Source: Parafrankia elaeagni
GTDB taxonomy: Bacteria > Actinomycetota > Actinomycetes > Frankiales > Frankiaceae
Direction: 5' to 3'
Assembly: GCF_000374165.1 (NCBI RefSeq)
Contig: NZ_KB893717.1
Span: 263,046 to 327,045 of the forward strand
Length of the DNA stretch: 64,000 nucleotides
A program made the position numbers and the translations under genes. Positions 1-64,000 of the stretch are shown one piece after another. Below the pieces are notes generated by a model, which ran no database searches, was not told where the DNA came from, and saw nothing but the letters and a program-made list of their open reading frames with translations. Within the stretch, counting starts at the first letter, position 1; every line of letters starts with the position of its first letter.

Positions 1-438
1 CGCGACGAGCCGCGGCCGGCCGCCGAGCCCGGGCCCCAACAGCTTCTGGACGAACTCCTCGAACGCCTGGCGCCCCTGGTCGCTGGCCAGGTCGGCCCGT
101 TTCACCGCCACCCCGGTCACCCCGCCGGTCTCCCGGGCCAGGCCGTAGGTGAGCACCCCGGTCGCGGGGTCGTAGGACGTGCGGACCCGCGCGATCGCCT
201 CGTCCTTCTGGAGCATCACGAAGCGGGTCTTGGGAAGGAACTCCGGCGCGTCCTCGGAATAGGCGGTGTCCGGCCGGGCGAGCGCGAACATCCGGTCGCC
301 GGGCACGCCGTCACCCGCGGAGAGCGTCACCTCGCCGGCCCCCTCCGCGCTGAAGCCCTTCAGCGGATACCGGTAGAGCGCGACGACGCGGCCGCCGCGG
401 CCACCGTCGGGACGGACGCCGTGGCTGGTCAAGGGCAC
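1..438 (-). CDS. MOSC-domain protein, N-terminal part (cut by window edge)
   Basis: Only the first 146 codons are in the window; the rest lies beyond the left edge. The conceptual protein reads GRVVALYRYPLKGFSAE near its start, followed by GDRMFALARP, which is the pattern of the MOSC N-terminal beta-barrel domain (YcbX/mARC type). Members of that family handle sulfur or N-hydroxylated substrates with a molybdenum cofactor, but the cofactor-binding MOSC half is not visible here. A GTG start at 438 is preceded by GAGAAAG and, further up, GGGAGG. It is divergent from the copper-associated genes that begin at 522. Family assignment is good; substrate is unknown. Confidence 0.75.
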   Translation of the reverse strand, partial: MPLTSHGVRPDGGRGGRVVALYRYPLKGFSAEGAGEVTLSAGDGVPGDRMFALARPDTAYSEDAPEFLPKTRFVMLQKDEAIARVRTSYDPATGVLTYGLARETGGVTGVAVKRADLASDQGRQAFEEFVQKLLGPGLGGRPRLVA

Positions 439-521
439 CTGCTTTCTCGGAGCCTCCCGGGCCGGCCGGCCCGGCCGAATATGCCCCGCCATGTTCCGTG
501 TGGCCGTACGCTCAGGTCGTC

Positions 522-1616
522 ATGGTCAGTGCACGGGTCACCCGCCGTGCCGTGGTGCGGCGGGTCCGCCGAGGAACCGCGGCCACCTTCGCCGTGCTCC
601 TCGGGGGCGTGTGCTGGCTGGTGACGCTGGCCGGCCCGGCCTCGGCGCACACGGTCGGTGGGGTCGGCCCGACCAACTACCGCACCACCGTCACCGTGGA
701 CCCGGGCGTGCCGGGCGTGGGACTGAGCGTCGTCGAGAACGGCAGTCGGGTACGTCTGGTCGTCACGGCGGGCGTCCCGGTCGTCGTCGAGGGTTATGAG
801 AACGAACCCTACCTACGTCTCGACGGCCACGGTGTGTGGGAGAACCGGCGCTCGTCCGCGACCTATCTGAACGCGAGCCGGGAGGGCGACGACGCCGGGC
901 CGGCCGGCGTCGTCGACGCGGCCGCCGAGCCGGAGTGGGTGCAGGTCTCGGGCGTGGCGGGCGGCCGGGTGACGGCGTTCTGGCACGACCACCGGGTCCA
1001 CTGGATGGGCTCCGTCGACCCGCCGGTCGTCCGCGCGGACCGGGGCAGCCGGCACCTGGTGGCGGAGTGGACCCTGCCGCTGACGGTGGACGGCCGGGAC
1101 GTCCGGTACGGCGGCCGGCTTGAGTGGGTTCCCGGGCCGTCGCCGTGGCCCTGGGTCGGGCTCTCGCTGGCCGTCCTGGTCGGCACGGTCGCACTGGGCT
1201 TCGTCCGGCGGGCCGGCTGGCCGCTCGCGTTGGCGCTCGCCGGCCTGGTCGCGGTGGACGTCACGCACTCCGCCCTGATCGCCCTGGCGAACGCCGACGG
1301 TCGGCTCGACGCCTTCTTCTGGGGCAACGCCGTCCAGATGGTGGTGTGGCTGTGCGGTCTGGCCGGGGCGGTGCTCCTCGCCCGCCGCTCGGAGATCGGC
1401 TGCTATCTGGCGGTGAGCGTGGGGCTGCTGCTCGCGGTGCTCGGCGGTGTCCCGGACCTGGGAGTGTTCGTCCGCTCAGGGGCGCCGATGGTCGGCCCGA
1501 TCATGCTGGCCCGTGTCCTGACCGCGGTGACGCTGGGGGCCGGCCTGGGGCTCGGCGCCGCCGGGTGGCTGGCGCTGCGCCGGCAGGCACGAGTGCCCGC
1601 GGTGTCCGTCCCGTGA
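522..1616 (+). CDS. exported multi-pass membrane protein of the copper island
   Basis: A 364-residue protein with a signal peptide (arginine-rich start, hydrophobic core about residues 22-38) ending in GPASA, so the predicted mature protein begins with His43. Residues 43 to about 205 form an extracytoplasmic domain, followed by about five hydrophobic segments (roughly 209-350) and a basic C-terminus. I do not recognise a named family. Position in front of YcnI and CopC-CopD genes on the same strand, and the exposed N-terminal histidine shared with both, suggest a role in copper binding or transfer; that is inference. A GTG at 498 is an alternative start but would only add residues ahead of the signal peptide. 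Confidence 0.75.
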   Translation: MVSARVTRRAVVRRVRRGTAATFAVLLGGVCWLVTLAGPASAHTVGGVGPTNYRTTVTVDPGVPGVGLSVVENGSRVRLVVTAGVPVVVEGYENEPYLRLDGHGVWENRRSSATYLNASREGDDAGPAGVVDAAAEPEWVQVSGVAGGRVTAFWHDHRVHWMGSVDPPVVRADRGSRHLVAEWTLPLTVDGRDVRYGGRLEWVPGPSPWPWVGLSLAVLVGTVALGFVRRAGWPLALALAGLVAVDVTHSALIALANADGRLDAFFWGNAVQMVVWLCGLAGAVLLARRSEIGCYLAVSVGLLLAVLGGVPDLGVFVRSGAPMVGPIMLARVLTAVTLGAGLGLGAAGWLALRRQARVPAVSVP

Positions 1617-1653
1617 CAGTCGATGTGGTCGCGGCCTCCCGATCCGTGGGTTC

Positions 1654-2367
1654 ATGGCAGGCTTACCCCTCGTGAGGGGCGTACGTGACACGGGCCGCTT
1701 CGCACGGGCGGCCGTGTTCGGCGTGGCCTCGGTGTGCCTCGCGGTCGCGGCGCACGTCGTCGCCAGCGGCATCAGCCCGTCCCTTCCCCTGGTGCTGGTC
1801 TCCACCGTGCTGCTCGTCCGGATGGCCTTCGGCGGCCTCTCCGGCCGGGAGCGCCCGCTGGGCGCGGTGGCCGCGGCCGTCGTCGCCGCCCAGGTGCTGT
1901 TGCACACGGTGTTCGTTCTGGCGACCCACCACGGGCCGGCCACCGACCCGGGGCACCGGGTGTCACGGGGCGTCCCCGGCGCGGGCGCGCACCTGCTCAC
2001 CGCGCTCCTCCCCGGCCCCGCGATGGCTGGCGGCCACGCTCTCGCCGCGCTGGGCGTGGCGGTCGCGCTGCACCGCGGCGAGCGGCGACTCTGGGCGACG
2101 GCCGCGTTGCGCGAGGCCGTGGATCGCTTCGTCACGGTGGTGGCAGCCCTGCTCGTGGCCATGATCGACCGGCTGCGGGCCGCGCGGCCGGTGGCCTGCG
2201 GAGCAGCCCTGGCGGCATCCTCCCTGGGACGGGTCGGCGGGGGCCGCGGCGCCCGTGGCGGTCCTGACGGCCGCTGGATCCCGCATCTCCTGCTGCTGGG
2301 AAGTGATGCCGGCTGGCGCGGCCCGCCCGGGCGGCGACCGGGGTCGAGTCCCCAGCCGGTCTGCTGA
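1654..2367 (+). CDS. small integral membrane protein, copper island
   Basis: A 237-residue protein with four or so hydrophobic segments in its first 160 residues (for example FGVASVCLAVAAHVVASGI and AVAAAVVAAQVLLHTVFVL) and a Gly/Pro/Arg-rich tail that looks disordered. Histidines sit within or next to the hydrophobic segments. It lies 37 nt after the previous membrane-protein gene and before ycnI on the same strand, so it probably belongs to the same transcription unit. No ribosome-binding site stands out for the ATG at 1654; a GTG at 1672 is equally possible. Function not recognised. Confidence 0.6.
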   Translation: MAGLPLVRGVRDTGRFARAAVFGVASVCLAVAAHVVASGISPSLPLVLVSTVLLVRMAFGGLSGRERPLGAVAAAVVAAQVLLHTVFVLATHHGPATDPGHRVSRGVPGAGAHLLTALLPGPAMAGGHALAALGVAVALHRGERRLWATAALREAVDRFVTVVAALLVAMIDRLRAARPVACGAALAASSLGRVGGGRGARGGPDGRWIPHLLLLGSDAGWRGPPGRRPGSSPQPVC

Positions 2368-2639
2368 GACCAGGCCGGCTGGTGGGGATGTCCGCGTGCA
2401 CACGTGTCATGTGCGGGCGTCGGTGAACAGCGTGGGTCCACCCGTGACCGGAGCCGCTCCGGAACGGACGGGTCACCCTGCCGCGGCGAGCGGCGCCTGA
2501 TCGCTGCCGCACGTCCGCTCGTTGCGACCTGCGCGGATGACGTCTTGCCCGGCCAGGCCGGGAACGACGACCCCGGTGCTCGGGTCACCAGTCCGATCGC
2601 CAGCAAGGAAGGCCTGACGGGCCTTCGAGGAGGTCACCC

Positions 2640-3407
2640 ATGCCCCGCACCATCCGCGCAGCAGCCCGCCTCCGTCGCGGTGCGCTGTGCACGCTCGCCG
2701 CCGCGGCGGGCACCGTCGCGCTCGCGCTGCCCGCGTCCGCGCATGTCACCGTGTCACCCCAGGAGGCCACGGCGGGCGGCTACGCCACCCTGATGTTCAA
2801 GGTCCCGACCGAGAGCGACTCGGCGTCGACCACCGGCCTGGACGTGCAGTTCCCGGCGGACACCCCGATCGCCTCGGTCACCGTCCAGCCCAAGCCCGGC
2901 TGGACGTACCAGGTGACCAGGGGAGCGCCGTCCAGGCCGCTGACCGCCCACGGCACGCAGATCAACGAGGTCGTCACACAGATCACCTGGACCGCGCAGG
3001 ACGGCGGCGGTATCAGGCCCGGCGAGTTCGACACGTTCGGCATCTCGGCCGGTCCGCTGCCCGAGGATGCCGACCAGGTCGTCTTCAAGGCGCTCCAGAC
3101 CTACTCCGACGGTGAGATCGTCCGGTGGATCGACGTGGCCGGCCCCGGCGGCGACGAGCCGGAGCACCCCGCCCCGGCGATCACGCTGACCGCGGCGGAC
3201 GAGGAGGGGGCCGGCGCCGGTGGCGACAACGCCGCTGACGAGGCGTCCACGTCCGCGGGAGCGGGCACCGGCTCGGGTCAGCCTGCCGCTGTCGGGTCCG
3301 AGTCGGACGGCACGGCCCGTGCGCTCGGGATCACCGGTCTGGTCCTGGGTCTGCTCGGGCTGGGCGCAGGTGCCTTCGCGCTGATCAGCACCCGCCGCCG
3401 CGCCTGA
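2640..3407 (+). CDS. ycnI: YcnI family (DUF1775) copper-binding exported protein
   Basis: 255 residues. A signal peptide ends at PASA, giving His35 as the predicted mature N-terminus (HVTVSPQEA), the hallmark of YcnI proteins, which bind copper through that histidine. The YcnI beta-sandwich spans about residues 35-165. An acidic, Ala/Gly-rich linker and one C-terminal membrane anchor (about 225-250, ending in STRRRA) follow, so the domain is held on the outer face of the membrane. The ATG has a strong ribosome-binding site (GAGGAGG). It is followed after 61 nt by the CopC-CopD fusion, the usual partner of YcnI in Gram-positive bacteria. Confidence 0.92.
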   Translation: MPRTIRAAARLRRGALCTLAAAAGTVALALPASAHVTVSPQEATAGGYATLMFKVPTESDSASTTGLDVQFPADTPIASVTVQPKPGWTYQVTRGAPSRPLTAHGTQINEVVTQITWTAQDGGGIRPGEFDTFGISAGPLPEDADQVVFKALQTYSDGEIVRWIDVAGPGGDEPEHPAPAITLTAADEEGAGAGGDNAADEASTSAGAGTGSGQPAAVGSESDGTARALGITGLVLGLLGLGAGAFALISTRRRA

Positions 3408-3468
3408 CCTTCCCGGGGGTGCCCTCCGCCGCGGCGCAGGGCACCCCATCTCCCTGAACGGACGCATC

Positions 3469-5343
3469 ATGACCGGACCCCGCAGGACCGCCCACGACAC
3501 CGGGACCATTCGTGACCGTGGTGCCCCGGGGCGCGCCGGTGGTGTCCGGCGGGTGCTGGCGGTGCTCGGCCTGGCCGTCGCGGCGTTGCTGGTGACGGCT
3601 CTCCCGGCCTCCGCGCACGCCACGCTGACCAGCAGCAGTCCGGTCGGCGGGGCGGCGCTCGACACCGCGCCGGACCGGGTGACGCTGTCGTTCAGCGAAT
3701 CCGTCTCGATCAAGTCGGACGCGATCCGCGTCCTGGGCACCGACGGCACCCGGGTCGACGAGGGCGACACCCGGGGTGGCGGATCCGCCTCCGAGGTGAC
3801 GGTCGCGCTGCGCCGCGGGCTTGGCCCGGGGACGTATGTCGTGAGCTGGCGGGTCGTCTCCGCGGACAGCCATCCGGTCGGCGGCGCGTTCGCGTTCGGG
3901 GTCGGTGGCCCGCCGGACGCCGGCGCGGCGGCGGCCGTTCCCTCCGGCGGCGGCGGATCCCGTGCGGTCGGGGTGTCCCTGGGGGTGGCCCGCCTGGTGG
4001 CCTTCGCCGGAGCCGCGCTGCTGATCGGTGCGACCTTCTTCGTCGGCGTCCTCTGGCCGGCCGGGGCACGCCGCTCCGGCCCGACCCGGCTGATCGCGGC
4101 CGGCTGGCTGCTCAGCCTCGCCGGCGCGCTCGGCATGCTGCTGTTCCAGGGGCCGTACAGCGCCGGATCCGGGATGTCCGACGTCCTGAGCCTGGATCCG
4201 CTGGCTGTGACTCTGGACAGCCGGTACGGCCAGCTTCTGGCGATCCGCGTTCTCGCGCTGCTGCTGGCGGTGCCGCTGCTCCGCCGGCTGTCCGCGTCCG
4301 GGGCCGCGTCCGGGGCCGCGTCCGGGGCCGGAGCGGGGGCCGGAGCCGTGTCCGGGGAAAGGACTGGCCGCCGCGGCCTGGTGGAGCTTGCCGGGCTCGG
4401 CCTCGTCCTCGCGACGACCATGGCGATGATCGGTCACGCCAGCGCGGGTGACCGGGTCTGGCTGGCCACGGCTGTCATGACCGTGCACACCGTGGCCATG
4501 GCGATCTGGCTGGGTGGGCTGTGTGTCCTGGGTCTGACCCTGCTTGACGCGTCCGGCCGCGGTGCCCGCCAGCCGGCCGAGGCCAAAGAGGCAACCGTCG
4601 TTCCACCTGCCGGTGTCGGGGCGGAGGTCGACCCGCCGGTCGAGGCGAGCTGGGCCGGCGAGCTGGCCCGGGTGCTGCCGCGCTGGTCCAGGACGGCCAC
4701 GATCGCGATCACCCTGATCGTTCTGACCGGGACCGTCCAGGCGTGGCGGGAGGTCGGTGCCTTCGGGGCGCTGTTCGACACGACCTACGGACGTCTGCTG
4801 CTGTACAAGCTCTGGTTCGTCCTCGGCGTGCTGGGCCTGGGCCTGTTGGCGCGGCGGTGGGTCCGCCGGCACTTCCAGTCCGCGTCAGCCGCGCCGGTCA
4901 CCTCGCTGGCCGTCCTCGGCCTGCGCCGCGGGGTGGTTTTCGAGATCGTGGTCGGTGTCGCCGTGCTGGCAGTCACCTCGGTGCTGGTCAACACCGTCCC
5001 CGGTCGGGACTCCTACGCCCCGCCCTTCTCCAGGACGGCGATCGCCGGCCCGTTGACCGTCGACGTGGAGATCGCGCCGACCAGAACCGGGCTGCAGACC
5101 ATCCACGTCTACACGTACGGCCCGCAGGGGCGACCGCAGCGGCTCGTCGAGGCCAGCGGCGAACTCACCCTTCCCTCGGCCGGGGTCGGGCCGTTGGAGG
5201 TCCCGCTGGCGGAGGTCACGGACGGGCACGCTGTCGCCGAGGGGGTCGGCGTGCCGTTGCCCGGCGAGTGGCAGCTGCGGTTCACCCTGCGTGTCAACGA
5301 CTTTGACCAGTACGTGACGACTGTCTTCTACACGGTGCGCTGA
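3469..5343 (+). CDS. CopC-CopD fusion copper resistance/import protein
   Basis: 624 residues. After a signal peptide ending in PASA, the mature chain starts at His50 (HATLTSSSPVGG). The CopC domain covers about 50-145 and keeps the SADSHPVGG motif, so the N-terminal His plus the Asp and His of this motif would form the known Cu(II) site. Residues about 165-515 hold eight or so membrane segments of the CopD domain, including a long extracytoplasmic loop. A C-terminal exported beta-domain (about 520-624) follows. In Gram-positive bacteria this fusion (YcnJ type) imports copper. It is last in the copper island; its stop is 45 nt from the stop of the convergent sigma-like gene. Confidence 0.92.
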   Translation: MTGPRRTAHDTGTIRDRGAPGRAGGVRRVLAVLGLAVAALLVTALPASAHATLTSSSPVGGAALDTAPDRVTLSFSESVSIKSDAIRVLGTDGTRVDEGDTRGGGSASEVTVALRRGLGPGTYVVSWRVVSADSHPVGGAFAFGVGGPPDAGAAAAVPSGGGGSRAVGVSLGVARLVAFAGAALLIGATFFVGVLWPAGARRSGPTRLIAAGWLLSLAGALGMLLFQGPYSAGSGMSDVLSLDPLAVTLDSRYGQLLAIRVLALLLAVPLLRRLSASGAASGAASGAGAGAGAVSGERTGRRGLVELAGLGLVLATTMAMIGHASAGDRVWLATAVMTVHTVAMAIWLGGLCVLGLTLLDASGRGARQPAEAKEATVVPPAGVGAEVDPPVEASWAGELARVLPRWSRTATIAITLIVLTGTVQAWREVGAFGALFDTTYGRLLLYKLWFVLGVLGLGLLARRWVRRHFQSASAAPVTSLAVLGLRRGVVFEIVVGVAVLAVTSVLVNTVPGRDSYAPPFSRTAIAGPLTVDVEIAPTRTGLQTIHVYTYGPQGRPQRLVEASGELTLPSAGVGPLEVPLAEVTDGHAVAEGVGVPLPGEWQLRFTLRVNDFDQYVTTVFYTVR

Positions 5344-5388
5344 TTCGGCTGCGCGGTGCGCCGATCGGGTCAGACCGCGACGGCGGGG

Positions 5389-6879
5389 TCAGACCGCGAC
5401 GGGCTGCGCCGTGGACGGCCAGGGGAAGGGAAACCGAGGGAAGTTGGGGAACGGGTTCGGCAGTGTGCTCTCCACGGGCACCGGTGCGGTCGACTCCGGC
5501 GGAGCCGAGGTCGGAGGCTCCGGGAGCGGTGCCGTCGTCGGCGGTGAGGTCACCGGGGGAGTGGGAGCCTCGCCATCCGGCGGGGGGCTCACCGGGCCGT
5601 CGGTGGGAGTCGGCGCCGGGCCGGTCGACGGCGGCGGGGTGGTCGGCGCGGGGGGCGGGCTGGATGGCGGCACCGGAGCGGTGGTGGGCGCCGGGGCGTC
5701 GGCGCTCGTCGGCGGGGCCGCCGGTGCCGGTGCCGGCCTGGTTGGCCGAGGGGTGCGGCGGGTCTCCGAGTCGACCTCGCGGACGACCTGGGTCGTCCGG
5801 GGGCCGGCGGGTCGGCTGGTGTAAACGCCCGCGACGGTCGGAGGCGGCGGGACGGGCGCCAGCGGCGGCTGGGTCATCGTCGGCAGCGGGCCGGGTGGCA
5901 GCGACGGCGTGATCGCGACGATGCTGGGACCGGTGTCGGCGACCAGCTCGGACTGCCCGGTGGGCCAGGAGATGACCGCGGTGAGCCCGGCCACGGCCAC
6001 CGCCAGCGCGGCGGCCACCGCGACGGCCGGGCGCGCGCGGAACTCGGCCGCGCCGCCCCCGCGGGGCTCCTGGACCGGGATGGCCCGGTCTACGGCGAGG
6101 AGCGGGAGGGCGCCGTGGCTGCCTGCATCGCTGTCACCGGTCGGCGTGGGCTGTTCGTGGCCGTCTCCAGGACCCGCGTGCAGGCCGGTGGACGGGGAGA
6201 CGATCGTGACCGCGTCGTCGTGCGGGTAGCCGGTCCTCCCGGCTCCGGGGCCACCGGGACCGCGACGTGCGCCGGCTGCCCCGCCGGACGCGGTGAAGGC
6301 CGCTCGCGCCGCCGGTGTCGGTATCTGGCCGGCCGAGCCGCCCGGGAAGGCTGGTGCGCCGCCGGTCGCTGTTCCGCGGGGGGGCCGCGCAGCCATGCCC
6401 TGAGCCGCCGAGCTGCCGGTCGAGCCCACGGGCTCCGGCCCGGTGCGCTCGGCCGCTCGCTTGCTTGCTGCGGCGGCCGCTGCACCGGCGGCGACCGCCG
6501 CGCGGTCGAAGGTGCGCTGCAACCCGGCCCGCAGGCTCGCCGGAGCGGGGACGACCGCGCCGTCCAGCAGCTCCTCCGGCGAGACCCCGTGCGGCACCGG
6601 GACACTGCGCGCCTGCGGCGACCCGGACCACGCCAGCGCGCTGCCGCGGGCGAGCTCCAGCAGCCACGGCCGCAGTCTGGTGGGATCGGACAGGGGATTG
6701 AGCCTCGTTCGAGCCACCAGGGCGAACGCGGTGCCGGCCGCGGCCCGCGCCACGGTGGGATCGCCGAGGATCAGTAGGCACATCGAGAACACGTCGTCGG
6801 CGTAGCGGTTGTAGAGATCGTTGAAAGCCTGACGATCGCCACGCCGAACACGGGCCACGAGGTCCGCGTCGTCGTTCAT
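5389..6879 (-). CDS. membrane-anchored protein with sigma-factor region-2-like domain
   Basis: 496 residues. The first 80 resemble region 2 of ECF sigma factors (DLVARVRRGDRQAFNDLYNR, then DDVFSMCLLILGD). There is no region 4; instead come an Ala-rich segment (about 125-145), a Gly/Ala/Pro-rich linker, one membrane segment (about 285-305) and a Pro/Thr/Ser-rich exported tail of about 190 residues. An ECF sigma factor needs region 4 to read the -35 element, so this is unlikely to be a normal sigma factor. It may be a membrane-bound regulator or decoy that binds RNA polymerase or an anti-sigma factor. The 3' end contains two copies of a 17-nt sequence around the stop codon. Confidence 0.8.
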   Translation of the reverse strand: MNDDADLVARVRRGDRQAFNDLYNRYADDVFSMCLLILGDPTVARAAAGTAFALVARTRLNPLSDPTRLRPWLLELARGSALAWSGSPQARSVPVPHGVSPEELLDGAVVPAPASLRAGLQRTFDRAAVAAGAAAAAASKRAAERTGPEPVGSTGSSAAQGMAARPPRGTATGGAPAFPGGSAGQIPTPAARAAFTASGGAAGARRGPGGPGAGRTGYPHDDAVTIVSPSTGLHAGPGDGHEQPTPTGDSDAGSHGALPLLAVDRAIPVQEPRGGGAAEFRARPAVAVAAALAVAVAGLTAVISWPTGQSELVADTGPSIVAITPSLPPGPLPTMTQPPLAPVPPPPTVAGVYTSRPAGPRTTQVVREVDSETRRTPRPTRPAPAPAAPPTSADAPAPTTAPVPPSSPPPAPTTPPPSTGPAPTPTDGPVSPPPDGEAPTPPVTSPPTTAPLPEPPTSAPPESTAPVPVESTLPNPFPNFPRFPFPWPSTAQPVAV

Positions 6880-7216
6880 CAGTCTGCTTCTCCCCGGGAC
6901 GACGTTCCTGGCCTCGGCGCCGGGACCAGGTTCCCGACCATTGTGGCGCGGTCCTGGTCACCGGTCAGGCAGGCTCAATAGTAGGAGGTGCCTGATCTGG
7001 CCGGGGTGAAGGTTGTGAAGATTTTTTGTCGCCACCTCGACACCATGGTCAGCTTGACGCTGAACATGGTGTCGTATCCCTCTTCGTCGGGCGCCGGATC
7101 CAGCTTATCCGATGGCATCTTCGCCGTATCCACGCCGGCATCGCCGGCCTGGACCGGTCCTGCCGGCTGATGTCGAATCAGCCTGGTGTTCCCAAAAGCG
7201 AACGTCCGTACGATGA
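6880..7216. other. intergenic region with one strong hairpin
   Basis: This stretch separates the end of the HtrA gene (7217) from the start of the sigma-like gene (6879), both on the minus strand. I see no credible coding sequence. It contains the stem-loop listed at 7038-7074 and a short T-rich run just before it (ATTTTTTG near 7020). Confidence 0.6.
7038..7074. terminator. 37-nt stem-loop downstream of htrA
   Basis: CGACACCATG at 7038-7047 pairs perfectly with CATGGTGTCG at 7065-7074, and inside it TCAGC pairs with GCTGA around the loop TTGAC. For the minus-strand htrA transcript a run of A residues follows the hairpin, not U residues, so it is not a textbook intrinsic terminator in that direction. 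On the plus strand the T-run lies upstream. It could also be an operator for the sigma-like gene. Confidence 0.5.
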
Positions 7217-9007
7217 TCAGGAATTGGGTGGCTGCTCGAGCAGCGTTACGGTCACTGTGGCGGTCTGCCCGTCGCGCTGGTACGTGACCTCCACCTCGTT
7301 GCCTATGTCGTGGGACCTGACGGCTGCGATCAGTGAATCTACGTCCGTGACCGCCCGATCCCCCACCTTGGTGATGACGTCGCCCGGCCGGAGGCCGGCC
7401 TTCTCCGCCGGGCCTCCGCTGACCAGGGAGCGGATCTGGGCGCCGGTCCCGCTCGCTGCGGTCGACCGGGTGTTCTCGCCCGCGGTCGCGGCGCTCACCC
7501 CCAGATAGGGGTGTAGGGCGGTGCCGTTGTTGATGAGCTGGCCGGCGACCTTCTCCGCATAGCTGCCCGGAATCGCGAAACCGACCCCGATGTTGCCGGA
7601 CTGCTGTGCACCACCAAAGGGTGAGGAACTACCGCCGACCGTCGCGATCGCTGTGTTCACTCCGACGATCTCGCCCCGGCTGTTCACCAGCGGGCCGCCC
7701 GAGTTACCCGGATTGATGGGGGCATCCGTCTGGATTGCGTCCAGCACGGTGTTCTGCTGGTCCCGCACGGTCTGGTCACCGGTGCGCACCGGTCGGTGCA
7801 GGGCGCTGACGATGCCCGAGGTGACCGTGCCGTTGAGGCCCAGCGGACTGCCCACCGCCACCACGAGCTCGCCCACCTGTAGCGCCGTCGAGTCCCCGAA
7901 GGTGGCGGCCGGGAGATCGGTCCCCTCGATCTTGATCACGGCTAGGTCGGCGCTCGGGTCGGTCGCCTTGATCTCCGCGTCGAAGGTCCGGCCGTCCTGC
8001 ATCGTGACCGTCAGGGTCCCGCCGCTCGCGGCCGCGGACACGACATGGTTGTTCGTGAGGATGTAGCCGTCCGGACGGATGATCGTGCCGGACCCGGTCC
8101 CGGCCTCCTGGCCGGACTCCTCGGCGATGGTGACGACGCTCGGAAGGATCGCCTGCGCCGCTGCCGACACGGTGTTGTCGGCGGCCGGCGAGACTCCGCC
8201 GCCGACGGTCGACTGACGCAGGCCCGAATCGGTCGACACGACGGACACCGGTGAGTCGTCACCCGCCACCAGGGCACCGACACCGCCGCCGATCCCGGCG
8301 GAGACGAGCGCGATCGCCAGGGCACCCGCGACCAGGCGGCGGCGCCGCATCGGGGGCGGTGTGGGCGTGGCGGGCGCGAACCGCCCGAAGGGGTCCTGGC
8401 CACCGGGGACCCCGGAGCCGGGCCCTGGGCCGCCGGCCGCCGGCCCAGGAGATCCAGGAGGCACTGGAGCACCCCAGGACGGGCTTCCCCAGAGGCTGCG
8501 CTGCTGCGAGTCACGGGTGCCGGGATGCCCACCGCCAGGGCCCTGGTGCGCGGCCGCCTGCGGCGATGCCCAGGGCGCCGGCGGGCCGTAGGGCGTGGTC
8601 GGGCGGCCCTGCGGGGGTTGGGCGCCGGCCGGCTGCGAACCGGGCTGGGGCGAACCAGGCGGCTGGGAGCCGGCCTGGAACTGGCCCGGCTGGAACTGGC
8701 CCGGCTGGTGCTCGCCCGCCGGGCGGTAGTCCCCGGGCGGACCCGCACCGGGGTAGGGGTTGTTCGGCAGCGGAGCCGGCGCCGGAGTGTCCGGCGAGGC
8801 GAACGCGCCGGATGGCGGAGTGGCTCCGGCAGGGCCGGAAATCGGCGCCGGGGCGCCGGGAGGTGGCGCCTCCGGCTGCCGCGGATGCTCGTGCGGCTGC
8901 GACCGCGGGTCCACCGGCCCCTCCGAACTGGCCGTCTCGGCCCTGGTCCGCTCCGGCGCATCAGCGGGCGGAGCCCAGGGGGACCGAGCGTCGTGCGTGG
9001 CTGTCAT
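7217..9007 (-). CDS. HtrA/DegP-type membrane serine protease with PDZ domain
   Basis: About 596 residues. A long Pro/Gln/Gly-rich cytoplasmic region (1-225) with short imperfect repeats of the type PGQFQPGQFQAG precedes one membrane segment (about 227-250). The trypsin-like domain then carries the full triad: His in NNHVVSAA (about 319), Asp in ADLAVIKI (about 353) and Ser in GNSGGPLV (about 435). One PDZ domain (about 510-590, GLRPGDVITKVGDRAV) closes the protein. Such proteases degrade misfolded exported proteins. The ATG at 9007 is chosen because GGGGGAAAG lies 8 nt upstream; a GTG at 9016 is in frame but would overlap that site. Confidence 0.93.
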   Translation of the reverse strand: MTATHDARSPWAPPADAPERTRAETASSEGPVDPRSQPHEHPRQPEAPPPGAPAPISGPAGATPPSGAFASPDTPAPAPLPNNPYPGAGPPGDYRPAGEHQPGQFQPGQFQAGSQPPGSPQPGSQPAGAQPPQGRPTTPYGPPAPWASPQAAAHQGPGGGHPGTRDSQQRSLWGSPSWGAPVPPGSPGPAAGGPGPGSGVPGGQDPFGRFAPATPTPPPMRRRRLVAGALAIALVSAGIGGGVGALVAGDDSPVSVVSTDSGLRQSTVGGGVSPAADNTVSAAAQAILPSVVTIAEESGQEAGTGSGTIIRPDGYILTNNHVVSAAASGGTLTVTMQDGRTFDAEIKATDPSADLAVIKIEGTDLPAATFGDSTALQVGELVVAVGSPLGLNGTVTSGIVSALHRPVRTGDQTVRDQQNTVLDAIQTDAPINPGNSGGPLVNSRGEIVGVNTAIATVGGSSSPFGGAQQSGNIGVGFAIPGSYAEKVAGQLINNGTALHPYLGVSAATAGENTRSTAASGTGAQIRSLVSGGPAEKAGLRPGDVITKVGDRAVTDVDSLIAAVRSHDIGNEVEVTYQRDGQTATVTVTLLEQPPNS

Positions 9008-9903
9008 GGTAGGCACTTTCCCCCGGCACCCTGAGCGATTCCTGAATTCCGACCAACGTTCCGCTTAGCCGGCACCGCAACGGGTGTCGGATCCAGGACA
9101 TACTGCCGGATCCGGGGCCCCGGCGGCCTCGCGACAGGCGCCACAGGCCGTGCGGTGGCCGTCTGTTGCCGGGGGCGGGCCCGGCATGTTGACGCATCGT
9201 TCGCAGCCACCCGGCCGGCTGCGCCGTCGCGCACACTGTCGGATGCCGCCGCCGGGCCGCCTTCCCGTCCTGAGATCCCGCCCGAGATCCCGCACTGGGA
9301 TCCCGCACCGGGATCCCGCACCGGGCGGCAGCGGATGTCGTCCGTGAGCTTCTCATCGCCGCCGCGGTGATGTCGCGCTGTGCCCGACCCGGCTATTGCG
9401 CCAGCTTCCGGAAGCACGGCCCACAAAGCGGATCACCGCCCGGGCCGGATGAACGCGGCGCGACGCCCGGAATCGCCGAACCGGAACACCCCGAAGGTCC
9501 CGCGGCCCCGGTGGCCGGTGGCCGGGCCGAGGATCTCGGTCGGGCGCGGCACGTTTGTGTCAGTCGGCGATGGTTCACGCCGGTCCATGATGGATTCGTC
9601 GGACGGGCGGATGTCGCGCCACGGCGGCGTTCGGGCGCCCGTCCGTGACGGTGTGCGCCAGGAGTGATGTCTGCGGTCGGTGATGGCAGGAGCACGGGGG
9701 CGGTCCGACCGCCGCGCGCAGTAGGTGATCCTTCGCGCCGTGACGGGGCCGTGTGGTGGGAAGGCCGGCCGAGGTCTCGGGTGGATTTGCGCGACAACCG
9801 GCCCGAATGTCAAGGGGGCTCGCGCAACGCTTCCGCAACGGCGTGGTACACCGGTATATCGCGCGGGGTATTTCCTGCATGTCCCGGAATCGGAGGTTGT
9901 CTG
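9008..9903. other. long intergenic region between divergent genes
   Basis: Nearly 900 nt between the divergent htrA and the large membrane protein gene at 9904. Open frames here have no recognisable motif and unconvincing starts. It contains the 13-nt tandem repeat listed at 9272-9322. The last 100 nt, which are less GC-rich, probably hold the promoter of the downstream gene. Confidence 0.5.
9272..9322. repeat. 13-nt tandem repeat, about four copies
   Basis: Consecutive units GAGATCCCGCCC, GAGATCCCGCACT and two of GGGATCCCGCACC. Each contains the palindrome-like core GATCCC. Lies in the htrA/membrane-protein divergent region. Confidence 0.8.
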
Positions 9904-11817
9904 GTGACGGACGGTGCATGGAGGGGAGGCCCGGGCGATCAGGGTCGGCCGACCCATCGAGAGCACTCGCAGGGCGCCTCGGACCCCGACGGTTACTGGA
10001 ACGAACCGGGCTCCCGCGACCGGTATCCGGACGATTTCGGACCTGGTGGCCAGCACGGAAGCGCCCCGCCTCATGCCGGCGTTCCGGGCCCCGGGTCTCA
10101 TCGGGACGGCGCTTACGCGCCACAGCCGGGATACCCCCAGGCCCCGCAGCCCGGCCCCGGCCTGAGCGGGGGGCCGTACCCCCCGGGTGGGCAGTACTCG
10201 CCCCCGCAGAACTACCCGCCTGCTCCCGGCTACCCGCCTGGCGGTCCCAGCCGTCCCGGCGGTCCTGGTTACGCGCCCGTTCCGGACTATGGACCCGGTC
10301 CCGCCATCGGTGGCTATCCGCCGCCGGGTCCCGCGCCGACAGGGCCCGCCGCGAACCAGCCCCCGTCCGCCGGCCCGCCGCGGGAGGGAGGCTGGGAGGA
10401 GCCGACGACCCATCGCTCGGGCGGTACGTCCGTGCGGAGGGCACTGGTACCGCGGGCGGGGGCGGCCCGCACACCCACCCGTCCGCCGGGTGCCACGGGC
10501 CTTCGGCCACCAGCCGGTGGTGCCGCGGGCCCAGGCGCGGGCCCAGGCGCGGGCCCGAGTGCAGGCGCGGGGGCCGGCCCGGACGCGGGCACGGGGCCTG
10601 GCGTGCCCGCCGGCCAGTGGGCCGCGCCGGAGAACGTGGCCGGTGCCGACCCGCGGTCGCGGGGACCTCGCGGGGACCTGTATCGGCCGGAACCGCCTCG
10701 AGCGGGCGTGCCGCCCCGCGGTGAGCCGGTGGACGACCCCGCCCGGGAGTACGGCGCGCCCCCCGGCGGGGCCGCTCGTGGCAGGGCGGCCCGCGAGCCC
10801 GCCGGCCGTGACGGTGCCGGCCGTAACCTCCGCGAGGAGGAGCTTCCCGGCCGCGAGGCGACTGACCGTGATGACGCCTACAACGCCTACGACAACGCCT
10901 ACGACAACGCCTACGACGACGACGGCGACGACTACGACCGCGATGGCCTGGACCGCGATGGCCTGGACGGCCGTGGCAGCGGCAGGGAGCGCGGTGGTCG
11001 CGCGCCGCGCCGCGGATCGCCGGCCCGCCGGGAGGGCCTCGGTGCCGCGGAGCGCTTTGACGAGCCGGACTTCCCGGCGGACGTCCACGACCTGGACGAC
11101 GTGGACGATCTGCCCGGTGGCGAGGACGCCGGGCTCGGGCCCTTCCTGCGCCGTCTGGTGATCGCGCTGGTCGTGCTCGGGGTGGCACTCGGCGTCGGGG
11201 TGGGGGCGGGTGTCGTGTGGGAGAAGGTGCGGCCCAGCGGCGACAGCGCGTCCTCGGCACCGGGCTCCGAGCCGTCCGCCACTCCCACCGGGCCCGCCGG
11301 TGCGCCGCCGCCCTCCGCGGGTGCCCCGGCGGGGGGCCAGGCCCCGGCGGCGGTTCCCGCCGACTGGGTGGCGCACACGGACCCGGACCAGCGAGCCACG
11401 TTCTCCCACCCGCCGACGTGGAAGCAGCGTCGGGACAACACGGGTGTCTTCTTCGGCGAGCCGGGCGCCGGCGCTGTCGGCACCCCCGCGGAGTACGGCC
11501 CACAGATGATCGGGGTCGCGCGGGTCGCCGGAGTGGACGCCCCCACGGCGCTGAGCCAGGTACAGACCGGCGAGTTCGGCAGCGTCTCCGGTCTCACCCA
11601 GGACCGTTCGGGCGCTGCCACCGACGCGAACGGGGCGCCGACCCAGGAGTTCGCCGGTTCCTACGACCGGGAGGGGCAGCGGGTGTCCTACCTGATGCGC
11701 ACGGTGGAGGCTCCCGGATCGGTCTACGTGCTCATCGCCCGGGTGCCGGCTGACGCGGCGGGCACCCTCAACACCCTGATGGCCGCACTCCGGACGTCCT
11801 TCCAGCCCGCGGGCTGA
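9904..11817 (+). CDS. large Pro/Gly-rich membrane protein with exported C-terminal domain
   Basis: 637 residues. The first 400 or so are low complexity: Pro/Gly/Tyr-rich repeats, then Ala-Gly runs, then an Asp/Tyr/Asn repeat (NAYDNAYDNAYDDD) and basic-acidic stretches. One membrane segment follows (about 416-440, VIALVVLGVALGVGVGAGVV). The last 160 residues form a compact exported domain starting near DWVAHTDPDQRATFSHPPTW. Domain layout resembles actinobacterial membrane proteins whose cytoplasmic half is disordered and outer half may sense the wall, but I cannot name the family. The GTG at 9904 is chosen for its GGAGG 7 nt upstream; the frame stays open further upstream without such a site. 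Confidence 0.75.
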   Translation: MTDGAWRGGPGDQGRPTHREHSQGASDPDGYWNEPGSRDRYPDDFGPGGQHGSAPPHAGVPGPGSHRDGAYAPQPGYPQAPQPGPGLSGGPYPPGGQYSPPQNYPPAPGYPPGGPSRPGGPGYAPVPDYGPGPAIGGYPPPGPAPTGPAANQPPSAGPPREGGWEEPTTHRSGGTSVRRALVPRAGAARTPTRPPGATGLRPPAGGAAGPGAGPGAGPSAGAGAGPDAGTGPGVPAGQWAAPENVAGADPRSRGPRGDLYRPEPPRAGVPPRGEPVDDPAREYGAPPGGAARGRAAREPAGRDGAGRNLREEELPGREATDRDDAYNAYDNAYDNAYDDDGDDYDRDGLDRDGLDGRGSGRERGGRAPRRGSPARREGLGAAERFDEPDFPADVHDLDDVDDLPGGEDAGLGPFLRRLVIALVVLGVALGVGVGAGVVWEKVRPSGDSASSAPGSEPSATPTGPAGAPPPSAGAPAGGQAPAAVPADWVAHTDPDQRATFSHPPTWKQRRDNTGVFFGEPGAGAVGTPAEYGPQMIGVARVAGVDAPTALSQVQTGEFGSVSGLTQDRSGAATDANGAPTQEFAGSYDREGQRVSYLMRTVEAPGSVYVLIARVPADAAGTLNTLMAALRTSFQPAG

Positions 11818-11853
11818 CGACCGGACGTCCACCTGGCCGACCGGCCGGCTCAC

Positions 11854-13017
11854 TCACATCCGGGGGCCGGCGGTGGCTGACCGGGCGTCCCGCAGGAGGC
11901 TCCACAGCACGGTGGCGGTGTCGAAGGCGGTGGGCCCGGTCAGGGCCGGCCAGCCGTGACCGAGGCCGGGCAGCAGGTACTGGACGAGCCGGGCGGATGA
12001 CGCACAGACCGTCTCGTGCCGGATGGCGACCGGCTGCGTCGCCGGCGCGGGTGCCGTGGGTGCCGCGGGCGCCGCCTGAGGTGACGGCGACGCCGGCATC
12101 CCGGGGACTGCCTGGCCGTCCGGACCGGCGGCGGCGATGATCGCGGCAGCTCCCCCGTCCGGGCCGGCGGTCGGGGTGGCTCCCGCCGGATCGGGGGTGG
12201 TGCCGATCGGCCGGCCGTCCGAGCCGGTGTAGCTGGTGTCACCCGGCTGGGTGGGCGGTGGGCAGCCGTCCACCGACCGGAACGGGCCGAGGCTGACGTC
12301 GGTGGGCGTGATCCCCGTCTGGAGCGCCTCGGACCACAGCGCCCCGGCGTAGGGGACGTGCCCGTCCAGGCCGCCGTGGATCGACACGGTGGTCAGTGGG
12401 GCCGGCGGGATGCAGTTCAGGGTCTGCAGGCTGGCGGCGACGGCCGCGAAGCCGGCCAGTTCGTCGCCGTGTTCGCACGCGTAGCGGTAGGCGAGCATGC
12501 CGCCGTTGGACAGGCCGATGATGCTGACCCGCCGCGGGTCGATGGGATAGCGGCTCTCCAGATGCGCGATGAGCGAGCGCAGCCAGGTGATGTCGTCCAC
12601 CCCGCCGGCGGAGGCCGGCCCGCAGCAGGTCCCCGCGTTCCACGACAGGTCCAGGCCGTCCGGGTAGACGACGGCGAATCCCGCCGACCGCGCGAGTTCG
12701 TCCAGCCCCCAGCCCCGTTGTGGCTCGCTTCCGTCGTGGTACAGGCTGTGCAGCGCCACGACCAGCGGGTACGGCCGGGCCGTCTGATCCGCGGGCAGGG
12801 TCAGCCGGATCTGACCACCGCGTCCACTTCGCTCGAAGGCATCGGGACCGGCTGTCGGCGGTGCCTGGGTCAGTGCCCCGCGGCCCGTGGGCGTCCCTGC
12901 CTGGCCGCTGCGCCCACTGCCGCCCATGAGGCCACAGCCCGTCGCGAGTATCACGGCGACGAGGAGTGAGGTGAGAAGCCGGACCGCGGCGACGCGGCGG
13001 CGGTGGGCGGCCGACAC
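11854..13017 (-). CDS. PHB-depolymerase-family (LpqC-like) esterase lipoprotein
   Basis: 387 residues. A signal peptide ends in the lipobox LATGC, so the mature enzyme should be a lipoprotein on the outer membrane face. The alpha/beta-hydrolase domain shows the nucleophile Ser in IGLSNGGMLAYRYACE (about 169), an acidic candidate in GLDGHVPYAG and the His in GLGHGWPAL (about 354), matching secreted polyhydroxybutyrate depolymerase/feruloyl-esterase-like hydrolases. An Ala/Pro-rich insert of about 70 residues lies before the catalytic His. I chose the GTG at 13017 because longer versions would overlap the upstream gene and precede the signal peptide with a non-conserved stretch. It sits 37 nt after that gene. 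Confidence 0.83.
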   Translation of the reverse strand: MSAAHRRRVAAVRLLTSLLVAVILATGCGLMGGSGRSGQAGTPTGRGALTQAPPTAGPDAFERSGRGGQIRLTLPADQTARPYPLVVALHSLYHDGSEPQRGWGLDELARSAGFAVVYPDGLDLSWNAGTCCGPASAGGVDDITWLRSLIAHLESRYPIDPRRVSIIGLSNGGMLAYRYACEHGDELAGFAAVAASLQTLNCIPPAPLTTVSIHGGLDGHVPYAGALWSEALQTGITPTDVSLGPFRSVDGCPPPTQPGDTSYTGSDGRPIGTTPDPAGATPTAGPDGGAAAIIAAAGPDGQAVPGMPASPSPQAAPAAPTAPAPATQPVAIRHETVCASSARLVQYLLPGLGHGWPALTGPTAFDTATVLWSLLRDARSATAGPRM

Positions 13018-13054
13018 GACGGGTATTCTGACGCGCCGCTGACCTAGCCGTGCA

Positions 13055-13642
13055 TCAACGGTGTCGCTGATTACTTTTCGTATTAGGACTGCTACGGGCA
13101 AGGTCGCTTTCCCGGACGACATTCAGCCGGGGTCGTTCGCGCGGCGCCCAGCGATCGCTCGCCCCCGGATCGGGACCGGCCTGCTCCCGGCCGGCCGGAG
13201 TCATGCTGCGTGGGTTCACGTGCAGCGGCATGACGTTCCTCCTGTCGGCCTCGAACGGGCGGGGATCTCCGCCCGGGGCCGCGGTGACTCCTCTGTCCGC
13301 GGTGGTGCCGCGGTCGTTCCTCGCCGGGTCGCCGGGCGTCCGGCCGCTCTGGCCGTCATCGGGCCCGTCCGGGCCGGGGTTGGACGGGTCTGTGGCCCAT
13401 CTGTGGGCTCGTCCGGCGCTGGGCCCCGCCGCCCCGGCGGACCCGGCCGCGCTGCGATAGCGGTCGAACGCGACCTGCGCGCGTGTCTCCAGGTCGTCGA
13501 CCCTCGCGAGCGATTCGCGGACCCTTCGTTCACCGGCGGGGCCGGCGGCCAGCAGGTCGGACAGGCAGTGATCCACCGCCCGACGGGCCGCCAGCCATCC
13601 GAGGAGCAGCCGTGAACGTTCCATGTCAGATGGCTCGTTCAC
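13055..13642 (-). CDS. hypothetical protein with helical N-terminus and disordered tail
   Basis: 195 residues. The first 75 look like a real helical domain (SRLLLGWLAARRAVDHCLSD, then RVRESLARVDDLETRAQVAF); the rest is Gly/Pro/Arg/Asp-rich and probably disordered. The GTG start at 13642 has GAAGGGA 7 nt upstream. The gene is followed closely by the LpqC-like gene on the same strand, suggesting a shared transcript. I do not recognise a family. Confidence 0.6.
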   Translation of the reverse strand: MNEPSDMERSRLLLGWLAARRAVDHCLSDLLAAGPAGERRVRESLARVDDLETRAQVAFDRYRSAAGSAGAAGPSAGRAHRWATDPSNPGPDGPDDGQSGRTPGDPARNDRGTTADRGVTAAPGGDPRPFEADRRNVMPLHVNPRSMTPAGREQAGPDPGASDRWAPRERPRLNVVRESDLARSSPNTKSNQRHR

Positions 13643-13869
13643 CGAGATGTCCCTTCGCTCGCACTCTCGTGACGCCGACGAGGCGTCGCCCTCCGCGAGG
13701 TCCTGCTCGTCCGCTTGTCGTCGTGGCGTGGAGGTCTCCCACCGTCGTGCGGTGCGGCGCGGGCGCCGTACCGCGACCCGAAGTGCTTCTCTTCCCAGAG
13801 TGCCCCACCCGGCGTCGTGGCGCGTCGTAGTTTGCCGAACGCGCCCCTCCAGGTCGGCCGGGAGCACGG

Positions 13870-15276
13870 TCAGGGAGCAGGCCGTTCCCCCCGAACAGGG
13901 GGGGTGGGCTTTGGGTCGGCTGGCACGGGCCGGGGCACCGTTCCCGGCGCCGGGGGTGGGATGGCCTGATTCGAGGACGCTACCGGCCCCCGCGGACCGG
14001 CCGCCGGCGGGGTTGCCGAGGACCGCTGGTCCGGGGCTCCGGGAGCCGTTCGGGGCGCTGCGGGGACACCCGGCCGGGCCGGCCGAGGCCGCTCGCCCGG
14101 CGGTGGGAAGGACGGGCGTTGCACGGCCGGCGGGGGAGCCGGCGGGCCGCGGCGTTCGTCGTCCGCCGCCGTTCCGTACGGGTCGTGCGCCGAATCCGGC
14201 CGAGGCGCCACCAAGGGGCCTGCGGGGTCCGCCGAGCCGGTACCAGGTGCGGCAGCACCGGGCGCGGGGCCGGTGGGCCCTGGCGGGCCCTCCGGCACGG
14301 TCAGGAATCCGCCCGCCTGCGGGCTGCCGCCCCATGGCGGTGCTGTCGGCAGCATCGAGGCGGTGAACGGTGGCGATGCCGACCGCGCAGGTCGCGCCTG
14401 TGAAGCCGGTGGTCGCGACGGCAACGGCGACGGCAGCGACGGCGGAGGTACCGATACCGGCGGCAGCGGCGGCTGGGCTGGCGGTGCCGCGTGTGGAGGC
14501 GGTGCCGTGGGCGTCAGCGGTGCTGCGTGTGCCGGCCCGGCGGGGGCTGACGTGGCTGACGGGGCCGCGTGGGTCGGCGCGTGGTTGGTGCGCCAGGCGG
14601 CGCGAGCCTCCTGCGCGGTGTCCTCGGCGTGGTCGAGAATCTCCTCCCAACGGCTCTGCATCGGCCGGATGAGCCCGCCGCCCACGCCGACCACGACCAC
14701 GCCGGTGCAGGAGGCGAGCACCGCATAGAGCAGTGGCGTCGTGACCGAGGTGCCGAGGCCGAGTTCGTCCAGGGCCGCCTTGCCGAACGCCAGGACAGCG
14801 ATCCCGGCGACGACCCTGCCCACCGTGCGCCCGTGCCGGAGCCCGGCGAGCGAGTCGGTGAGGAACTGGCGTGCGGCGGCGGCGAGGGCCAGCCCGACGA
14901 GCACGATCGCGAACGCGAGCAGCACCTTCGCCAGCACATCGAGTGCCGTACCGGCCATCCGGTCGGCCGGGCTGGGGCCGAACACCCCGAGCGCGGCCCG
15001 CAGGACGGCGAGGAAGCAGGCTGCCGCCGCGAGGCGGAGCAGCCCGGTCTGGAGGGTGGCCTCGTCGCTGTGTAGCAGCCGGGCGGCGCCGGACCGCGCG
15101 AGCAGGCGATCGAAACCGGTGTGTTCCAGGGCCCGGTCGGCGGCGCGGAGCAGGGCCCGGACGATCATCGCGCCGGCTGCGAGGACCAGCACGAACACGA
15201 GGATCCTGGGGCCCGTCTGCGCGATGCGCGACCAGGCGTCGGAAATGCCCTGATCCCACTGCACGGCCTGTGTCAC
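13870..15276 (-). CDS. membrane channel-like protein with conserved TM helices and Pro-rich tail
   Basis: 468 residues. Five hydrophobic segments lie in the first 195 residues (for example RILVFVLVLAAGAMIVRALL and LLYAVLASCTGVVVVGVGGG), spaced by short loops as in the conserved TM-helix proteins related to small mechanosensitive channels. The rest (about 240-468) is an Ala/Pro-rich cytoplasmic tail. I do not see the canonical MscS pore helix, so ion-channel function is only a possibility. A GTG at 15276 is the most plausible start; longer versions add residues without membrane character. It is divergent from the photolyase gene 122 nt away. Confidence 0.7.
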   Translation of the reverse strand: MTQAVQWDQGISDAWSRIAQTGPRILVFVLVLAAGAMIVRALLRAADRALEHTGFDRLLARSGAARLLHSDEATLQTGLLRLAAAACFLAVLRAALGVFGPSPADRMAGTALDVLAKVLLAFAIVLVGLALAAAARQFLTDSLAGLRHGRTVGRVVAGIAVLAFGKAALDELGLGTSVTTPLLYAVLASCTGVVVVGVGGGLIRPMQSRWEEILDHAEDTAQEARAAWRTNHAPTHAAPSATSAPAGPAHAAPLTPTAPPPHAAPPAQPPLPPVSVPPPSLPSPLPSRPPASQARPARSASPPFTASMLPTAPPWGGSPQAGGFLTVPEGPPGPTGPAPGAAAPGTGSADPAGPLVAPRPDSAHDPYGTAADDERRGPPAPPPAVQRPSFPPPGERPRPARPGVPAAPRTAPGAPDQRSSATPPAAGPRGPVASSNQAIPPPAPGTVPRPVPADPKPTPPVRGERPAP

Positions 15277-15398
15277 CCGGACAGCACAACAGCCACGGGG
15301 CGTGGTCGGGCGATGCCACGCCGTGGACTCGAGTGGCATGGTGTGGCACCAATGTGACCCTCTCGGGTGACCTTCCGTGTCTGGGTAGTGTCTGTGGG

Positions 15399-16898
15399 AT
15401 GAGGTCGTCCACGTCACGTCGGGCGGTGTGGTGGCTGCGCCGCGACCTCCGTCTCGATGACAACCCAGCGCTGCTCGCGGCCGCCGACGAGGGGCCGGTC
15501 CTGGCCCTGTTCGTCCTGGACGACGCGTTGCGCGGTCCGTCCGGGCCGGTGCGCCTCGCCTTCCTCTACCGCTGCCTGCGGGACCTCGACGAGCGGCTGT
15601 CCGGTCGGCTGTGCGTCCGCGCCGGCCGCCCGGACGAGGTCGTCCCGGCGGTCGCGTGGGAGGTCGGCGCCGCCGTGGTCCACATCGCGGCCGACCACGG
15701 CCCCTACGGCCGTGACCGGGACGACAAGGTCGCCCGGGCGTTGGCTGCCGACGGCCGGGAACTGCGGCGCACCGGCTCCGCCTACGCGGTTGCTCCGGGC
15801 CGGGTGACCAGCTCGGAGGGCACGTCCTACCGGGTGTTCACGCCGTTCTACCGGGCCTGGAAGGAGCACGGCTGGCGGGCGCCCGCGGCCGGGGCGGCCG
15901 ATCCGGACTGGCTTGATCCCCGCTCGCTGCCCGGCAGCGCTGCGGCCATCCCGGCCGACCCGGATCTGGACGGCACCCGGCTGCCCGCGGCGGGTGAGGC
16001 GGCCGCCCGAGAACGCCTGCGTGCCTTCCTGCGTGACAGCCTCGCCGGATACGCGCGGCATCGCGACGAGCCGGCCGCCGAGGTCACCTCCCGGCTCTCG
16101 CCCTACCTGAAGTGGGGCTGCGTGCACCCGAGGACCGTCCTGCACGAGCTGCACCAGGCGGTCACCGCCACGTCGGTCGGCAGCCGCAGCCGCAGCCGCA
16201 GCGGCCGGGGCAGTGGCAGCGGGAGCGGGGACGGGGACGCGAGCGGGGACGGGGCCGCGGGTGGCCTGCCCGACGCGGCGGAGAAGTTTCGCTCAGAGCT
16301 CGCCTGGCGGGAGTTCTACGCGGACGTTCTCGCAGCCCATCCCTCCTCGGCCCGCAGCGATTTCTCGGACACCCTGGCGACGATGGCGCACGAGCCGCCG
16401 GGCGATGCCTTCGAAGCCTGGAAATGGGGCCGCACCGGCTATCCCGTCGTCGACGCCGGCATGCGCCAGCTGCTCGCCGAGGGCTGGGTGCACAACCGGA
16501 TCCGGATGATCGAGGCGTCGTTCGTCTGCAAGGACCTGCACGTCCACTGGACCCACGGCGCCCGCTGGTACCTGGAGCGCCTGGTCGACGGCGACCTCGC
16601 CTCGAACAACCACGGCTGGCAGTGGACGGCCGGCACGGGCACCGACGCGGCACCGTACTTCCGGGTCTTCAATCCCGTCTCGCAGGGACGCCGGTTCGAC
16701 CCCGACGGGGAGTACATCCGGCGCTGGGTCCCCGAGCTGCGGGGACTTCCTGCCGGCGAGGTGCACGAGCCGTGGAAGCGCCCCGGCGGTCCGCCGGACG
16801 GCTATCCGCTCCCGGTCGTGGACCACGCCGCGGAACGCAGGGAGGCCCTCGATCGCTACGAGCAGGCCCGGAAGGGCGGAGGGCGCCGCGGCGACTGA
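15399..16898 (+). CDS. phr: deoxyribodipyrimidine photolyase
   Basis: 499 residues. The N-terminal Rossmann-like antenna domain begins VWWLRRDLRLDDNPAL, and the C-terminal FAD domain contains GRTGYPVVDAGMRQL, WVHNRIRMI and NNHGWQWTAGTGTDAAPYFR, all diagnostic of class I CPD photolyases. The enzyme uses blue light and reduced FAD to split pyrimidine dimers in DNA. An unusual low-complexity Ser-Arg then Gly-Ser/Asp insert lies at about residues 258-290, between the two halves of the FAD domain, where family members normally have a short loop. ATG at 15399 follows a weak purine stretch. It appears to be transcribed alone. Confidence 0.93.
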   Translation: MRSSTSRRAVWWLRRDLRLDDNPALLAAADEGPVLALFVLDDALRGPSGPVRLAFLYRCLRDLDERLSGRLCVRAGRPDEVVPAVAWEVGAAVVHIAADHGPYGRDRDDKVARALAADGRELRRTGSAYAVAPGRVTSSEGTSYRVFTPFYRAWKEHGWRAPAAGAADPDWLDPRSLPGSAAAIPADPDLDGTRLPAAGEAAARERLRAFLRDSLAGYARHRDEPAAEVTSRLSPYLKWGCVHPRTVLHELHQAVTATSVGSRSRSRSGRGSGSGSGDGDASGDGAAGGLPDAAEKFRSELAWREFYADVLAAHPSSARSDFSDTLATMAHEPPGDAFEAWKWGRTGYPVVDAGMRQLLAEGWVHNRIRMIEASFVCKDLHVHWTHGARWYLERLVDGDLASNNHGWQWTAGTGTDAAPYFRVFNPVSQGRRFDPDGEYIRRWVPELRGLPAGEVHEPWKRPGGPPDGYPLPVVDHAAERREALDRYEQARKGGGRRGD

Positions 16899-17309
16899 CG
16901 TCCGGAGCGGGCGGATGCGCCTCCCACCCAGCGGATGGTTCTCCCATCCATCCATCCATCGACCCACCCACCTGCCTGCCTGGTTGGCGCACCCGCAAGC
17001 GATGGGCGTGTCAGATACCCGACACGTTCCGATTCTGTCGTCCGCCGGTTCGGCCGGTCGGGATTGGCCACCCTTAAGGCGGGCAGGGAGACGGCGGGCT
17101 CGGCTCCTCGCCCCGCCGGTGGGGAAGTGACGGGCTCCACCGGACGTGGTCGCGCCGGCGCGGGATGTGGAGGGCAGCTCGCGCTGGCGCGCCACGGTCC
17201 TTCGCTGTGTGCCGCCGGTCCTTCTCTGCGTGCCGCCGCCGCCGCCGCGGCCCGGCCCCGGCGGTACACCGCCTGACCGGGCCGCCCGTGATCAGGCGAC
17301 GGGCTCGAT
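16899..17309. other. intergenic region, photolyase to L,D-transpeptidase
   Basis: Convergent genes flank this stretch. It contains short tandem repeats at 16943-16985: four CATC-type tetranucleotides, then CCCA and CCTG units. I see no coding sequence and no clear terminator hairpin. Confidence 0.5.
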
Positions 17310-18110
17310 CTAGGCGACGATCTCGACGGGGGTCCCCAGCGGGACCGTCTGGGCCAGCCGGGTGATCGAGTCGTTACTCAGCCTGATGCAGCCGTGGCTG
17401 ACATCGCGGCCGATCGAGCCGGGTTCGTTCGTCCCGTGAATGCCGATCACCGGGTCCCGGCCGCCGAAGGATTCCATGCTGGTGGAGAAGCCGCTCAGGC
17501 CGAACGCGTACGGGCCGTAGGCGCCGTTCGGGTTGCTCGGCCGCAGCAGCTCCATCAGGAAGAACCGGCCGCCGGGGGTCGGGGTGTCGGTGGTGCCGAT
17601 CGCGACCGGCTCCTCCGCGATCATCTGGTCGTTGTTGTAGAGGCGCAGCTTGTGCGCGCCGCGCGCGACCACGATCCGGTACGGCGTCTGGCTGGCGGTG
17701 ACCTGCTCCGCCTTCACCCAGCCGGTACTGCCGTTGGGCTCGACGGGCAGCAGCACCTGCCACCAGCCCGGCATCCTCGCCTGGACGAGGAAGACCCGGG
17801 GGGCGCCGTTCTCGTTCGGGTTCGACAGCGTGGACGTCGGCCGCGGCGCGTTCGGTGCCTGGTAGATGTCGACGCCGGCCCCGGTCGCGGTCAGAACGGT
17901 GCTCGCTCCCTGCCCGAGACCGGCGACGGCGGCGAGCTGACTGCGGACGGTCTCGGGCACCTGGCCGGCGGCCGAGCCGGAGTCGTCTCCGCCGCCGCAG
18001 CCGGTGAGAATCGCACCGCCCAGTACAACGGCCGCAGCCGCCGCTCCTGTCCGGGACAGGGCGCGACGGCCGGGCCAGCGCCGGGCTGGCGCTTCGTGGT
18101 TGCTGCTCAT
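17310..18110 (-). CDS. L,D-transpeptidase (YkuD) lipoprotein
   Basis: 266 residues. A signal peptide ends in the lipobox LTGC followed by a Gly/Asp-rich tether. The C-terminal half is a YkuD domain with the catalytic pattern IGIHGTN then DVSHGCIRLSN, the Cys being at about 241. Such enzymes make 3-3 cross-links in peptidoglycan or attach proteins to it, acting outside the membrane. An SH3-like region (about 65-125) precedes the catalytic domain. The ATG overlaps the stop of the upstream secreted-protein gene as ATGA (18107-18110), so the two are probably translated together; that points to a shared cell-wall role. Confidence 0.9.
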   Translation of the reverse strand: MSSNHEAPARRWPGRRALSRTGAAAAAVVLGGAILTGCGGGDDSGSAAGQVPETVRSQLAAVAGLGQGASTVLTATGAGVDIYQAPNAPRPTSTLSNPNENGAPRVFLVQARMPGWWQVLLPVEPNGSTGWVKAEQVTASQTPYRIVVARGAHKLRLYNNDQMIAEEPVAIGTTDTPTPGGRFFLMELLRPSNPNGAYGPYAFGLSGFSTSMESFGGRDPVIGIHGTNEPGSIGRDVSHGCIRLSNDSITRLAQTVPLGTPVEIVA

Positions 18111-18874
18111 CCGGTGTAGTACGGCTCGGCGTGGACGACGCTGCTGCTCGCCGGCACGGCGATGGGCAGCGCGACGGGGGCCGCCGCCGGCGGCGCCGTG
18201 TCCTCGCAGTCGGAGACGCCCACGGTGGGCACGGTCACGAGCAGGTAGCCGGACTCCGCGTCCCACGGGGACGCGATCACGGCCATCGCATGGGTGGTGA
18301 GGTTGAGGGTGGCGCCCGGGCCGATCTCACTGACGCCGGCGCCGAGGCTGGTGTCGAACCAGCCGAAGCCGAGGGCCTTGTCGCCGCTGTTGCGCAGCAC
18401 CCAGTCAGGCCCGGAGTCGCCGCAGGTGAAGGTGAGCAGGAGTGGGTTGACGTCGAAGTCCTCGATGCCGTCGATCTCCTTGTCCAGCGGCACCTTGAAG
18501 GGCAGCAGGGACAGGAAGCCGTCGAGGACCGGGTCGCCGGTGCCCTCGGTGGGGGTCGGCGAGGCGCTCTCGGGCACGGTGTCGGTCGGCGTCGCCGACG
18601 GGTCCGCGCTGGCACTCGGGCTCGCCGACGGGTCGACGCTGGGCGTCGCCGAGGGGTCCGTGCTGGCCGACGGGTCGGCCGTGGGTGTCCCGGAGGGTGT
18701 CGTCGAGGTCTCGACGAGGATGCCTTCGCCGGGGGTGGTGGTCGGCGACACCGAGGTGGTCGTCGTCGGCACGTCGGGCGAAGGCGTGGTGGCCGCCGAG
18801 GCCGGGGCGGCGACCGCGATCAGGGCCGCGCCGAGAACACCGGCCGTCGCAGCCAGCATTCTGGTGATCCGCAT
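18107..18874 (-). CDS. secreted Ser/Thr/Pro-repeat protein
   Basis: 255 residues with a clear signal peptide (cleavage after PASA). Residues about 30-115 are a Ser/Thr/Pro/Asp low-complexity region with repeats of the type DPSATPSVDPSASPS, resembling wall-spanning stalks. Residues about 125-230 form a small domain with two cysteines (LTFTCGDSG and VSDCEDT) that could make a disulfide. The stop overlaps the start of the L,D-transpeptidase gene. A strong AGGGAGA site precedes the ATG. Function unknown; surface exposure and link to the wall enzyme are inferred. Confidence 0.8.
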   Translation of the reverse strand: MRITRMLAATAGVLGAALIAVAAPASAATTPSPDVPTTTTSVSPTTTPGEGILVETSTTPSGTPTADPSASTDPSATPSVDPSASPSASADPSATPTDTVPESASPTPTEGTGDPVLDGFLSLLPFKVPLDKEIDGIEDFDVNPLLLTFTCGDSGPDWVLRNSGDKALGFGWFDTSLGAGVSEIGPGATLNLTTHAMAVIASPWDAESGYLLVTVPTVGVSDCEDTAPPAAAPVALPIAVPASSSVVHAEPYYTG

Positions 18875-19345
18875 TAATCCGTCTCCCTCGATGTGTGACG
18901 GGTCGCCGTTGACCGCTGCCGGCGGCCCGTCAACGTGCCCGACGGGCCGGAGAGCGGCATGTCGGCGCGGGACGCGGATCGGCGTTTGCCGATCAGGTAC
19001 GGCTGCAGGCAGAAAGGTACCAATGCCCGCATCGTCAGGGAGTGGGCGGGTCTGGTGTAGCGAGAACGTTGGGTGTTCATCTGTGTTAAACGCGTCGCAG
19101 CGGCGACGCGGGAGGCCCCCCGCGAAGCTGCGTAGACGCCGGTTGATCGCTTGTCAGGGCTGCGGTTCGGCCACCGTTCGGCTGTGGTTCTGCCGGTGTT
19201 CGGTTGCGGTGCGGAATGACCGTCGTGCGGGCGTCGTGGCGGGGTCGTGTGGGCATCAGGCCGAGCATCACCGCGGACTGGAGGGCGGCCCCACGCGGCG
19301 GGCCGCCCGGCGGACGCGGATTGCGCCGCCTGGATTCCGGGCCGG
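18875..19345. other. intergenic region, pdxH to secreted protein
   Basis: Both flanking genes are on the minus strand, so this holds the promoter of the secreted-protein gene and the 3' end of pdxH. A small perfect hairpin (GATCGGC, loop GTTT, GCCGATC at 18977-18994) is visible. No coding sequence recognised. Confidence 0.45.
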
Positions 19346-20062
19346 TCAGGGCGCGAGCCGTTCGACGACCCAGCAGGTGTCTCCCGCACCCTGCGCGATC
19401 AGGCGATAGCGCAGACGGTCGTGGAGGCGGTTCGGGCGGCCCTGCCAGAACTCGACCGACGTCGGCACCAGGCGTAGCCCCCCCCAGAAAGGGGGGACCG
19501 GTACCGGCACGCCTGCGGGCCAACGGCGCTCGAGTTCGGTGAGCCGTTCGGTGAGCACCGTTCGGGAGGGGATCACGGCCGACTGGTGGCTCGCCCACGC
19601 CCCGAGCTGCGATCCCCGGGGCCGGGAACGGAAATAGGCGTCGCTCTCCGCCTGCGGCACCCGCTCGACCGAACCGGCCACGATCACCTGACGCTCCAGC
19701 TGATACCAGGGGAACAGCAGTGACCCGAATGGATTCTCGGCCGCCTGACGGGCCTTGGTCGAACCGTAGTTCGTGAAGAGGGTGAAACCGTACTGATCGA
19801 ACCCTTTCATCAGCACCGTGCGGGAACTCGGCCGGCCGGCCGAGTCCGCCGTACCAAAGATCATGGCGTTCGGCTCGCTGATTCCCGAATCCGGGCCGGA
19901 CGCGTCCGCGAACCATTTGCGGAACTGCTCGACCCAGGTCGCGGCGAGCATCGACTCGTCGAACCGGCCGGGGTGGTAGCCGCGGCGCAGCCCGGACGGA
20001 TCGGGCACCGCCGGGAGATCGGGCACCGCCGGGAGATCGGGCACGGCTGGGGAGGGCGTCAC
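19346..20062 (-). CDS. pdxH: pyridoxamine 5'-phosphate oxidase
   Basis: 238 residues. The sequence follows PdxH through its length: RTVLMKGFD, FTNYGSTKARQ, FPWYQLERQV, RPRGSQLGAWAS and the C-terminal FWQGRPNRLHDRLRY with the Arg and His that bind the substrate phosphate and ring. It oxidises pyridoxamine or pyridoxine phosphate to PLP using FMN, in the cytoplasm. The N-terminus carries a short tandem repeat (AVPDLP twice, then AVPDP) not typical of the family, encoded by a 21-nt repeat. The GTG at 20062 is used; a start after the repeat cannot be excluded. SerC, a PLP enzyme, is encoded nearby on the other strand. Confidence 0.95.
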   Translation of the reverse strand: MTPSPAVPDLPAVPDLPAVPDPSGLRRGYHPGRFDESMLAATWVEQFRKWFADASGPDSGISEPNAMIFGTADSAGRPSSRTVLMKGFDQYGFTLFTNYGSTKARQAAENPFGSLLFPWYQLERQVIVAGSVERVPQAESDAYFRSRPRGSQLGAWASHQSAVIPSRTVLTERLTELERRWPAGVPVPVPPFWGGLRLVPTSVEFWQGRPNRLHDRLRYRLIAQGAGDTCWVVERLAP

Positions 20063-20399
20063 GCCCCGGATCCTGACAGCCCCTCGGTGGTGTGACGGCG
20101 CTCACCTGGCCGGGTGTCATTCCGGCCGGCCACCGGACCTGACCGGACCTGACCGGGCACGGTCCGGGGTCGCGTGGGCCGCCCCGTGCGGAACGCGACT
20201 CATCACGCCCTGTCCAGTGGCGTAACCGTCCCTCACAGGGCAGGATGCAGACGGACGATTGCGTCGTTAGACAGATCCGATGCGACGACGACGGCCGTGT
20301 CGGCGTGCATCCGGCCGGTGACGCGGCACACCGCGGCCGGCCGGTTCCGGCAGGGCCCGTCCCGTGGTCGGCCGAGACAGAAGCGGAGATCCGGACTCG
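20063..20399. other. divergent promoter region, pdxH and citrate synthase
   Basis: About 340 nt between divergent genes. It should contain both promoters, but I cannot point to a convincing -35/-10 pair. No coding sequence is supported. Confidence 0.4.
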
Positions 20400-22611
<2,212 letters not shown>

Positions 22612-22630
22612 CCGGGGCTCTTCCTGACCA

Positions 22631-22719
22631 CCCGATGGCTGTGCCGTGGCCATCGGGGCGTTGCGGCCGGCACGTAGGTGCGTTCGGGTCGGGAGGACAC
22701 CGCTCTCCCGACCCGAACG
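22631..22719. terminator. pair of hairpins between convergent genes
   Basis: Two perfect stems follow serC: CCCGATGGC/GCCATCGGG (22631-22639 with 22649-22657) and a 15-bp stem CGTTCGGGTCGGGAG/CTCCCGACCCGAACG (22681-22695 with 22705-22719). They lie between the convergent serC and AlbA-type regulator genes and could end transcription from both sides. There is no U-tract, as is common in actinobacteria. Confidence 0.75.
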
Positions 22720-22747
22720 CCTGTTCGGTCGAAGGTGGCACCATCTG

Positions 22748-24100
22748 TCAGGATCGGTAGTAGCGGCGTTTCGGGTCTCGCGGGCCGGCGCCCACCTCGC
22801 GGACCAGTCCGCGTTCGACCAACTTGATGAGCCGGGTCCGCGTCGCCCTGGCGGACAGGTCGATGGCCCTGGCGATGGAGCTGGTGAGTGCGCCGTCGGC
22901 GGGGATGGCGGCGAGAATCTCCCGGTCCCTGGTGTCAAGGGGTGGCAGCCGGACCCGCTGGGTCCAGAGCGTGACGCGGAAGCGGCCGCCGATCTCCTCG
23001 AGATCTGGCGGGGGAAGACCGGCGTCCAGGCAGGCGGTGGTCATGCGCTGGATGCCACTGCCCCACTGCTCGATCAGCCCCAGTGAGTGGAAGACCCGGC
23101 CGATGACCCTGTTCCGCAGCTTGGAGACGCCGCGGCGGAGGTCGTCGACCGTCAGGCCGAACTGCAGCAGACCGGGATTCTCCACTTCGAGACGGTCGTC
23201 GAAGACCGCGATGCGGATGGGCGCTCCGCGTTGCCGGTAGTCGGCATGAGCCACCGCGTTGACGACTGCCTCCCGTACGGCGACGGGCGGCAGGTTCCAC
23301 CGATCGGTGCGTCGGACCGGGCCGATGTCGGCGCTGTACAGACTGTGCCTGCGCACGAAATCGAGGGCCTCCTCCACCCCGCGCACCAGGTTGGAACGGA
23401 TCTCGCGCTGATCGACGATCTCGGCCTTGTCTGCGCCGAGAAACCGTCCGGCCTGTATCCAGGCATCCGGCAGGAGGCGGCTGCGCTCCTGGTCGCGGCC
23501 GAACAGCAGAAGGCCTCCGACGGTGGGCACAAGCCGCCCCTGGTGCGGCGTCACCAACCGGAGGGTCTCCAGATCGGTGGGACGGAGCTCCCGGACCTGG
23601 CTGAACGCCTCGGTCGCGGCACCCAGATCGATCGCCTCGGCACCGATTTCAGGCATCGCCTGTTCGTCGTACGCTTCACCTCGCGCGTAGCGGCGCAGTT
23701 CTTCGACGAGATCGGGGTCGGCCCTCCGGTTGGTCGAGCCGACCCGGACGTAGACCCCGTTCTCCGGACCTTCCTGGCCGAGGTGGTGCGGTCGGGACGG
23801 ACTCGGATAGATCTGGACCGCGACGACCTGGGTGTTGCGCCATGACACGATCTCGATGTCGGGAACCAGGCGGGGCGCGATCGAGTCACTGATCAGGTTG
23901 GCCAGCCGTTCCTCGAGGTCCAGTGGTTCCGTCACCCCGCGGACGTGGCTTGTTCCGTCCTCGACTCCGATCAGCAGTACGCCTCCGGAGGTGTTGGCGA
24001 AGGCGACCAGACTCCGCAGCACACCGCGAGGTGACGACACGTCGCGCTTGAACTCGAGTGTCTTGCCCTCGGGCCGGGTCAGGAGATCCGCCAGATCCAC
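22748..24100 (-). CDS. AlbA-type ATP-binding transcriptional regulator (COG2865 family)
   Basis: 450 residues. Residues about 10-130 are a Schlafen/AlbA_2 DNA-binding domain (EGKTLEFKRD, FANTSGGVLLIGVEDG, VYVRVGSTNRRADP). A GHKL-like ATPase region follows (about 265-370; REAVVNAVAHADYRQRGAP, DDRLEVENPG, GSGIQRMTTAC). The C-terminus (about 395-450) is a winged helix (SSIARAIDLSARATRTRLIK). Such proteins are predicted transcription regulators. The GTG at 24100 has no ribosome-binding site, and TAGACT (minus strand, 24117-24112) sits 11 nt upstream, consistent with a leaderless message. CTCTGAAG repeats flank and overlap that region and may be its own operator. Confidence 0.82.
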   Translation of the reverse strand: MDLADLLTRPEGKTLEFKRDVSSPRGVLRSLVAFANTSGGVLLIGVEDGTSHVRGVTEPLDLEERLANLISDSIAPRLVPDIEIVSWRNTQVVAVQIYPSPSRPHHLGQEGPENGVYVRVGSTNRRADPDLVEELRRYARGEAYDEQAMPEIGAEAIDLGAATEAFSQVRELRPTDLETLRLVTPHQGRLVPTVGGLLLFGRDQERSRLLPDAWIQAGRFLGADKAEIVDQREIRSNLVRGVEEALDFVRRHSLYSADIGPVRRTDRWNLPPVAVREAVVNAVAHADYRQRGAPIRIAVFDDRLEVENPGLLQFGLTVDDLRRGVSKLRNRVIGRVFHSLGLIEQWGSGIQRMTTACLDAGLPPPDLEEIGGRFRVTLWTQRVRLPPLDTRDREILAAIPADGALTSSIARAIDLSARATRTRLIKLVERGLVREVGAGPRDPKRRYYRS

Positions 24101-24123
24101 AGCTCTGAAGTCTACTCTGAAGT
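24101..24123. promoter_or_regulatory. two direct CTCTGAAGT repeats at regulator start
   Basis: CTCTGAAGT at 24103-24111 and 24115-24123, 12 nt apart, directly in front of the GTG start of the AlbA-type regulator gene and overlapping its likely -10 sequence. A bound protein here would block transcription. Likely autoregulation, inferred from position and from the further copies at 24176-24224. Confidence 0.6.
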
Positions 24124-24175
24124 TTGATCTTTCTAGGGCGTCGGCAGGCGTCTGCCGTGCGCCTGTGGACGTCCG

Positions 24176-24224
24176 AGCTCTGAAGTGCTCTGAAGCCGAG
24201 CGCTTCAGAGTTCACTTCAGAGCT
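24176..24224. promoter_or_regulatory. large inverted repeat made of four CTCTGAAG units
   Basis: AGCTCTGAAGTGCTCTGAAG (24176-24195) is mirrored by its complement at 24203-24224, with a 2-nt insertion and a 7-nt centre. It overlaps the last codons and stop of the ligase gene. It may act as an operator for the regulator downstream, as a terminator for the ligase message, or both. The 11-mer AGCTCTGAAGT is identical to the one at 24101-24111. Confidence 0.65.
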
Positions 24225-25741
24225 TGCGCGGGCTGGAGCCGGCGCTTGTCCGGCTTTCCGCTGGGTGCCAGGGGGACCTCGTCGATCCTGGTGATCGTGG
24301 CGGGTGCGCAGTCGGCGCCGAGGTGGGCGGTGACCAGCGCCCGCAGTGCCGCGGGGTCGGGATCGCGGCCGGCCCCCGGCACGACGAAGGCGTGCACCGC
24401 CTCGCCGGTGTTCTCGTCGGGGGTGCCGACGACGTAGGCCTCGGCGACGTCGGGGTGGGTGGCGAGGACCCGTTCGATCGGCCCGGCGTAGTGCAGGCCG
24501 GCGTTGACGATGATGACGTCCCTCGTCCGCCCGGAGAGGTACAGGCGGCCGTCGGGGTCGAGGTGGCCGAGGTCGCGGGTGCGCACCCAGCCGTCCGTGA
24601 AGACCTCCGCGGTCTGCGCGGGGTCCGCCCAGTAGCCCACCGCCTGCGCCGGGGTGCGGACGAACAGCTCACCGGACTCCCCGGCGGGCAGCGGTGTGCC
24701 GTCGGAACCCCGCACCTGGACATCCACCGCCGTCGGCGGGAACCCGACCGAGCCGGGGACGTCGAACGGGGTGGCCATCGAGATCGTGCCGGCCTCGGTC
24801 TGGCCGTAGCCGTGGAAGACCACCGGGCCGAGCACGTCGAGCGCCTCGCGCAGCCGGGCGGGCTCCAGCGGCGAGCCGGAGACCATCAGGGCACGCAGCG
24901 TGCTCAGGTCGGCCGGCGCGCGCCGTTGGTCGGCGACGAGGCGGTACAGGCGGGCCACGGTCATCACGCTCACGGTCGCGCGGTGCCGCACGATCGCCTC
25001 GGGCATCGCCGGCTGGTCGGCGACGACCAGCGTGCCGCCCGCGGCGAGGGTCAGCACGCCGTACTCCATCATCACCTGGCTGCCCAGCGACCCGAAGACG
25101 AGGAAGCGCTGGAGCCGGGAGGCCAGTTCGCGGATCGCGGGCGGCCACGCCGCCGGCCGCGCCGTCCAGGCGGCACCCAGCGCGGCGTAGGTCTGCGCGC
25201 ACGCCTTCGGAACGCCGGTACTGCCGCTCGTGTGGATGAGCCTCGCAATGTCGCCGGGCCGCCCGGAGAGCTGTACCGAGGCGGCGTTCTCGCCCCCGTC
25301 CGTGCCGGTGGACAGCAGTTCGGCAACGGTGAGCTGGGCGACCGTGCTGGTGGTCGGGCTGCTGGTGGCCGGGCTGTCGGCGACCGGTCTGTCGGAGACG
25401 ACGGCTGCGATGTCCTGGCCGAGGATGTGCCGCAGCTGGCCGTCCGGCAGCCCGGCGCGTACGCCGACGACCCGGGCACCGACGACATGACCGGCGAGGA
25501 TCGTCGCGAACGCCTCGGGATTCACCCAGAGCAGCAGCGCCAGGCCGTCGCCGGGGCGCACTCCCGCGCGCCGCAGCCCGGAGGAGATCCGCCGGATGAG
25601 GCCGAGCATCTCCGCTCCGGTGACGACACGGGCGCCGTGCTCGAAGACGGGACGCTCCCCGGCCTCCTCCAGCAGTTCCAGGACCGGTCGCGGATAGGCG
25701 TCCGGTGCGGTGCGGGTGAACGGGTCAGCCGGCGTCGGCAA
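24212..25741 (-). CDS. AMP-forming acyl/aryl-CoA ligase (ANL superfamily)
   Basis: 509 residues. Core motifs are intact: phosphate loop LIHTSGSTGVPKAC, HGYGQTEAGTIS, the hinge-region LYLSGRTRDVIIVNAGLHYA and the catalytic lysine in APSGKPDKRRL near the C-terminus. There is no carrier-protein domain, so the product is probably a CoA thioester or an acyl group passed to a partner in trans. A TTG at 25741, with AAGGA 5 nt upstream, overlaps the end of the upstream flavoprotein gene by 17 nt, so the two are coupled. With the ammonia-lyase nearby, a cinnamate or coumarate-type acid is a reasonable substrate, but this is inference. Confidence 0.87.
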   Translation of the reverse strand: MPTPADPFTRTAPDAYPRPVLELLEEAGERPVFEHGARVVTGAEMLGLIRRISSGLRRAGVRPGDGLALLLWVNPEAFATILAGHVVGARVVGVRAGLPDGQLRHILGQDIAAVVSDRPVADSPATSSPTTSTVAQLTVAELLSTGTDGGENAASVQLSGRPGDIARLIHTSGSTGVPKACAQTYAALGAAWTARPAAWPPAIRELASRLQRFLVFGSLGSQVMMEYGVLTLAAGGTLVVADQPAMPEAIVRHRATVSVMTVARLYRLVADQRRAPADLSTLRALMVSGSPLEPARLREALDVLGPVVFHGYGQTEAGTISMATPFDVPGSVGFPPTAVDVQVRGSDGTPLPAGESGELFVRTPAQAVGYWADPAQTAEVFTDGWVRTRDLGHLDPDGRLYLSGRTRDVIIVNAGLHYAGPIERVLATHPDVAEAYVVGTPDENTGEAVHAFVVPGAGRDPDPAALRALVTAHLGADCAPATITRIDEVPLAPSGKPDKRRLQPAQALK

Positions 25742-27335
25742 GGCATTCCTTGAGGAAGGCGGCGAGAGGCTGCTGGTGCACCGCCGGCAGGTTCCACTCG
25801 TTCTCGAGGTTCTCGGCGAGGTGGTGGACGCCCGCCGCCTCACCGTCGACGTACCAGCGCACCACCGGGTGCAGGTAGCTGGCGTCGTGCGCGTTGGCCG
25901 CGTCGTTCTCGGCGACACGCGGCACGGAGATGTCGAACGGGTCGACGCTGTCGTGGTCGGGCCCGTATTCGAGCGTGACGACGAACATGTGCCGGGCGCC
26001 GCTCCCGCCCCCATGCCCGGAGCCCCCGGTGAGCCCGTCTCCGGCGAGCCTGTCTCCGGCGAGCCCGCCGCCGGTGGCGTACGGGACCGGGACCTCCTCG
26101 TGGTACAGCGCACGGGAGCCGTCCACCGTGACGACGTCGCCGATCACCCCGAACTGCTGCCACAGCGCGGACGAGCGGTTCACCCGGGCGATGATGGCGT
26201 CGCTGACGGTGTCCGCGGACGGATCGAGCGGCTCGGCCGGCCAGGGCGTGCCGTGATGGCGGGCGGCGAGAATCCGGTACAGCGCCCGGGTGCCGTAACG
26301 GAAACCGTGGATGAAGCCGCTGGTGGACCTTTTGAAGTCACGCTGCTGGGTGAGCGTGCCGGCGAAGTACAGGCCGGGAACGTTGGTCGACTCGTACGCC
26401 GCCGTCTGCTCGGGGAAGCGGTCGTTGATGACCAGGGTGGGGCGGCAGTCCTCGGCGAACACGGAGGAGTCGAAACGGAAGCCGGTGCAGGCGATCACCC
26501 GGTCGTAGAGGATCTCCCGCAGCGCCTCCACCGACCGGGCGTACCGGAACATCACCCGGTAGCGGCCGTCGGGAAGCCGCTCGATGCTCTCGACCGTGCC
26601 GTCGAGGACGGCGTTCTGGGACTTGAGCTGGTAGGTGTCGAGGAAGTTGTTGTTCACCGCGCGCAGGTGCCCCACATAGTGGGACTGCCAGGCGAGTCTG
26701 ATCGAGTGCGGCCCGGCGACGTGGATGACGGCCGCCGTCTCCACCAGCGCGTCCGCGGTCTCGAAACCCGAGTTCCCCTTGCCGATGATGAGCACCCGCT
26801 GGTCGACGAACGACTCCGGGTCGGTGTCGAAGGTGTCGTAGCGCTGGGCGGTCTCGATACCGGGAATGGGCGGGACGTGCAGCTGGGAGACGCCGGTGGC
26901 GACGACGAGCCGGCGGCACCGCCATTCCTGGCCGGTCTGGTCCACCGCGACGAAACCGTCGTCGTCCCGGGAGATCCGCACGATCTCGGTGTCGTAACGC
27001 ACCCGCGCCCCGGTCGCCGCGGCGAAGTCGGCCAGATAACGGATGAGATCCGCCGCCTGAGGGAAGTACCGTTTGCTGTACCGGGTGAACAGCAGCCCCG
27101 GGTCGTCGCTGAGCAGCGAGTTCCAGTCCATCCGCAGGCGCATTTCCGGGTCGTCGAGCCCGGTGTGCACCTTGTTGATGGAGATGAGTTGGCGGTGCCG
27201 GGGGTAGGTCTCGAAGAACGTGCCCGGGCCGGCTCCGCGTTCCAGAACGACATAGTCGTGACCACCGCGCTCCAACAAGGCGGCGAGCTGCAGCCCGGCT
27301 GGCCCCGAACCGATGATCAGGTAGTCGTGCCTCAT
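25725..27335 (-). CDS. FOXRED2-like FAD-dependent oxidoreductase (copy 1)
   Basis: 536 residues. The N-terminal FAD-binding motif is LIIGSGPAGLQLAAL and a second dinucleotide motif is IIGKGNSGFETADAL. The stretch TYPRHRQLISINKVHTG and the DWNSLLSDDP segment are characteristic of the FOXRED2-like group, related to flavin monooxygenases. The C-terminal part (about 400-536) is outside the FAD fold. It is about as long as, and clearly homologous to, the protein at 34712-36280. The ATG at 27335 has no ribosome-binding site; translation may start upstream or be leaderless. Its gene is divergent from the ammonia-lyase. Substrate unknown. Confidence 0.85.
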   Translation of the reverse strand: MRHDYLIIGSGPAGLQLAALLERGGHDYVVLERGAGPGTFFETYPRHRQLISINKVHTGLDDPEMRLRMDWNSLLSDDPGLLFTRYSKRYFPQAADLIRYLADFAAATGARVRYDTEIVRISRDDDGFVAVDQTGQEWRCRRLVVATGVSQLHVPPIPGIETAQRYDTFDTDPESFVDQRVLIIGKGNSGFETADALVETAAVIHVAGPHSIRLAWQSHYVGHLRAVNNNFLDTYQLKSQNAVLDGTVESIERLPDGRYRVMFRYARSVEALREILYDRVIACTGFRFDSSVFAEDCRPTLVINDRFPEQTAAYESTNVPGLYFAGTLTQQRDFKRSTSGFIHGFRYGTRALYRILAARHHGTPWPAEPLDPSADTVSDAIIARVNRSSALWQQFGVIGDVVTVDGSRALYHEEVPVPYATGGGLAGDRLAGDGLTGGSGHGGGSGARHMFVVTLEYGPDHDSVDPFDISVPRVAENDAANAHDASYLHPVVRWYVDGEAAGVHHLAENLENEWNLPAVHQQPLAAFLKECLADAG

Positions 27336-27359
27336 GGTGAGGGAAGGTACCGGGGCGAG

Positions 27360-27400
27360 TTCAGAACACTCTGAGAAACCGACCCTAGGGTCTTCAGGCG
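27360..27400. promoter_or_regulatory. divergent promoter region with palindromic CCCTAGGG
   Basis: CCCTAGGG at 27383-27390 supplies TAGGGT on both strands. On the plus strand TAGGGT (27386-27391) lies 8 nt before the GTG of the lyase gene, the spacing expected for a leaderless message. On the minus strand the same palindrome faces the flavoprotein gene. CTCTGAG with a mirrored TTCAGA lies at 27361-27376. Confidence 0.5.
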
Positions 27401-28890
27401 TGCTCGCCACCGAGAAGGTTGTTGATCTTTCCGTGCCGCTGTCAGGCCCGGACCTGGTCCGGGCCTGTGGGCCGCTGACGGTGCAGGTCGGCCCAGCGGT
27501 GCGCAGCGGGGTCGAGCGTGGCCGGCGCTTCCTGCACGAGGTGCTGCGGGAGGAGGACCGCCCCGTCTACGGAGCGACGACCGGCTTCGGGGCGCTGGTC
27601 GGGTTCGCCGGCCGGGCCGATGAGGCGGACCAGTGCGACAACACCCTGGCCCACCTCGGCGCCGGCCAGGGCCCGGACCTGCCCCCCGACATCGTGCGGG
27701 CGGCGCTGCTGGTCCGGGCCTGGTCGCTGGCCCAGGGCGCGTCCGGGGTGTCGGCGCACGTCGTCGACGGCCTCGCGGCGATGTTCGCGACGACCTTCGT
27801 GCCCGCCGTGCCGCGGTACGGCTCGGTCGGCGCGAGTGGGGACCTGATACCGCTCGCCTACGCGGCGCAGGCGCTGCGCGGCCGCGGCACGGCCTACCTC
27901 GACGGTCGGCGGATGCCGGCGGCGCAGGCCCTGGCGGACGCCGGGCTCGTCCCGCTCGCGCTCGACGGCCGGGACGCGCTGGCGCTGGTCAACGGGACGT
28001 CCCTGACCACGGCCGCGCTCGCGCTGGCGCTGGCCGGCGTCCGCGCGTCGCTGCGGGCGAGCGCGGCGCTCACCTGCCTGCTGGTCGACCTGCTCGGCGC
28101 CGACCCGCAGTTCCTCGACCCGCGCCTGATCGCCGCCTACGCCCATCCCGGCGCGGCGGCGGTCGCCGCGGACATGCGCCGGACGCTCGCGGGCGCCAGC
28201 CCCTCCGGCCAGCGGGCGCTGCAGGAGCCCTACAGCATCCGCTGCTCACCGCAGCTGCTGGGCGCCGCCGAGGACGCGCTGCGCTACGTCGACGGTGTCG
28301 TCGCGGCGGACCTGCGCAGCGTCAGCGACAACCCGCTGTTCTTCCCGGCGGACGACGCGGTCGTGCACGGCGGGAACTTCTTCGGGCAGCCGGCCGCGTT
28401 CGCCGCCGACGTCCTGGCGATGGTCACCGCCCAGCTCGGCAACCTGGTCGAGCGGCAGCTGGACCTGCTCGTCGACCCGACCCGCAACGGCGGCCTGCCG
28501 CCGATGCTCGCCGCGGGCCCCGGCCGCCAGCACGGTCTGCAGGGGGTGCAGCTGGCCACGACCGCGCTCGTCGCCGAGATCCGCCGGGCGGCGGTGCCTG
28601 CTGGCATGCAGAGCCTGCCGACCAACCTGCACAACCAGGACGTCGTGCCGTTCGGCACCCAGGCCGCGCTGCGGGCCCACGAGATGGCCGGGCTGCTGCG
28701 GCTGCTGTGCGGCTCGCTCGCCCTGGGGCTGCGGCAGGCGCCGCACGTGGGAGCCCGCCGTCCCACCGCCCCCGGGTGCGCCGCCGTCCTCGACGCGCTG
28801 ACGGAGGCGGTGCCGCCCGTCGATCCGGACCGCCCGCTGGACGGCGACGTCCGCACCGCCGCCGAGGTGATCGCTGCCATGACGTCCTGA
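27400..28890 (+). CDS. MIO-type aromatic amino acid ammonia-lyase (tyrosine-type selectivity)
   Basis: 496 residues, the usual bacterial HAL/TAL length. The MIO cofactor precursor Ala-Ser-Gly is at 145-147 (GSVGASGDLIPLAY); the catalytic Tyr is in PVYGATTGFG (57); the NQDVVPFGT and SDNPLFF motifs are intact. The selectivity position reads HL (85-86, NTLAHLGAG), as in tyrosine ammonia-lyases, rather than FL (phenylalanine) or SH (histidine). It should form p-coumarate from tyrosine, or act as a tyrosine aminomutase; these cannot be separated by eye. The GTG at 27400 has no ribosome-binding site and appears leaderless. Confidence 0.88.
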   Translation: MLATEKVVDLSVPLSGPDLVRACGPLTVQVGPAVRSGVERGRRFLHEVLREEDRPVYGATTGFGALVGFAGRADEADQCDNTLAHLGAGQGPDLPPDIVRAALLVRAWSLAQGASGVSAHVVDGLAAMFATTFVPAVPRYGSVGASGDLIPLAYAAQALRGRGTAYLDGRRMPAAQALADAGLVPLALDGRDALALVNGTSLTTAALALALAGVRASLRASAALTCLLVDLLGADPQFLDPRLIAAYAHPGAAAVAADMRRTLAGASPSGQRALQEPYSIRCSPQLLGAAEDALRYVDGVVAADLRSVSDNPLFFPADDAVVHGGNFFGQPAAFAADVLAMVTAQLGNLVERQLDLLVDPTRNGGLPPMLAAGPGRQHGLQGVQLATTALVAEIRRAAVPAGMQSLPTNLHNQDVVPFGTQAALRAHEMAGLLRLLCGSLALGLRQAPHVGARRPTAPGCAAVLDALTEAVPPVDPDRPLDGDVRTAAEVIAAMTS

Positions 28891-28966
28891 CGGGCCGGTC
28901 GGGACGGGCCGGTCGGGATGGGCCGGTCGGTCGGGATGGGTCAGTCGGGACGGGCCGGTCGGGGCG
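28891..28966. repeat. 14-nt GC-rich tandem repeat
   Basis: About five copies of a unit close to CGGGCCGGTCGGGA, with some CGGGAT and GGTCAG variants. It fills the gap between the convergent lyase and histidine-kinase genes. Confidence 0.8.
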
Positions 28967-28972
28967 GTGGCG

Positions 28973-30295
28973 CTATCTCGCGTTTCGCGGGCCCGCGACC
29001 GCGTCGGCCGGCTCCGGTAGCCGGTCGGTCGACTCCGGCAGCCGGAGGGTGAACGTGGCGCCCTGCCCGGGCCGCCCGACAGCCTCGATGGTGCCGCGGT
29101 GGCCCGCCACCACCTCGCGCATCAACGCCAGGCCGAGGCCCAGGCCGGCACGACGCTCCCGACCGCCGGGGCCTCGGTAGAAACGGTCGAAGAGCCGCTC
29201 GGCGGCGGCGGAGTCGAACCCGTCCCCGTTGTCGGCGACGGTCAGCTCGATCCATCTGCCCCGATGGGAGCGGCCGAGGGCCAGCACGATGCGCCCACCG
29301 GCCGGGGTGTGGTTGACCGCGTTGGTCAGCAGCTCGTCGACCGCGCGGCGCAGCGCCGAGGCGACGCCGTCGACGAACAGGGGCTCGGCGGGGCGTTGGA
29401 AGTCCAGCGTCACCTGCTGCTCGGCCAGCCGGTCGGCCTCTGCCGCCACGGCCGCGTCGACGACTCCGGCCAGGTCGACCGGCTCCCGGCGGGGTTCGGC
29501 CGCGCTGCCCACGAGGCGGGCTGACAGCAGCAGGTCGTCGACGACCTCGCCGAGCCTGCGCACGGTCGCCGCGAGCTGTTCCAGCCCGCGCAGATGGTCG
29601 GCCGGAAGCCCGCTGGCCGCCCCCCGCCGGATGAGGACCTGCACCCGGGTGTAGGCCACGGTGATGGGGGTGCGCAGCTCGTGGCTGGCATCGGTCACGA
29701 AGCGGCGTTGGGTGGCCAGTGCCTCGGCGAGCGGAGCGACCGCGTGGCGGCTCACGGCCACCCCCGCCGCGATCGCGACGACCACCGAGCCGGACGAGAC
29801 GACCAGCAGCGCGATCAGCAGGTGCCGGCGGTCGGAGAGCTGGTAGCGGGTGTCGAAGACAGCCTGGACGGCGCCGTCGCCGCGGGCCTGGGTGCGGACG
29901 ACGTACCTGGTCCCGTTGCGGCTCACGGCGCGTTCCGAGGGCGTGCCGGAGACGGCGGTGGCGTCCAGGTCGGCACGCAGCGGGAACCCGGGCGGGGCCG
30001 GCACCGGGCCGGCCGTGACCCGCGCGTCGTCGAGGGCGAACAGCCATGCGCAGACCGGAGGTGCCGTGGGCGTCCCGTAGCTGAGGGTGTAGCGCAGCTC
30101 CCGCTCGATCTGGTCGTTCTGCGCGTGCACCAGCACCGAGTACGCGACCCAGCTCACGAGCGCGACGAGCAGGGTGATCAGCACGCCGACCACGACCCCG
30201 ATGCGGAGTCTGGCCCGCCGCAGCACCGTCCGCTCGGCGGTGGCCCACGAGCCGCTCGGCTCGATCCACGAACCGCCGCCGCCTGGTCCGCTCAC
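28973..30295 (-). CDS. sensor histidine kinase (OmpR-type partner)
   Basis: 440 residues. Two membrane segments (about 31-53 and 158-182) enclose an exported domain of about 100 residues that would sense an unknown signal. A HAMP-like linker is followed by the dimerisation box TDASHELRTPI with the phospho-accepting His205. The ATPase domain keeps ELLTNAVNH, ADNGDGF and GLGLGLALMREV. Its GTG overlaps the stop of the response regulator gene as GTGA, so the pair is translated together. Confidence 0.93.
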   Translation of the reverse strand: MSGPGGGGSWIEPSGSWATAERTVLRRARLRIGVVVGVLITLLVALVSWVAYSVLVHAQNDQIERELRYTLSYGTPTAPPVCAWLFALDDARVTAGPVPAPPGFPLRADLDATAVSGTPSERAVSRNGTRYVVRTQARGDGAVQAVFDTRYQLSDRRHLLIALLVVSSGSVVVAIAAGVAVSRHAVAPLAEALATQRRFVTDASHELRTPITVAYTRVQVLIRRGAASGLPADHLRGLEQLAATVRRLGEVVDDLLLSARLVGSAAEPRREPVDLAGVVDAAVAAEADRLAEQQVTLDFQRPAEPLFVDGVASALRRAVDELLTNAVNHTPAGGRIVLALGRSHRGRWIELTVADNGDGFDSAAAERLFDRFYRGPGGRERRAGLGLGLALMREVVAGHRGTIEAVGRPGQGATFTLRLPESTDRLPEPADAVAGPRNAR

Positions 30296-30981
30296 AGCGC
30301 TCCGAGGCGGTAGCCGAGGCCGTGGATGGTGCGCACGACGGACCGGCCGAGCTTGCGGCGCAGGTAGTAGACGTAGGTGTCCACGATCGACGCCGCGGGG
30401 GCGTCCCGGAAGACGCGGCGGCGCAGCTCGGAGCGGGAGTGCACGGTGTTGGGCTGTTCGGCGAGCAGCCGCAGGAGCTCGAACTCGCGGGCCGAGAGCG
30501 CGACCCGGTCCCCGTCGGGGAGCGCGACGTCGCGCAGGCCGAGATCAAGGTGGGCCGAGCCGATGGGCAGCACCTCGGTCATGTCGAGGGTGCGCCGGCA
30601 CAGGGCCCTGATCCGGGCGCTCAGCTCGTCGAGGTCGAACGGCTTCACCAGGTAGTCGTCGGCTCCGGCGTCGAGGCCGTCGATCCGGTCGTGGACGGTG
30701 CCCAGCGCGGTCAGCAGGAGGGCGCGGGCGCGGACCGCGCGGGCGCGCAGCCGGACGAGCAGGTCGAGGCCGTCCAGGGCGGGCAGCCGGCGGTCGATGA
30801 CGACGACGTCGTACTCCCTGGTCAGCCCGAGGTGCAGGCCGCGCTGCCCGTCGTGGGCGACATCGACGTCGTAGCCCTCGACCCGCAGGGTGTCGGTGAG
30901 GAGGGCGACGAGTTCGTGGTCGTCCTCGACCAGAAGCAGTCGATAGGGGCCGGACGACCGCGACCTGACTGGGGCCCGCAC
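30292..30981 (-). CDS. OmpR-family response regulator
   Basis: 229 residues. The receiver domain has the acidic pocket VEDD (18-21), phospho-acceptor Asp63 in VVIDRRLPALDG and the conserved Lys in DDYLVKPFD. The C-terminal winged helix ends RKLGRSVVRTIHGLGYRLG. Directly upstream of its kinase gene in the same unit, and 49 nt after the antiporter gene on the same strand, it may be part of the long minus-strand operon of the metabolite locus and its likely controller. Confidence 0.94.
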   Translation of the reverse strand: MRAPVRSRSSGPYRLLLVEDDHELVALLTDTLRVEGYDVDVAHDGQRGLHLGLTREYDVVVIDRRLPALDGLDLLVRLRARAVRARALLLTALGTVHDRIDGLDAGADDYLVKPFDLDELSARIRALCRRTLDMTEVLPIGSAHLDLGLRDVALPDGDRVALSAREFELLRLLAEQPNTVHSRSELRRRVFRDAPAASIVDTYVYYLRRKLGRSVVRTIHGLGYRLGAL

Positions 30982-31030
30982 CCGCCAACCATCCCACGCG
31001 GGTGGCTGCCAGAAAAGTGACTGATTACCC

Positions 31031-32302
31031 TTATGCCCGCCCTTCCGGGACTATCCGGGCTGGTTGGGGGGCGGTGGCCCAGGCCCTCTCCCGGCGTTCG
31101 ACCAGTGTCAGCAGCGGCGTCGTCATCAACGTCGTCACCAGGGCGACGAGCACCAGTGCGGTGAACAGGGAGGGCGTCACGATGCCCTCCTCCAGACCGA
31201 CGTTCAGGGCGATGAGCTGCATCAGCCCGCGGGCGTTCATCAGTGCGCCGACCCGCAGCGCGACACCGTTCGGCTCGCCGCGCAGCCGGGCCGCGGCCCA
31301 GCACGCGCCGAACTTTCCGACGACAGCGACCACGACACATCCCACGGCGAAGAGCAGCACGGATCCGTCGCCGAGCAGGCCGAACTCGGTGCGCAGCCCG
31401 GAGTAGGTGAAGAACAACGGAAGAAAGATGTTCTGGGAGATCGGCGTCAGGGTGCCCGTGACCGCTTCCGCGCGCTCGTTGTGCGGCATGACCACGCCGA
31501 CCGCGAAGGCACCGAAAACCGCGTACAGACCAATCTCGTCCGTGTACCACGCGATGGCGAAGAGCAGCGCGACCGTGCCGAGCAGCTGCTCCTGGGGGCT
31601 GATCCGCGGATGCGTCAGCAGCAGGCGGGACAACGGCCGGGCGCCGAACCAGACGAGCACCACGAAGAACGCCGCTCCGACGAGCGTGACCAGCGCCGGG
31701 CCGAGCTCGCCGGACGCCACCGCAATGACGAACGCCAGCATGATCCAGGCCACCACGTCGTCGATCGCGCCGCTGGCCAGCGCGAGGGCGCCGTGCCGGG
31801 TACCGGCCTGCCCGCGCTCGGTGATGATCCGCGCCAGCATGGGGAAGGCGGTGATGGCCAGCGCCACCCCCACGAAGGCGGCCGTCACACCGGTCGGCAC
31901 GCCGTCCGCCCGGATCGGCACGTGCCCGCTCGTGGCGAGCACCAGCAGGGCGCCGAGCGCCAGCGGCGCGGTGACCCCGGCGAGCGAGACCGCGCCGGCG
32001 GTACCGAGGAGATTCGGCACCCGGTGGCGGGCGAACGCGTGGCCGGCCTGGAACATGAAGATCACCAGGCCGACCTGGCCGAGGATGTAGAGCACCGGGT
32101 AGAGCTCCCGGGGGAACAGCGCATCCTGCGCGTCGGGAAACAGCAGCCCGAACAGCGACGGCCCGAGCAGCACGCCGGCGAGCATCTCGCTCACCACCGC
32201 CGGCTGCCCGACCCTGCCCAGCGTCCACGCGACCAGCTTGCAGAACAGCAGGATCACGACCACGGCAATGAAGAACCGCGGCGCGAGCTCACTGGGAGTC
32301 AC
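31031..32302 (-). CDS. cation/proton antiporter (CPA2 type)
   Basis: 423 residues with about 12 hydrophobic segments and no cytoplasmic RCK domain. SGAIDDVVAWIMLAF contains the paired aspartates that carry ions in electrogenic members of the CPA2 family. The protein would exchange Na+ or K+ for H+ across the membrane. Antiporters of this type recur in actinobacterial natural-product clusters, where they may relate to export or self-protection. The GTG at 32302 has GGAGGT 8 nt upstream and lies 6 nt after the P450 stop, so the two genes are in one transcript. Confidence 0.9.
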   Translation of the reverse strand: MTPSELAPRFFIAVVVILLFCKLVAWTLGRVGQPAVVSEMLAGVLLGPSLFGLLFPDAQDALFPRELYPVLYILGQVGLVIFMFQAGHAFARHRVPNLLGTAGAVSLAGVTAPLALGALLVLATSGHVPIRADGVPTGVTAAFVGVALAITAFPMLARIITERGQAGTRHGALALASGAIDDVVAWIMLAFVIAVASGELGPALVTLVGAAFFVVLVWFGARPLSRLLLTHPRISPQEQLLGTVALLFAIAWYTDEIGLYAVFGAFAVGVVMPHNERAEAVTGTLTPISQNIFLPLFFTYSGLRTEFGLLGDGSVLLFAVGCVVVAVVGKFGACWAAARLRGEPNGVALRVGALMNARGLMQLIALNVGLEEGIVTPSLFTALVLVALVTTLMTTPLLTLVERRERAWATAPQPARIVPEGRA

Positions 32303-32308
32303 TGTCGG

Positions 32309-33628
32309 TTACCTCCGGGTGGTAGGAGATCCGAAATAGTTCGCGCACAGGCGCAGGCGGCGGGCATCGAGCACCATCACCGCACCGAAGAGGAGCTGGA
32401 GCACGCTGCGACCGGCGTCGGCCCAGCCGTCCCGCCGCCGCATCGCGCGCAGCCGGGCGGCTCCCGGCCCGGCCGCGGCTGGCGGCACCAGATAGCACGG
32501 TCCCCGGCTCGGCAGTGAGCGGGTGTGGTGCACGGTGGACGTCAGCGCGAAACGGCGCAGGACCTCCCGGGTGACCGCGCGCATCATCACCGGCGCGGCC
32601 CCCCGGGCCGGGCACGCTCGGTTGGCGGTCACCCCGAAGGGGATGAAGTGCGCCGCGCGCCGTTCGAGGGTGAACCAGCGGTCCGGGTCGAACGTGCCGT
32701 CGGCCGCCGGCCCGGTCCGCTGGTAGGCCAGGTAGTTGAACAGCAGCACCGATCCTGCCGGCAGCGTGACCTGGTCGTCGACCACGATCGGCGCGGTGGT
32801 GACGCGGTGGGCGACACCGAACAGCGGGTGGACCCGCAGCGTCTCGTCGATGACCCGGTCGAGCGCGTCGTCGTCGTCCAGGGCCTCGTGCAGGCGGCGC
32901 TGGACGTCCGGATGCTGCGCGAGGGCGAGGAGCAGATGGGCCATCGCCTCTGACATCTGCACGACCGCCGTGTTGAAGAAGGCGCCCTGCAGGTACCAGG
33001 CCGTCTCCTGGACGGTGAACGGCGCGGGCAGTGTCACCGGCACGGTGCCCGCCTCGATCCGGCCCGTCAGGTACCGGGTGAGCCGGTCGCGCCGGCGCAT
33101 GTGCCGCAGCGAGCAGCACTTCAGCGCCGTGACGACGTCGTCGGCGTTCGCGACGATCAGATCACGGACCTGCGGCGGGCATGGCTCGGCGAAGACCAGC
33201 TCGTAGTAGACCTCGGCCCAGACGGGCATCATCAGGTCACGTAGCCGGACCAGGCTGAGCCGGTCGACCGGCAGCGCGTCGAGCCGGCGGGCGGCCGCGT
33301 CCCGGGCCAGCTCGTAGGAGCGCTGCTGCGGCACGGCGAGGACCTGGCGGGTGACGCGCGCGACCGCCCGGTACCGCCCGCCTGGTTCGAGGTGTTCCTG
33401 GTGCATCTGCGGCCCGGGCGCCAACCAGTACCAGAACAGGTCGGACAGGCCCGCACCCTGGCTGCGGCCGTTCGCGGCCGGGTCGGCGTAGACGCGGTGG
33501 AAGTGCTCCGGCCCGACGAGCGGCCCCGGCACCGGGACGCCCTCCCCACCGTTCATGCGGGTGAACATCCACTCTCGGGCCCGCACCAGCAGCGCCGGCA
33601 GCGCGGCGGTGTGGGCGGGCAGGGTCAC
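32309..33628 (-). CDS. atypical cytochrome P450
   Basis: 439 residues. The ExxR motif is present (DETLRVHP, about 257) and the heme-ligand Cys is at about 339 in FGVTANRACPARG. In this loop the usual FGxGxRxCxG pattern is altered: Thr replaces the second Gly and Ala replaces the Gly after the Cys. The I-helix region reads GAFFNTAVVQMSEAM, without the normal acid-alcohol oxygen-activating pair. It may use an unusual chemistry or act on a carrier-bound or preoxidised substrate. The GTG at 33628 overlaps the previous stop as GTGA; a GTG at 33637 is an alternative. Confidence 0.85.
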   Translation of the reverse strand: MTLPAHTAALPALLVRAREWMFTRMNGGEGVPVPGPLVGPEHFHRVYADPAANGRSQGAGLSDLFWYWLAPGPQMHQEHLEPGGRYRAVARVTRQVLAVPQQRSYELARDAAARRLDALPVDRLSLVRLRDLMMPVWAEVYYELVFAEPCPPQVRDLIVANADDVVTALKCCSLRHMRRRDRLTRYLTGRIEAGTVPVTLPAPFTVQETAWYLQGAFFNTAVVQMSEAMAHLLLALAQHPDVQRRLHEALDDDDALDRVIDETLRVHPLFGVAHRVTTAPIVVDDQVTLPAGSVLLFNYLAYQRTGPAADGTFDPDRWFTLERRAAHFIPFGVTANRACPARGAAPVMMRAVTREVLRRFALTSTVHHTRSLPSRGPCYLVPPAAAGPGAARLRAMRRRDGWADAGRSVLQLLFGAVMVLDARRLRLCANYFGSPTTRR

Positions 33629-34704
33629 GGGTGGCACCAGTGGGCAGGTGCGACGAGATCAGGGGTCAGCGCGGACGGCCGGTCGGCACCGCACAGCGCC
33701 ATCGCCCGGTCGACGTCCTCGCGGAGCAGCTCCAGCACGGCCCGCGCGCCGTCCGTGCCGCCGGCGGCGAGTCCCCACACGACCGGTCGCCCGACCGCGA
33801 CAGCGCTCGCCCCGAGCGCGAGTGCGGTCACCACGTCGGTGCCACGCCGCACCCCACCGTCGAGCAGGACGGGCAGCCGCCCCGCCACCGCGTCGACCAC
33901 GGCGGGCAGCGCATCGAGGGTCGCCACGGCCCCGTCGAGCTGCCGTCCGCCGTGGTTCGAGACGACGATCCCGTCCACGCCGTGCTCGACGGCGAGCCTG
34001 GCGTCTGCCGGGTGGAGCACGCCTTTCAGGACGATCGGCAGCGGGGTCAGCGCACGCAGCCAGGCGACCGTGTCCCAGCCCAGCCCCGGGTCCCAGGCGA
34101 TCTCCCGAGGGTGGCCGGCCCCGGGCTCACGCATGTTCTCGCAGGCCAGCCCGTCCGGGAGGTCGAGAAAACCGTTACGCAGGTCCCGCTCGCGCCGGCC
34201 GAACACCGGGGAGTCGACGGTGACGACGAGCGTGCCGCAGCCGGCCGCCTCCACCCGCCGGACAAGCCGTTCGGTGAAGCTTCGGTCCGGCTGCGGGTAG
34301 AGCTGGAACCACAGCGGTGCGCCGGCCGCGGCGACCTCCTCGACCGGCTGGGTCGCCGCCATGCTCAGAATCATGATCGTTCCAGTGGCGGCGGCAGCCC
34401 TCGCGGTGCCGACCTCCCCGTCGGGATGAGCGAGCCGGTGGAACGCCGTCGGCGCGACCAGGACCGGGAAGGCCAGCCGCTGGCCGAGGAGTGTCACGCT
34501 CAGGTCGCGTTGCCCGGTGCCGTGCTGCCCGGTGCCGTGCTGCCCGGTGCCGCGCAGCACCCGGGGCCGCAGCCGGTGCCGGTCGAAGGCCGCGACGTTG
34601 GCCCGCAGGGTCCGCTCGTCGCCCGCGCCGCCGGCGAAGAAGTCGTAGTGCGCCGGGTCGAGCCGGGCTGCGGCCTTGTGCTCGATCTCCGTCAGGGTGA
34701 GCAC
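33625..34704 (-). CDS. FMN-dependent 2-hydroxy-acid oxidase/dehydrogenase
   Basis: 359 residues of the lactate/glycolate/mandelate oxidase family. The FMN TIM barrel shows VLVAPTAFHRLAHPDGE, WFQLYPQ, the substrate Lys in IVLKGVLH, the catalytic His in SNHGGRQLD (about 251) and the phosphate-binding LDGGVRRGTDVV. It would oxidise an alpha-hydroxy acid to the keto acid; hydroxymandelate is one candidate, since a mandelate-type oxidase serves hydroxyphenylglycine synthesis. A short GTGQH repeat sits near residue 52. Its stop overlaps the P450 start, and its start lies 7 nt after the upstream flavoprotein. Confidence 0.92.
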   Translation of the reverse strand: MLTLTEIEHKAAARLDPAHYDFFAGGAGDERTLRANVAAFDRHRLRPRVLRGTGQHGTGQHGTGQRDLSVTLLGQRLAFPVLVAPTAFHRLAHPDGEVGTARAAAATGTIMILSMAATQPVEEVAAAGAPLWFQLYPQPDRSFTERLVRRVEAAGCGTLVVTVDSPVFGRRERDLRNGFLDLPDGLACENMREPGAGHPREIAWDPGLGWDTVAWLRALTPLPIVLKGVLHPADARLAVEHGVDGIVVSNHGGRQLDGAVATLDALPAVVDAVAGRLPVLLDGGVRRGTDVVTALALGASAVAVGRPVVWGLAAGGTDGARAVLELLREDVDRAMALCGADRPSALTPDLVAPAHWCHP

Positions 34705-34711
34705 CGGGTGC

Positions 34712-36280
34712 TCAGCGGGCCAGGCAGCGGTCGATGAACGCGACCAGCGGTGCGCCGTGGACGTCCGGCCGGTCCCACTGGTTCTCCAGGTTCTCCGCCA
34801 GGTGGTGGACGGCGACGACCGCGCCGTCGCGGTGGTGGCGGACGACCGGGTGCAGGTACGCGGCGTCGTGCGCCTGCCCGGCCGCGTTCTGGGCGATGCG
34901 GCCCACGTTGATGTCGAACGGGTCGACCTTGTCGTGGTCCGGGCCGTACTCCAGCGTGACGACGAAGGCGTCCGTCACCTGATGGTCGTCGGTCGACAGC
35001 CCGACCCGGGCGAAGTAGTCGACCGGGACCTCCTCGTGGTAGCGGGCGTCCACCCCGCCGACGGTGACGACATCGGCGAGCACGCCGAACTGCTGCCACA
35101 GCGCGGAGGTCCGGTTGACCCGCGCGATGATGGCGTCGGCGACGGCCGTCGCGTCCACACTGATCTTCTCCACCGGCCACGGCACGTCGTGGTACCGCCG
35201 CTCGAGAATCCGGTGCAGCGCCCGGACGCTGTAGCGGAAGCCGTGGATGAAGCCGCCCGTCGACTTCTTGAAGTCCCGCACCTGGGACAGCGTGCCCGCG
35301 AAGTGGAGACCGGGGACGTTCACCGACTCCCACTCGTCGGTCTGCGCCGGGAACCTGTCCCGGATGACCAGCTCCGGTCGGCAGGTGTCGTCGAAGATGT
35401 CCGGGTCGAACCGGAAACCGGTGCACAGGATGATCCGGTCGTACCGGATGTCCTTCAGTACCTCGTTCACCCGGCTGAAGCTGAACGTGACCGTGAAGCC
35501 GTCGCCGTCCGGCTCGCGGCGGATCTCACGCACGTTGCCGTCGAGGATCGCGTTGGCGGACTTCAGCTGGTAGGTGTCGAGGAAGTTGTTGTTCACCGCC
35601 CGCAGGTGGCCGACGTAGTGGCTCTGCCAGGCCAGGCGGATCGAGCTCGGACCCGCCACGTGGATGAGTGTGGTCGTCTCCATCAGGTTGTCGGCCGTCT
35701 CGAAGGCCGAGTTCCCCTTGCCGATGATGAGGACCCGCTGGTCGGTGAAGTCGCGCGGATCCACCGAGACCTCGTCGTAGCTCTCGGCCGCCTCGATCCC
35801 CGGGATCGGCGGCAGGTACGGCCTGGAGACACCGGTCGCCACCACGAGCCGCCGGGCCCGGTAGGTCTCCCCGTTCGTGTCGGTGACCTCGAAGAACTCG
35901 CCGCGGTGCACGCGGGCGACCCGGGCGTTGTAGCGCACCCGCACTCCGGCGGCGGCGGCGAAGTCGGCCAGGTACCGGACCATGACGTCGGCGTCCGGAA
36001 AGTAGCGCTCGGTGTACGAGGTGAAAAGCGGGGTCCGGTCACCGAGGAGCGAGTTCCAGTCCAGGCGCAGGTTCAGCTCGGGGTCGGTGGACCCGGTGTG
36101 CGGCTTGTTGATCGAGATGAGCGTCCGGTGCCGTGGGAAGCGGGCGAAGAAGGAGCCGGGGGCGGGGGCGCCGTCGAGGACGAGATAGTCCCGTGTGCCG
36201 TCCTGCTCCAGAAAGGCGGCGAGTTGCAGCCCGGCCGGTCCCGCACCGATGATCAGCAAGTCCAGCGGTGTCCCAGTCAC
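34712..36280 (-). CDS. FOXRED2-like FAD-dependent oxidoreductase (copy 2)
   Basis: 522 residues. FAD motif LIIGAGPAGLQLAAF, second motif IIGKGNSAFETADN and the group signature FPRHRTLISINKPHTG. It shares long near-identical blocks with the copy at 25725-27335, for example IRLAWQSHYVGHLRAVNNNF. Both keep SALWQQFGV near the C-terminus. It heads the minus-strand genes for the hydroxy-acid oxidase, P450 and antiporter. Two non-identical copies flanking one locus suggest two separate oxidation steps, or a heterodimer. GTG at 36280 has no clear ribosome-binding site. Reaction unknown. Confidence 0.88.
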   Translation of the reverse strand: MTGTPLDLLIIGAGPAGLQLAAFLEQDGTRDYLVLDGAPAPGSFFARFPRHRTLISINKPHTGSTDPELNLRLDWNSLLGDRTPLFTSYTERYFPDADVMVRYLADFAAAAGVRVRYNARVARVHRGEFFEVTDTNGETYRARRLVVATGVSRPYLPPIPGIEAAESYDEVSVDPRDFTDQRVLIIGKGNSAFETADNLMETTTLIHVAGPSSIRLAWQSHYVGHLRAVNNNFLDTYQLKSANAILDGNVREIRREPDGDGFTVTFSFSRVNEVLKDIRYDRIILCTGFRFDPDIFDDTCRPELVIRDRFPAQTDEWESVNVPGLHFAGTLSQVRDFKKSTGGFIHGFRYSVRALHRILERRYHDVPWPVEKISVDATAVADAIIARVNRTSALWQQFGVLADVVTVGGVDARYHEEVPVDYFARVGLSTDDHQVTDAFVVTLEYGPDHDKVDPFDINVGRIAQNAAGQAHDAAYLHPVVRHHRDGAVVAVHHLAENLENQWDRPDVHGAPLVAFIDRCLAR

Positions 36281-36367
36281 GACACGACGGTAGATCGGTC
36301 AACTCAGAGAAATTTCAGTCCGTGCCCGGGGCCGGCCGACGACCTCCTCGGGCGGGGGAAAAGCAGA

Positions 36368-36404
36368 ACGACCGCCTGCCGGCCAGATGGCCGGAGGCGG
36401 TCGT
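36368..36404. terminator. strong hairpin after gltA
   Basis: ACGACCGCCT...GGCC pairs with GGCC...AGGCGGTCGT around the loop AGAT, with a single bulged G. It lies 48 nt beyond the gltA stop on the minus strand, and before the flavoprotein gene. Confidence 0.8.
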
Positions 36405-36451
36405 CCGAGTCGGGGGGCCGCCCCGAGGATGGAGGGGGACCCCCCGGTAGG

Positions 36452-37819
36452 TCAGCGCAGCGGGCGGCTGGGGGCGGCCTGAGCGGCCTGGGCGGCGATG
36501 GGGTCGCTCTCGGAGTCCGTCGCCGTCGACCGGGCGTTCATCGGCACATACGGGCGCTCGTCGTAGCCGACGTACAGCTGCCGCGGGCGGGCGATCTTCT
36601 GCTCGGGGTCGAGCAGGCCCTCCTCCCACTGGGCCAGCCAGCCCGGCATCCGCCCGATCGCGAACAGCACCGGGAACATCTCGACCGGGAAGCCCATGGC
36701 CTGGTAGATGATGCCGGTGTAGAAGTCCACGTTCGGGTAGAGCTTCCGGGCGATGAAGTACTCGTCCTCGAGCGCGATCCGCTCCAGCTCCATCGCCAGG
36801 TCGAGCAGCGGGTTGGTGCCGGTGACCTTGAAGACCTCGTCGGCGACCTGGCGGATCACCCGGGCCCGCGGGTCGTAGTTCTTGTAGATCCGGTGGCCGA
36901 AGCCCATGAGCTTCTTCTTGCCGTCCTTGACCTGCGCGATGAAGGCCGGGATGTTCTCCACCGAGCCGATCTCGGAGAGCATGCGCAGGACCTGCTCGTT
37001 GGCGCCGCCGTGCAGCGGCCCGTAGAGCGCGGAGATCGCCGCGGCGGCGGCCGAGAACGGGTCGGCCTGCGAGCTGCCCACGGCGCGCATCGCGTTCGCG
37101 GAGCAGTTCTGCTCATGGTCGGCGTGCAGGATGAACAGAACGTCGAGGGCGTGCTCGAGGTTCGGGTCCGGCTCGTACTTGAGCTCGGTGGCCTTCCACA
37201 TCATGTTGAGGAAGTTGCCGGCGTACGAGAGATCGTTGTCCGGGTAGACGTACGGGAAGCCGACGGAGTGGCGGTAGGAGAACGCCGCCAGCGTCGTGAT
37301 CTTCGCGATCAGCCGGACGATCTGCAGCCGCCTCAGGCCCGGGTCGTCGATCGTCTTGGCGTCCGGGTAGAAGGTCGACAGCGCGCCGACGGTCGACACG
37401 AGCATGCCCATCGGGTGGGCGTCGTGGTGGAAGCCGTCGATGAACTTCTTGATCGACTCATGCACCAGGGTGTGGTGCGTGATCTCGTCTTCCCAGGTGG
37501 AGAGCTCGTCCGAGGTCGGGAGCTCGCCAGCCAGCAACAGGTAGGCGACCTCCAGGAAGCTGCTCTTCTCCGCCAGCTCCTGGATCGGGTAGCCGCGGTA
37601 GCGCAGGATGCCCGCGTCGCCGTCGATGTAGGTGATGGCGCTGCGACAGCTCGCCGTGTTGGTGAAGGCGGGGTCGTACGCCATGAGGCCGAAGTCGTCG
37701 TCGTCGACCTTGATGGCACGGAACGCACTCGAGCGGATCGTGCCGTCGGTGACCGGCACCTCGTACGTCCGACCGGTGCGGTTGTCTGTGACGGTCAGGG
37801 TACTGACCTGCTCGGACAC
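36452..37819 (-). CDS. gltA: citrate synthase, hexameric type
   Basis: 455 residues. Catalytic regions are ALYGPLHGGANEQVLRML (His), LMGFGHRIYKNYDPRARVIR (His and Arg) and NVDFYTGIIYQAMGFP (Asp). The N-terminal beta-rich domain (about 1-60) marks the long, type II form, probably the main TCA-cycle enzyme. The start GTG at 37819 has GGAG upstream. A strong hairpin follows the stop. It is unlinked to the shorter citrate synthase at 20400. Confidence 0.96.
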   Translation of the reverse strand: MSEQVSTLTVTDNRTGRTYEVPVTDGTIRSSAFRAIKVDDDDFGLMAYDPAFTNTASCRSAITYIDGDAGILRYRGYPIQELAEKSSFLEVAYLLLAGELPTSDELSTWEDEITHHTLVHESIKKFIDGFHHDAHPMGMLVSTVGALSTFYPDAKTIDDPGLRRLQIVRLIAKITTLAAFSYRHSVGFPYVYPDNDLSYAGNFLNMMWKATELKYEPDPNLEHALDVLFILHADHEQNCSANAMRAVGSSQADPFSAAAAAISALYGPLHGGANEQVLRMLSEIGSVENIPAFIAQVKDGKKKLMGFGHRIYKNYDPRARVIRQVADEVFKVTGTNPLLDLAMELERIALEDEYFIARKLYPNVDFYTGIIYQAMGFPVEMFPVLFAIGRMPGWLAQWEEGLLDPEQKIARPRQLYVGYDERPYVPMNARSTATDSESDPIAAQAAQAAPSRPLR

Positions 37820-38264
37820 GCCGGGCTCCTCTCGCCATGGCACTGCCGGGTGACGGCGTCGGCCACCTCCGGGCGCGCGCCCGGGTTCGGAGCGCTCTCG
37901 CCGGTTCACTGGTCTGGTTCGGTTGTCCCCAAGTCTCGCGGTTCGAGCCACGACATGCGCGTGATCGGTGGCGTCTGTCCCACGTGTGCTGTGCCACCCT
38001 GTATGTCGACGGGCTCAGAGTGGCGCGCGGGCTGATGCGCCTGGTAAGGGTCTGCCCGATTTGGGTGTCCTGGGGCGGTTGGGCCACCGGCCCGTGCTCC
38101 TGTGTGGGGCTGCCGTCGTCCGGCCCGGTCGCCGCCCAGGCGGTGGTTTGGCGAGATTGGTCACACCGGCGAGGGGTCGGTTCCCGCGCGTCGCGACCGC
38201 CTGATCGCGCCGCGCGGGGGACCTGCCTCTGCCGCGGTCCCGGGGCTCCTGGCCCCGACGCCGG
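37820..38264. other. intergenic region upstream of gltA
   Basis: Both flanking genes are on the minus strand, so this carries the gltA promoter and the 3' end of the substrate-binding protein gene. GGTTCGAGCC near 37940 resembles a tRNA T-arm, but no full cloverleaf surrounds it. Nothing else recognised. Confidence 0.45.
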
Positions 38265-39482
38265 TCAGCTGCCGGTGCCGTCGGCGCAGAGTCGCTTGCG
38301 GACGACGTCGAACGCGGTGCCAGCAGGATTGATCTTGACGAAGGCGTGGCAGTTGAGCGGCTCGGTCGCGTTGTTGGCCAGGTTCACGGGCTCGATGAGG
38401 CCGCCGGCGTCGTAGTCGCTCACCTTGCGCAGGGCATCGATGAACCCCTCGCGGGTCGGGCATTCTCCGGCCAGGTCGAGGCCGCGCAGGAACATGTCCG
38501 CGTAGATGTAGGAGTTGAGTGCGTACCGCTGGTCGGTCTGGACGGTTTCGGGCGCGAAGCGGGTCATTCCGTCCCGGTAGCGGTCGATCGCGGGCCCACC
38601 GGCCTCGAAGGGGAGGAAGTAGACGGGGAAGGAGACGCCCGAGAGCTGTGGGCCGAGGGCGGAGAGGACGCTGCGGTCGTATCCGGTGAACGAGACCGCG
38701 GAGGTCAGGCTCAGGTCCGACTGACGGGCGGCCTGCATGATGCGCGCGAGATCCTCGGGGACGGTGAAGGCGACCAGCGCGTTGACATCGTCCGAGGCCA
38801 GCTGCTGGACGACCCTGGCCGGGTTGTCGGTCGCGCTGGAGAACTGGATGGTCTCGGTGGTGGTGAGCCCGATGGACCGGAAGGCCTCGTTGTACCGGTC
38901 GATGACCGGGATCGTGGAGGCCGACGCCCCGGTCATCACGACACCGACCTTGGTTCCGCCGTTCGCCTGGATGTAGCGCCCGAGGGTCGTGGGGGCGGCT
39001 GAGGACAGGTTCGAGAACATGTTCGTGTGGGACGCCCAGGTCGGCAGGCCGTAGCCGACCACGGGTACGCGCAGCGCGGACATGGTGTCGATCGACTCGC
39101 CGAGGGCGAGGGTGACGGCCATGAGGCCGAACACGGAGTTGTCGCGGAGGAACTCCTCGACGACGCGGTCGCTCTGGGCGGGTGAGTTCGCGTCGTCATG
39201 CCACTCGTAGGCGATCTGCCGGCCGTGCACCCCGCCCTCCTCGTTGGCCTGGCCGATCCTCGCGTCGATGCCCGAGCGGGCCGAGGCGAAAGCGGTACTG
39301 CCCACGCCGGAGTCGGTGACGACCAGCCCGAGATTAACCATGTCGGGAGTGATGCCGGGGGATTCGCAGGTGGCTGAGCTGCCGCTGCTTCCCGCGCCGC
39401 CGGAGCAGCTGGTCACCCCGGCGGCGGCGAGAACCGCAGCCACCGCCAGGCCCAGGCTTCTTTTCCTCCTGGATAAGAGCAC
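38265..39482 (-). CDS. ABC-transporter substrate-binding lipoprotein, branched-chain type (copy 1)
   Basis: 405 residues. A signal peptide ends in the lipobox VTSC. The rest is a Peripla_BP_6-type protein (NLGLVVTDSGVG; GRQIAYEWHDD; YALNSYIYADMFLRG) of the group that binds branched-chain amino acids, amides or aromatic acids. No permease or ATPase genes are nearby, so it either serves a distant transporter or acts as a sensor. It is highly similar to the next gene upstream, most strongly in the C-terminal 110 residues. The GTG at 39482 is set by an AGGAGGAATGC-type site. Confidence 0.9.
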   Translation of the reverse strand: MLLSRRKRSLGLAVAAVLAAAGVTSCSGGAGSSGSSATCESPGITPDMVNLGLVVTDSGVGSTAFASARSGIDARIGQANEEGGVHGRQIAYEWHDDANSPAQSDRVVEEFLRDNSVFGLMAVTLALGESIDTMSALRVPVVGYGLPTWASHTNMFSNLSSAAPTTLGRYIQANGGTKVGVVMTGASASTIPVIDRYNEAFRSIGLTTTETIQFSSATDNPARVVQQLASDDVNALVAFTVPEDLARIMQAARQSDLSLTSAVSFTGYDRSVLSALGPQLSGVSFPVYFLPFEAGGPAIDRYRDGMTRFAPETVQTDQRYALNSYIYADMFLRGLDLAGECPTREGFIDALRKVSDYDAGGLIEPVNLANNATEPLNCHAFVKINPAGTAFDVVRKRLCADGTGS

Positions 39483-39850
39483 GCATTCCTCCGTGAGCAT
39501 GAAAGGATGAAGATGGAGTGCCTGTGGCGATATGTAGCCTGCTGGTTCCACCCGTCAACCCGACCAACTGTTAGATCATCTCGTTAATGTTGTGGTTCAG
39601 GATGCTAGCGACCTGTTCAAGGGGGCGGTCCGAGGGGCTGGCCGCGGCGGGCCCAGGTGATTCGTTGTGGGTGAAGACGAATGTCTTTCGGTGTTCGGGT
39701 TGACGGCGTCGCTTCCAGGGCAGTCGTCTTTGGTCGGAGGTGCAATCTGCATATAGCAGGATGAATCGGGCGGATAGGTGCTGCCTGTCGACCGGGGCCC
39801 GGGCCCGGACCCCGGTCGCGTTGCGCGGGATGTCGGCCCTTCCGGTCGCG
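39483..39850. other. intergenic region upstream of substrate-binding protein copy 1
   Basis: It carries the promoter of copy 1 and about 55 nt (39570-39625) resembling the region upstream of copy 2. On the minus strand one frame reads EQVASIL then a stop, but no start codon lies in that frame, so I do not call a gene. Confidence 0.5.
39598..39613. repeat. 16-nt element shared upstream of both lipoproteins, copy 1
   Basis: CAGGATGCTAGCGACCTG, centred on GCTAGC, is identical to the copy at 41215-41232 and lies about 120 nt upstream of the copy 1 start. Confidence 0.7.
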
Positions 39851-41065
39851 TCAGCTGCCGGTGCCGTCGGCGCAGAGTCGCTTGCGGACGACGTCGAACG
39901 CGGTGCCAGCAGGATTGATCTTGACGAATGCGTAGCAGTCGAGTGGTTCGGTCGCCGTGTTGGCCAGGTTCACGGGCTCGATGAGGCCGCCGGCGTCGTA
40001 GTCGCTCACCTTGCGCAGGGCACTGATGAACCCCTCGCGGGTCGGGCATTCTCCGGCCAGGTCGAGCCCACGCAGGAACATGTCCGCGTAGATGTAGGAG
40101 TTGAGTGCGTACCGCTGGTCGGTCTGAACGGTTTCGGGCGCGAAGCGGGTCATTCCGTCCCGGTAGCGGTCGATCGCGGGCCCACCGGCCTCGAAGGGGA
40201 GGAAGTAGACGGGGAAGGTGGCCCCCGCGAGCTGTGGGCCGAGGGCGGAGAGCACAGTGCGGTCGTACCCGGTGAACGAGATCGTCGCGGCCAGGTTCAG
40301 GCGCACCTGACGGGCTGCCTGCATGACGGCGGCCAGGTCCTGGGGCTGGGTGAAGCCGATCAGTGTGTCGACGCCGTTAGCGGCCAGGTGCTGGGCCACC
40401 CGGACCGGGTTGTCGGTGGCACTCGCGAACTGGACCGTGTCCGTTGTGGTGAGCCCGATGGACCGGAACGCCTCGTTGTACCGCTCGATGCTCTGGATCG
40501 TGCTCGGCAACGACCCGGTCATCACGACGCCGACCCGGGTGCCGCCGCTGGCCTGGATGTAGCGCCCCAGCGTCGCCGGAGCTGGCAACGAGAGGTTCGT
40601 GAACATGTTCGTGTGCGGGGCCCAGCTCGGCTGGCCGTAGCCGACGACGGGGATACGCAGTGCGGACATGGTGTCGATCGAGGCGTCGAGAGTCAGGGTG
40701 ACCGCCATGAGACCGAACACGGAGTCGTCGCGGAGAAAATCCTCGACGACGCGGTCGCCCTGGGCGGGTGAGCTCGCGTCGTCACGCCACTCGTAGGCGA
40801 TCTGCCGGCCGTGCACCCCGCCCTCCTCGTTGGCCTGGCCGATCCTCGCGTCGATGCCCGAGCGGGCCGAGGCGAAGGCGGCGCTGCCTACGCCGGAGTC
40901 GCTGACAACCAGGCCGATATTCACTGTGTCGGGGGTGACGCCCGGAGAGGTGCAGGCCACCGAGCTTCCGCTGCTTTCCGTGCCTGGGGAGCAGCTGGTC
41001 ACCCCGGCGGCGAGAAGGGAAGCCACAGCCAGGCCGAGGCTCCTTGTTCTCCTGGGTAAGGGCAC
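39851..41065 (-). CDS. ABC-transporter substrate-binding lipoprotein, branched-chain type (copy 2)
   Basis: 404 residues, lipobox VTSC, same fold and length as copy 1. Long blocks in the C-terminal 110 residues are identical between the two (for example FPVYFLPFEAGGPAIDRYRD), while the central ligand-cleft part differs (VRLNLAATISF against LSLTSAVSF). That pattern suggests tandem duplication followed by gene conversion at the 3' end, and perhaps different ligands. The GTG at 41065 has a clear GGAGGAAATC site. No transporter partner genes are in the window. Confidence 0.9.
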   Translation of the reverse strand: MPLPRRTRSLGLAVASLLAAGVTSCSPGTESSGSSVACTSPGVTPDTVNIGLVVSDSGVGSAAFASARSGIDARIGQANEEGGVHGRQIAYEWRDDASSPAQGDRVVEDFLRDDSVFGLMAVTLTLDASIDTMSALRIPVVGYGQPSWAPHTNMFTNLSLPAPATLGRYIQASGGTRVGVVMTGSLPSTIQSIERYNEAFRSIGLTTTDTVQFASATDNPVRVAQHLAANGVDTLIGFTQPQDLAAVMQAARQVRLNLAATISFTGYDRTVLSALGPQLAGATFPVYFLPFEAGGPAIDRYRDGMTRFAPETVQTDQRYALNSYIYADMFLRGLDLAGECPTREGFISALRKVSDYDAGGLIEPVNLANTATEPLDCYAFVKINPAGTAFDVVRKRLCADGTGS

Positions 41066-41745
41066 GATTTCCTCCGTGAACGAAAAGAGGGCGGTGGAGC
41101 GCTGGCGGCGCTGTACACCCGGCTGGCTCCTCCCCGCCGACCTTTCCCGACTTGACCGGCAGCCGTGACCAGGAAAGGGTTCGCGAGGTTAGATATTTGG
41201 CTGATGATGCAGGTCAGGATGCTAGCGACCTGGTCAGGGGTGCTGTTCGACGGGTGGTTGTCGAGGTCGAGCGTGCGATTCGGTGTTGGCGCGCCGACCG
41301 CTCCGGTGACGAAGTCATTGGTGGCTGACGGCCCGTCGAACCGGTAAAGACGGCTGCTGTCGATGACGTTGTCGAAGGGGGTTGACAGCACCATTTCAAA
41401 GACAGTTGACTTCTCTAAAAATGGTGCAATCTTCGCGTATCGCGGAACGAAACGGCCAAATCGGAAAAGTCGTGCACGAAGGGGAACCGTCTGGAGACGT
41501 CGTGAAGTGGTCAGGCTGTTACCCAGAGGGTGTGGTGCGCGTCTTCGGGTAGCGCCGCCGAGTACTCCAGCCGGTGGGCCCACCGCCTCGCGGAGCGACC
41601 GAGGGTTCTTGTCGGTGAGCAGCCGGTGATGGCTGACCTGCGCAGATGCGCGTGGACGTGGTGCCGAGCTCTCGTGCCGGGCGGCTGTCGCATGTCCCGT
41701 CGGACCGACGTCCGTGTGTCTGGTCCAGGTGCCCGGACTGCCGGA
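41066..41745. other. long, partly AT-richer intergenic region
   Basis: About 680 nt between the substrate-binding protein and response-regulator genes, both minus strand. It holds the shared 16-nt element and, at 41385-41450, an unusually AT-rich patch with GCACCATTT mirrored by AAATGGTGC. One minus-strand frame through 41320-41170 looks protein-like, but its start is unclear and it runs into copy 2, so I do not call a gene. Confidence 0.45.
41215..41232. repeat. 16-nt element shared upstream of both lipoproteins, copy 2
   Basis: CAGGATGCTAGCGACCTG, identical to 39598-39615, about 150 nt upstream of the copy 2 start. GTTAGAT also precedes it at a similar distance in both copies. Confidence 0.7.
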
Positions 41746-42441
41746 TCAGCCGGGCTGTGCGCCGGGTGCACCTGCCGGGGGGGATGCCACCTCACCGGCG
41801 GAACGGAGCCAGGCGACAACGGCCAGCACCCGTCGGTTGTTGTCGCCCGAAATCGGCATCGCGAGTTTCGCGAACACGCTCGCCACATGGTTCTCGACGG
41901 TTTTTGGCGCCAGATGGAGTTTCGCCGCGATTCCCGCGTTCGAACGACCCTCGGCCATCTCGCGCAGGACGGCACGTTCCCGTTCGGTGAGCCGGTCGAG
42001 GGCCTCGGCGCGGCGGCGGTGCGTCAGCAGACCGGCGATGATGTCCTCATCCACGACGAGGCGGCCGGCGGCGATGCGGTGCAGCCCGTCGAGCAGGCTG
42101 TTGAGATCCGTGACCCGGTCCTTGAGCAGGTAGCCCACGCCGCCCCGGCCGTCGCCGAGCAGTCGGACGGCGTAGTGGACGTCCGCGTAGGTGGAGAGGA
42201 CCAGGACCCCCACCGCCGGGTACTGCAGACGGATCCGCTCGGCGGAGACGAGGCCCTCGTCGGTGAACGTCGGCGGCATCCGCATGTCCAGGATGACGAC
42301 ATCCGGCGGATCGTCGGCGAGCCGGGCGAGGATGGGCTCCGGCTCGGCGGTCTGCGCCGTCACCTGCACCCCGGCCGCGGTCAGCAGCAGCGCGAGACCC
42401 TCGCGGAAGAGCGCCGAGTCGTCGGCGATGGCTACCCGCAC
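41746..42441 (-). CDS. NarL/LuxR-family response regulator
   Basis: 231 residues. Receiver domain with Asp7-Asp8 and phospho-acceptor Asp52 in VVILDMRMPP, then a LuxR-type helix-turn-helix (about 155-215; LTERERAVLREMAEGRSNAGIA, KTVENHVASVFAKL). The GTG start overlaps the end of the upstream histidine-kinase gene by 10 nt, so the pair is coupled. A Pro/Gly-rich tail ends the protein. Targets unknown; the neighbouring lipoprotein genes are possible. Confidence 0.94.
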   Translation of the reverse strand: MRVAIADDSALFREGLALLLTAAGVQVTAQTAEPEPILARLADDPPDVVILDMRMPPTFTDEGLVSAERIRLQYPAVGVLVLSTYADVHYAVRLLGDGRGGVGYLLKDRVTDLNSLLDGLHRIAAGRLVVDEDIIAGLLTHRRRAEALDRLTERERAVLREMAEGRSNAGIAAKLHLAPKTVENHVASVFAKLAMPISGDNNRRVLAVVAWLRSAGEVASPPAGAPGAQPG

Positions 42442-44450
42442 CGCTCACCGCTCACCTGTCGAGCCCCGCCGTCATCTCGAGCCCCGCCGTCATCGCCTGC
42501 CCCTGTTCTGCCGCCGAAGTCCGGCCCGTCACCGGTGCCCTGGCTGTTACCGACGTCCTGGCTGTCGCCGGTGTCCTGGCTGTCGCGGGTGTCCTGCCAC
42601 GCGCGTTCCGGGGGCCCGCTGGGGATCGTGGCAGTCAGCCGCGTGCCGGACTGCCACGGGCTGGACAGGGTGACCTCCCCTCCGAGCGCGCGGACGCGCT
42701 CCACCAGCCCGGCGATGCCGCCGTCCTCCCGGACGACCGCACCGCCCCTCCCGTTGTCGGCGATCTGGATCAGGAACTGCGCGCCCGCCCTGCGCACTGT
42801 CACCTGGACATGGGTGGCATCGGCATGTTTCACCGTATTCGCGAGGGCCTCGCTGACGGTGTAATACGCAGTGGTCTCCAGCGCGGTCTCGTAGCGCTCG
42901 TCCGGGACCCGCAGGTTCACCGTCAGCGGGAGCGGCCCGGCGACGTCCTCGAGCGCCGCGCGCAGCCCGCGTTCGGTCAGCACCGGCGGGTGGATCCCGC
43001 GGGCAAGCCCGCGCAGCTCCTCCAGCGCGACCCGCAGGTCGGCGGAGGCGGCGGCGAACGCGGCGGCCGTCGCCTCGTCGGCCGCCTGCGCCTGCGCGAG
43101 CCCGAGCCTGGCCGCGAGCGCCAGCAGGCGCTGCTGGGCGCCGTCGTGCAGGTTCCGCTCGATGCGGCGGCGCTCGGCGAGGCCCACCTCGACGAGCCGC
43201 GTCCGGGCGGCCCGCACCGCGTCCAGCTGGGCGGTGACCATGACGTGCAGCCGGGCGTTCTCCAACGCGATCGCGCTGGCGCTCAGGGCGACGTCCACCA
43301 GGTCACGGTCCCGCTCGAGGGACGACCGGGCGGACAGGACGGCCAGCGGCGCGCCGGAGGTGCTGCGGACCGGCAGCGAGAGCAGCGTGTCGTCCGCCGG
43401 GGGCGGGGCGGCGGGCTGCCCGTCGCTGTTGATGTGAACGCCCCGGTCGGGCACCCACAGGTAGATCTGCGCGTTCTCGTCACCCAGCGCGGCCCGCAGG
43501 ACCTGCCGGATCGCGACCGGTGACGGCGGCATGCTCAGACCGCTCAGCAACTGGGCGATACGCGCCCGGGCCAGGTGCCGGCGCACCGCCGCGGCCGCGA
43601 AGGCCGCCGGGATCGCGAACAGCATCACCGCCATCGGTGTGAAGAGCAGGCTGATGTCGTGGCCGTTGGGGTAGTAGACGAACAGGTTGACCACCGCGGC
43701 CATCGCGAACGCGGCCATCATGCCCACGGCGACCGGGCCGAGGGTGCGCTGCTCCAGCGCCGACGCCCGCCGGTACCGCCGCGTGACGACGATCCCGAAG
43801 GAGACTACGACCCCGAGGGTCAGGGCGTCGAGGATGTTCACGACGACCTCGAACACGCCCGGGTCCACCGCGGAGCCGTACCACCAGACGTCCGCCTGGT
43901 AGCCGAGCTCCTCCGGCCGGCACAGCGCCAGCAGGACGAGGTTGCCCACCGGGATGGCCGCGATCGCGGTGACGACCAGGGCACGTTCGGTGGCGTTGGT
44001 GAGACGCCCCTCCGGGTACCGGAGCACGCCCCACCCCAGACAGACCCAGAAGTGGGTGTACGCGAACGAGGAGATCACGGCGCTCGGCCCGTGCTCCCAG
44101 GTCGCGGTCCAGGTCACCGCCCACATCAGTCCACCCAGCACGAACGCCCAGCTCACGCTGCCGAGGGCGTCCTCGTCGAGGAGCAGCAGGCCGGTGAGGA
44201 CGAAGGTGACGGCGACCAGCACGTTCAGCGAGGCGGGAAACGGGGTGACCGACCAGGCCGGCCACTGCGCACCGATCGTCAGCAGCGACGTGATGATGCC
44301 GGCGGTGACCAGGGAGACGAGGCGATGCCGGGCGATCGCGTGCACCAGCGCCCGCGGTACGCGCGGCTCCCGTGGTACGCGCGGCTCCCGCGGGGGCCGT
44401 GGCTGTCGCGGCTGTCGTGGCTGTCGCGGCACATCAGTGTGCCGCCGCAT
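42432..44450 (-). CDS. NarL-type sensor histidine kinase with seven or more TM segments
   Basis: 672 residues. An Arg/Pro-rich repeat (PRQPRQPRQP, REPRVPREPRV) precedes an integral-membrane sensor of 7-8 segments (about 40-290), a GAF-like region (about 305-410), the HisKA_3 box RNLHDGAQQRLLALAARLG with His near 434, and the ATPase domain (TVSEALANTVKHADA, ADNGRGG). The C-terminal tail is a degenerate DSQDTG-type repeat. The kinase passes phosphate to the regulator encoded just downstream. ATG at 44450 follows GGTGGGACGGTG. Confidence 0.9.
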   Translation of the reverse strand: MRRHTDVPRQPRQPRQPRPPREPRVPREPRVPRALVHAIARHRLVSLVTAGIITSLLTIGAQWPAWSVTPFPASLNVLVAVTFVLTGLLLLDEDALGSVSWAFVLGGLMWAVTWTATWEHGPSAVISSFAYTHFWVCLGWGVLRYPEGRLTNATERALVVTAIAAIPVGNLVLLALCRPEELGYQADVWWYGSAVDPGVFEVVVNILDALTLGVVVSFGIVVTRRYRRASALEQRTLGPVAVGMMAAFAMAAVVNLFVYYPNGHDISLLFTPMAVMLFAIPAAFAAAAVRRHLARARIAQLLSGLSMPPSPVAIRQVLRAALGDENAQIYLWVPDRGVHINSDGQPAAPPPADDTLLSLPVRSTSGAPLAVLSARSSLERDRDLVDVALSASAIALENARLHVMVTAQLDAVRAARTRLVEVGLAERRRIERNLHDGAQQRLLALAARLGLAQAQAADEATAAAFAAASADLRVALEELRGLARGIHPPVLTERGLRAALEDVAGPLPLTVNLRVPDERYETALETTAYYTVSEALANTVKHADATHVQVTVRRAGAQFLIQIADNGRGGAVVREDGGIAGLVERVRALGGEVTLSSPWQSGTRLTATIPSGPPERAWQDTRDSQDTGDSQDVGNSQGTGDGPDFGGRTGAGDDGGARDDGGARQVSGERCG

Positions 44451-44756
44451 CACCGTCCCACCAGGTGTGACGATCTCACCGCACAAGGGTGACACACCGG
44501 TCGGTCGCGTCTGAGGGTTACCCCCGGGTGGGCAGGGTGGTAAGTACCCCGAAACGGTGGAGGTGGCCCGGAAGCGGCGAACCGTCGCCGCGGGAAACTA
44601 TGAGACCGGCCCTCCCGCCGGCTTCGCCGCGCACGGGCAGGTGCCCGCGAACGTCGGGAGCCGGACGCTACCGGGGGGCGGCCGGCCCCCGACACCCGTT
44701 GTGTCGCCGTCAGATCGGCCTTGAGTACGGATGAGGCCAACCAGTAGCTTCGACGG
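44451..44756. other. divergent promoter region, histidine kinase and marR
   Basis: About 300 nt between divergent genes. It should contain the promoters of both units and possible MarR sites, but I see no clear palindromic operator or coding sequence. Confidence 0.45.
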
Positions 44757-45182
44757 ATGGAGAGCGTGGGTGTCGCGGAGCTTGCGTCGACCCTGCGTCT
44801 GTCCGTGATGCGGTTGTCCCGGCGGATGCGCCAGGAGCGTTCCAGCACGTTGACGCCCACCCAGGTCGCGACCCTGGCCACGCTGGCCCGGCACGGGCCG
44901 ATGACCCTTGGTGAGATCGCCGCCCACGAGCGTGTGCAGCCGCCGTCGATGACGAGGGTGATCGCCATGCTGGCCGAGGCTGGCCTGGTCCGCCGCGGCC
45001 AGCATCCCTCCGACGGGCGTCAGGTGATCGCCGAGGTGACGGAGGAGGGCCGCGACCTGCTCACCGCCGACCGCCGCCGCCGGGACGAGTGGCTGGCCGA
45101 GCGCCTCGCCGACCTGCCCCCGCAGGACGCCGACGCGCTGCGCGCGGCGGCCCCCATCCTCGACCGGCTCGCCGGCCTCTGA
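44757..45182 (+). CDS. MarR-family transcriptional regulator
   Basis: 141 residues: winged helix-turn-helix with dimerising helices at both ends. The recognition part reads PPSMTRVIAMLAEAGLVRRG, followed by the wing HPSDGRQVIAEVTEEG. These proteins usually repress a neighbouring gene and release DNA on binding a phenolic or similar ligand. The neighbouring targets would be the divergent two-component genes or itself. The stop codon lies inside the strong hairpin that follows. Confidence 0.92.
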   Translation: MESVGVAELASTLRLSVMRLSRRMRQERSSTLTPTQVATLATLARHGPMTLGEIAAHERVQPPSMTRVIAMLAEAGLVRRGQHPSDGRQVIAEVTEEGRDLLTADRRRRDEWLAERLADLPPQDADALRAAAPILDRLAGL

Positions 45183-45221
45183 CTCGCGGCGCCGCCGGCC
45201 CGCGGCGCCGCGAGTCAGAGG
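45176..45221. terminator. perfect 19-bp hairpin between convergent genes
   Basis: CCTCTGACTCGCGGCGCCG (45176-45194) pairs without mismatch with 45203-45221 around an 8-nt loop. It includes the marR stop codon and lies between marR and the convergent oxidoreductase-like gene. No U-tract. Confidence 0.85.
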
Positions 45222-45237
45222 CGGCGCCAGCCCAGTG

Positions 45238-46251
45238 CTAGAGCTCGACCCAGCCGCCGCGCTGCCGGGACGCTGTGGCCGCCACCTGCAGACGGGTGGC
45301 GGTGAGCAGGTCGTGGAAGGTGGCGCCACGGACCAGCGCGGGATCGTTCAGCTCCGCGGCGCGCACGACGTCATAGGTCGCCTCGACCAGGCCGGGCCGT
45401 TCGGCGGGGACCGTCGGCATCCACAGGTCGCGGACGCCTGTCCGGTCCTGGCGGCGTACCCGCCGGCCCTGGACGACCATGCGCCCCGCGTCGCCGCAGA
45501 CGGTGACGACCGCGGTGGCGAGCTCGCCGCTCATCCGCTCGTTGATGAGGATCGTCGTGCCGTTGGCGGCGAGCAGGGCCAGCGTCACCGGCGCCTCCGG
45601 GGTGAGCGCGGCCGCCGGCATGCTGCCCGGATCCGCGCACACGGCAAGGATCTCGCCGCACCAGCGCAGCGCCAGGTCGATGGTCTCCGCCCGGCCCAGC
45701 GGGCCGGCCGGCGCACCGACGACGGTGATCTGGCTGAGCCGCCCCAGTGAGTGGACGGACGCCTGCACATGCCACGCCGCCGGCCAGGCCCGCCCGTCGA
45801 GGGCGACGACGTGGGCCAGGTCCGCGTCCTCGGCGACGTCGGCGACGGCGCGCAGCGACTCCGCTTCGGCGGTCGCCGGCCTGGCCAGCAGCACGTGCAG
45901 GCCCGCCTCGGCCGCCCGGCGGGCCACGAAGTCGGACGCCGGTGGGGCCATCTCGACGCAGATCGCCTCGATGTCGTCCGACAGCAGCGCGATCAGGTCG
46001 CTGTAGGCCCGCGGCGCATGCGCCTCCGCCGCCCAGGCCAGCGACTCCAGCGGCTCCGGGGCGAGCAGACCCACGACATCGACACCGGCGTCGCGCAGGA
46101 CGTCCGCCGTGGTGAGCTCCGAACCGTCGGTGGCCAGGGCCATCGCGACCGGAAGATCGGGCTCGTCGCGCCGCGCGGCGCGACGGTCGGAGCGCCACGC
46201 CCGGGAAAGGCCGGGATCGCGGGGCGCCACCAGTTCGGGGACCGTCGTCAC
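45238..46251 (-). CDS. Gfo/Idh/MocA-like protein, probably without catalytic residues
   Basis: 337 residues that follow the two-domain layout of this oxidoreductase family (for example SDDIEAICVEMAP and AAEAGLHVLLARPATAEAES). But the N-terminal Gly-rich NAD loop is missing, and the catalytic EKP motif reads ARP, so the essential Lys is replaced by Arg. It may bind a sugar or nucleotide without being a normal dehydrogenase. The GTG at 46251 is the probable start. Confidence 0.75.
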   Translation of the reverse strand: MTTVPELVAPRDPGLSRAWRSDRRAARRDEPDLPVAMALATDGSELTTADVLRDAGVDVVGLLAPEPLESLAWAAEAHAPRAYSDLIALLSDDIEAICVEMAPPASDFVARRAAEAGLHVLLARPATAEAESLRAVADVAEDADLAHVVALDGRAWPAAWHVQASVHSLGRLSQITVVGAPAGPLGRAETIDLALRWCGEILAVCADPGSMPAAALTPEAPVTLALLAANGTTILINERMSGELATAVVTVCGDAGRMVVQGRRVRRQDRTGVRDLWMPTVPAERPGLVEATYDVVRAAELNDPALVRGATFHDLLTATRLQVAATASRQRGGWVEL

Positions 46252-46431
46252 AGCTCCGATAGTGCTCCTGAAGGCCACCCGCGGGTGGGCGGTCGGGCCG
46301 ATACCGTCGTCAGACCACCCACTCGAACCAGCCCGCTGTGACCAGACCGCCTCACGCCGAACGGGGGTGCCGTTCCGGGTGTGCCGGGCCAGGTGTGCCC
46401 ACGCAGCCAGGGCGCGGTATGAGTGTTCGTG

Positions 46432-47016
46432 ATGAGGTTCTTCGTCGCGCTGCTGCCGCCCGCGGGCGTCGTCCGCGACCTGGCCGCCGCGATCGCCGCA
46501 CTCCCGGGAGACAGCCGTCCGGAAGAGGTCGTCGCGGCGCTGCGCTGGACGAGCCCGGACCGCTGGCATGTGACCCTGGCGTTCCTGGGGACCGTCGACC
46601 CCGGGGTGCGGGCGGGGCTGGCCGAGCGGCTGGGGCGCGTCGCACACCGGCACCCGCCGGTCGAGCTGCGGATCGACGGTGCCGGGCAGTTCGGTCAGCG
46701 GGTGCTGTGGGCGCGGGTCGCCGGTGATCTCGGGCCGCTGGCCACGGGCGTGCGGCGGGCCGCCGTCCGGGCGGGTGCGGCCGACGGAGACGACCGCCCG
46801 CTGCGGGCGCACCTGACGTTGGCCCGGGTGCGGCCCGGCGCGGAGGTCGGGCTGCGTGAGCTGGCCGGTGCGGTCGACCAGACCCTCGCCCGGGCGGCCG
46901 GGCCGCTGTCATGGACCGCCCGGTCGATGACACTGATGAGCAGTTCCGGTGGTCCGGCGCCGGTCTACGGCATCGAGGGCGAATGGGACCTGCGGGGCTC
47001 GTCCGCCGGCCGGTAG
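46432..47016 (+). CDS. thpR: RNA 2',3'-cyclic phosphodiesterase
   Basis: 194 residues. The two HxTx motifs of the 2H phosphoesterase fold are present as HVTLAF (near 44) and HLTLAR (near 125), with MRFFVALLPP at the start. ThpR opens 2',3'-cyclic phosphate ends of RNA. The ATG at 46432 is preferred over GTG 46423, since the family normally begins at MRxFVAL. The 3' end overlaps the convergent winged-helix gene by about 50 nt. Confidence 0.9.
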   Translation: MRFFVALLPPAGVVRDLAAAIAALPGDSRPEEVVAALRWTSPDRWHVTLAFLGTVDPGVRAGLAERLGRVAHRHPPVELRIDGAGQFGQRVLWARVAGDLGPLATGVRRAAVRAGAADGDDRPLRAHLTLARVRPGAEVGLRELAGAVDQTLARAAGPLSWTARSMTLMSSSGGPAPVYGIEGEWDLRGSSAGR

Positions 47017-47366
47017 CGGTAACCGACCCGGCGGACCGTCTCGATGCTGTCCCGGTGCTGCCGGCCGAGTTTGCGCCGCAGCCGGGTGATCATGACATCG
47101 ACCGTGCGGGGCGCGGAGGCGCCCATGGAGCCGGGGTCCTGCCCCCACACCTCCCTGAGCAGCTGCTCGCGACTGTGGACTCGTCCCGGGTGGCGCACGA
47201 GGTAGTCGAGGACCTCGAACTCCAGGTAGGTCAGGTCGATCGGCTGGCCGTCGACGAGGACCTGCCAGGCCAGCCGGTCGACGTCCAGGGTGCTGTCTGC
47301 AGGTGTTCTCTCGACGAAGCCGGCGTGGGCTGCCACGGTCGCCTCCAGGCGGATCAGGGCGGGCAC
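46965..47366 (-). CDS. receiverless OmpR-type winged-helix protein
   Basis: 133 residues. Residues about 30-125 match the OmpR/PhoB DNA-binding domain: FEVLDYLVRHPGRVHSREQL, REVWGQDPG, RTVDVMITRLRRKLG, ETVRRVGYRYRP. There is no phosphorylation (receiver) domain; the start is about 30 residues of unrelated sequence. It may be regulated by partners or by concentration. The final 52 nt overlap the 3' end of thpR on the other strand. A GTG at 47366 is used. Confidence 0.87.
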   Translation of the reverse strand: MPALIRLEATVAAHAGFVERTPADSTLDVDRLAWQVLVDGQPIDLTYLEFEVLDYLVRHPGRVHSREQLLREVWGQDPGSMGASAPRTVDVMITRLRRKLGRQHRDSIETVRRVGYRYRPADEPRRSHSPSMP

Positions 47367-47392
47367 TGCGGATGCGGATGTCGGGGCACTCG

Positions 47393-47464
47393 GCTGTCGA
47401 GGGCGCGGTGGCTGTCGAGGGCGCGGTGGTTGTCGAGGGCGCGGTGGTTGTCGAGGGCGCTGTC
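47393..47464. repeat. 18-nt tandem repeat, four copies
   Basis: Units GCTGTCGAGGGCGCGGTG (twice), GTTGTCGAGGGCGCGGTG and a final variant, upstream of the winged-helix gene and downstream of the cupin gene. Both are on the minus strand, so it may lie in a promoter or leader. Confidence 0.9.
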
Positions 47465-47481
47465 GGGGTCGCGGCGGCGGT

Positions 47482-48015
47482 CTACGGGCAGCCGGTGACG
47501 TCGTCGCTGGTCGTCCGGACGGATCCGGTCCAGCGCAGGTCCGGCAGGTTGACGACGATCGCGTCCTGGGTGCTCCGGGCGATCACCACGAGCGCCTCGT
47601 TGTCGGGGTCCGGGTTCTCCTCGCGGTGCGGCACCCACGGCGGGACGAAGATGTAGTCACCCGGAGTGGTCCGGATGCGGATCTCCCGCGGCGGGCCGCC
47701 GTCCGCACCGTCGGCGATGTCCTCCGGGAAGACGAACTCGGGACTGCCGCTCACCACGTAGATCGCGGTCTCGGACTCGCCGTGGTGATGGTTGGCCGAG
47801 GCGGTCGCCGGCGCCACGTGTGTCTGCCCCATCCAGAGCTTCGAGGACCCGACCGTCCGTGCGCTGACCGCCGCCAGCCGGCGCATGCCCGAGGTCTGGG
47901 CGGTCTCGGCGTCGAGAGCCCAGGGCGCCACGTGGTGCAGGCGCCGGTGGAAGGCGTCGATGTCGGCCGGGGAGGGGACGAGGTCCTCCGCTGTGCTGAC
48001 GTGCAGTTCGCTCAC
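47482..48015 (-). CDS. cupin-domain protein preceded by a cysteine-type leader peptide
   Basis: 177 residues. A double-stranded beta-helix is indicated by the metal-binding motif NHHHGESETAIYVVSG and the second cupin motif PGDYIFVPPWVPHREENPD. Cupins of this type bind iron or other metals and may be dioxygenases, isomerases or binding proteins. The leader peptide 280 nt upstream suggests expression linked to sulfur or cysteine state, so a role in sulfur metabolism is possible. GTG at 48015. Substrate unknown. Confidence 0.85.
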   Translation of the reverse strand: MSELHVSTAEDLVPSPADIDAFHRRLHHVAPWALDAETAQTSGMRRLAAVSARTVGSSKLWMGQTHVAPATASANHHHGESETAIYVVSGSPEFVFPEDIADGADGGPPREIRIRTTPGDYIFVPPWVPHREENPDPDNEALVVIARSTQDAIVVNLPDLRWTGSVRTTSDDVTGCP

Positions 48016-48294
48016 GGGTCGGCTCCGCGCTCGGGTCGGTCGGGAACGTTCCGCGGCGGTGGTGCCGCAGCCGGAGTGTGGCGTGGATCCGGGCCGGGAC
48101 CGCCGCGCCCGCTGTCGCCCTGGCCCACTCCTGCCCGAGGCTTCTGCCGCCGAAGGGCGGGGACCCGCGGTGGCGGGAGCCGGTGCCGCAGGCGCTGGGA
48201 TGCTGCAGGCGCTGGGATGCTGCGGTGCTGCGGCTGCACGGGGCCGGGCTGAGCGGGGCCGGTGAGCCGGGCGGGTAGCGCGCCGCCGGCGCGG

Positions 48295-48375
48295 TCAGAA
48301 GGCCGGACAGGCCGCGGAGGCAACCCTCAGCAGGTCGATATGGCCCCGCGTGACGAGGTATGCCGGCTTCAACAC
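48295..48375 (-). CDS. cysteine-type leader peptide (attenuation)
   Basis: A 26-residue open frame ending RGHIDLLRVASAACPAF. The RxHxDLxRVxSAxC pattern is that of actinobacterial leader peptides found upstream of sulfur and sulfonate genes, where slow decoding at Cys can control the downstream message. The start is uncertain: GTG at 48375 is used, TTG at 48372 is next, and no ribosome-binding site is obvious. The nearest gene downstream on this strand is the cupin. Confidence 0.6.
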   Translation of the reverse strand: MLKPAYLVTRGHIDLLRVASAACPAF

Positions 48376-48989
48376 GGGACCAACGGAAACACGCCTGACG
48401 ATCCCGTGCCAACCAAACCGTTGTGTGATCTGACTCACTTTATCACCTCTTGACTGAACAAAGGCCCGCTCCGCACAGTTCTGGACGTGGCCGCTCACCT
48501 ACTTCCCAGCAGTCGGGAGCTGCCGTCTCCTCGCTCGTTGTTCGCCTCCCGCCCGCTGCTCACGCGTCGGCGGTGCGTCGACTACGGCCGTGCCACCCGC
48601 AGTCGCTGTAGTCGCTGCAGCCGCTGACGGAGCTTTCTGAAGCGGGCCGGGTCGAGAGTCCGGGCCGCGGGTCCCGTCACGCGTTCCTGTCTGTTCCGCG
48701 TTTCCCCGCCTGTTCCGTCCGCCCGTGCCGCCACCGCCCACTGCCCGCACGTCCCGCGCGCCCACCGTCCGCGCCTCCGCTGAGTCGCGCCTCCGTCTGC
48801 TCCGTCCGTCCCGCCGTTCCTGACAGTGGCCTGCCGGCCTGCGCCGGCCTGCCGTCGGGCCATGTCCCGGGACGTCGGATGCGGCGGGGCCGGTGGGTGT
48901 GCGGCGGCCCGGCGCGGTCGGTCGGTGGCACGCCGCGGCCCGGAACGGGACACCCGCCATGGCTCGTGGCCGCATCCGCGGCCAGACCA

Positions 48990-49018
48990 GGTCGGACGCC
49001 GTGACGCGACGTCCGACC
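48990..49018. promoter_or_regulatory. hairpin just before the FMN-reductase start
   Basis: GGTCGGACG (48990-48998) pairs with CGTCCGACC (49010-49018). It ends about 7 nt before the ribosome-binding site GGAAGG and could affect translation or mark an operator. Confidence 0.5.
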
Positions 49019-49035
49019 AGACTGGAAGGCCATCC

Positions 49036-49842
49036 ATGACCCAGTCATCACCGCTCGCGCTGATCTCGTCCGCGTCCGTGCCCGTGCCCGTGCCCGTGTC
49101 CCGCGTGCCCTCGCCCGGCGCCCTGCCAGAGCCGGGCGAGCTGCCACGCCTGGTGGTGATCAGCGGCAACCCGAGGCCGGGGTCGCGGACCCTGGGCGTC
49201 GCGCGGGACCTCGCCGAGCGCATCGCGGACGATCTCCCCGTGGTCGGCATCGAGATCATCGACCTCGCGCCGCTGGCCCGCCGGCTGTTCGACAACGACA
49301 GCCAGGTCGCCGCGGCGGCCCGCACCACGGCCGCCGCAGACCTGCTGATCGTCGCCTCCCCGGTCTACAAGGGCAGCTACACCGGCCTGCTCAAGGTCTT
49401 CCTCGACCTGTTGCCGGGCGGGGCGCTGCGCGGCGTCACCGCTGTGCCGCTGGTGGTGTCGGCGGCGCCGGACCACTCCTTCGCCGGCGATCTCTACCTG
49501 CGCCCCGTGCTCGTCGAGCTCGGCGCCACAGTGCCCGCGCGATCCTTCGCGGTGGTCGAGGACCAGCTCCTCGACCTGGACATCGTCGTCGACTCCTGGG
49601 TGGTCTCCCACGGCGACGTCCTGCGGGCCGGCGTCCTCGGGAACGCGGGTGCCCGCCAGCGCGCAGGCGCCGCTCCCCGCGGCCTCGGCGCGGTGGGCCC
49701 GACGGACCACTTCCCGTGCGTCGCGACTGAGCACATCACTCACGCGGTGGCGGACGCCGTCGTGCCAGCCGGGCAGCGGTCCGCCGCGCCCGGCGGGCCG
49801 CGGACCATCCTGCGTACGGACCTGGCGGAGGCGGCACTGTGA
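49036..49842 (+). CDS. NADPH-dependent FMN reductase (SsuE-like)
   Basis: 268 residues. The flavodoxin-like fold shows VVISGNPRPGSRT (phosphate loop) and ADLLIVASPVYKGSYTGLLK (flavin site), typical of the NADPH-dependent FMN reductase family, which includes SsuE. It supplies reduced FMN to oxygenases, often for sulfonate breakdown. A Val/Pro-rich start and a C-terminal extension beyond the usual 190 residues are unusual. The ATG at 49036 has GGAAGG 7 nt upstream, and the gene overlaps the next one by GTGA. Confidence 0.9.
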   Translation: MTQSSPLALISSASVPVPVPVSRVPSPGALPEPGELPRLVVISGNPRPGSRTLGVARDLAERIADDLPVVGIEIIDLAPLARRLFDNDSQVAAAARTTAAADLLIVASPVYKGSYTGLLKVFLDLLPGGALRGVTAVPLVVSAAPDHSFAGDLYLRPVLVELGATVPARSFAVVEDQLLDLDIVVDSWVVSHGDVLRAGVLGNAGARQRAGAAPRGLGAVGPTDHFPCVATEHITHAVADAVVPAGQRSAAPGGPRTILRTDLAEAAL

Positions 49843-50465
49843 CTCTCGACACCCTCGGGGTGGAGGCCTTCGACGCGTGCGGTGCGGCAGTGGCCGACCG
49901 GCGCGGTGCGGCAGTGGTCGTTGACCGGCGAGAAACGGCGGCGGCGGACATCCGGAGCGCGGCGGTGGTCGAGCCGGCCGCCCTGCGGCGAGCGTTCCGC
50001 CGGCATGCCGCGGGGGTCACCGTCGTGACGATGGCCGGACCGCGGGGACCGGTCGGCTTCACCGCGACGTCCGTCGCCTCGCTGTCGGCGGATCCGCCGC
50101 TGCTGTCGCTGTCCCTGTCGGTGACCTCGTCGTGCGCGCCGGCTCTGCTGGCGGCGCCGGGCCTGGTGGTCCACCTGTTGTCCGATGGTCAGGAGGGGCT
50201 GGCTGCCCGCTTCGCCACCTCGGGTATCGACAGGTTCGCCGAGCCGACCCGCTGGCGACCGCTGCCCACCGGCGAGCCGCTGCTTGTCGACGCGTCGGTG
50301 TGGCTTCGGACGCGGATCCTCTCCCGGCTGAGTGCCGGAGACCACCACCTGGTGATCGCCGAGGTCGTCGAGACGCGGGTCGAGCCGGACGCGGATGTTC
50401 CCTCGGCGCCTCTCGTCTACCACAACGGCAGTTACGGGACGGTGACGCCTCGCGTTCCCGGCTGA
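49839..50465 (+). CDS. flavin reductase-like (FMN-binding split barrel) protein
   Basis: 208 residues. After an Ala-rich N-terminal extension of about 45 residues comes the split-barrel flavin reductase domain: FRRHAAGVTVVTM, GFTATSVASLSADPPLLSLS and the C-terminal HHLVIAEV...PLVYHNGSYGTV. Such proteins reduce FMN or FAD for a partner monooxygenase. The GTG overlaps the stop of the upstream FMN reductase gene. Two flavin-reducing proteins in one operon, without the monooxygenase, implies that the partner is elsewhere. Confidence 0.9.
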   Translation: MTLDTLGVEAFDACGAAVADRRGAAVVVDRRETAAADIRSAAVVEPAALRRAFRRHAAGVTVVTMAGPRGPVGFTATSVASLSADPPLLSLSLSVTSSCAPALLAAPGLVVHLLSDGQEGLAARFATSGIDRFAEPTRWRPLPTGEPLLVDASVWLRTRILSRLSAGDHHLVIAEVVETRVEPDADVPSAPLVYHNGSYGTVTPRVPG

Positions 50466-50542
50466 CAGCCGTCGCCCGCCGGATCCCGCCTTCGAGCCGC
50501 CCGGGCCCGGCTGAACACTGCCATGGTCCGCGGTATTTTCGA

Positions 50543-50571
50543 CTTAACCCGTCGAGAAGTGCGGGTATATT
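50543..50571 (+). promoter_or_regulatory. candidate promoter of the sulfotransferase gene
   Basis: TATATT (50566-50571) lies 13 nt before the ATG, with TTAACC (50544-50549) 16 nt upstream as a possible -35. The region is notably AT-richer than its surroundings. Confidence 0.45.
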
Positions 50572-50583
50572 CTTGGCTTCTGT

Positions 50584-51513
50584 ATGACCGTTGGTCGGGA
50601 GGAGGGGCCGGCAGTGGCGCTGCCCGACTTCGTCGTGGTCGGAGCTCCCGATGCCGGCACGCGGATACTCCACACGGCTCTCGCCCGTCATCCCGGGCTG
50701 GCGATGTCGGAGCCGGCCGAACCCGGCTTCTTCCTCGCCCCCGGAGAACGGCCGCCGCATCCGGGCGGTGCGGAACCCGATGTGCCGGTCTGGTGCCGGG
50801 CGGACTACGAGGCGCTCTTCCCCAACAGCGGCCTGCGGCCCCGGGGCGAGAGCACCCCGTACTACCTGGCGGACTTCCCAGCCCAGCGGCGCATGCACGA
50901 GCTGCTGCCCTACCTGCGCATGGTCGTCGTCCTCCGTGACCCGGTCGAGCGCGCCTACGCGAACTGGCTGGCGCAGCGCAGCGCCGGCCTCGAACAGCTG
51001 CCGACCCTGGCGGCGGCGCTGGAGGCCGAGGAGGCGCGCCGCGCCGCGGGGTGGAAGCGCCGGTGGCGGTACGCCGAGCACGGCCGGTACGGCAGCCAGC
51101 TACGGCGCCTCCACACCCTGTTCCCGCCCGGTCAGGTGCTGCTTGTGCGCTACCGGGACCTTGTCGCCAGGCCGGCGGTCGCGCTGCGTGACATCTGCGC
51201 CTTCGTCCGCGCGGCCGACCCGGCGTCCACCGGCGCGAGCCTGGCCGCTCCGGGCTGCACGTTCGTCCCGGCGGTGCTCGGGCCCGACGGCGTCCGGGCG
51301 CGCGAGGTGCGCTCGGAGGACGCCGACCCCCTGGCGCCGGCGCTGGCCGTGCTGCACCGGCGCCTGGACCCGGGGCCGCCGCTCCCACCCGGTCTGCGCG
51401 AGCAGGTCCTCGACCGCTTTGCCGACGACATCATGCTGCTCGCCGAGGTCACGAGGCAGTCGTACGACGAGTGGCTCGACCGCGGGGACCTTCCGCTCGG
51501 CACCAGCAGCTGA
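50584..51513 (+). CDS. sulfotransferase-domain protein
   Basis: 309 residues. The PAPS phosphate-binding loop is VVVGAPDAGTRILHTAL, a variant of the usual GAPKSGTTWL in which Asp replaces the common Lys, and the 3'-phosphate site is VVLRDPVERAYANW. It should move a sulfuryl group from PAPS to a carbohydrate or other acceptor. The acceptor is not predictable. The position after flavin reductases and near a cysteine leader adds to a sulfur-linked neighbourhood. Confidence 0.86.
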   Translation: MTVGREEGPAVALPDFVVVGAPDAGTRILHTALARHPGLAMSEPAEPGFFLAPGERPPHPGGAEPDVPVWCRADYEALFPNSGLRPRGESTPYYLADFPAQRRMHELLPYLRMVVVLRDPVERAYANWLAQRSAGLEQLPTLAAALEAEEARRAAGWKRRWRYAEHGRYGSQLRRLHTLFPPGQVLLVRYRDLVARPAVALRDICAFVRAADPASTGASLAAPGCTFVPAVLGPDGVRAREVRSEDADPLAPALAVLHRRLDPGPPLPPGLREQVLDRFADDIMLLAEVTRQSYDEWLDRGDLPLGTSS

Positions 51514-51591
51514 CCGGCCGCCGAACCCGCCCGCCGAACCCACTCGTTGATCCCGCCCGTCGGGACCGCGGGCGCGGTAGCGTCGCCGGTG

Positions 51592-51867
51592 ATGAGCACA
51601 CCCCTGCCGGACGCGGCCGGCCCGCGCCTCGAGGAGCTGCGCCCACTGCCGTATGACGGCGTCCGCTCGGTCGCCGTCGGCACCGTGGTGTGGCTGGTCG
51701 CCCTGCTGGTGATGCTGCCCTTCACCGACGACCTGCGCGCGGACGGCCGGCTCTGGTGGATCGCGACGGCAGCGGTCGGCTTCGGGCTCGGGCTGCTGGG
51801 TCTGTGGGTGGTGGTGCGCCGCCGCCGGCGCCTGCGCGCGGCCGGCGAGCCGCCCGGCGCCGCCTGA
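51592..51867 (+). CDS. DUF2530 small membrane protein
   Basis: 91 residues. LRPLPYDGVRSVAVGT then two membrane segments (about 27-43 and 55-76) and a basic RRRRRLRAAGEP tail are the pattern of DUF2530, a small actinobacterial membrane family of unknown function. ATG at 51592. Confidence 0.88.
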   Translation: MSTPLPDAAGPRLEELRPLPYDGVRSVAVGTVVWLVALLVMLPFTDDLRADGRLWWIATAAVGFGLGLLGLWVVVRRRRRLRAAGEPPGAA

Positions 51868-51895
51868 TCCCCTGATCCCCGGCTGATCCCGGGCT

Positions 51896-51953
51896 GCTGC
51901 CGTTGCCGACCACCGCTGCCGTTGCCGACTACCGCTGCCGTTGCCGACTACCG
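51896..51953. repeat. 19-nt tandem repeat, three copies
   Basis: TGCCGTTGCCGACCACCGC, followed by TGCCGTTGCCGACTACCGC and a last copy ending in A. It lies between the convergent DUF2530 and large ATPase genes. Confidence 0.9.
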
Positions 51954-51961
51954 ATGTCTCG

Positions 51962-54900
51962 TCAACGGTCGTCGAGGTCGTCCTCGGCCTGGCGCAGCTG
52001 GGCGCCGTCGGGGTCGCGCAGGGCCGCGGCGAGGCCGTGCCGCCGTTCCCACTGGCCCGCCTGCCAGGCCAGCGCCCGGGCGAGCGCGTCCGTGCCGGCC
52101 TGGGCATCGACATGGATCTCGCCACCGATGCCGCCGACCACCCGCCAGGACACCCGGGTTCGTTGCCCGCCAGGGCTGCTGATCCACAGCTGCGGGTGCA
52201 CGCGGTAGGTCGCCGTCAGCGGCCTGGCGGCGCCGGGGACGGCTGCCAGATCCGTGTCGATGTCGATGTCGGTGTCGGACGCGCCGGCGGAGCCGTCCGC
52301 GGCGGTCTGGTCGAGCACGGCCTGCTGGTCGAGCACGACCCGGCTCGCGGCGACCATCACCGTCCGGGTCACCGGGGCGCCGTCGAGCACGCGGAACCCG
52401 TCCAGCTCGGACGCCAGCCGCAGCCCGAGCACATGCGCGGCCTCGGCGGCCCGGTCCAGCGGGATCCGCAGGATCGGGTGGTCCGCGCCGAACGCGGCCA
52501 GCAGGTCGGGGGCATCGATCACCGCGACCTCGCCGGAACGGAACACCCCGATGGGAGTGCGCACGGTCAGCGGCGGGTCCAGCAGCGGGCCCGACCCCCC
52601 CGGTTCGGCCCCCAGCAGCCCGGCGGCGCTGACCGCCGCGATGTAGAGGGTCCGCGCCGCGGGCCAGCCGATCTCGCGGTCGGCATCGCCCAGCCGGTCG
52701 AGGAGGTCGACCACGGCCTCCGGGTCGGTGAGGACGTCATCCAGGGCCAGGCGACAGCCGAGCCGGCGCAGGAACTCCTCGTCCACTCCGGGCAACGGCG
52801 CAGCCGGCGCGAACAGCCCGGTGAGGAGAGGGTCCGCGCCAGGCAGGACCAGTTCCCCCGGCGGGAGCCAGGTATCCGAACCGTCGCCTGTCGGGAGCAG
52901 GACGTGCCGTGCCAGCCACCAGCGGGTGTAGGACGGCTCGGGGCCGAGCACGACCCTCCGCAGCGGCGGGCGCGCCAGTTCGGCGAGTGCGTCGGGCCAG
53001 GCATCGGGGTCGACGAGCTCGAGGTCACGGACGGCCGCGAACCGCCCGAGAACCAGCGGCGCGCCCGGAACGACTGGCACACCCTGGAGCGTCGGAGCCC
53101 CTGGGCCGCCCGTGGCCCGTTCGGAGGACTCGTAGACCTCCTCCACCCAGGTGTCGCTGTCATCCAGCTCGAGCAGGACAGGCTCGTCGGGGTCGAGGGT
53201 GACATCCTTCGCGCGGAGCACGCCGAACGTACGCAGGACGCCGACGGCTTCCAGGACCTCGCCCGGCCAGGCCTCGCCGTAGCGGGGGGCGAGCGTCCCG
53301 AACGGGGCGTCGTCGGCCAGCAGCAGGTCGAGCTGCCCGTCCGCGACGACCAGCTCGGCGGCCGGAGCGAAACCACCACCCAGTTCGGGGAGCAGCAGTC
53401 CGGACAGCCACGACGGGACACGCACCCGCCCGGGCCCGAAGCCTTCCGTCTCCACGCCGGGGCCGCCCGGCTCCTCCCCGTCCCCGTCGCCAGCGCCAGC
53501 GCCAGCGCCAGCGCCGTCGCCGTCGCCGTCATGGCCGCCCGCCGCGAGAGCGCCGCGGACCAGCGCCAGCACGCCGTCGGCCAGCGCGTGGAGCTCGTCG
53601 GGATCGTCGTCGGGATCCGAACGGGTGACGGCCTCCCGCACCGCGGGGTCCCGCAGGACCCCGGCCGGGGTGCCGTCCGCCGAACCCAGGGTGCGTAGCG
53701 CGTCGCGCGCTGCATCCGTGCAGGCATCGGGATGGACGACGCGCAACGGCAGGCCCGAGCGGGCGAGGGCGACGACGTCCAGCTCGGGGGTGGGAAGCAG
53801 CGCGCCGCGTGGCCCGGTCACCATCCGGCTGGGGGGTGTCGTCGTCGCGTCCGGCGAGGCCTCCCCGCTCCCCGGTCCCGGGGTGACCCGGCCGGGGCCG
53901 GTGCCGGCCGGGCCGGGCTCCCCGAAGGCCGAGGCACGCCTGAGATCGTCGAGGTCGGGCACGTCCACCACCGGGATGGGCAGTGCGCCGAGCGCGTCCC
54001 GATCCGGTGCGGTGAGCAGCAGCGGGTACAGGCCCGCCCACCATGACGGCGCCCGGTGCACGCCGCGGAGCACCTCCACGACCCCGCTGGTGTCCAGGCG
54101 CCGGACGCCGAGCAGGTCGAGCGCCGGTCGCCGCCGGCGGACCGCGAACTCGGCCGGCAGCAGGCCGTCGACGACGATCCCCTCGTCATCGCCGGCTCCG
54201 TCCTCGTGGCCCGCTCCGTCGTCATCGCCGGCGCTGTCGTCCCGGGCGCTGTCGTCCCGGGCGGCGGCGGCCCCGGCGGCGGCCGGGACGTCGGCGCCGG
54301 TGCGCAGCAGGGCGGTGACGGTGTCGGTGGCGGGTCCCAGATCCAGGACGACGCAGTCCCGGCCCATCCGGCCACCGGGCAGGAACGGGGCCTCCGGCAG
54401 GAGCGCGAGCAGGCGGTCACGGAGCCGGCCGTCCACCTCGCCGCGCGGCAGACCGGTGGGGACGAGATCCAGAACCGCGAGCGGGTCCGGGCCGGGGTGG
54501 TCCGAACCGGCGGTGCCGAGATGGACCGCGAGCGCGGCCACGGCCGCGGCGAGGCGGTCCGTGAGCCAGTCCCGCAGCGGGCCGGGGACGGTGTGCCGGC
54601 GAGAGGGGTCCAGCGGCAGATCGACGCTGATCAGCGCGGGGATGCCGACCGCCTCGTCGGTGGGCTGGGGGGCGCGGACGACCTGTGGGGCGCCGGCGGG
54701 CCAGCCGCCGTCCGGAACCATCGCCCGGGCCGTGTACCCCGTGCGCCCCCGCTCCTCGACAGGGCGGTCCGCGAGCAGCTCGGCGGGGATGCCACCGCGG
54801 AGCACGCACCCACGCCACCGCGTGCCGTCCACGGTGGCTACCTCGAGGTCGGATCCGTCCGGGCCCGGACGGGTTGGTTCCCAGGCGCAGCGGTGGACGC

Positions 54901-55639
54901 GGGTGGCGCCGTCCATCTCGATGACGATCTCCTCGAGGCCACGCAGGACCAGTGGGAGAGTGGGATCGAAGGCGGCGATCAGGGCGCGGGCTGTCGCGCG
55001 CGCGGCCTCGTCCCGCAGCGGCAGCCGGACCACGGTGTCGTACCCGGCGGGTCCGTCCGGTACGTCGATGAGATCGGCGGCCTCGGCGACTTCGGTGAGG
55101 TCGAAGGGCAGACGCAGCACGGGCACCGCCCCCGCCCGCCGGTCGAGCTCCCCGTGCAGCGCGGTCGCGTCCGTTCCGCGGACCAGATCGGCGGTGCGGC
55201 TTCGTGACCAGCCGACGCCCCGCCAGACGTCCGGGCCACCGTCGATCCGGGTGGATCTGGACAGGATCGACGGAGTGTCCGTCACCGCGAGCACGGCGGC
55301 GAAGCCGGCACCGAACCGCCCGACGGCCTCGACGTCGCGCTTGGCCGAGGCGCGCAGAGTCGACAGCGCCTCCACCCCGGCCGCGGTCAGCGGCGCGCCG
55401 GTGTTCGCCACCTCCAGCAGCCCGGAGCTCAGCCTGACGCGGACCCTGGCGGGCATCCCGGCGGCGGTGGCCGCGTCGACCGCGTTCTGGATGAGCTCGA
55501 CCAGCAGGCGGTCCCGGTAGGCGCCGAGGGCGGCGTCCTCCTCGGCGTTCGCATCCTCCCGGAAGCGGCTGGGGGACGCGGTCCATGCCTCGAGGACGCG
55601 TGCGCGCAGCGTCGCGGTGCCGAACGGGATCACAACCAC
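51962..55639 (-). CDS. giant sacsin/Hsp90-like ATP-binding protein
   Basis: 1,225 residues. The N-terminal 200 are a GHKL ATPase of the sacsin/Hsp90 type: LLVELIQNAVDAA (N box), EVANTGAPLT and GRFGAGFAAVL. The usual catalytic Asp-Gly motif is changed to Asn-Thr-Gly. The rest is a large domain seen in actinobacteria, with low-complexity acidic Gly/Ala/Asp runs near residues 435-460, 585-600 and 705-725. It is a candidate chaperone or nucleic-acid/protein-remodelling factor. GTG at 55639. It is divergent from the sterol-carrier-type gene, and this pair is commonly found beside purF in actinobacteria (memory, not checked). Confidence 0.85.
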   Translation of the reverse strand: MVVIPFGTATLRARVLEAWTASPSRFREDANAEEDAALGAYRDRLLVELIQNAVDAATAAGMPARVRVRLSSGLLEVANTGAPLTAAGVEALSTLRASAKRDVEAVGRFGAGFAAVLAVTDTPSILSRSTRIDGGPDVWRGVGWSRSRTADLVRGTDATALHGELDRRAGAVPVLRLPFDLTEVAEAADLIDVPDGPAGYDTVVRLPLRDEAARATARALIAAFDPTLPLVLRGLEEIVIEMDGATRVHRCAWEPTRPGPDGSDLEVATVDGTRWRGCVLRGGIPAELLADRPVEERGRTGYTARAMVPDGGWPAGAPQVVRAPQPTDEAVGIPALISVDLPLDPSRRHTVPGPLRDWLTDRLAAAVAALAVHLGTAGSDHPGPDPLAVLDLVPTGLPRGEVDGRLRDRLLALLPEAPFLPGGRMGRDCVVLDLGPATDTVTALLRTGADVPAAAGAAAARDDSARDDSAGDDDGAGHEDGAGDDEGIVVDGLLPAEFAVRRRRPALDLLGVRRLDTSGVVEVLRGVHRAPSWWAGLYPLLLTAPDRDALGALPIPVVDVPDLDDLRRASAFGEPGPAGTGPGRVTPGPGSGEASPDATTTPPSRMVTGPRGALLPTPELDVVALARSGLPLRVVHPDACTDAARDALRTLGSADGTPAGVLRDPAVREAVTRSDPDDDPDELHALADGVLALVRGALAAGGHDGDGDGAGAGAGAGDGDGEEPGGPGVETEGFGPGRVRVPSWLSGLLLPELGGGFAPAAELVVADGQLDLLLADDAPFGTLAPRYGEAWPGEVLEAVGVLRTFGVLRAKDVTLDPDEPVLLELDDSDTWVEEVYESSERATGGPGAPTLQGVPVVPGAPLVLGRFAAVRDLELVDPDAWPDALAELARPPLRRVVLGPEPSYTRWWLARHVLLPTGDGSDTWLPPGELVLPGADPLLTGLFAPAAPLPGVDEEFLRRLGCRLALDDVLTDPEAVVDLLDRLGDADREIGWPAARTLYIAAVSAAGLLGAEPGGSGPLLDPPLTVRTPIGVFRSGEVAVIDAPDLLAAFGADHPILRIPLDRAAEAAHVLGLRLASELDGFRVLDGAPVTRTVMVAASRVVLDQQAVLDQTAADGSAGASDTDIDIDTDLAAVPGAARPLTATYRVHPQLWISSPGGQRTRVSWRVVGGIGGEIHVDAQAGTDALARALAWQAGQWERRHGLAAALRDPDGAQLRQAEDDLDDR

Positions 55640-55748
55640 GGGCCCATCCTGGTCTGTGGCCGGCGGGCCGCGCCGGGAGGGGTGCCTACCATCGGCGCCG
55701 GGCAGGCGAGCGCCGGCAGGCGGCATGAACGCGGGGAGGGGTGGTCCG

Positions 55749-56666
55749 ATGGCCGGCGGTGGTCGGGGAACGGGGCGAGGTGGCGGGGACCGGCGGGGCC
55801 CGGCCGGGCGGAGCCGCTCCACGGGGCGGGGCGGGGCGGGCGGACGACGGCTGACAGACGGCCGGGTGCGGTCGGCGGGCGCCGATCCGGATCTCGCCCG
55901 CACGCTCGCCGAGCAGTGGACGGCCGTCGCAGACCATGTGGACCTGCTGTCCGACGAACAGGTCGTCGGGCCGGCGGCAACTCCCGGGCTGACCATGACC
56001 GACCTGATCATCCAGGCCACCAGCCGCGTGCTCGCGCTCGACCGGGCGGTACGCGGACTACCGGCGTCTCCTCCCCGGGACGGCGATCCCGAAGCCGGGC
56101 GGCAGCCCGCGGATCCGCCCGGCGGGCGGCCCGCCGAGATCCGGGCCGAGTTCCGGAACGCGGTCGCAGCCGCGACCGCCGGCCTGACCGACACCGCCGG
56201 CCTGGCTGGTACCGCCGGCCTGGCTGGTACCGCCGGCCTGGCTGGTACCGCCGGCCCGACCGACTCGCCGCTGCCGCCGGAGCCGGAGCCGGGGGACGTC
56301 AGGGCCGGCGCGGTCGCGGAGGCGGTGGTGCTCGGCCTGGGGCTGGGAGCGACGCCGGTCCGCGCCGCGTTGCGTACGACAGTCCGCCTGATCACGGCGC
56401 TGCTCGCGCAGCGCGCCCCGGGGCACGCGGTCGAGCTGCGGGTGCCGCCCTTCGCGGCGGTGCAGATCGTCGAGGGCCCGCGGCACACGCGGGGCACCCC
56501 GCCGAACGTGGTCGAGGTCGAGCCGTCGGCTTTCGTCCTGGTCGCGACAGGCTGTCTCGGCTGGGAGGAGGCGGTGGCCGACGGCCGCATCCGGGCCAGC
56601 GGGGAACGGGCCGATCTTCGCTCGCTGCTGCCGCTGAGCCCACCGCTGCCGCGGCTGCCTGAGTAA
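55749..56666 (+). CDS. sterol-carrier/maleylpyruvate-isomerase-family protein
   Basis: 305 residues. DINB/MDMPI-like N-terminal helices (LARTLAEQWTAVADHVDLLS, GLTMTDLIIQATSR) and a C-terminal sterol-carrier-like region (VELRVPPFAAVQIV, TPPNVVEVEPSAFVLVATG, WEEAVADGRIRASGERADL) are visible. Some family members are mycothiol-dependent. A Gly/Arg-rich start (1-50) and a 3-fold GTAGLA repeat (encoded by an 18-nt tandem repeat at 56201-56254) are lineage-specific. ATG at 55749 has GGGAGGGG 7 nt upstream. Confidence 0.8.
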   Translation: MAGGGRGTGRGGGDRRGPAGRSRSTGRGGAGGRRLTDGRVRSAGADPDLARTLAEQWTAVADHVDLLSDEQVVGPAATPGLTMTDLIIQATSRVLALDRAVRGLPASPPRDGDPEAGRQPADPPGGRPAEIRAEFRNAVAAATAGLTDTAGLAGTAGLAGTAGLAGTAGPTDSPLPPEPEPGDVRAGAVAEAVVLGLGLGATPVRAALRTTVRLITALLAQRAPGHAVELRVPPFAAVQIVEGPRHTRGTPPNVVEVEPSAFVLVATGCLGWEEAVADGRIRASGERADLRSLLPLSPPLPRLPE

Positions 56667-56667
56667 T

Positions 56668-56720
56668 CAGCGGAGCCACCGTGTAACCAGCGGAGCCACC
56701 GTGTAACCAGCGGAGCCACC
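56668..56720. repeat. 20-nt tandem repeat, 2.7 copies
   Basis: CAGCGGAGCCACCGTGTAAC twice, then CAGCGGAGCCACC, directly after the stop codon of the sterol-carrier-type gene. Confidence 0.9.
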
Positions 56721-57091
56721 GCCGGAGCCGTGTCCGGAGCGGCGGCCAGGCCCGTGGGCGCGCGGCGGCCCGGCCCGCACCTTGTCATCGGGCGTCGGCG
56801 GGTTTCTTCGACCGGCGGGACCGCGTTGGCTTTTGTCGTGCTTTCGCTGTGATTTCCTCGTGGGTCGGCGTCGGAGATCGTGCTCGACCGGCTGATCGGC
56901 GTCACCGCTGCTAGCGTTGGTTATGTGGGGAGTCGAGGGCGGGCGTGAACGTCGGGTGGTCCGAGAAACTTCTCGTGGCTGCCTGTTGATGTGAGCGTTG
57001 TCATGTGCGCCCGGGGTAGTACGACATCCGCCGTGAACCCGACCCGTTCCTCCCGACATCTCGGTCACCCTGACCTCATCTAGGAGACCTG
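56721..57091. other. purF upstream region
   Basis: About 370 nt before purF, with no coding sequence recognised and no riboswitch I can support. It should contain the purF promoter. Confidence 0.4.
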
Positions 57092-58792
57092 GTGCCACAC
57101 GTCGCAGACAGCGACGACTCCGCAGCCTGCCCGGAGTCGACCTCGGCCCACCCGCCCGAGTTGCGCGGCGGCTCCCGCCGCGGCGGTCCGGGGCGTGTCG
57201 GCCCGCTGCCGCCCGAGCTTCTCGACGACGATCCGGGCCCGCGCGACGCCTGTGGCGTGTTCGGTGTGTGGGCTCCGGGCGAGGACGTGGCAAACCTCAC
57301 CTACTACGGCCTTTACGCACTTCAGCACCGCGGCCAGGAAGCCGCCGGCATCGCCGTCGGCGACGGGCGCACGGTTGTCGTCTTCAAGGAGCTGGGTCTG
57401 GTCGCCCAGGTCTTCGACGAGATCACGCTGTCGAGTCTTTCGGGGCACGTCGCCGTCGGCCACACCCGGTATTCGACGACCGGCTCGTCCACCTGGGAGA
57501 ACGCGCAGCCGTCGTACCGGACGGCCGGGTTCGGTGGGCCGATCGCCCTCGGCCACAACGGGAACCTGACGAACATCGTCGAGCTTGCCAGCTCGCTCCA
57601 CGAGCGCGCGGGCGGTCTCGGGGCGACCACCGACTCGGACCTGATCACGGCGATGCTGGCGGAGCATCCGGGGCCCACTCTCGTCGACGCCGCGCTCGCG
57701 GTCCTGCCCCGGCTGCAGGGGGCGTTCTCGCTGGCCTTCGCCGACGCGTCGACGCTGTACGCGGCGCGCGACCCGCACGGCATCCACCCGCTGGTCCTGG
57801 GGCAGCTCGAGGACCGGCCGGCGGGTGCCTGGATCGTCGCCAGCGAGACGGCCGCGCTGGACATCGTGGGCGCCCGGTTCGTCCGCGAGATCGAGCCCGG
57901 TGAACTGGTGATCATCGACGCCGCGGGCCCGCGCTCACTGCGGTTCGCCGAGGCGGACCGGCATGTCTGCCTGTTCGAGTACGTCTACCTCGCCCGGCCC
58001 GACACGACGATCGGCGGCCGGTCGGTGCACGCGACCAGGGTCGAGGTGGGGCGGCGGCTGGCGCGCGAGGCGCCCGCCGAGGCCGATCTGGTGATCCCGG
58101 TGCCGCAGTCCGGGGTGCCGGCGGCGGTCGGGTTCGCCGAGGCGTCCGGCATCCCCTTCGGGGAGGGGCTGGTCAAGAACTCCTACGTGGGACGGACGTT
58201 CATCCAACCGTCGCAGACGATCCGCCAGCGGGGGATCCGGCTCAAGCTCAACCCGCTGCGGGATGTGATCGAAGGCCGGCGTCTTGTCGTCGTGGACGAC
58301 TCGATCGTGCGCGGCAACACCCAACGAGCGCTGATCCGGATGCTGCGCGAGGCAGGGGCGACCGAGGTGCACGTGCGCATCTCCTCGCCGCCGGTGCGGT
58401 GGCCCTGTTTCTACGGCATCGACTTCGCCACCCGGTCCGAGCTGATCGCCAGTGGCAGCGGCGTGGAGGAGATCCGCGAGTCGCTCGGCGCGGACTCGCT
58501 GGCCTATGTCTCGCTCGAGGAGCTGGTCGAGGCCTCCGAGCAGCCCGCGGACGCGCTGTGCCGGGCCTGCTTCGACGGCATCTACCCTGTTCCGCTGGCC
58601 GATGCGGACAAGCTGGGCAAGCACCGGCTTGAGTCGTTCGGCCCGGCGACCACGGAAGAGGTCATCGCCCAGGCGGTGCGGGCACGGGTGACACTCGGCA
58701 TGAACGGGGCCGACCCGTCACCGGACAGCCACGACGCCGACATCGAGCCGGTGCCGCTCGTGCCGACCCGGACAACCGGAGGTTCCCTGTGA
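57092..58792 (+). CDS. purF: amidophosphoribosyltransferase
   Basis: 566 residues. After an N-terminal propeptide the catalytic Cys is at 54 (DACGVFGVW), as in precursors cleaved to expose it. The glutamine-amidotransferase domain (about 54-290) and PRPP-binding domain (VVVDDSIVRGNT) are intact. Cys in DRHVCLFEY, RWPCFYGI and the ALCRACFDG pair match the ligands of the [4Fe-4S] cluster of the Bacillus-type enzyme. It catalyses the first committed step of purine synthesis. GTG at 57092 has AGGAGA upstream and the stop overlaps the purM start. Confidence 0.97.
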   Translation: MPHVADSDDSAACPESTSAHPPELRGGSRRGGPGRVGPLPPELLDDDPGPRDACGVFGVWAPGEDVANLTYYGLYALQHRGQEAAGIAVGDGRTVVVFKELGLVAQVFDEITLSSLSGHVAVGHTRYSTTGSSTWENAQPSYRTAGFGGPIALGHNGNLTNIVELASSLHERAGGLGATTDSDLITAMLAEHPGPTLVDAALAVLPRLQGAFSLAFADASTLYAARDPHGIHPLVLGQLEDRPAGAWIVASETAALDIVGARFVREIEPGELVIIDAAGPRSLRFAEADRHVCLFEYVYLARPDTTIGGRSVHATRVEVGRRLAREAPAEADLVIPVPQSGVPAAVGFAEASGIPFGEGLVKNSYVGRTFIQPSQTIRQRGIRLKLNPLRDVIEGRRLVVVDDSIVRGNTQRALIRMLREAGATEVHVRISSPPVRWPCFYGIDFATRSELIASGSGVEEIRESLGADSLAYVSLEELVEASEQPADALCRACFDGIYPVPLADADKLGKHRLESFGPATTEEVIAQAVRARVTLGMNGADPSPDSHDADIEPVPLVPTRTTGGSL

Positions 58793-59925
58793 CCGGCGCC
58801 GTCACCGATGGCGCCGGAGGTTCGGCGCGCTCGGTCTCCTACCGGGACGCCGGGGTCGACGTCGAGGCCGGTGACCGGGCCGTGCAGCTGATGCGTCAGC
58901 ACGTCGCGCGGGCGACCCGCCCTGAGGTGGTCGGCTCGCTCGGCGGTTTCGCGGGCCTGTTCGCGCTGGACGTCGCCCGGTACCGCCGCCCGCTGCTGGC
59001 TTCGTCCACGGACGGTGTCGGCACGAAGATCGCTGTTGCCAGGGCGATGGACACCCACGACACGGTGGGCATCGACCTGGTCGCCATGGTGGTCGACGAC
59101 CTTGTGGTGTGCGGTGCGGAGCCGCTGTTCCTGCTCGACTACATCGCCTGCGGCTCCCTCGAACCCGGCCGGATCGCCTCGATCGTCTCCGGGATCGCCT
59201 CCGGCTGCGAACAGGCGGGCTGCGCGCTGGTGGGCGGTGAGACCGCCGAGCACCCCGGCCTCATGGGAAACGACGACTACGACCTGGCCGCGACGGGGGT
59301 CGGGGTCGTCGAGGCCGACGCCGTGCTCGGGCCGGAGCTGGTCCGGCCGGGGGACGTGGTGGTCGCGATGGCGTCATCCGGTCTCCACTCCAACGGCTTC
59401 TCGCTGGTACGGCACATCCTGTTCGGTCCGGTTGAGCCTGACCAGCCCGGAGGCGTCTCCGCTGCGGGCCGGGAGCTTCTGGCCGGGTACGAGGAGGCCC
59501 TGGGCGGCACTGTCGGGCAGGCGCTGCTCGCGCCGACCCGGATCTACGCCCGGGACTGTCTTGCCGTGAACGCGGCCGCCCAGGTGCATGCCTTCGCCCA
59601 CATCACCGGTGGCGGGCTCGCGGCGAACCTGGCCCGGGTGATCCCACCCGGCGCGGTCGCCACGGTGGAACGCTCCACCTGGCGCCCGCCCGCGGTGTTC
59701 GGCTTCCTCGCCGAGCGCGGCGGTGTCAGTGAAGCCGACATGGAGGCCACGTTCAACCAGGGCGTTGGAATGGTCGCAGTGGTCGCCGCCGACGACGCGG
59801 CGGCTGTGGTGCGTCTGTTGACGGACCGGGGGGTGGTCGCCTGGATCGCGGGCGGCATCGAGGCCCAGCCCGATGGTGGGGAGCCGCAGAGCGGTTCGGC
59901 GCGTCTCGTCGGCGCCTACCGCTGA
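58789..59925 (+). CDS. purM: phosphoribosylformylglycinamidine cyclo-ligase
   Basis: 378 residues. The start SYRDAGVDVEAGDRAVQLM and the segment LASSTDGVGTKIAVA are typical of PurM, as is GGETAEHPGLM. It closes the imidazole ring to form AIR in purine synthesis. The GTG overlaps the purF stop as GTGA, so the two are translated together. Confidence 0.97.
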   Translation: MTGAVTDGAGGSARSVSYRDAGVDVEAGDRAVQLMRQHVARATRPEVVGSLGGFAGLFALDVARYRRPLLASSTDGVGTKIAVARAMDTHDTVGIDLVAMVVDDLVVCGAEPLFLLDYIACGSLEPGRIASIVSGIASGCEQAGCALVGGETAEHPGLMGNDDYDLAATGVGVVEADAVLGPELVRPGDVVVAMASSGLHSNGFSLVRHILFGPVEPDQPGGVSAAGRELLAGYEEALGGTVGQALLAPTRIYARDCLAVNAAAQVHAFAHITGGGLAANLARVIPPGAVATVERSTWRPPAVFGFLAERGGVSEADMEATFNQGVGMVAVVAADDAAAVVRLLTDRGVVAWIAGGIEAQPDGGEPQSGSARLVGAYR

Positions 59926-60299
59926 CAGGGAGCACCGCGCGCGGCCCGGGAGATCGGCCTGTCGGGATCGGCGGGACACGGTCTCTCGCGCCACGTGCCG
60001 CCCCGCCGTTGTGCGGGCGCCGCGCGCGCGCGGATCCGGACCGCCCCCCGCAACCGATGGTGAATGGTCGCAGGTCATTGCCGTGGGAGCCTCCTCGGCC
60101 GGAAAGATCCTGACCTTCGGAACTCTAGACCGCGACACCGACAGTTCCGCCCAGATCAGTTTCGAGGCCCGGTGTGCCCGTACAAGACGGGCGTACCGGA
60201 CTCGACCTCCGACACCCATGGCCACCTGAGGCCAGGCGGCCATGGCCTGCCCACCCGGTGTCACCCGGAAGGGCGGCATCGGCCGGGGCGGCCCCGGAC
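59926..60299. other. intergenic region, purM to DUF3073
   Basis: Convergent genes flank this region. Purine-pyrimidine CGCGCGCGCG runs lie near 60028. No coding sequence or clear terminator hairpin recognised. Confidence 0.4.
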
Positions 60300-60509
60300 T
60301 CAGCGGGATGAGCGGTGCTCGTCCTCATCGTCCAGGTATGAGTCGTAACCGTATTCGTCATCCGAGTACGGTTCGTCGCTCTCGGTCTCCCGCGATGGAG
60401 TACCCGCGCCCAGATCCGCCTTCAACCGGTCGAGATCCATACTGGGCGAGTTGTACTTGAGCTCGCGGGCGACTTTCGTCTGCTTGGCCTTCGCTCGGCC
60501 GCGCCCCAT
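60300..60509 (-). CDS. DUF3073 small acidic protein
   Basis: 69 residues. The basic start MGRGRAKAKQTKVARELKY and the acidic, Tyr/Asp-rich tail (DDEYGYDSYLDDEDE) are the DUF3073 family of actinobacteria. Its function is unknown. In Streptomyces it is found at this place between purM and the amino acid dehydrogenase. ATG at 60509 has GAGGGGG upstream. Confidence 0.92.
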   Translation of the reverse strand: MGRGRAKAKQTKVARELKYNSPSMDLDRLKADLGAGTPSRETESDEPYSDDEYGYDSYLDDEDEHRSSR

Positions 60510-60794
60510 GGCTCGACCCCCTCGAACATGACGACGGGGACCCGCCCCGGTGCTCTCACTGTCTCGTGCTTCCCGAGACTACAGGGATCGCAGCCCACTC
60601 GGCACGCCAACCCGACAGTTACCTGTCGTCGGACAACAGAAAGAAGATCCCCGGAGGCTCCAGGGCGCCCCCGGGACCCCCTGACAGCGGGCACGCGGGC
60701 CCCCGGAGAGGGCATGGATGTGCTCATCGTCACGCTCTCCTGATCGCGGTGGGGCACCCGGCGCGGCGCCGGTGGCCGTCGGGCGCCCCGCCGG
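60510..60794. other. intergenic region, DUF3073 to dehydrogenase
   Basis: Both neighbours are minus strand. A small hairpin GTCTCG/CGAGAC (60561-60579) lies here, and the DUF3073 promoter should too. No gene seen. Confidence 0.4.
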
Positions 60795-61910
60795 TCACGG
60801 GAGTATCGGGCCGGGGACGAGGATGCCCCGCAGACGGCCGATATCGGCCATCCGGCGCCGGGCGAACCGGCCCGCGGCGACCTCCGGCGTGACGCCCTCC
60901 GCCTCCGCCAGCCGAAGGACGTCCCCGGTCGTGTCGAAGATCCGGCCGGCGCGTGCCCTGGCCCGTTCCGGGGAGTACCCCTCGATCTCGTCGGCGACCT
61001 GGATGAGGCCGCCCGCGTTGACCACGAAGTCCGGCGCGTACAGCACGCCCGCGTCGGCGAGCACCTTGGCGACCCCGGGGTCGGCGAGCTGGTTGTTGGC
61101 GCCGCCGCAGACGATCCCCGCCCGCATCCGCGGCACGACGTCGTGGTCCAGCACGCCGCCCAGCGCGCAGGGGGCGTAGATGTCGACGTCCGCCCGGATC
61201 AGCTCTCCGGGGTCGGCGACCGCCCGGACCTCGGGATGCCGGGCCAGGACGCGCCGTACGGCGGCCGGATCGGTGTCGCCGACCAGGACTGCCGCCCCGG
61301 CGTCCACCAGGTGCTCCACGAGGCGCTGACCGACCTTGCCGACCCCGCTGACGGCAACCCGGCGGCCGGTCAGCTCCGGTGTCCCCCATCGGTGCCGGGC
61401 ACAGGCGCGCATGCCCTGGAAGACGCCGTAGGCGGTGAGCACACCCGAGTCTCCCGAGCCGCCGTGGGCGGGCGACCGGCCTGTCGCCCAGCGGGTCTCA
61501 CGGGCCACCACGTCCATGTCCTCGACGTAGGTACCCACGTCGCAGGCGGTGATGTACCGGCCGCCGAGGGAGGCGACGAACCGCCCGTAGGCCCGCAGCA
61601 GCGCCTCGCTCTTGTCGCGCGACGGGTCGCCGAGGATCACCGCCTTGCCGCCGCCGAGATCCAGGCCGGCGCAGGCGGCCTTGTAGGCCATCGCGCGGGA
61701 GAGTGCGAGGGCGTCGGCCAGTGCGGACGCCTCGTCCGGATAGGCGTGGAACCGGGTGCCGCCGAGCGCCGGCCCGAGCGCGGTCGAGTAGACCGCGATG
61801 ATGGCGCGCAGGCCACTGGCCTGATCGGAGCAGAACATCACCTGCTCGTGCTCCGCGCCGGCGCCGAACACCGATGAGGCCACCGTGGGCGTGTCGACCT
61901 CCGATGACAT
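60795..61910 (-). CDS. Leu/Val/Phe-type amino acid dehydrogenase
   Basis: 371 residues. [15 protein letters not shown] holds the substrate and catalytic Lys region, [16 protein letters not shown] the NAD+ loop, and [11 protein letters not shown] the remaining conserved segment of the family. It deaminates a branched-chain or aromatic amino acid to the 2-oxo acid. The Streptomyces gene here is a valine dehydrogenase; substrate in this organism is not fixed by sequence. ATG at 61910 has GGAGAGG upstream. Confidence 0.92.
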
Positions 61911-62331
61911 GGCTGCCTCTCCTCTCCGCGGGCGGTGCGGTGCGGTGCGGTGTGCGGGCCGCGGAGGGGGCGGGGCAGGGCGCGGGGCCGCGGGCTCCGC
62001 CAGTCGTTTCCGGCCGAACATACGGGCCTCCCGCTTCGCCTCCCGCCGCGCCGGCGCGCAGCGCGCGCACGCGGCCACCCCCCGTCCGCGCGAGGGCAGT
62101 GGCCTTTCGGTGGGTGGGCGGCACCCGCCCGGAAACAGTTCACCGGGCCAGGCCGGCGAGATGCCGGACCTCTCACCGCCGTCCGGCCCGTCCCGCCCCT
62201 GGTCCGTGCCAGGATCGGAGGCATGCCAGCATCCAGGGGCATGTCAGCACCCGTACCGGTGCCCTGCCGGCGGGCGACCGGTCCGGTCGCCGCCGTGCCG
62301 GCAGCCAGTCCCGCCCATGCCGGGTTCTAGG
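61911..62331. other. divergent promoter region, dehydrogenase and conserved protein
   Basis: Over 400 nt between divergent genes. GGTGCGGTGC-type repeats lie near 61933-61950. No coding sequence recognised. Confidence 0.4.
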
Positions 62332-63162
62332 GTGCCCGTCGTCTCGCCCGCGGCGTACCTGCGGATCTACGAGCCACTGGCGGCCTTCCCGCCCTCCGAC
62401 CGGGTGCGGTGGCAGCGCTACGCCGCGTCCGGCCCGCCCTCGAGCCGTGCGGGTGCCCGGCGCGAACGGGTGGTGGCGCTGGTGGCCACCGTCCGGCCGT
62501 CGCTGGATGTCGCCGACGAGTCCGCGTTCATCCAGTGGGTGGACGGACTGATGTTCGTCTGCCCGTGGTCGACGCAGCTGCGCGTGTGGCAGGCGGCCAG
62601 GGAGTTCCGGGGGCAGATGCCGGAGCGGGTCGCGGAGGCGTTCCTGCCGCGCCGGCTGGCGGACCCGGCCGAGGTCGAGCTCGATCGGTGGAAGGCGCGC
62701 CGGCCCGAGATCAAGCTGCATGTCCAGACCTGTACCTGGATGGTGCCCCCGACCTGGTTCGTGCTGTTCGACCCGGCCGAGCGCGCACTGATCACCGGCG
62801 ACAACGCCGACCGTTCCATGATCTATCGGACGACGATGAGCCTCGCCCGCCGCCGGATCGGCCGCGCGGTGGAGGCGATGGAGACCCTCCGGTCGGGGAC
62901 CGCGAACGTCCCCGCGATCGAAGGCGTCGCCGAGCTGGCCCGTTGGCTGGGGTCCTTCCATCCGCAGAGCAGGGTTGAACTGGACTACGACGGACTAGTT
63001 GACCTGCTCGACGACGACATGCTTCGACGGGACACCTCGGTCGAGGACATCGTCGAAGCGGTCAGTGCGTTACGCCGAGGGCGAACAGACCTTGCGGTCG
63101 AGGCGTACGAACGCGTGCTGATCAGGTGGAGACCCCTGCAGTCACGGGAATCCGCCAGCTGA
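62332..63162 (+). CDS. conserved actinobacterial protein beside bldC
   Basis: 276 residues, starting SPAAYLRIYEPLAAFPPSDR, with QWVDGLMFVCPWSTQLRVW and an intact C-terminus. Its place next to bldC and the dehydrogenase matches the Streptomyces locus. Function unknown; no enzyme motif or membrane segment seen. GTG at 62332 is used; ATG at 62317 is in frame. Confidence 0.8.
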   Translation: MPVVSPAAYLRIYEPLAAFPPSDRVRWQRYAASGPPSSRAGARRERVVALVATVRPSLDVADESAFIQWVDGLMFVCPWSTQLRVWQAAREFRGQMPERVAEAFLPRRLADPAEVELDRWKARRPEIKLHVQTCTWMVPPTWFVLFDPAERALITGDNADRSMIYRTTMSLARRRIGRAVEAMETLRSGTANVPAIEGVAELARWLGSFHPQSRVELDYDGLVDLLDDDMLRRDTSVEDIVEAVSALRRGRTDLAVEAYERVLIRWRPLQSRESAS

Positions 63163-63315
63163 TCGGCGCCTCCTGTTAGCGCAGCGTTGCACTCCGCTTC
63201 GGACGAGCTGTGACTAGTCAGCAGATGGTCCTGACGTGCCATGTCCGAAATGCCCCCGAAGGATGCACGATCTGTATGGGACGGAGCGACGCTCTGTGAC
63301 GGGAGGCCAACGCAA

Positions 63316-63522
63316 ATGACGACGAGAACGCCGGATGCCGAGCCGCTGCTGACGCCCGCCGAAGTTGCCACGATGTTTCGGGTGGACCCGAAGACCGTGA
63401 CCAGGTGGGCGAAGGCCGGAAAGCTGACCTCGATCCGGACTCTGGGCGGGCACCGCCGGTACCGCGAGGCCGAGGTGCGGGCCCTGCTGAAGGGGGTTCC
63501 GAGCATCGGTAGCGACATCTGA
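63316..63522 (+). CDS. bldC: BldC developmental regulator (MerR-like, 68 residues)
   Basis: 68 residues, TPAEVATMFRVDPKTVTRW then LTSIRTLGGHRRYREAEVRA. This is the near-invariant sequence of BldC, a small MerR-type DNA-binding protein that controls sporulation and antibiotic production in Streptomyces by binding tandem sites cooperatively. The ATG at 63316 is set by GGGAGG and by the conserved start MTTRTPDAEPLLTP; longer frames are not used. A strong terminator follows. Confidence 0.97.
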   Translation: MTTRTPDAEPLLTPAEVATMFRVDPKTVTRWAKAGKLTSIRTLGGHRRYREAEVRALLKGVPSIGSDI

Positions 63523-63683
63523 GACCGGCGCCGACTCGGCGCTGATGGAGGCGTCCTGGTAAGTCCAGGCGTTCGGCGGCGGCCCGGCCGGGCTTCGAGC
63601 CCCAAGGCCGGAACCGCCACCTGAGCGGACGTCCCATAGCGATATTTTCCACCGCTCCGGGAGGGCGGTGGTGGTTCGCGTGT

Positions 63684-63723
63684 CGAAACCGACGGGCAGC
63701 AGCCACGCTGCCCGTCGGTTTCG
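63684..63723 (+). terminator. bldC-side terminator hairpin
   Basis: CGAAACCGACGGGCAG (63684-63699) pairs perfectly with 63708-63723, followed by TACGTTTT. This is a good intrinsic terminator. A smaller hairpin precedes it at 63649-63671 (CCACCGC/GCGGTGG). Confidence 0.85.
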
Positions 63724-63756
63724 TACGTTTTCGGCGCACGTGTAAGGATTAGACGT

Positions 63757-64000
63757 GTGATCTTGCGTCGCGCCGCGGCGCCGGTGAGGCTGTCCGCCAT
63801 GGCAGGGGGACCGGGCGCGGCAGGGCAGGGCTCGACGGGGCAGGGCTCGACGGGGCAGAGCTCGACGAGGCTGGCGGGGATGCTCCTGCCGCTGTTCCTG
63901 GCGGTGGCGGTTCTCTGCGGCGCCTGCAACGGCGGCCGAGGCGGATCGGCCGAGCCTCCGGGCGGCCTGGGAGCCGTGCCCGCGCCGGTGGTCGCGACCA
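63757..64000 (+). CDS. putative exported lipoprotein, N-terminal part (cut by window edge)
   Basis: The first 81 codons are present. GTG at 63757 has AAGGA 8 nt upstream. After an Ala/Gly/Ser stretch carrying a GQGST repeat, a hydrophobic core (LLPLFLAVAVL) leads to CGAC, a possible but imperfect lipobox, then Gly-rich sequence. Too little is visible to assign a family. Confidence 0.6.
   Translation, partial: MILRRAAAPVRLSAMAGGPGAAGQGSTGQGSTGQSSTRLAGMLLPLFLAVAVLCGACNGGRGGSAEPPGGLGAVPAPVVAT

Follow-up and report, generated by a model that had tools for sequence, protein, structure and literature searches.

The saccharomicin branch joins a TAL to a ligase (Sam8/Sam7) on the way to a hydroxycinnamoyl amide, the Streptomyces clavuligerus naringenin genes include a P450, and the Marinactinospora amide bond synthetase McbA has McbB and McbC as partners. 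A passage of PMC6692506 describes an actinobacterial tyrosine lyase that supplies p-coumarate in the bagremycin/ferroverdin system, one of PMC4640377 presents the S. clavuligerus naringenin genes as a bacterial p-coumarate route, and the amine-tunnel residues of McbA and of ShABS from Streptoalloteichus are named in part of PMC10804368. Here we describe a locus of Parafrankia elaeagni, found in a stretch of 64,000 nucleotides analysed as a whole (the window). We propose, with moderate confidence, that it is a regulated biosynthetic cassette of two modules, whose product would be a specialised metabolite derived from tyrosine and made without a carrier protein. Neither a description of this cluster nor a matching described product was found in the open-licence literature, an absence that carries little weight.

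Extent and gene content of the block

The original prediction placed ten genes in one block. An ORF check and Pfam scans confirmed all ten open reading frames at the coordinates below, with their domains, but the true block consists of nine genes (24212-36280), none with an internal stop. Nor do they form a single operon, being arranged as two modules with two promoters; the lyase gene lies on the plus strand and the others on the minus strand.

22748..24100, minus: AlbA_2/HATPase_c_4 protein, a separate insertion outside the block
24212..25741, minus: LIG, AMP-forming (ANL) ligase, module A; with the inferred start TTG 25741, 509 aa
25725..27335, minus: FOX1, FAD/NAD(P) flavoprotein (Pyr_redox_3), module A; 536 aa from ATG 27335
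27336..27399, no strand: putative divergent FOX1/MIO promoter, as judged from start choice
27361..27375, no strand: operator candidate, inverted repeat TCAGA-N4-TCTGAG, module A promoter
27400..28890, plus: MIO, tyrosine-type aromatic amino acid ammonia-lyase, module A; 496 aa from GTG 27400
28973..30295, minus: HK, sensor histidine kinase (HisKA + HATPase_c)
30292..30981, minus: RR, OmpR-type response regulator (Response_reg + Trans_reg_C)
31031..32302, minus: CPA, cation/proton antiporter (Na_H_Exchanger; the TIGR00932 CPA2 model scores below cut-off)
32309..33637, minus: P450, atypical cytochrome P450, module B (Pfam p450 57.5 bits, residues 220-367)
33625..34704, minus: FMN, FMN-dependent 2-hydroxy-acid oxidase family (FMN_dh 429 bits), module B
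34712..36280, minus: FOX2, FAD/NAD(P) flavoprotein (Pyr_redox_3), module B
36303..36318, minus: operator candidate, 11-bp direct repeat CTGA-N7-CTGAG, upstream of FOX2

The excluded AlbA_2 gene had been listed as a regulator within the block. The sister genomes G017 and G019 do not have it at this site, and there 13 and about 68 bases, respectively, separate serC from sequence belonging to the ligase end of the block; among the 77 related loci listed, nothing matches it. It was rejected both as a member and as a pathway regulator. With PADLOC it gave partial matches down to 5.8e-13, while among the nine block genes RR (1.5e-5) and FOX1 (4e-4) alone gave matches, partial and weak, and an anti-phage defence system was discarded as an interpretation of the block.

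Overlapping starts had been read as a sign of operons. This holds for module B, where RR and HK overlap by 4 nt, FMN and P450 by 13 nt, and gaps of 6-7 nt flank P450 and FMN, but the FOX1/MIO overlap is probably an artefact of start choice. The LIG open reading frame from 26113 likewise carries a spurious N-terminal extension across FOX1, and the start is likely TTG 25741. In agreement with the prediction of a block free of PKS and NRPS modules, the Pfam scans gave no ketosynthase, condensation or carrier domain.

Lyase, ligase and flavoprotein of module A

MIO is the single match of its family in the genome (Lyase_aromatic, 446 bits). The Ala-Ser-Gly triad that forms the MIO group is present as ASGD in 55/55 block lyases, as is the tyrosine-type His-Leu pair, within NTLAHLG. 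This pair, which governs substrate selectivity in Rhodobacter TAL, aligns with that of 2o6y, whereas the 2o78 sequence has Phe at the His position. From these residues MIO is predicted to deaminate L-tyrosine to p-coumarate. It missed all NCBIfam cut-offs, the best scores beneath them coming from histidine ammonia-lyase models (HutH, 361.6 against a cut-off of 539.15), followed by tyrosine 2,3-aminomutase (267.1 against 501), FlxA (247 against 700) and the exception model BagA/FevW (242.5 against 1000). As aminomutases and lyases have a common fold and MIO group, the enzyme might instead be a tyrosine 2,3-aminomutase, with module A supplying beta-tyrosine and the ligase activating that beta-amino acid. 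Tyrosine aminomutases do occur among its PDB matches, and TIGR03832 was matched below cut-off, but a probable histidine ammonia-lyase and TAL stand slightly ahead in the PDB and the HutH models ahead in NCBIfam, differences that are not decisive; we regard the aminomutase as unlikely. Lyase relatives without FOX gave no functional hint.

LIG contains the AMP-binding and C domains (Pfam). We read its five nearest PDB sequences as McbA and ShABS (233 to 191 bits), of which 6h1b and 8ppp, whose chains carry other names and whose codes are absent from the text of the papers, were identified through the K-to-A and K-to-H changes given in passages of PMC6282839 and PMC10804368; feruloyl (169), FadD8 (142) and 4-coumarate (110) CoA ligases score lower. 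In alignment with McbA/ShABS the catalytic lysine is kept, while as we read the alignment at least four of the amine-tunnel residues named in that part of PMC10804368 (F241, W246, E400 and Y402, McbA numbers) are replaced. A paralogue of LIG, 44-50% identical, occurs in several loci that have module B only.

FOX1 and FOX2 are 64% identical. The trees come from quick searches with SH-aLRT support only, and long-branch warnings were given; in them the module A FOX sequences form one clade (SH-aLRT 100), tentatively nested inside those of module B by a distant outgroup. FOX1 seems dispensable in some loci, because L010, L034 and L037 carry lyase and ligase without it. Four ligases labelled B (L010, L031, L034 and L037) group with those of module A, the label arising because the FOX1 neighbour is missing.

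Oxidative enzymes and antiporter of module B

The FOX proteins, called FOXRED2-like in the original prediction, belong to the class of two-domain FAD/NAD(P) flavoproteins, and the AF2 model of FOX2 (mean pLDDT 81.7) has YpdA and bacterial FMO as its nearest folds. Two assignments were tried and rejected: a canonical FMO, given that the group B flavin monooxygenase fingerprint FxGxxxHxxx[WFY] occurs in 0/127 FOX sequences, and a disulfide reductase, given that redox CxxC and CxxxxC motifs each occur in 0/127. Distant FOX relatives (43-45%) adjoin GCS2, SnoaL and CMD genes, which offer no functional hint. The plasmid collection contains one close FOX record, on an 11.9 Mb replicon of Nonomuraea gerenzanensis.

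FMN has a conserved HGGR motif (alignment of 51), and its PDB relatives are lactate, hydroxyacid, glycolate and 4-hydroxymandelate oxidases. The P450 retains the heme-ligating Cys within an NR.CPA loop in 74/74 sequences, and its AF2 model (mean pLDDT 82.6) matches P450 folds. We call it atypical because the canonical Cys loop ending C-x-G and the I-helix acid-Thr motif are each found in 0/74. Four entries of P450BSbeta, a CYP152 peroxygenase, make up seven of the top ten Foldseek rows (TM about 0.55-0.60), with OleT further down the list. The sole NCBIfam match, ApyO, is far under its cut-off. The usual I-helix acid is missing and no conserved ferredoxin gene adjoins the P450.

Several P450 relatives start with a hydrophobic stretch, and the antiporter was detected in 60/69 module B loci, both of which would suit a regulon for membrane or cation stress, centred on the two-component pair and the antiporter, in which the enzymes make a membrane-bound protectant. 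FOX, FMN and P450, however, are consecutive and unbroken in 69/69 (68 fetched loci and the window), whereas the antiporter was undetected in nine (L015, L023, L026, L031, L046, L060, L062, L066 and L074), where a diverged copy could have escaped the search. A stress regulon thus appears improbable.

Distribution and dependence of the modules

The genes are not confined to this strain, which would have counted against the original prediction; gene-neighbourhood comparison finds them together in many actinobacterial genera. Both modules are present in 44 of the 77 related loci fetched, which exceeds chance and makes tyrosine-type lyase, ligase and several oxidases a coherent conserved block; 24 loci have module B only and nine module A only.

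In a sample of 394 genomes of the class, the P450 is found in 13, always no more than about 1.3 kb from a FOX. The lyase (E<=1e-120) is found in nine, in seven of them beside a FOX, and all seven also hold the P450 (hypergeometric 6e-12, kinship ignored), in two of them on a separate contig or at a distance of 3.7 Mb. Likewise, where a fetched module A locus lacked module B, the P450 was present elsewhere in 8/8 searchable genomes. Module B does occur without module A, in 6/13 class genomes and in 17/24 genomes of B-only loci (E<=1e-120), so tyrosine is not the precursor everywhere. A further point against the favoured reading is that just 1/7 genomes of the genus has the block intact. That the modules lie apart in several genomes might suggest two unrelated operons that are neighbours by chance, but module A was never seen without module B (7/7 in the 394-genome sample, 8/8 among searchable genomes with isolated A) and the two promoters have a half-site in common (see below), which makes such a coincidence highly improbable.

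Degradation of tyrosine or hydroxycinnamates, by a catabolic or detoxifying aromatic-acid operon, would also suit a lyase combined with oxidases and an acyl-activating enzyme. No further gene family, however, occurs in more than 10/78 loci (simple GC-frame ORF call, ORFs >=60 aa), so no conserved hydratase, thiolase or ring-cleavage set accompanies the block, and the annotated flanks of homologous loci, a minority of all flanks, show no catabolic context of the kind that would have spoken against the original prediction. The cassette is also rare in the class sample and decays in sister genomes. Catabolism is accordingly given little credence. A RiPP pathway was also rejected, there being no further recurrent gene among these ORFs, little room between genes for a precursor, and an ApyO score far below cut-off.

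Promoters and candidate operators

With FOX1 starting at ATG 27335 and MIO at GTG 27400, a short divergent promoter remains, which holds the operator candidate at 27361-27375; the genome has no second perfect inverted site. The repeat pattern was picked by eye from promoter sequences and then counted against background; in a 7-mer comparison of promoters, GC-rich words dominated. The inverted form TCAGA-N4-TCTGA occurs in 46/52 module A promoters vs 7/8269 background windows, and the direct form CTGA-N7-CTGA in 22/74 module B promoters vs 25/8269. Conversely, the inverted form is found in 5/74 B regions and the direct form in 5/52 A regions. A strict hexamer pair is present in 19/52 (A) and 4/74 (B) vs 5/8365 in the background. 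With one mismatch allowed, the direct repeat is no rarer than chance in the 64-kb window.

The strict direct repeat is missing from 52/74 module B promoters, and this is explained in part only by the 39/74 in which a searched gene of the same direction lies immediately upstream. Among the 35 B loci without such a gene, either repeat is present in 13/16 with RR vs 2/19 without RR (Fisher 3e-5, kinship ignored), where RR means a match of >55% identity within the fetched stretch, which is incomplete for L074 and L079. These patterns suggest that RR may bind both candidate operators.

Proposed function

A biosynthetic cassette, as favoured here, fits the originally proposed order of tyrosine to p-coumarate, activation and oxidations in that the block encodes a lyase of the tyrosine type together with a ligase and several oxidases; for the steps themselves, we infer substrates, order and product as follows. 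MIO would deaminate L-tyrosine to p-coumarate, and the ligase would form an acyl-adenylate and pass the acyl group to a nucleophile (an amine or CoA) with no carrier protein. The product would be oxidised by the FOX flavoproteins, the FMN 2-hydroxy-acid oxidase and the P450, the antiporter would serve in transport or self-protection, and the kinase/regulator pair would govern both promoters through the TCTGAG half-site repeats. Module B, that is FOX-FMN-P450, usually with the antiporter and in several loci also a ligase of its own, is the wider core, while module A would have a single origin, probably a FOX and ligase of the core type joined to a lyase, and depends on B in the genomes searched.

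It is a more speculative step, and one that we doubt, to see here tyrosine-derived metabolites of a new, carrier-free class, a regulon whose two modules can be re-assorted, and a new oxidative machine of FOX, FMN oxidase and P450, in which the P450 is fed by H2O2 from the oxidase or by electrons from FOX. If the favoured function is right, many actinobacteria would carry an uncharacterised metabolite family that searches for PKS/NRPS modules would overlook. The two-component system with its two candidate operators provides an experimental handle, the unbroken FOX-FMN-P450 trio with its atypical P450 is a potential source of new oxidative enzymology, and a cassette that needs another, at times unlinked, is a test case for modular pathway building.

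Comparison with known systems

Among the oxidative enzymes, the P450 model is similar in fold to P450BSbeta, yet identity is 16-18% and other P450 classes come nearly equal. FOX differs from bacterial FMO (4a9w) and YpdA (7a7b) in having neither the FMO fingerprint nor CxxC, and in about 155 extra C-terminal residues. McbA and ShABS are the nearest solved relatives of LIG, but the acceptor pocket differs and a partner like McbB or McbC is absent from this block.

At the level of pathways, the S. clavuligerus naringenin genes differ in that the block is without a chalcone synthase (Pfam scans). The bagremycin/ferroverdin enzymes BagA/FevW are likewise tyrosine lyases, but the block lyase reaches 242.5 against the cut-off of 1000 for their model, and to our knowledge the other genes of those clusters are absent from the block. 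The saccharomicin branch, for which we know of no FMN oxidase, FOX or antiporter, has the same pairing of TAL and ligase as the block.

Layout of the block

The nine-gene block (24212-36280) is intact in the window, where G+C is 72.7% over 64 kb. On the minus strand, module B is transcribed in the order FOX2 (an FAD/NAD(P) flavoprotein), FMN 2-hydroxy-acid oxidase, atypical P450, antiporter, response regulator and kinase. The MIO ammonia-lyase gene of module A runs on the plus strand: it converges with the kinase gene and diverges from FOX1 and the AMP ligase.

Features of the block and its surroundings
21373-22611, serC, flank of the block
22748-24100, AlbA_2/HATPase_c_4 gene, inserted beside the block and outside it
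27361-27375, candidate operator (inverted repeat), divergent promoter of module A
36303-36318, candidate operator (direct repeat), upstream of FOX2
36452-37951, citrate synthase gene (gltA), flank of the block

The original prediction counted the AlbA_2/HATPase_c_4 gene as a tenth member and regulator. Its protein has no match listed at any of the 77 related loci, and the gene is absent at this site in sister genomes G017 and G019, where the ligase-end sequence lies 13 and ~68 bases from serC; it is accordingly left out of the block. Repeats of CTCTGAAG are found directly upstream of its start (24101-24126), and its one solved relative at E<=0.001 is 3lmm. The end of the ligase gene carries an inverted repeat (24176-24224), part of which both sisters retain. 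Beyond gltA are two tandem Peripla_BP_6 binding-protein genes (38265-41065), with matching sequence in G017 up to a contig end and none at that place in sisters G018-G021.

Distribution of the two modules

A search of the genome collection with an alignment of both flavoproteins gave 424 relatives, from which we retained 77 distinct loci. Lyase and P450 occur together in 44 of these, P450 only in 24 and lyase only in nine, but the loci were selected by FOX similarity and these are not population frequencies. The trio FOX, FMN oxidase and P450 is unbroken and co-directional at every one of the 69 P450 loci counted (the window and 68 of the 77); at L092, from a separate search, the P450 adjoins FOX on the opposite strand. 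The two modules show several linked arrangements and also occur separately. Only one fetched locus, L004 of Phytohabitans maris, shares the gene order of the window (protein identity 60-85%), and a simple GC-frame ORF call found no further recurrent gene family in more than 10 of 78 loci.

Within the class sample (394 genomes, including that of the window), 13 genomes have the P450, always with a FOX gene no more than ~1.3 kb away, and nine have the lyase (E<=1e-120). Seven of the nine lyases adjoin FOX (that of the window and six at 74-83% identity), and all seven genomes contain the P450; the hypergeometric value for this dependence of A on B is 6e-12, which ignores relatedness. G051 and G185 have their modules on separate contigs or at a distance of 3.7 Mb. 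The other two lyase genomes, G053 and G363 (lyase 60-61% identical), have no FOX at E<=1e-100. Nine fetched loci have module A but lack the P450; for eight of them (all but L052) the whole genome was searched, and each contains the P450 outside the fetched locus (8/8). The reverse fails: the lyase is absent from 6 of the 13 P450-bearing class genomes, and the genomes of B-only loci have a lyase match in 7 of 24 cases, two of these only ~60% identical.

Several individual loci deserve mention. In L091 (G363; 1890-10154) the 60-61% identical lyase lies beside a P450, a ketosynthase, an AMP ligase and an MFS transporter, possibly another p-coumarate cluster. L048, from Paraburkholderia acidicola, is the sole non-actinobacterial title among the 77, and has a Haem_oxygenas_2 (iron-containing redox enzyme) gene (15051-16109) after module B. 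L044 and L064 belong to record JOAA, titled Rhodococcus rhodnii NRRL B-16535 and probably mislabelled; the genome is 12.4 Mb, its module B adjoins ruvCAB, and flanking gene families recur at the Kibdelosporangium locus L035. FOX relatives at 43-45% (L085-L087, L089) have neighbouring gene families in common, which in L085 and L086 are GCS2, SnoaL-like and CMD.

Candidate operators

Both repeat patterns were picked post hoc from sequences already inspected; with that proviso, the inverted repeat TCAGA-N4-TCTGA is present in the short divergent module A promoter at 46/52 loci, against 7 of 8269 background windows (220 bp, same loci), and an 11-bp direct repeat, CTGA-N7-CTGA, upstream of the module B FOX at 22/74 against 25/8269. 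Such an 11-bp direct repeat would fit an OmpR-type regulator. At 39 of the 74 loci the module B FOX directly follows another gene of the searched set that points the same way (25 MIO, 12 ligase, one kinase, and gltA in the window). Among the other 35, either repeat is found in 13/16 with the response regulator of the block versus 2/19 without it, as scored within the fetched stretch; L004 and L046 were scored as misses here, and near matches are visible in their sequences. The inverted site at 27361-27375 is the one perfect match in the whole genome. The repeat at 36303-36318 is the only perfect direct-repeat match in the window, and with one mismatch allowed the pattern is not rarer there than in shuffles.

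Evolution and decay

Module A FOX sequences form a single clade (SH-aLRT 100) which, rooted (weakly) on distant relatives, nests among those of module B whether or not the long-branched L092 is included. FOX1 and the ligase of the window belong to a module A clade of 23 rows that also includes Nonomuraea, Saccharothrix and others, whereas FOX2 and the P450 pair first with Phytohabitans and next with Micromonosporaceae; these differing placements suggest that the modules re-assort. The lyase tree gives no resolution at the MIO of the window.

Among seven genomes of the genus the block is intact only in that of the window, and the order's other 35 genomes all lack FOX at E<=1e-60. At the corresponding position, G017 retains only ligase fragments (aa 287-504, internal gaps) and an FMN gene fragment (aa 210-310). 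In sister G022, antiporter aa 1-187 directly adjoin gltA at a contig end, with FOX2, FMN oxidase and P450 absent between. These remnants indicate an older presence of the block in the genus and its decay by at least two separate routes.

Predicted pathway and enzymes

A specialised-metabolite pathway agrees better than a catabolic one with the gene content, the dependence of A on B, the half-site common to both promoters and the patchy survival of the block. Entry into such a specialised pathway would most likely be through p-coumarate, with an oxidised p-coumaroyl derivative, perhaps an amide, as a possible product; what follows p-coumarate is guesswork. Genomes with module B alone must use another acid.

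The FMN oxidase conserves HGGR; among PDB sequences it is related to lactate, hydroxyacid and glycolate oxidases and then to 4-hydroxymandelate oxidase. The P450 has a weak Pfam match (residues 220-367) and a predicted P450 fold (AF2 model, mean pLDDT 82.6); the canonical Cys loop and the I-helix acid motif are found in 0/74 P450s, and a Cys within NR.CPA in 74/74. In many relatives the N-terminus is a hydrophobic stretch and then LPxWLP, resembling a membrane anchor (alignment A2); the P450 of the window, as called, lacks such a start. FOX is modelled as an FAD/NAD(P) fold near YpdA and bacterial FMOs; NNN.LD.YQLK is present in 127/127, the FMO fingerprint and CxxC in 0/127.

ASGD and a His-Leu pair are present in all 55 MIO lyases of the blocks, and the pair aligns with the selectivity pair of Rhodobacter TAL. 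The lyase passes no cut-off of the NCBIfam models, so we infer its substrate. For the ligase, the five nearest PDB sequences are McbA and ShABS, identified through the lysine changes described in PMC6282839 and PMC10804368. As read from the alignment, its amine-tunnel residues differ from theirs, and it is therefore classed as related to amide bond synthetases (ABS) rather than as an ABS.
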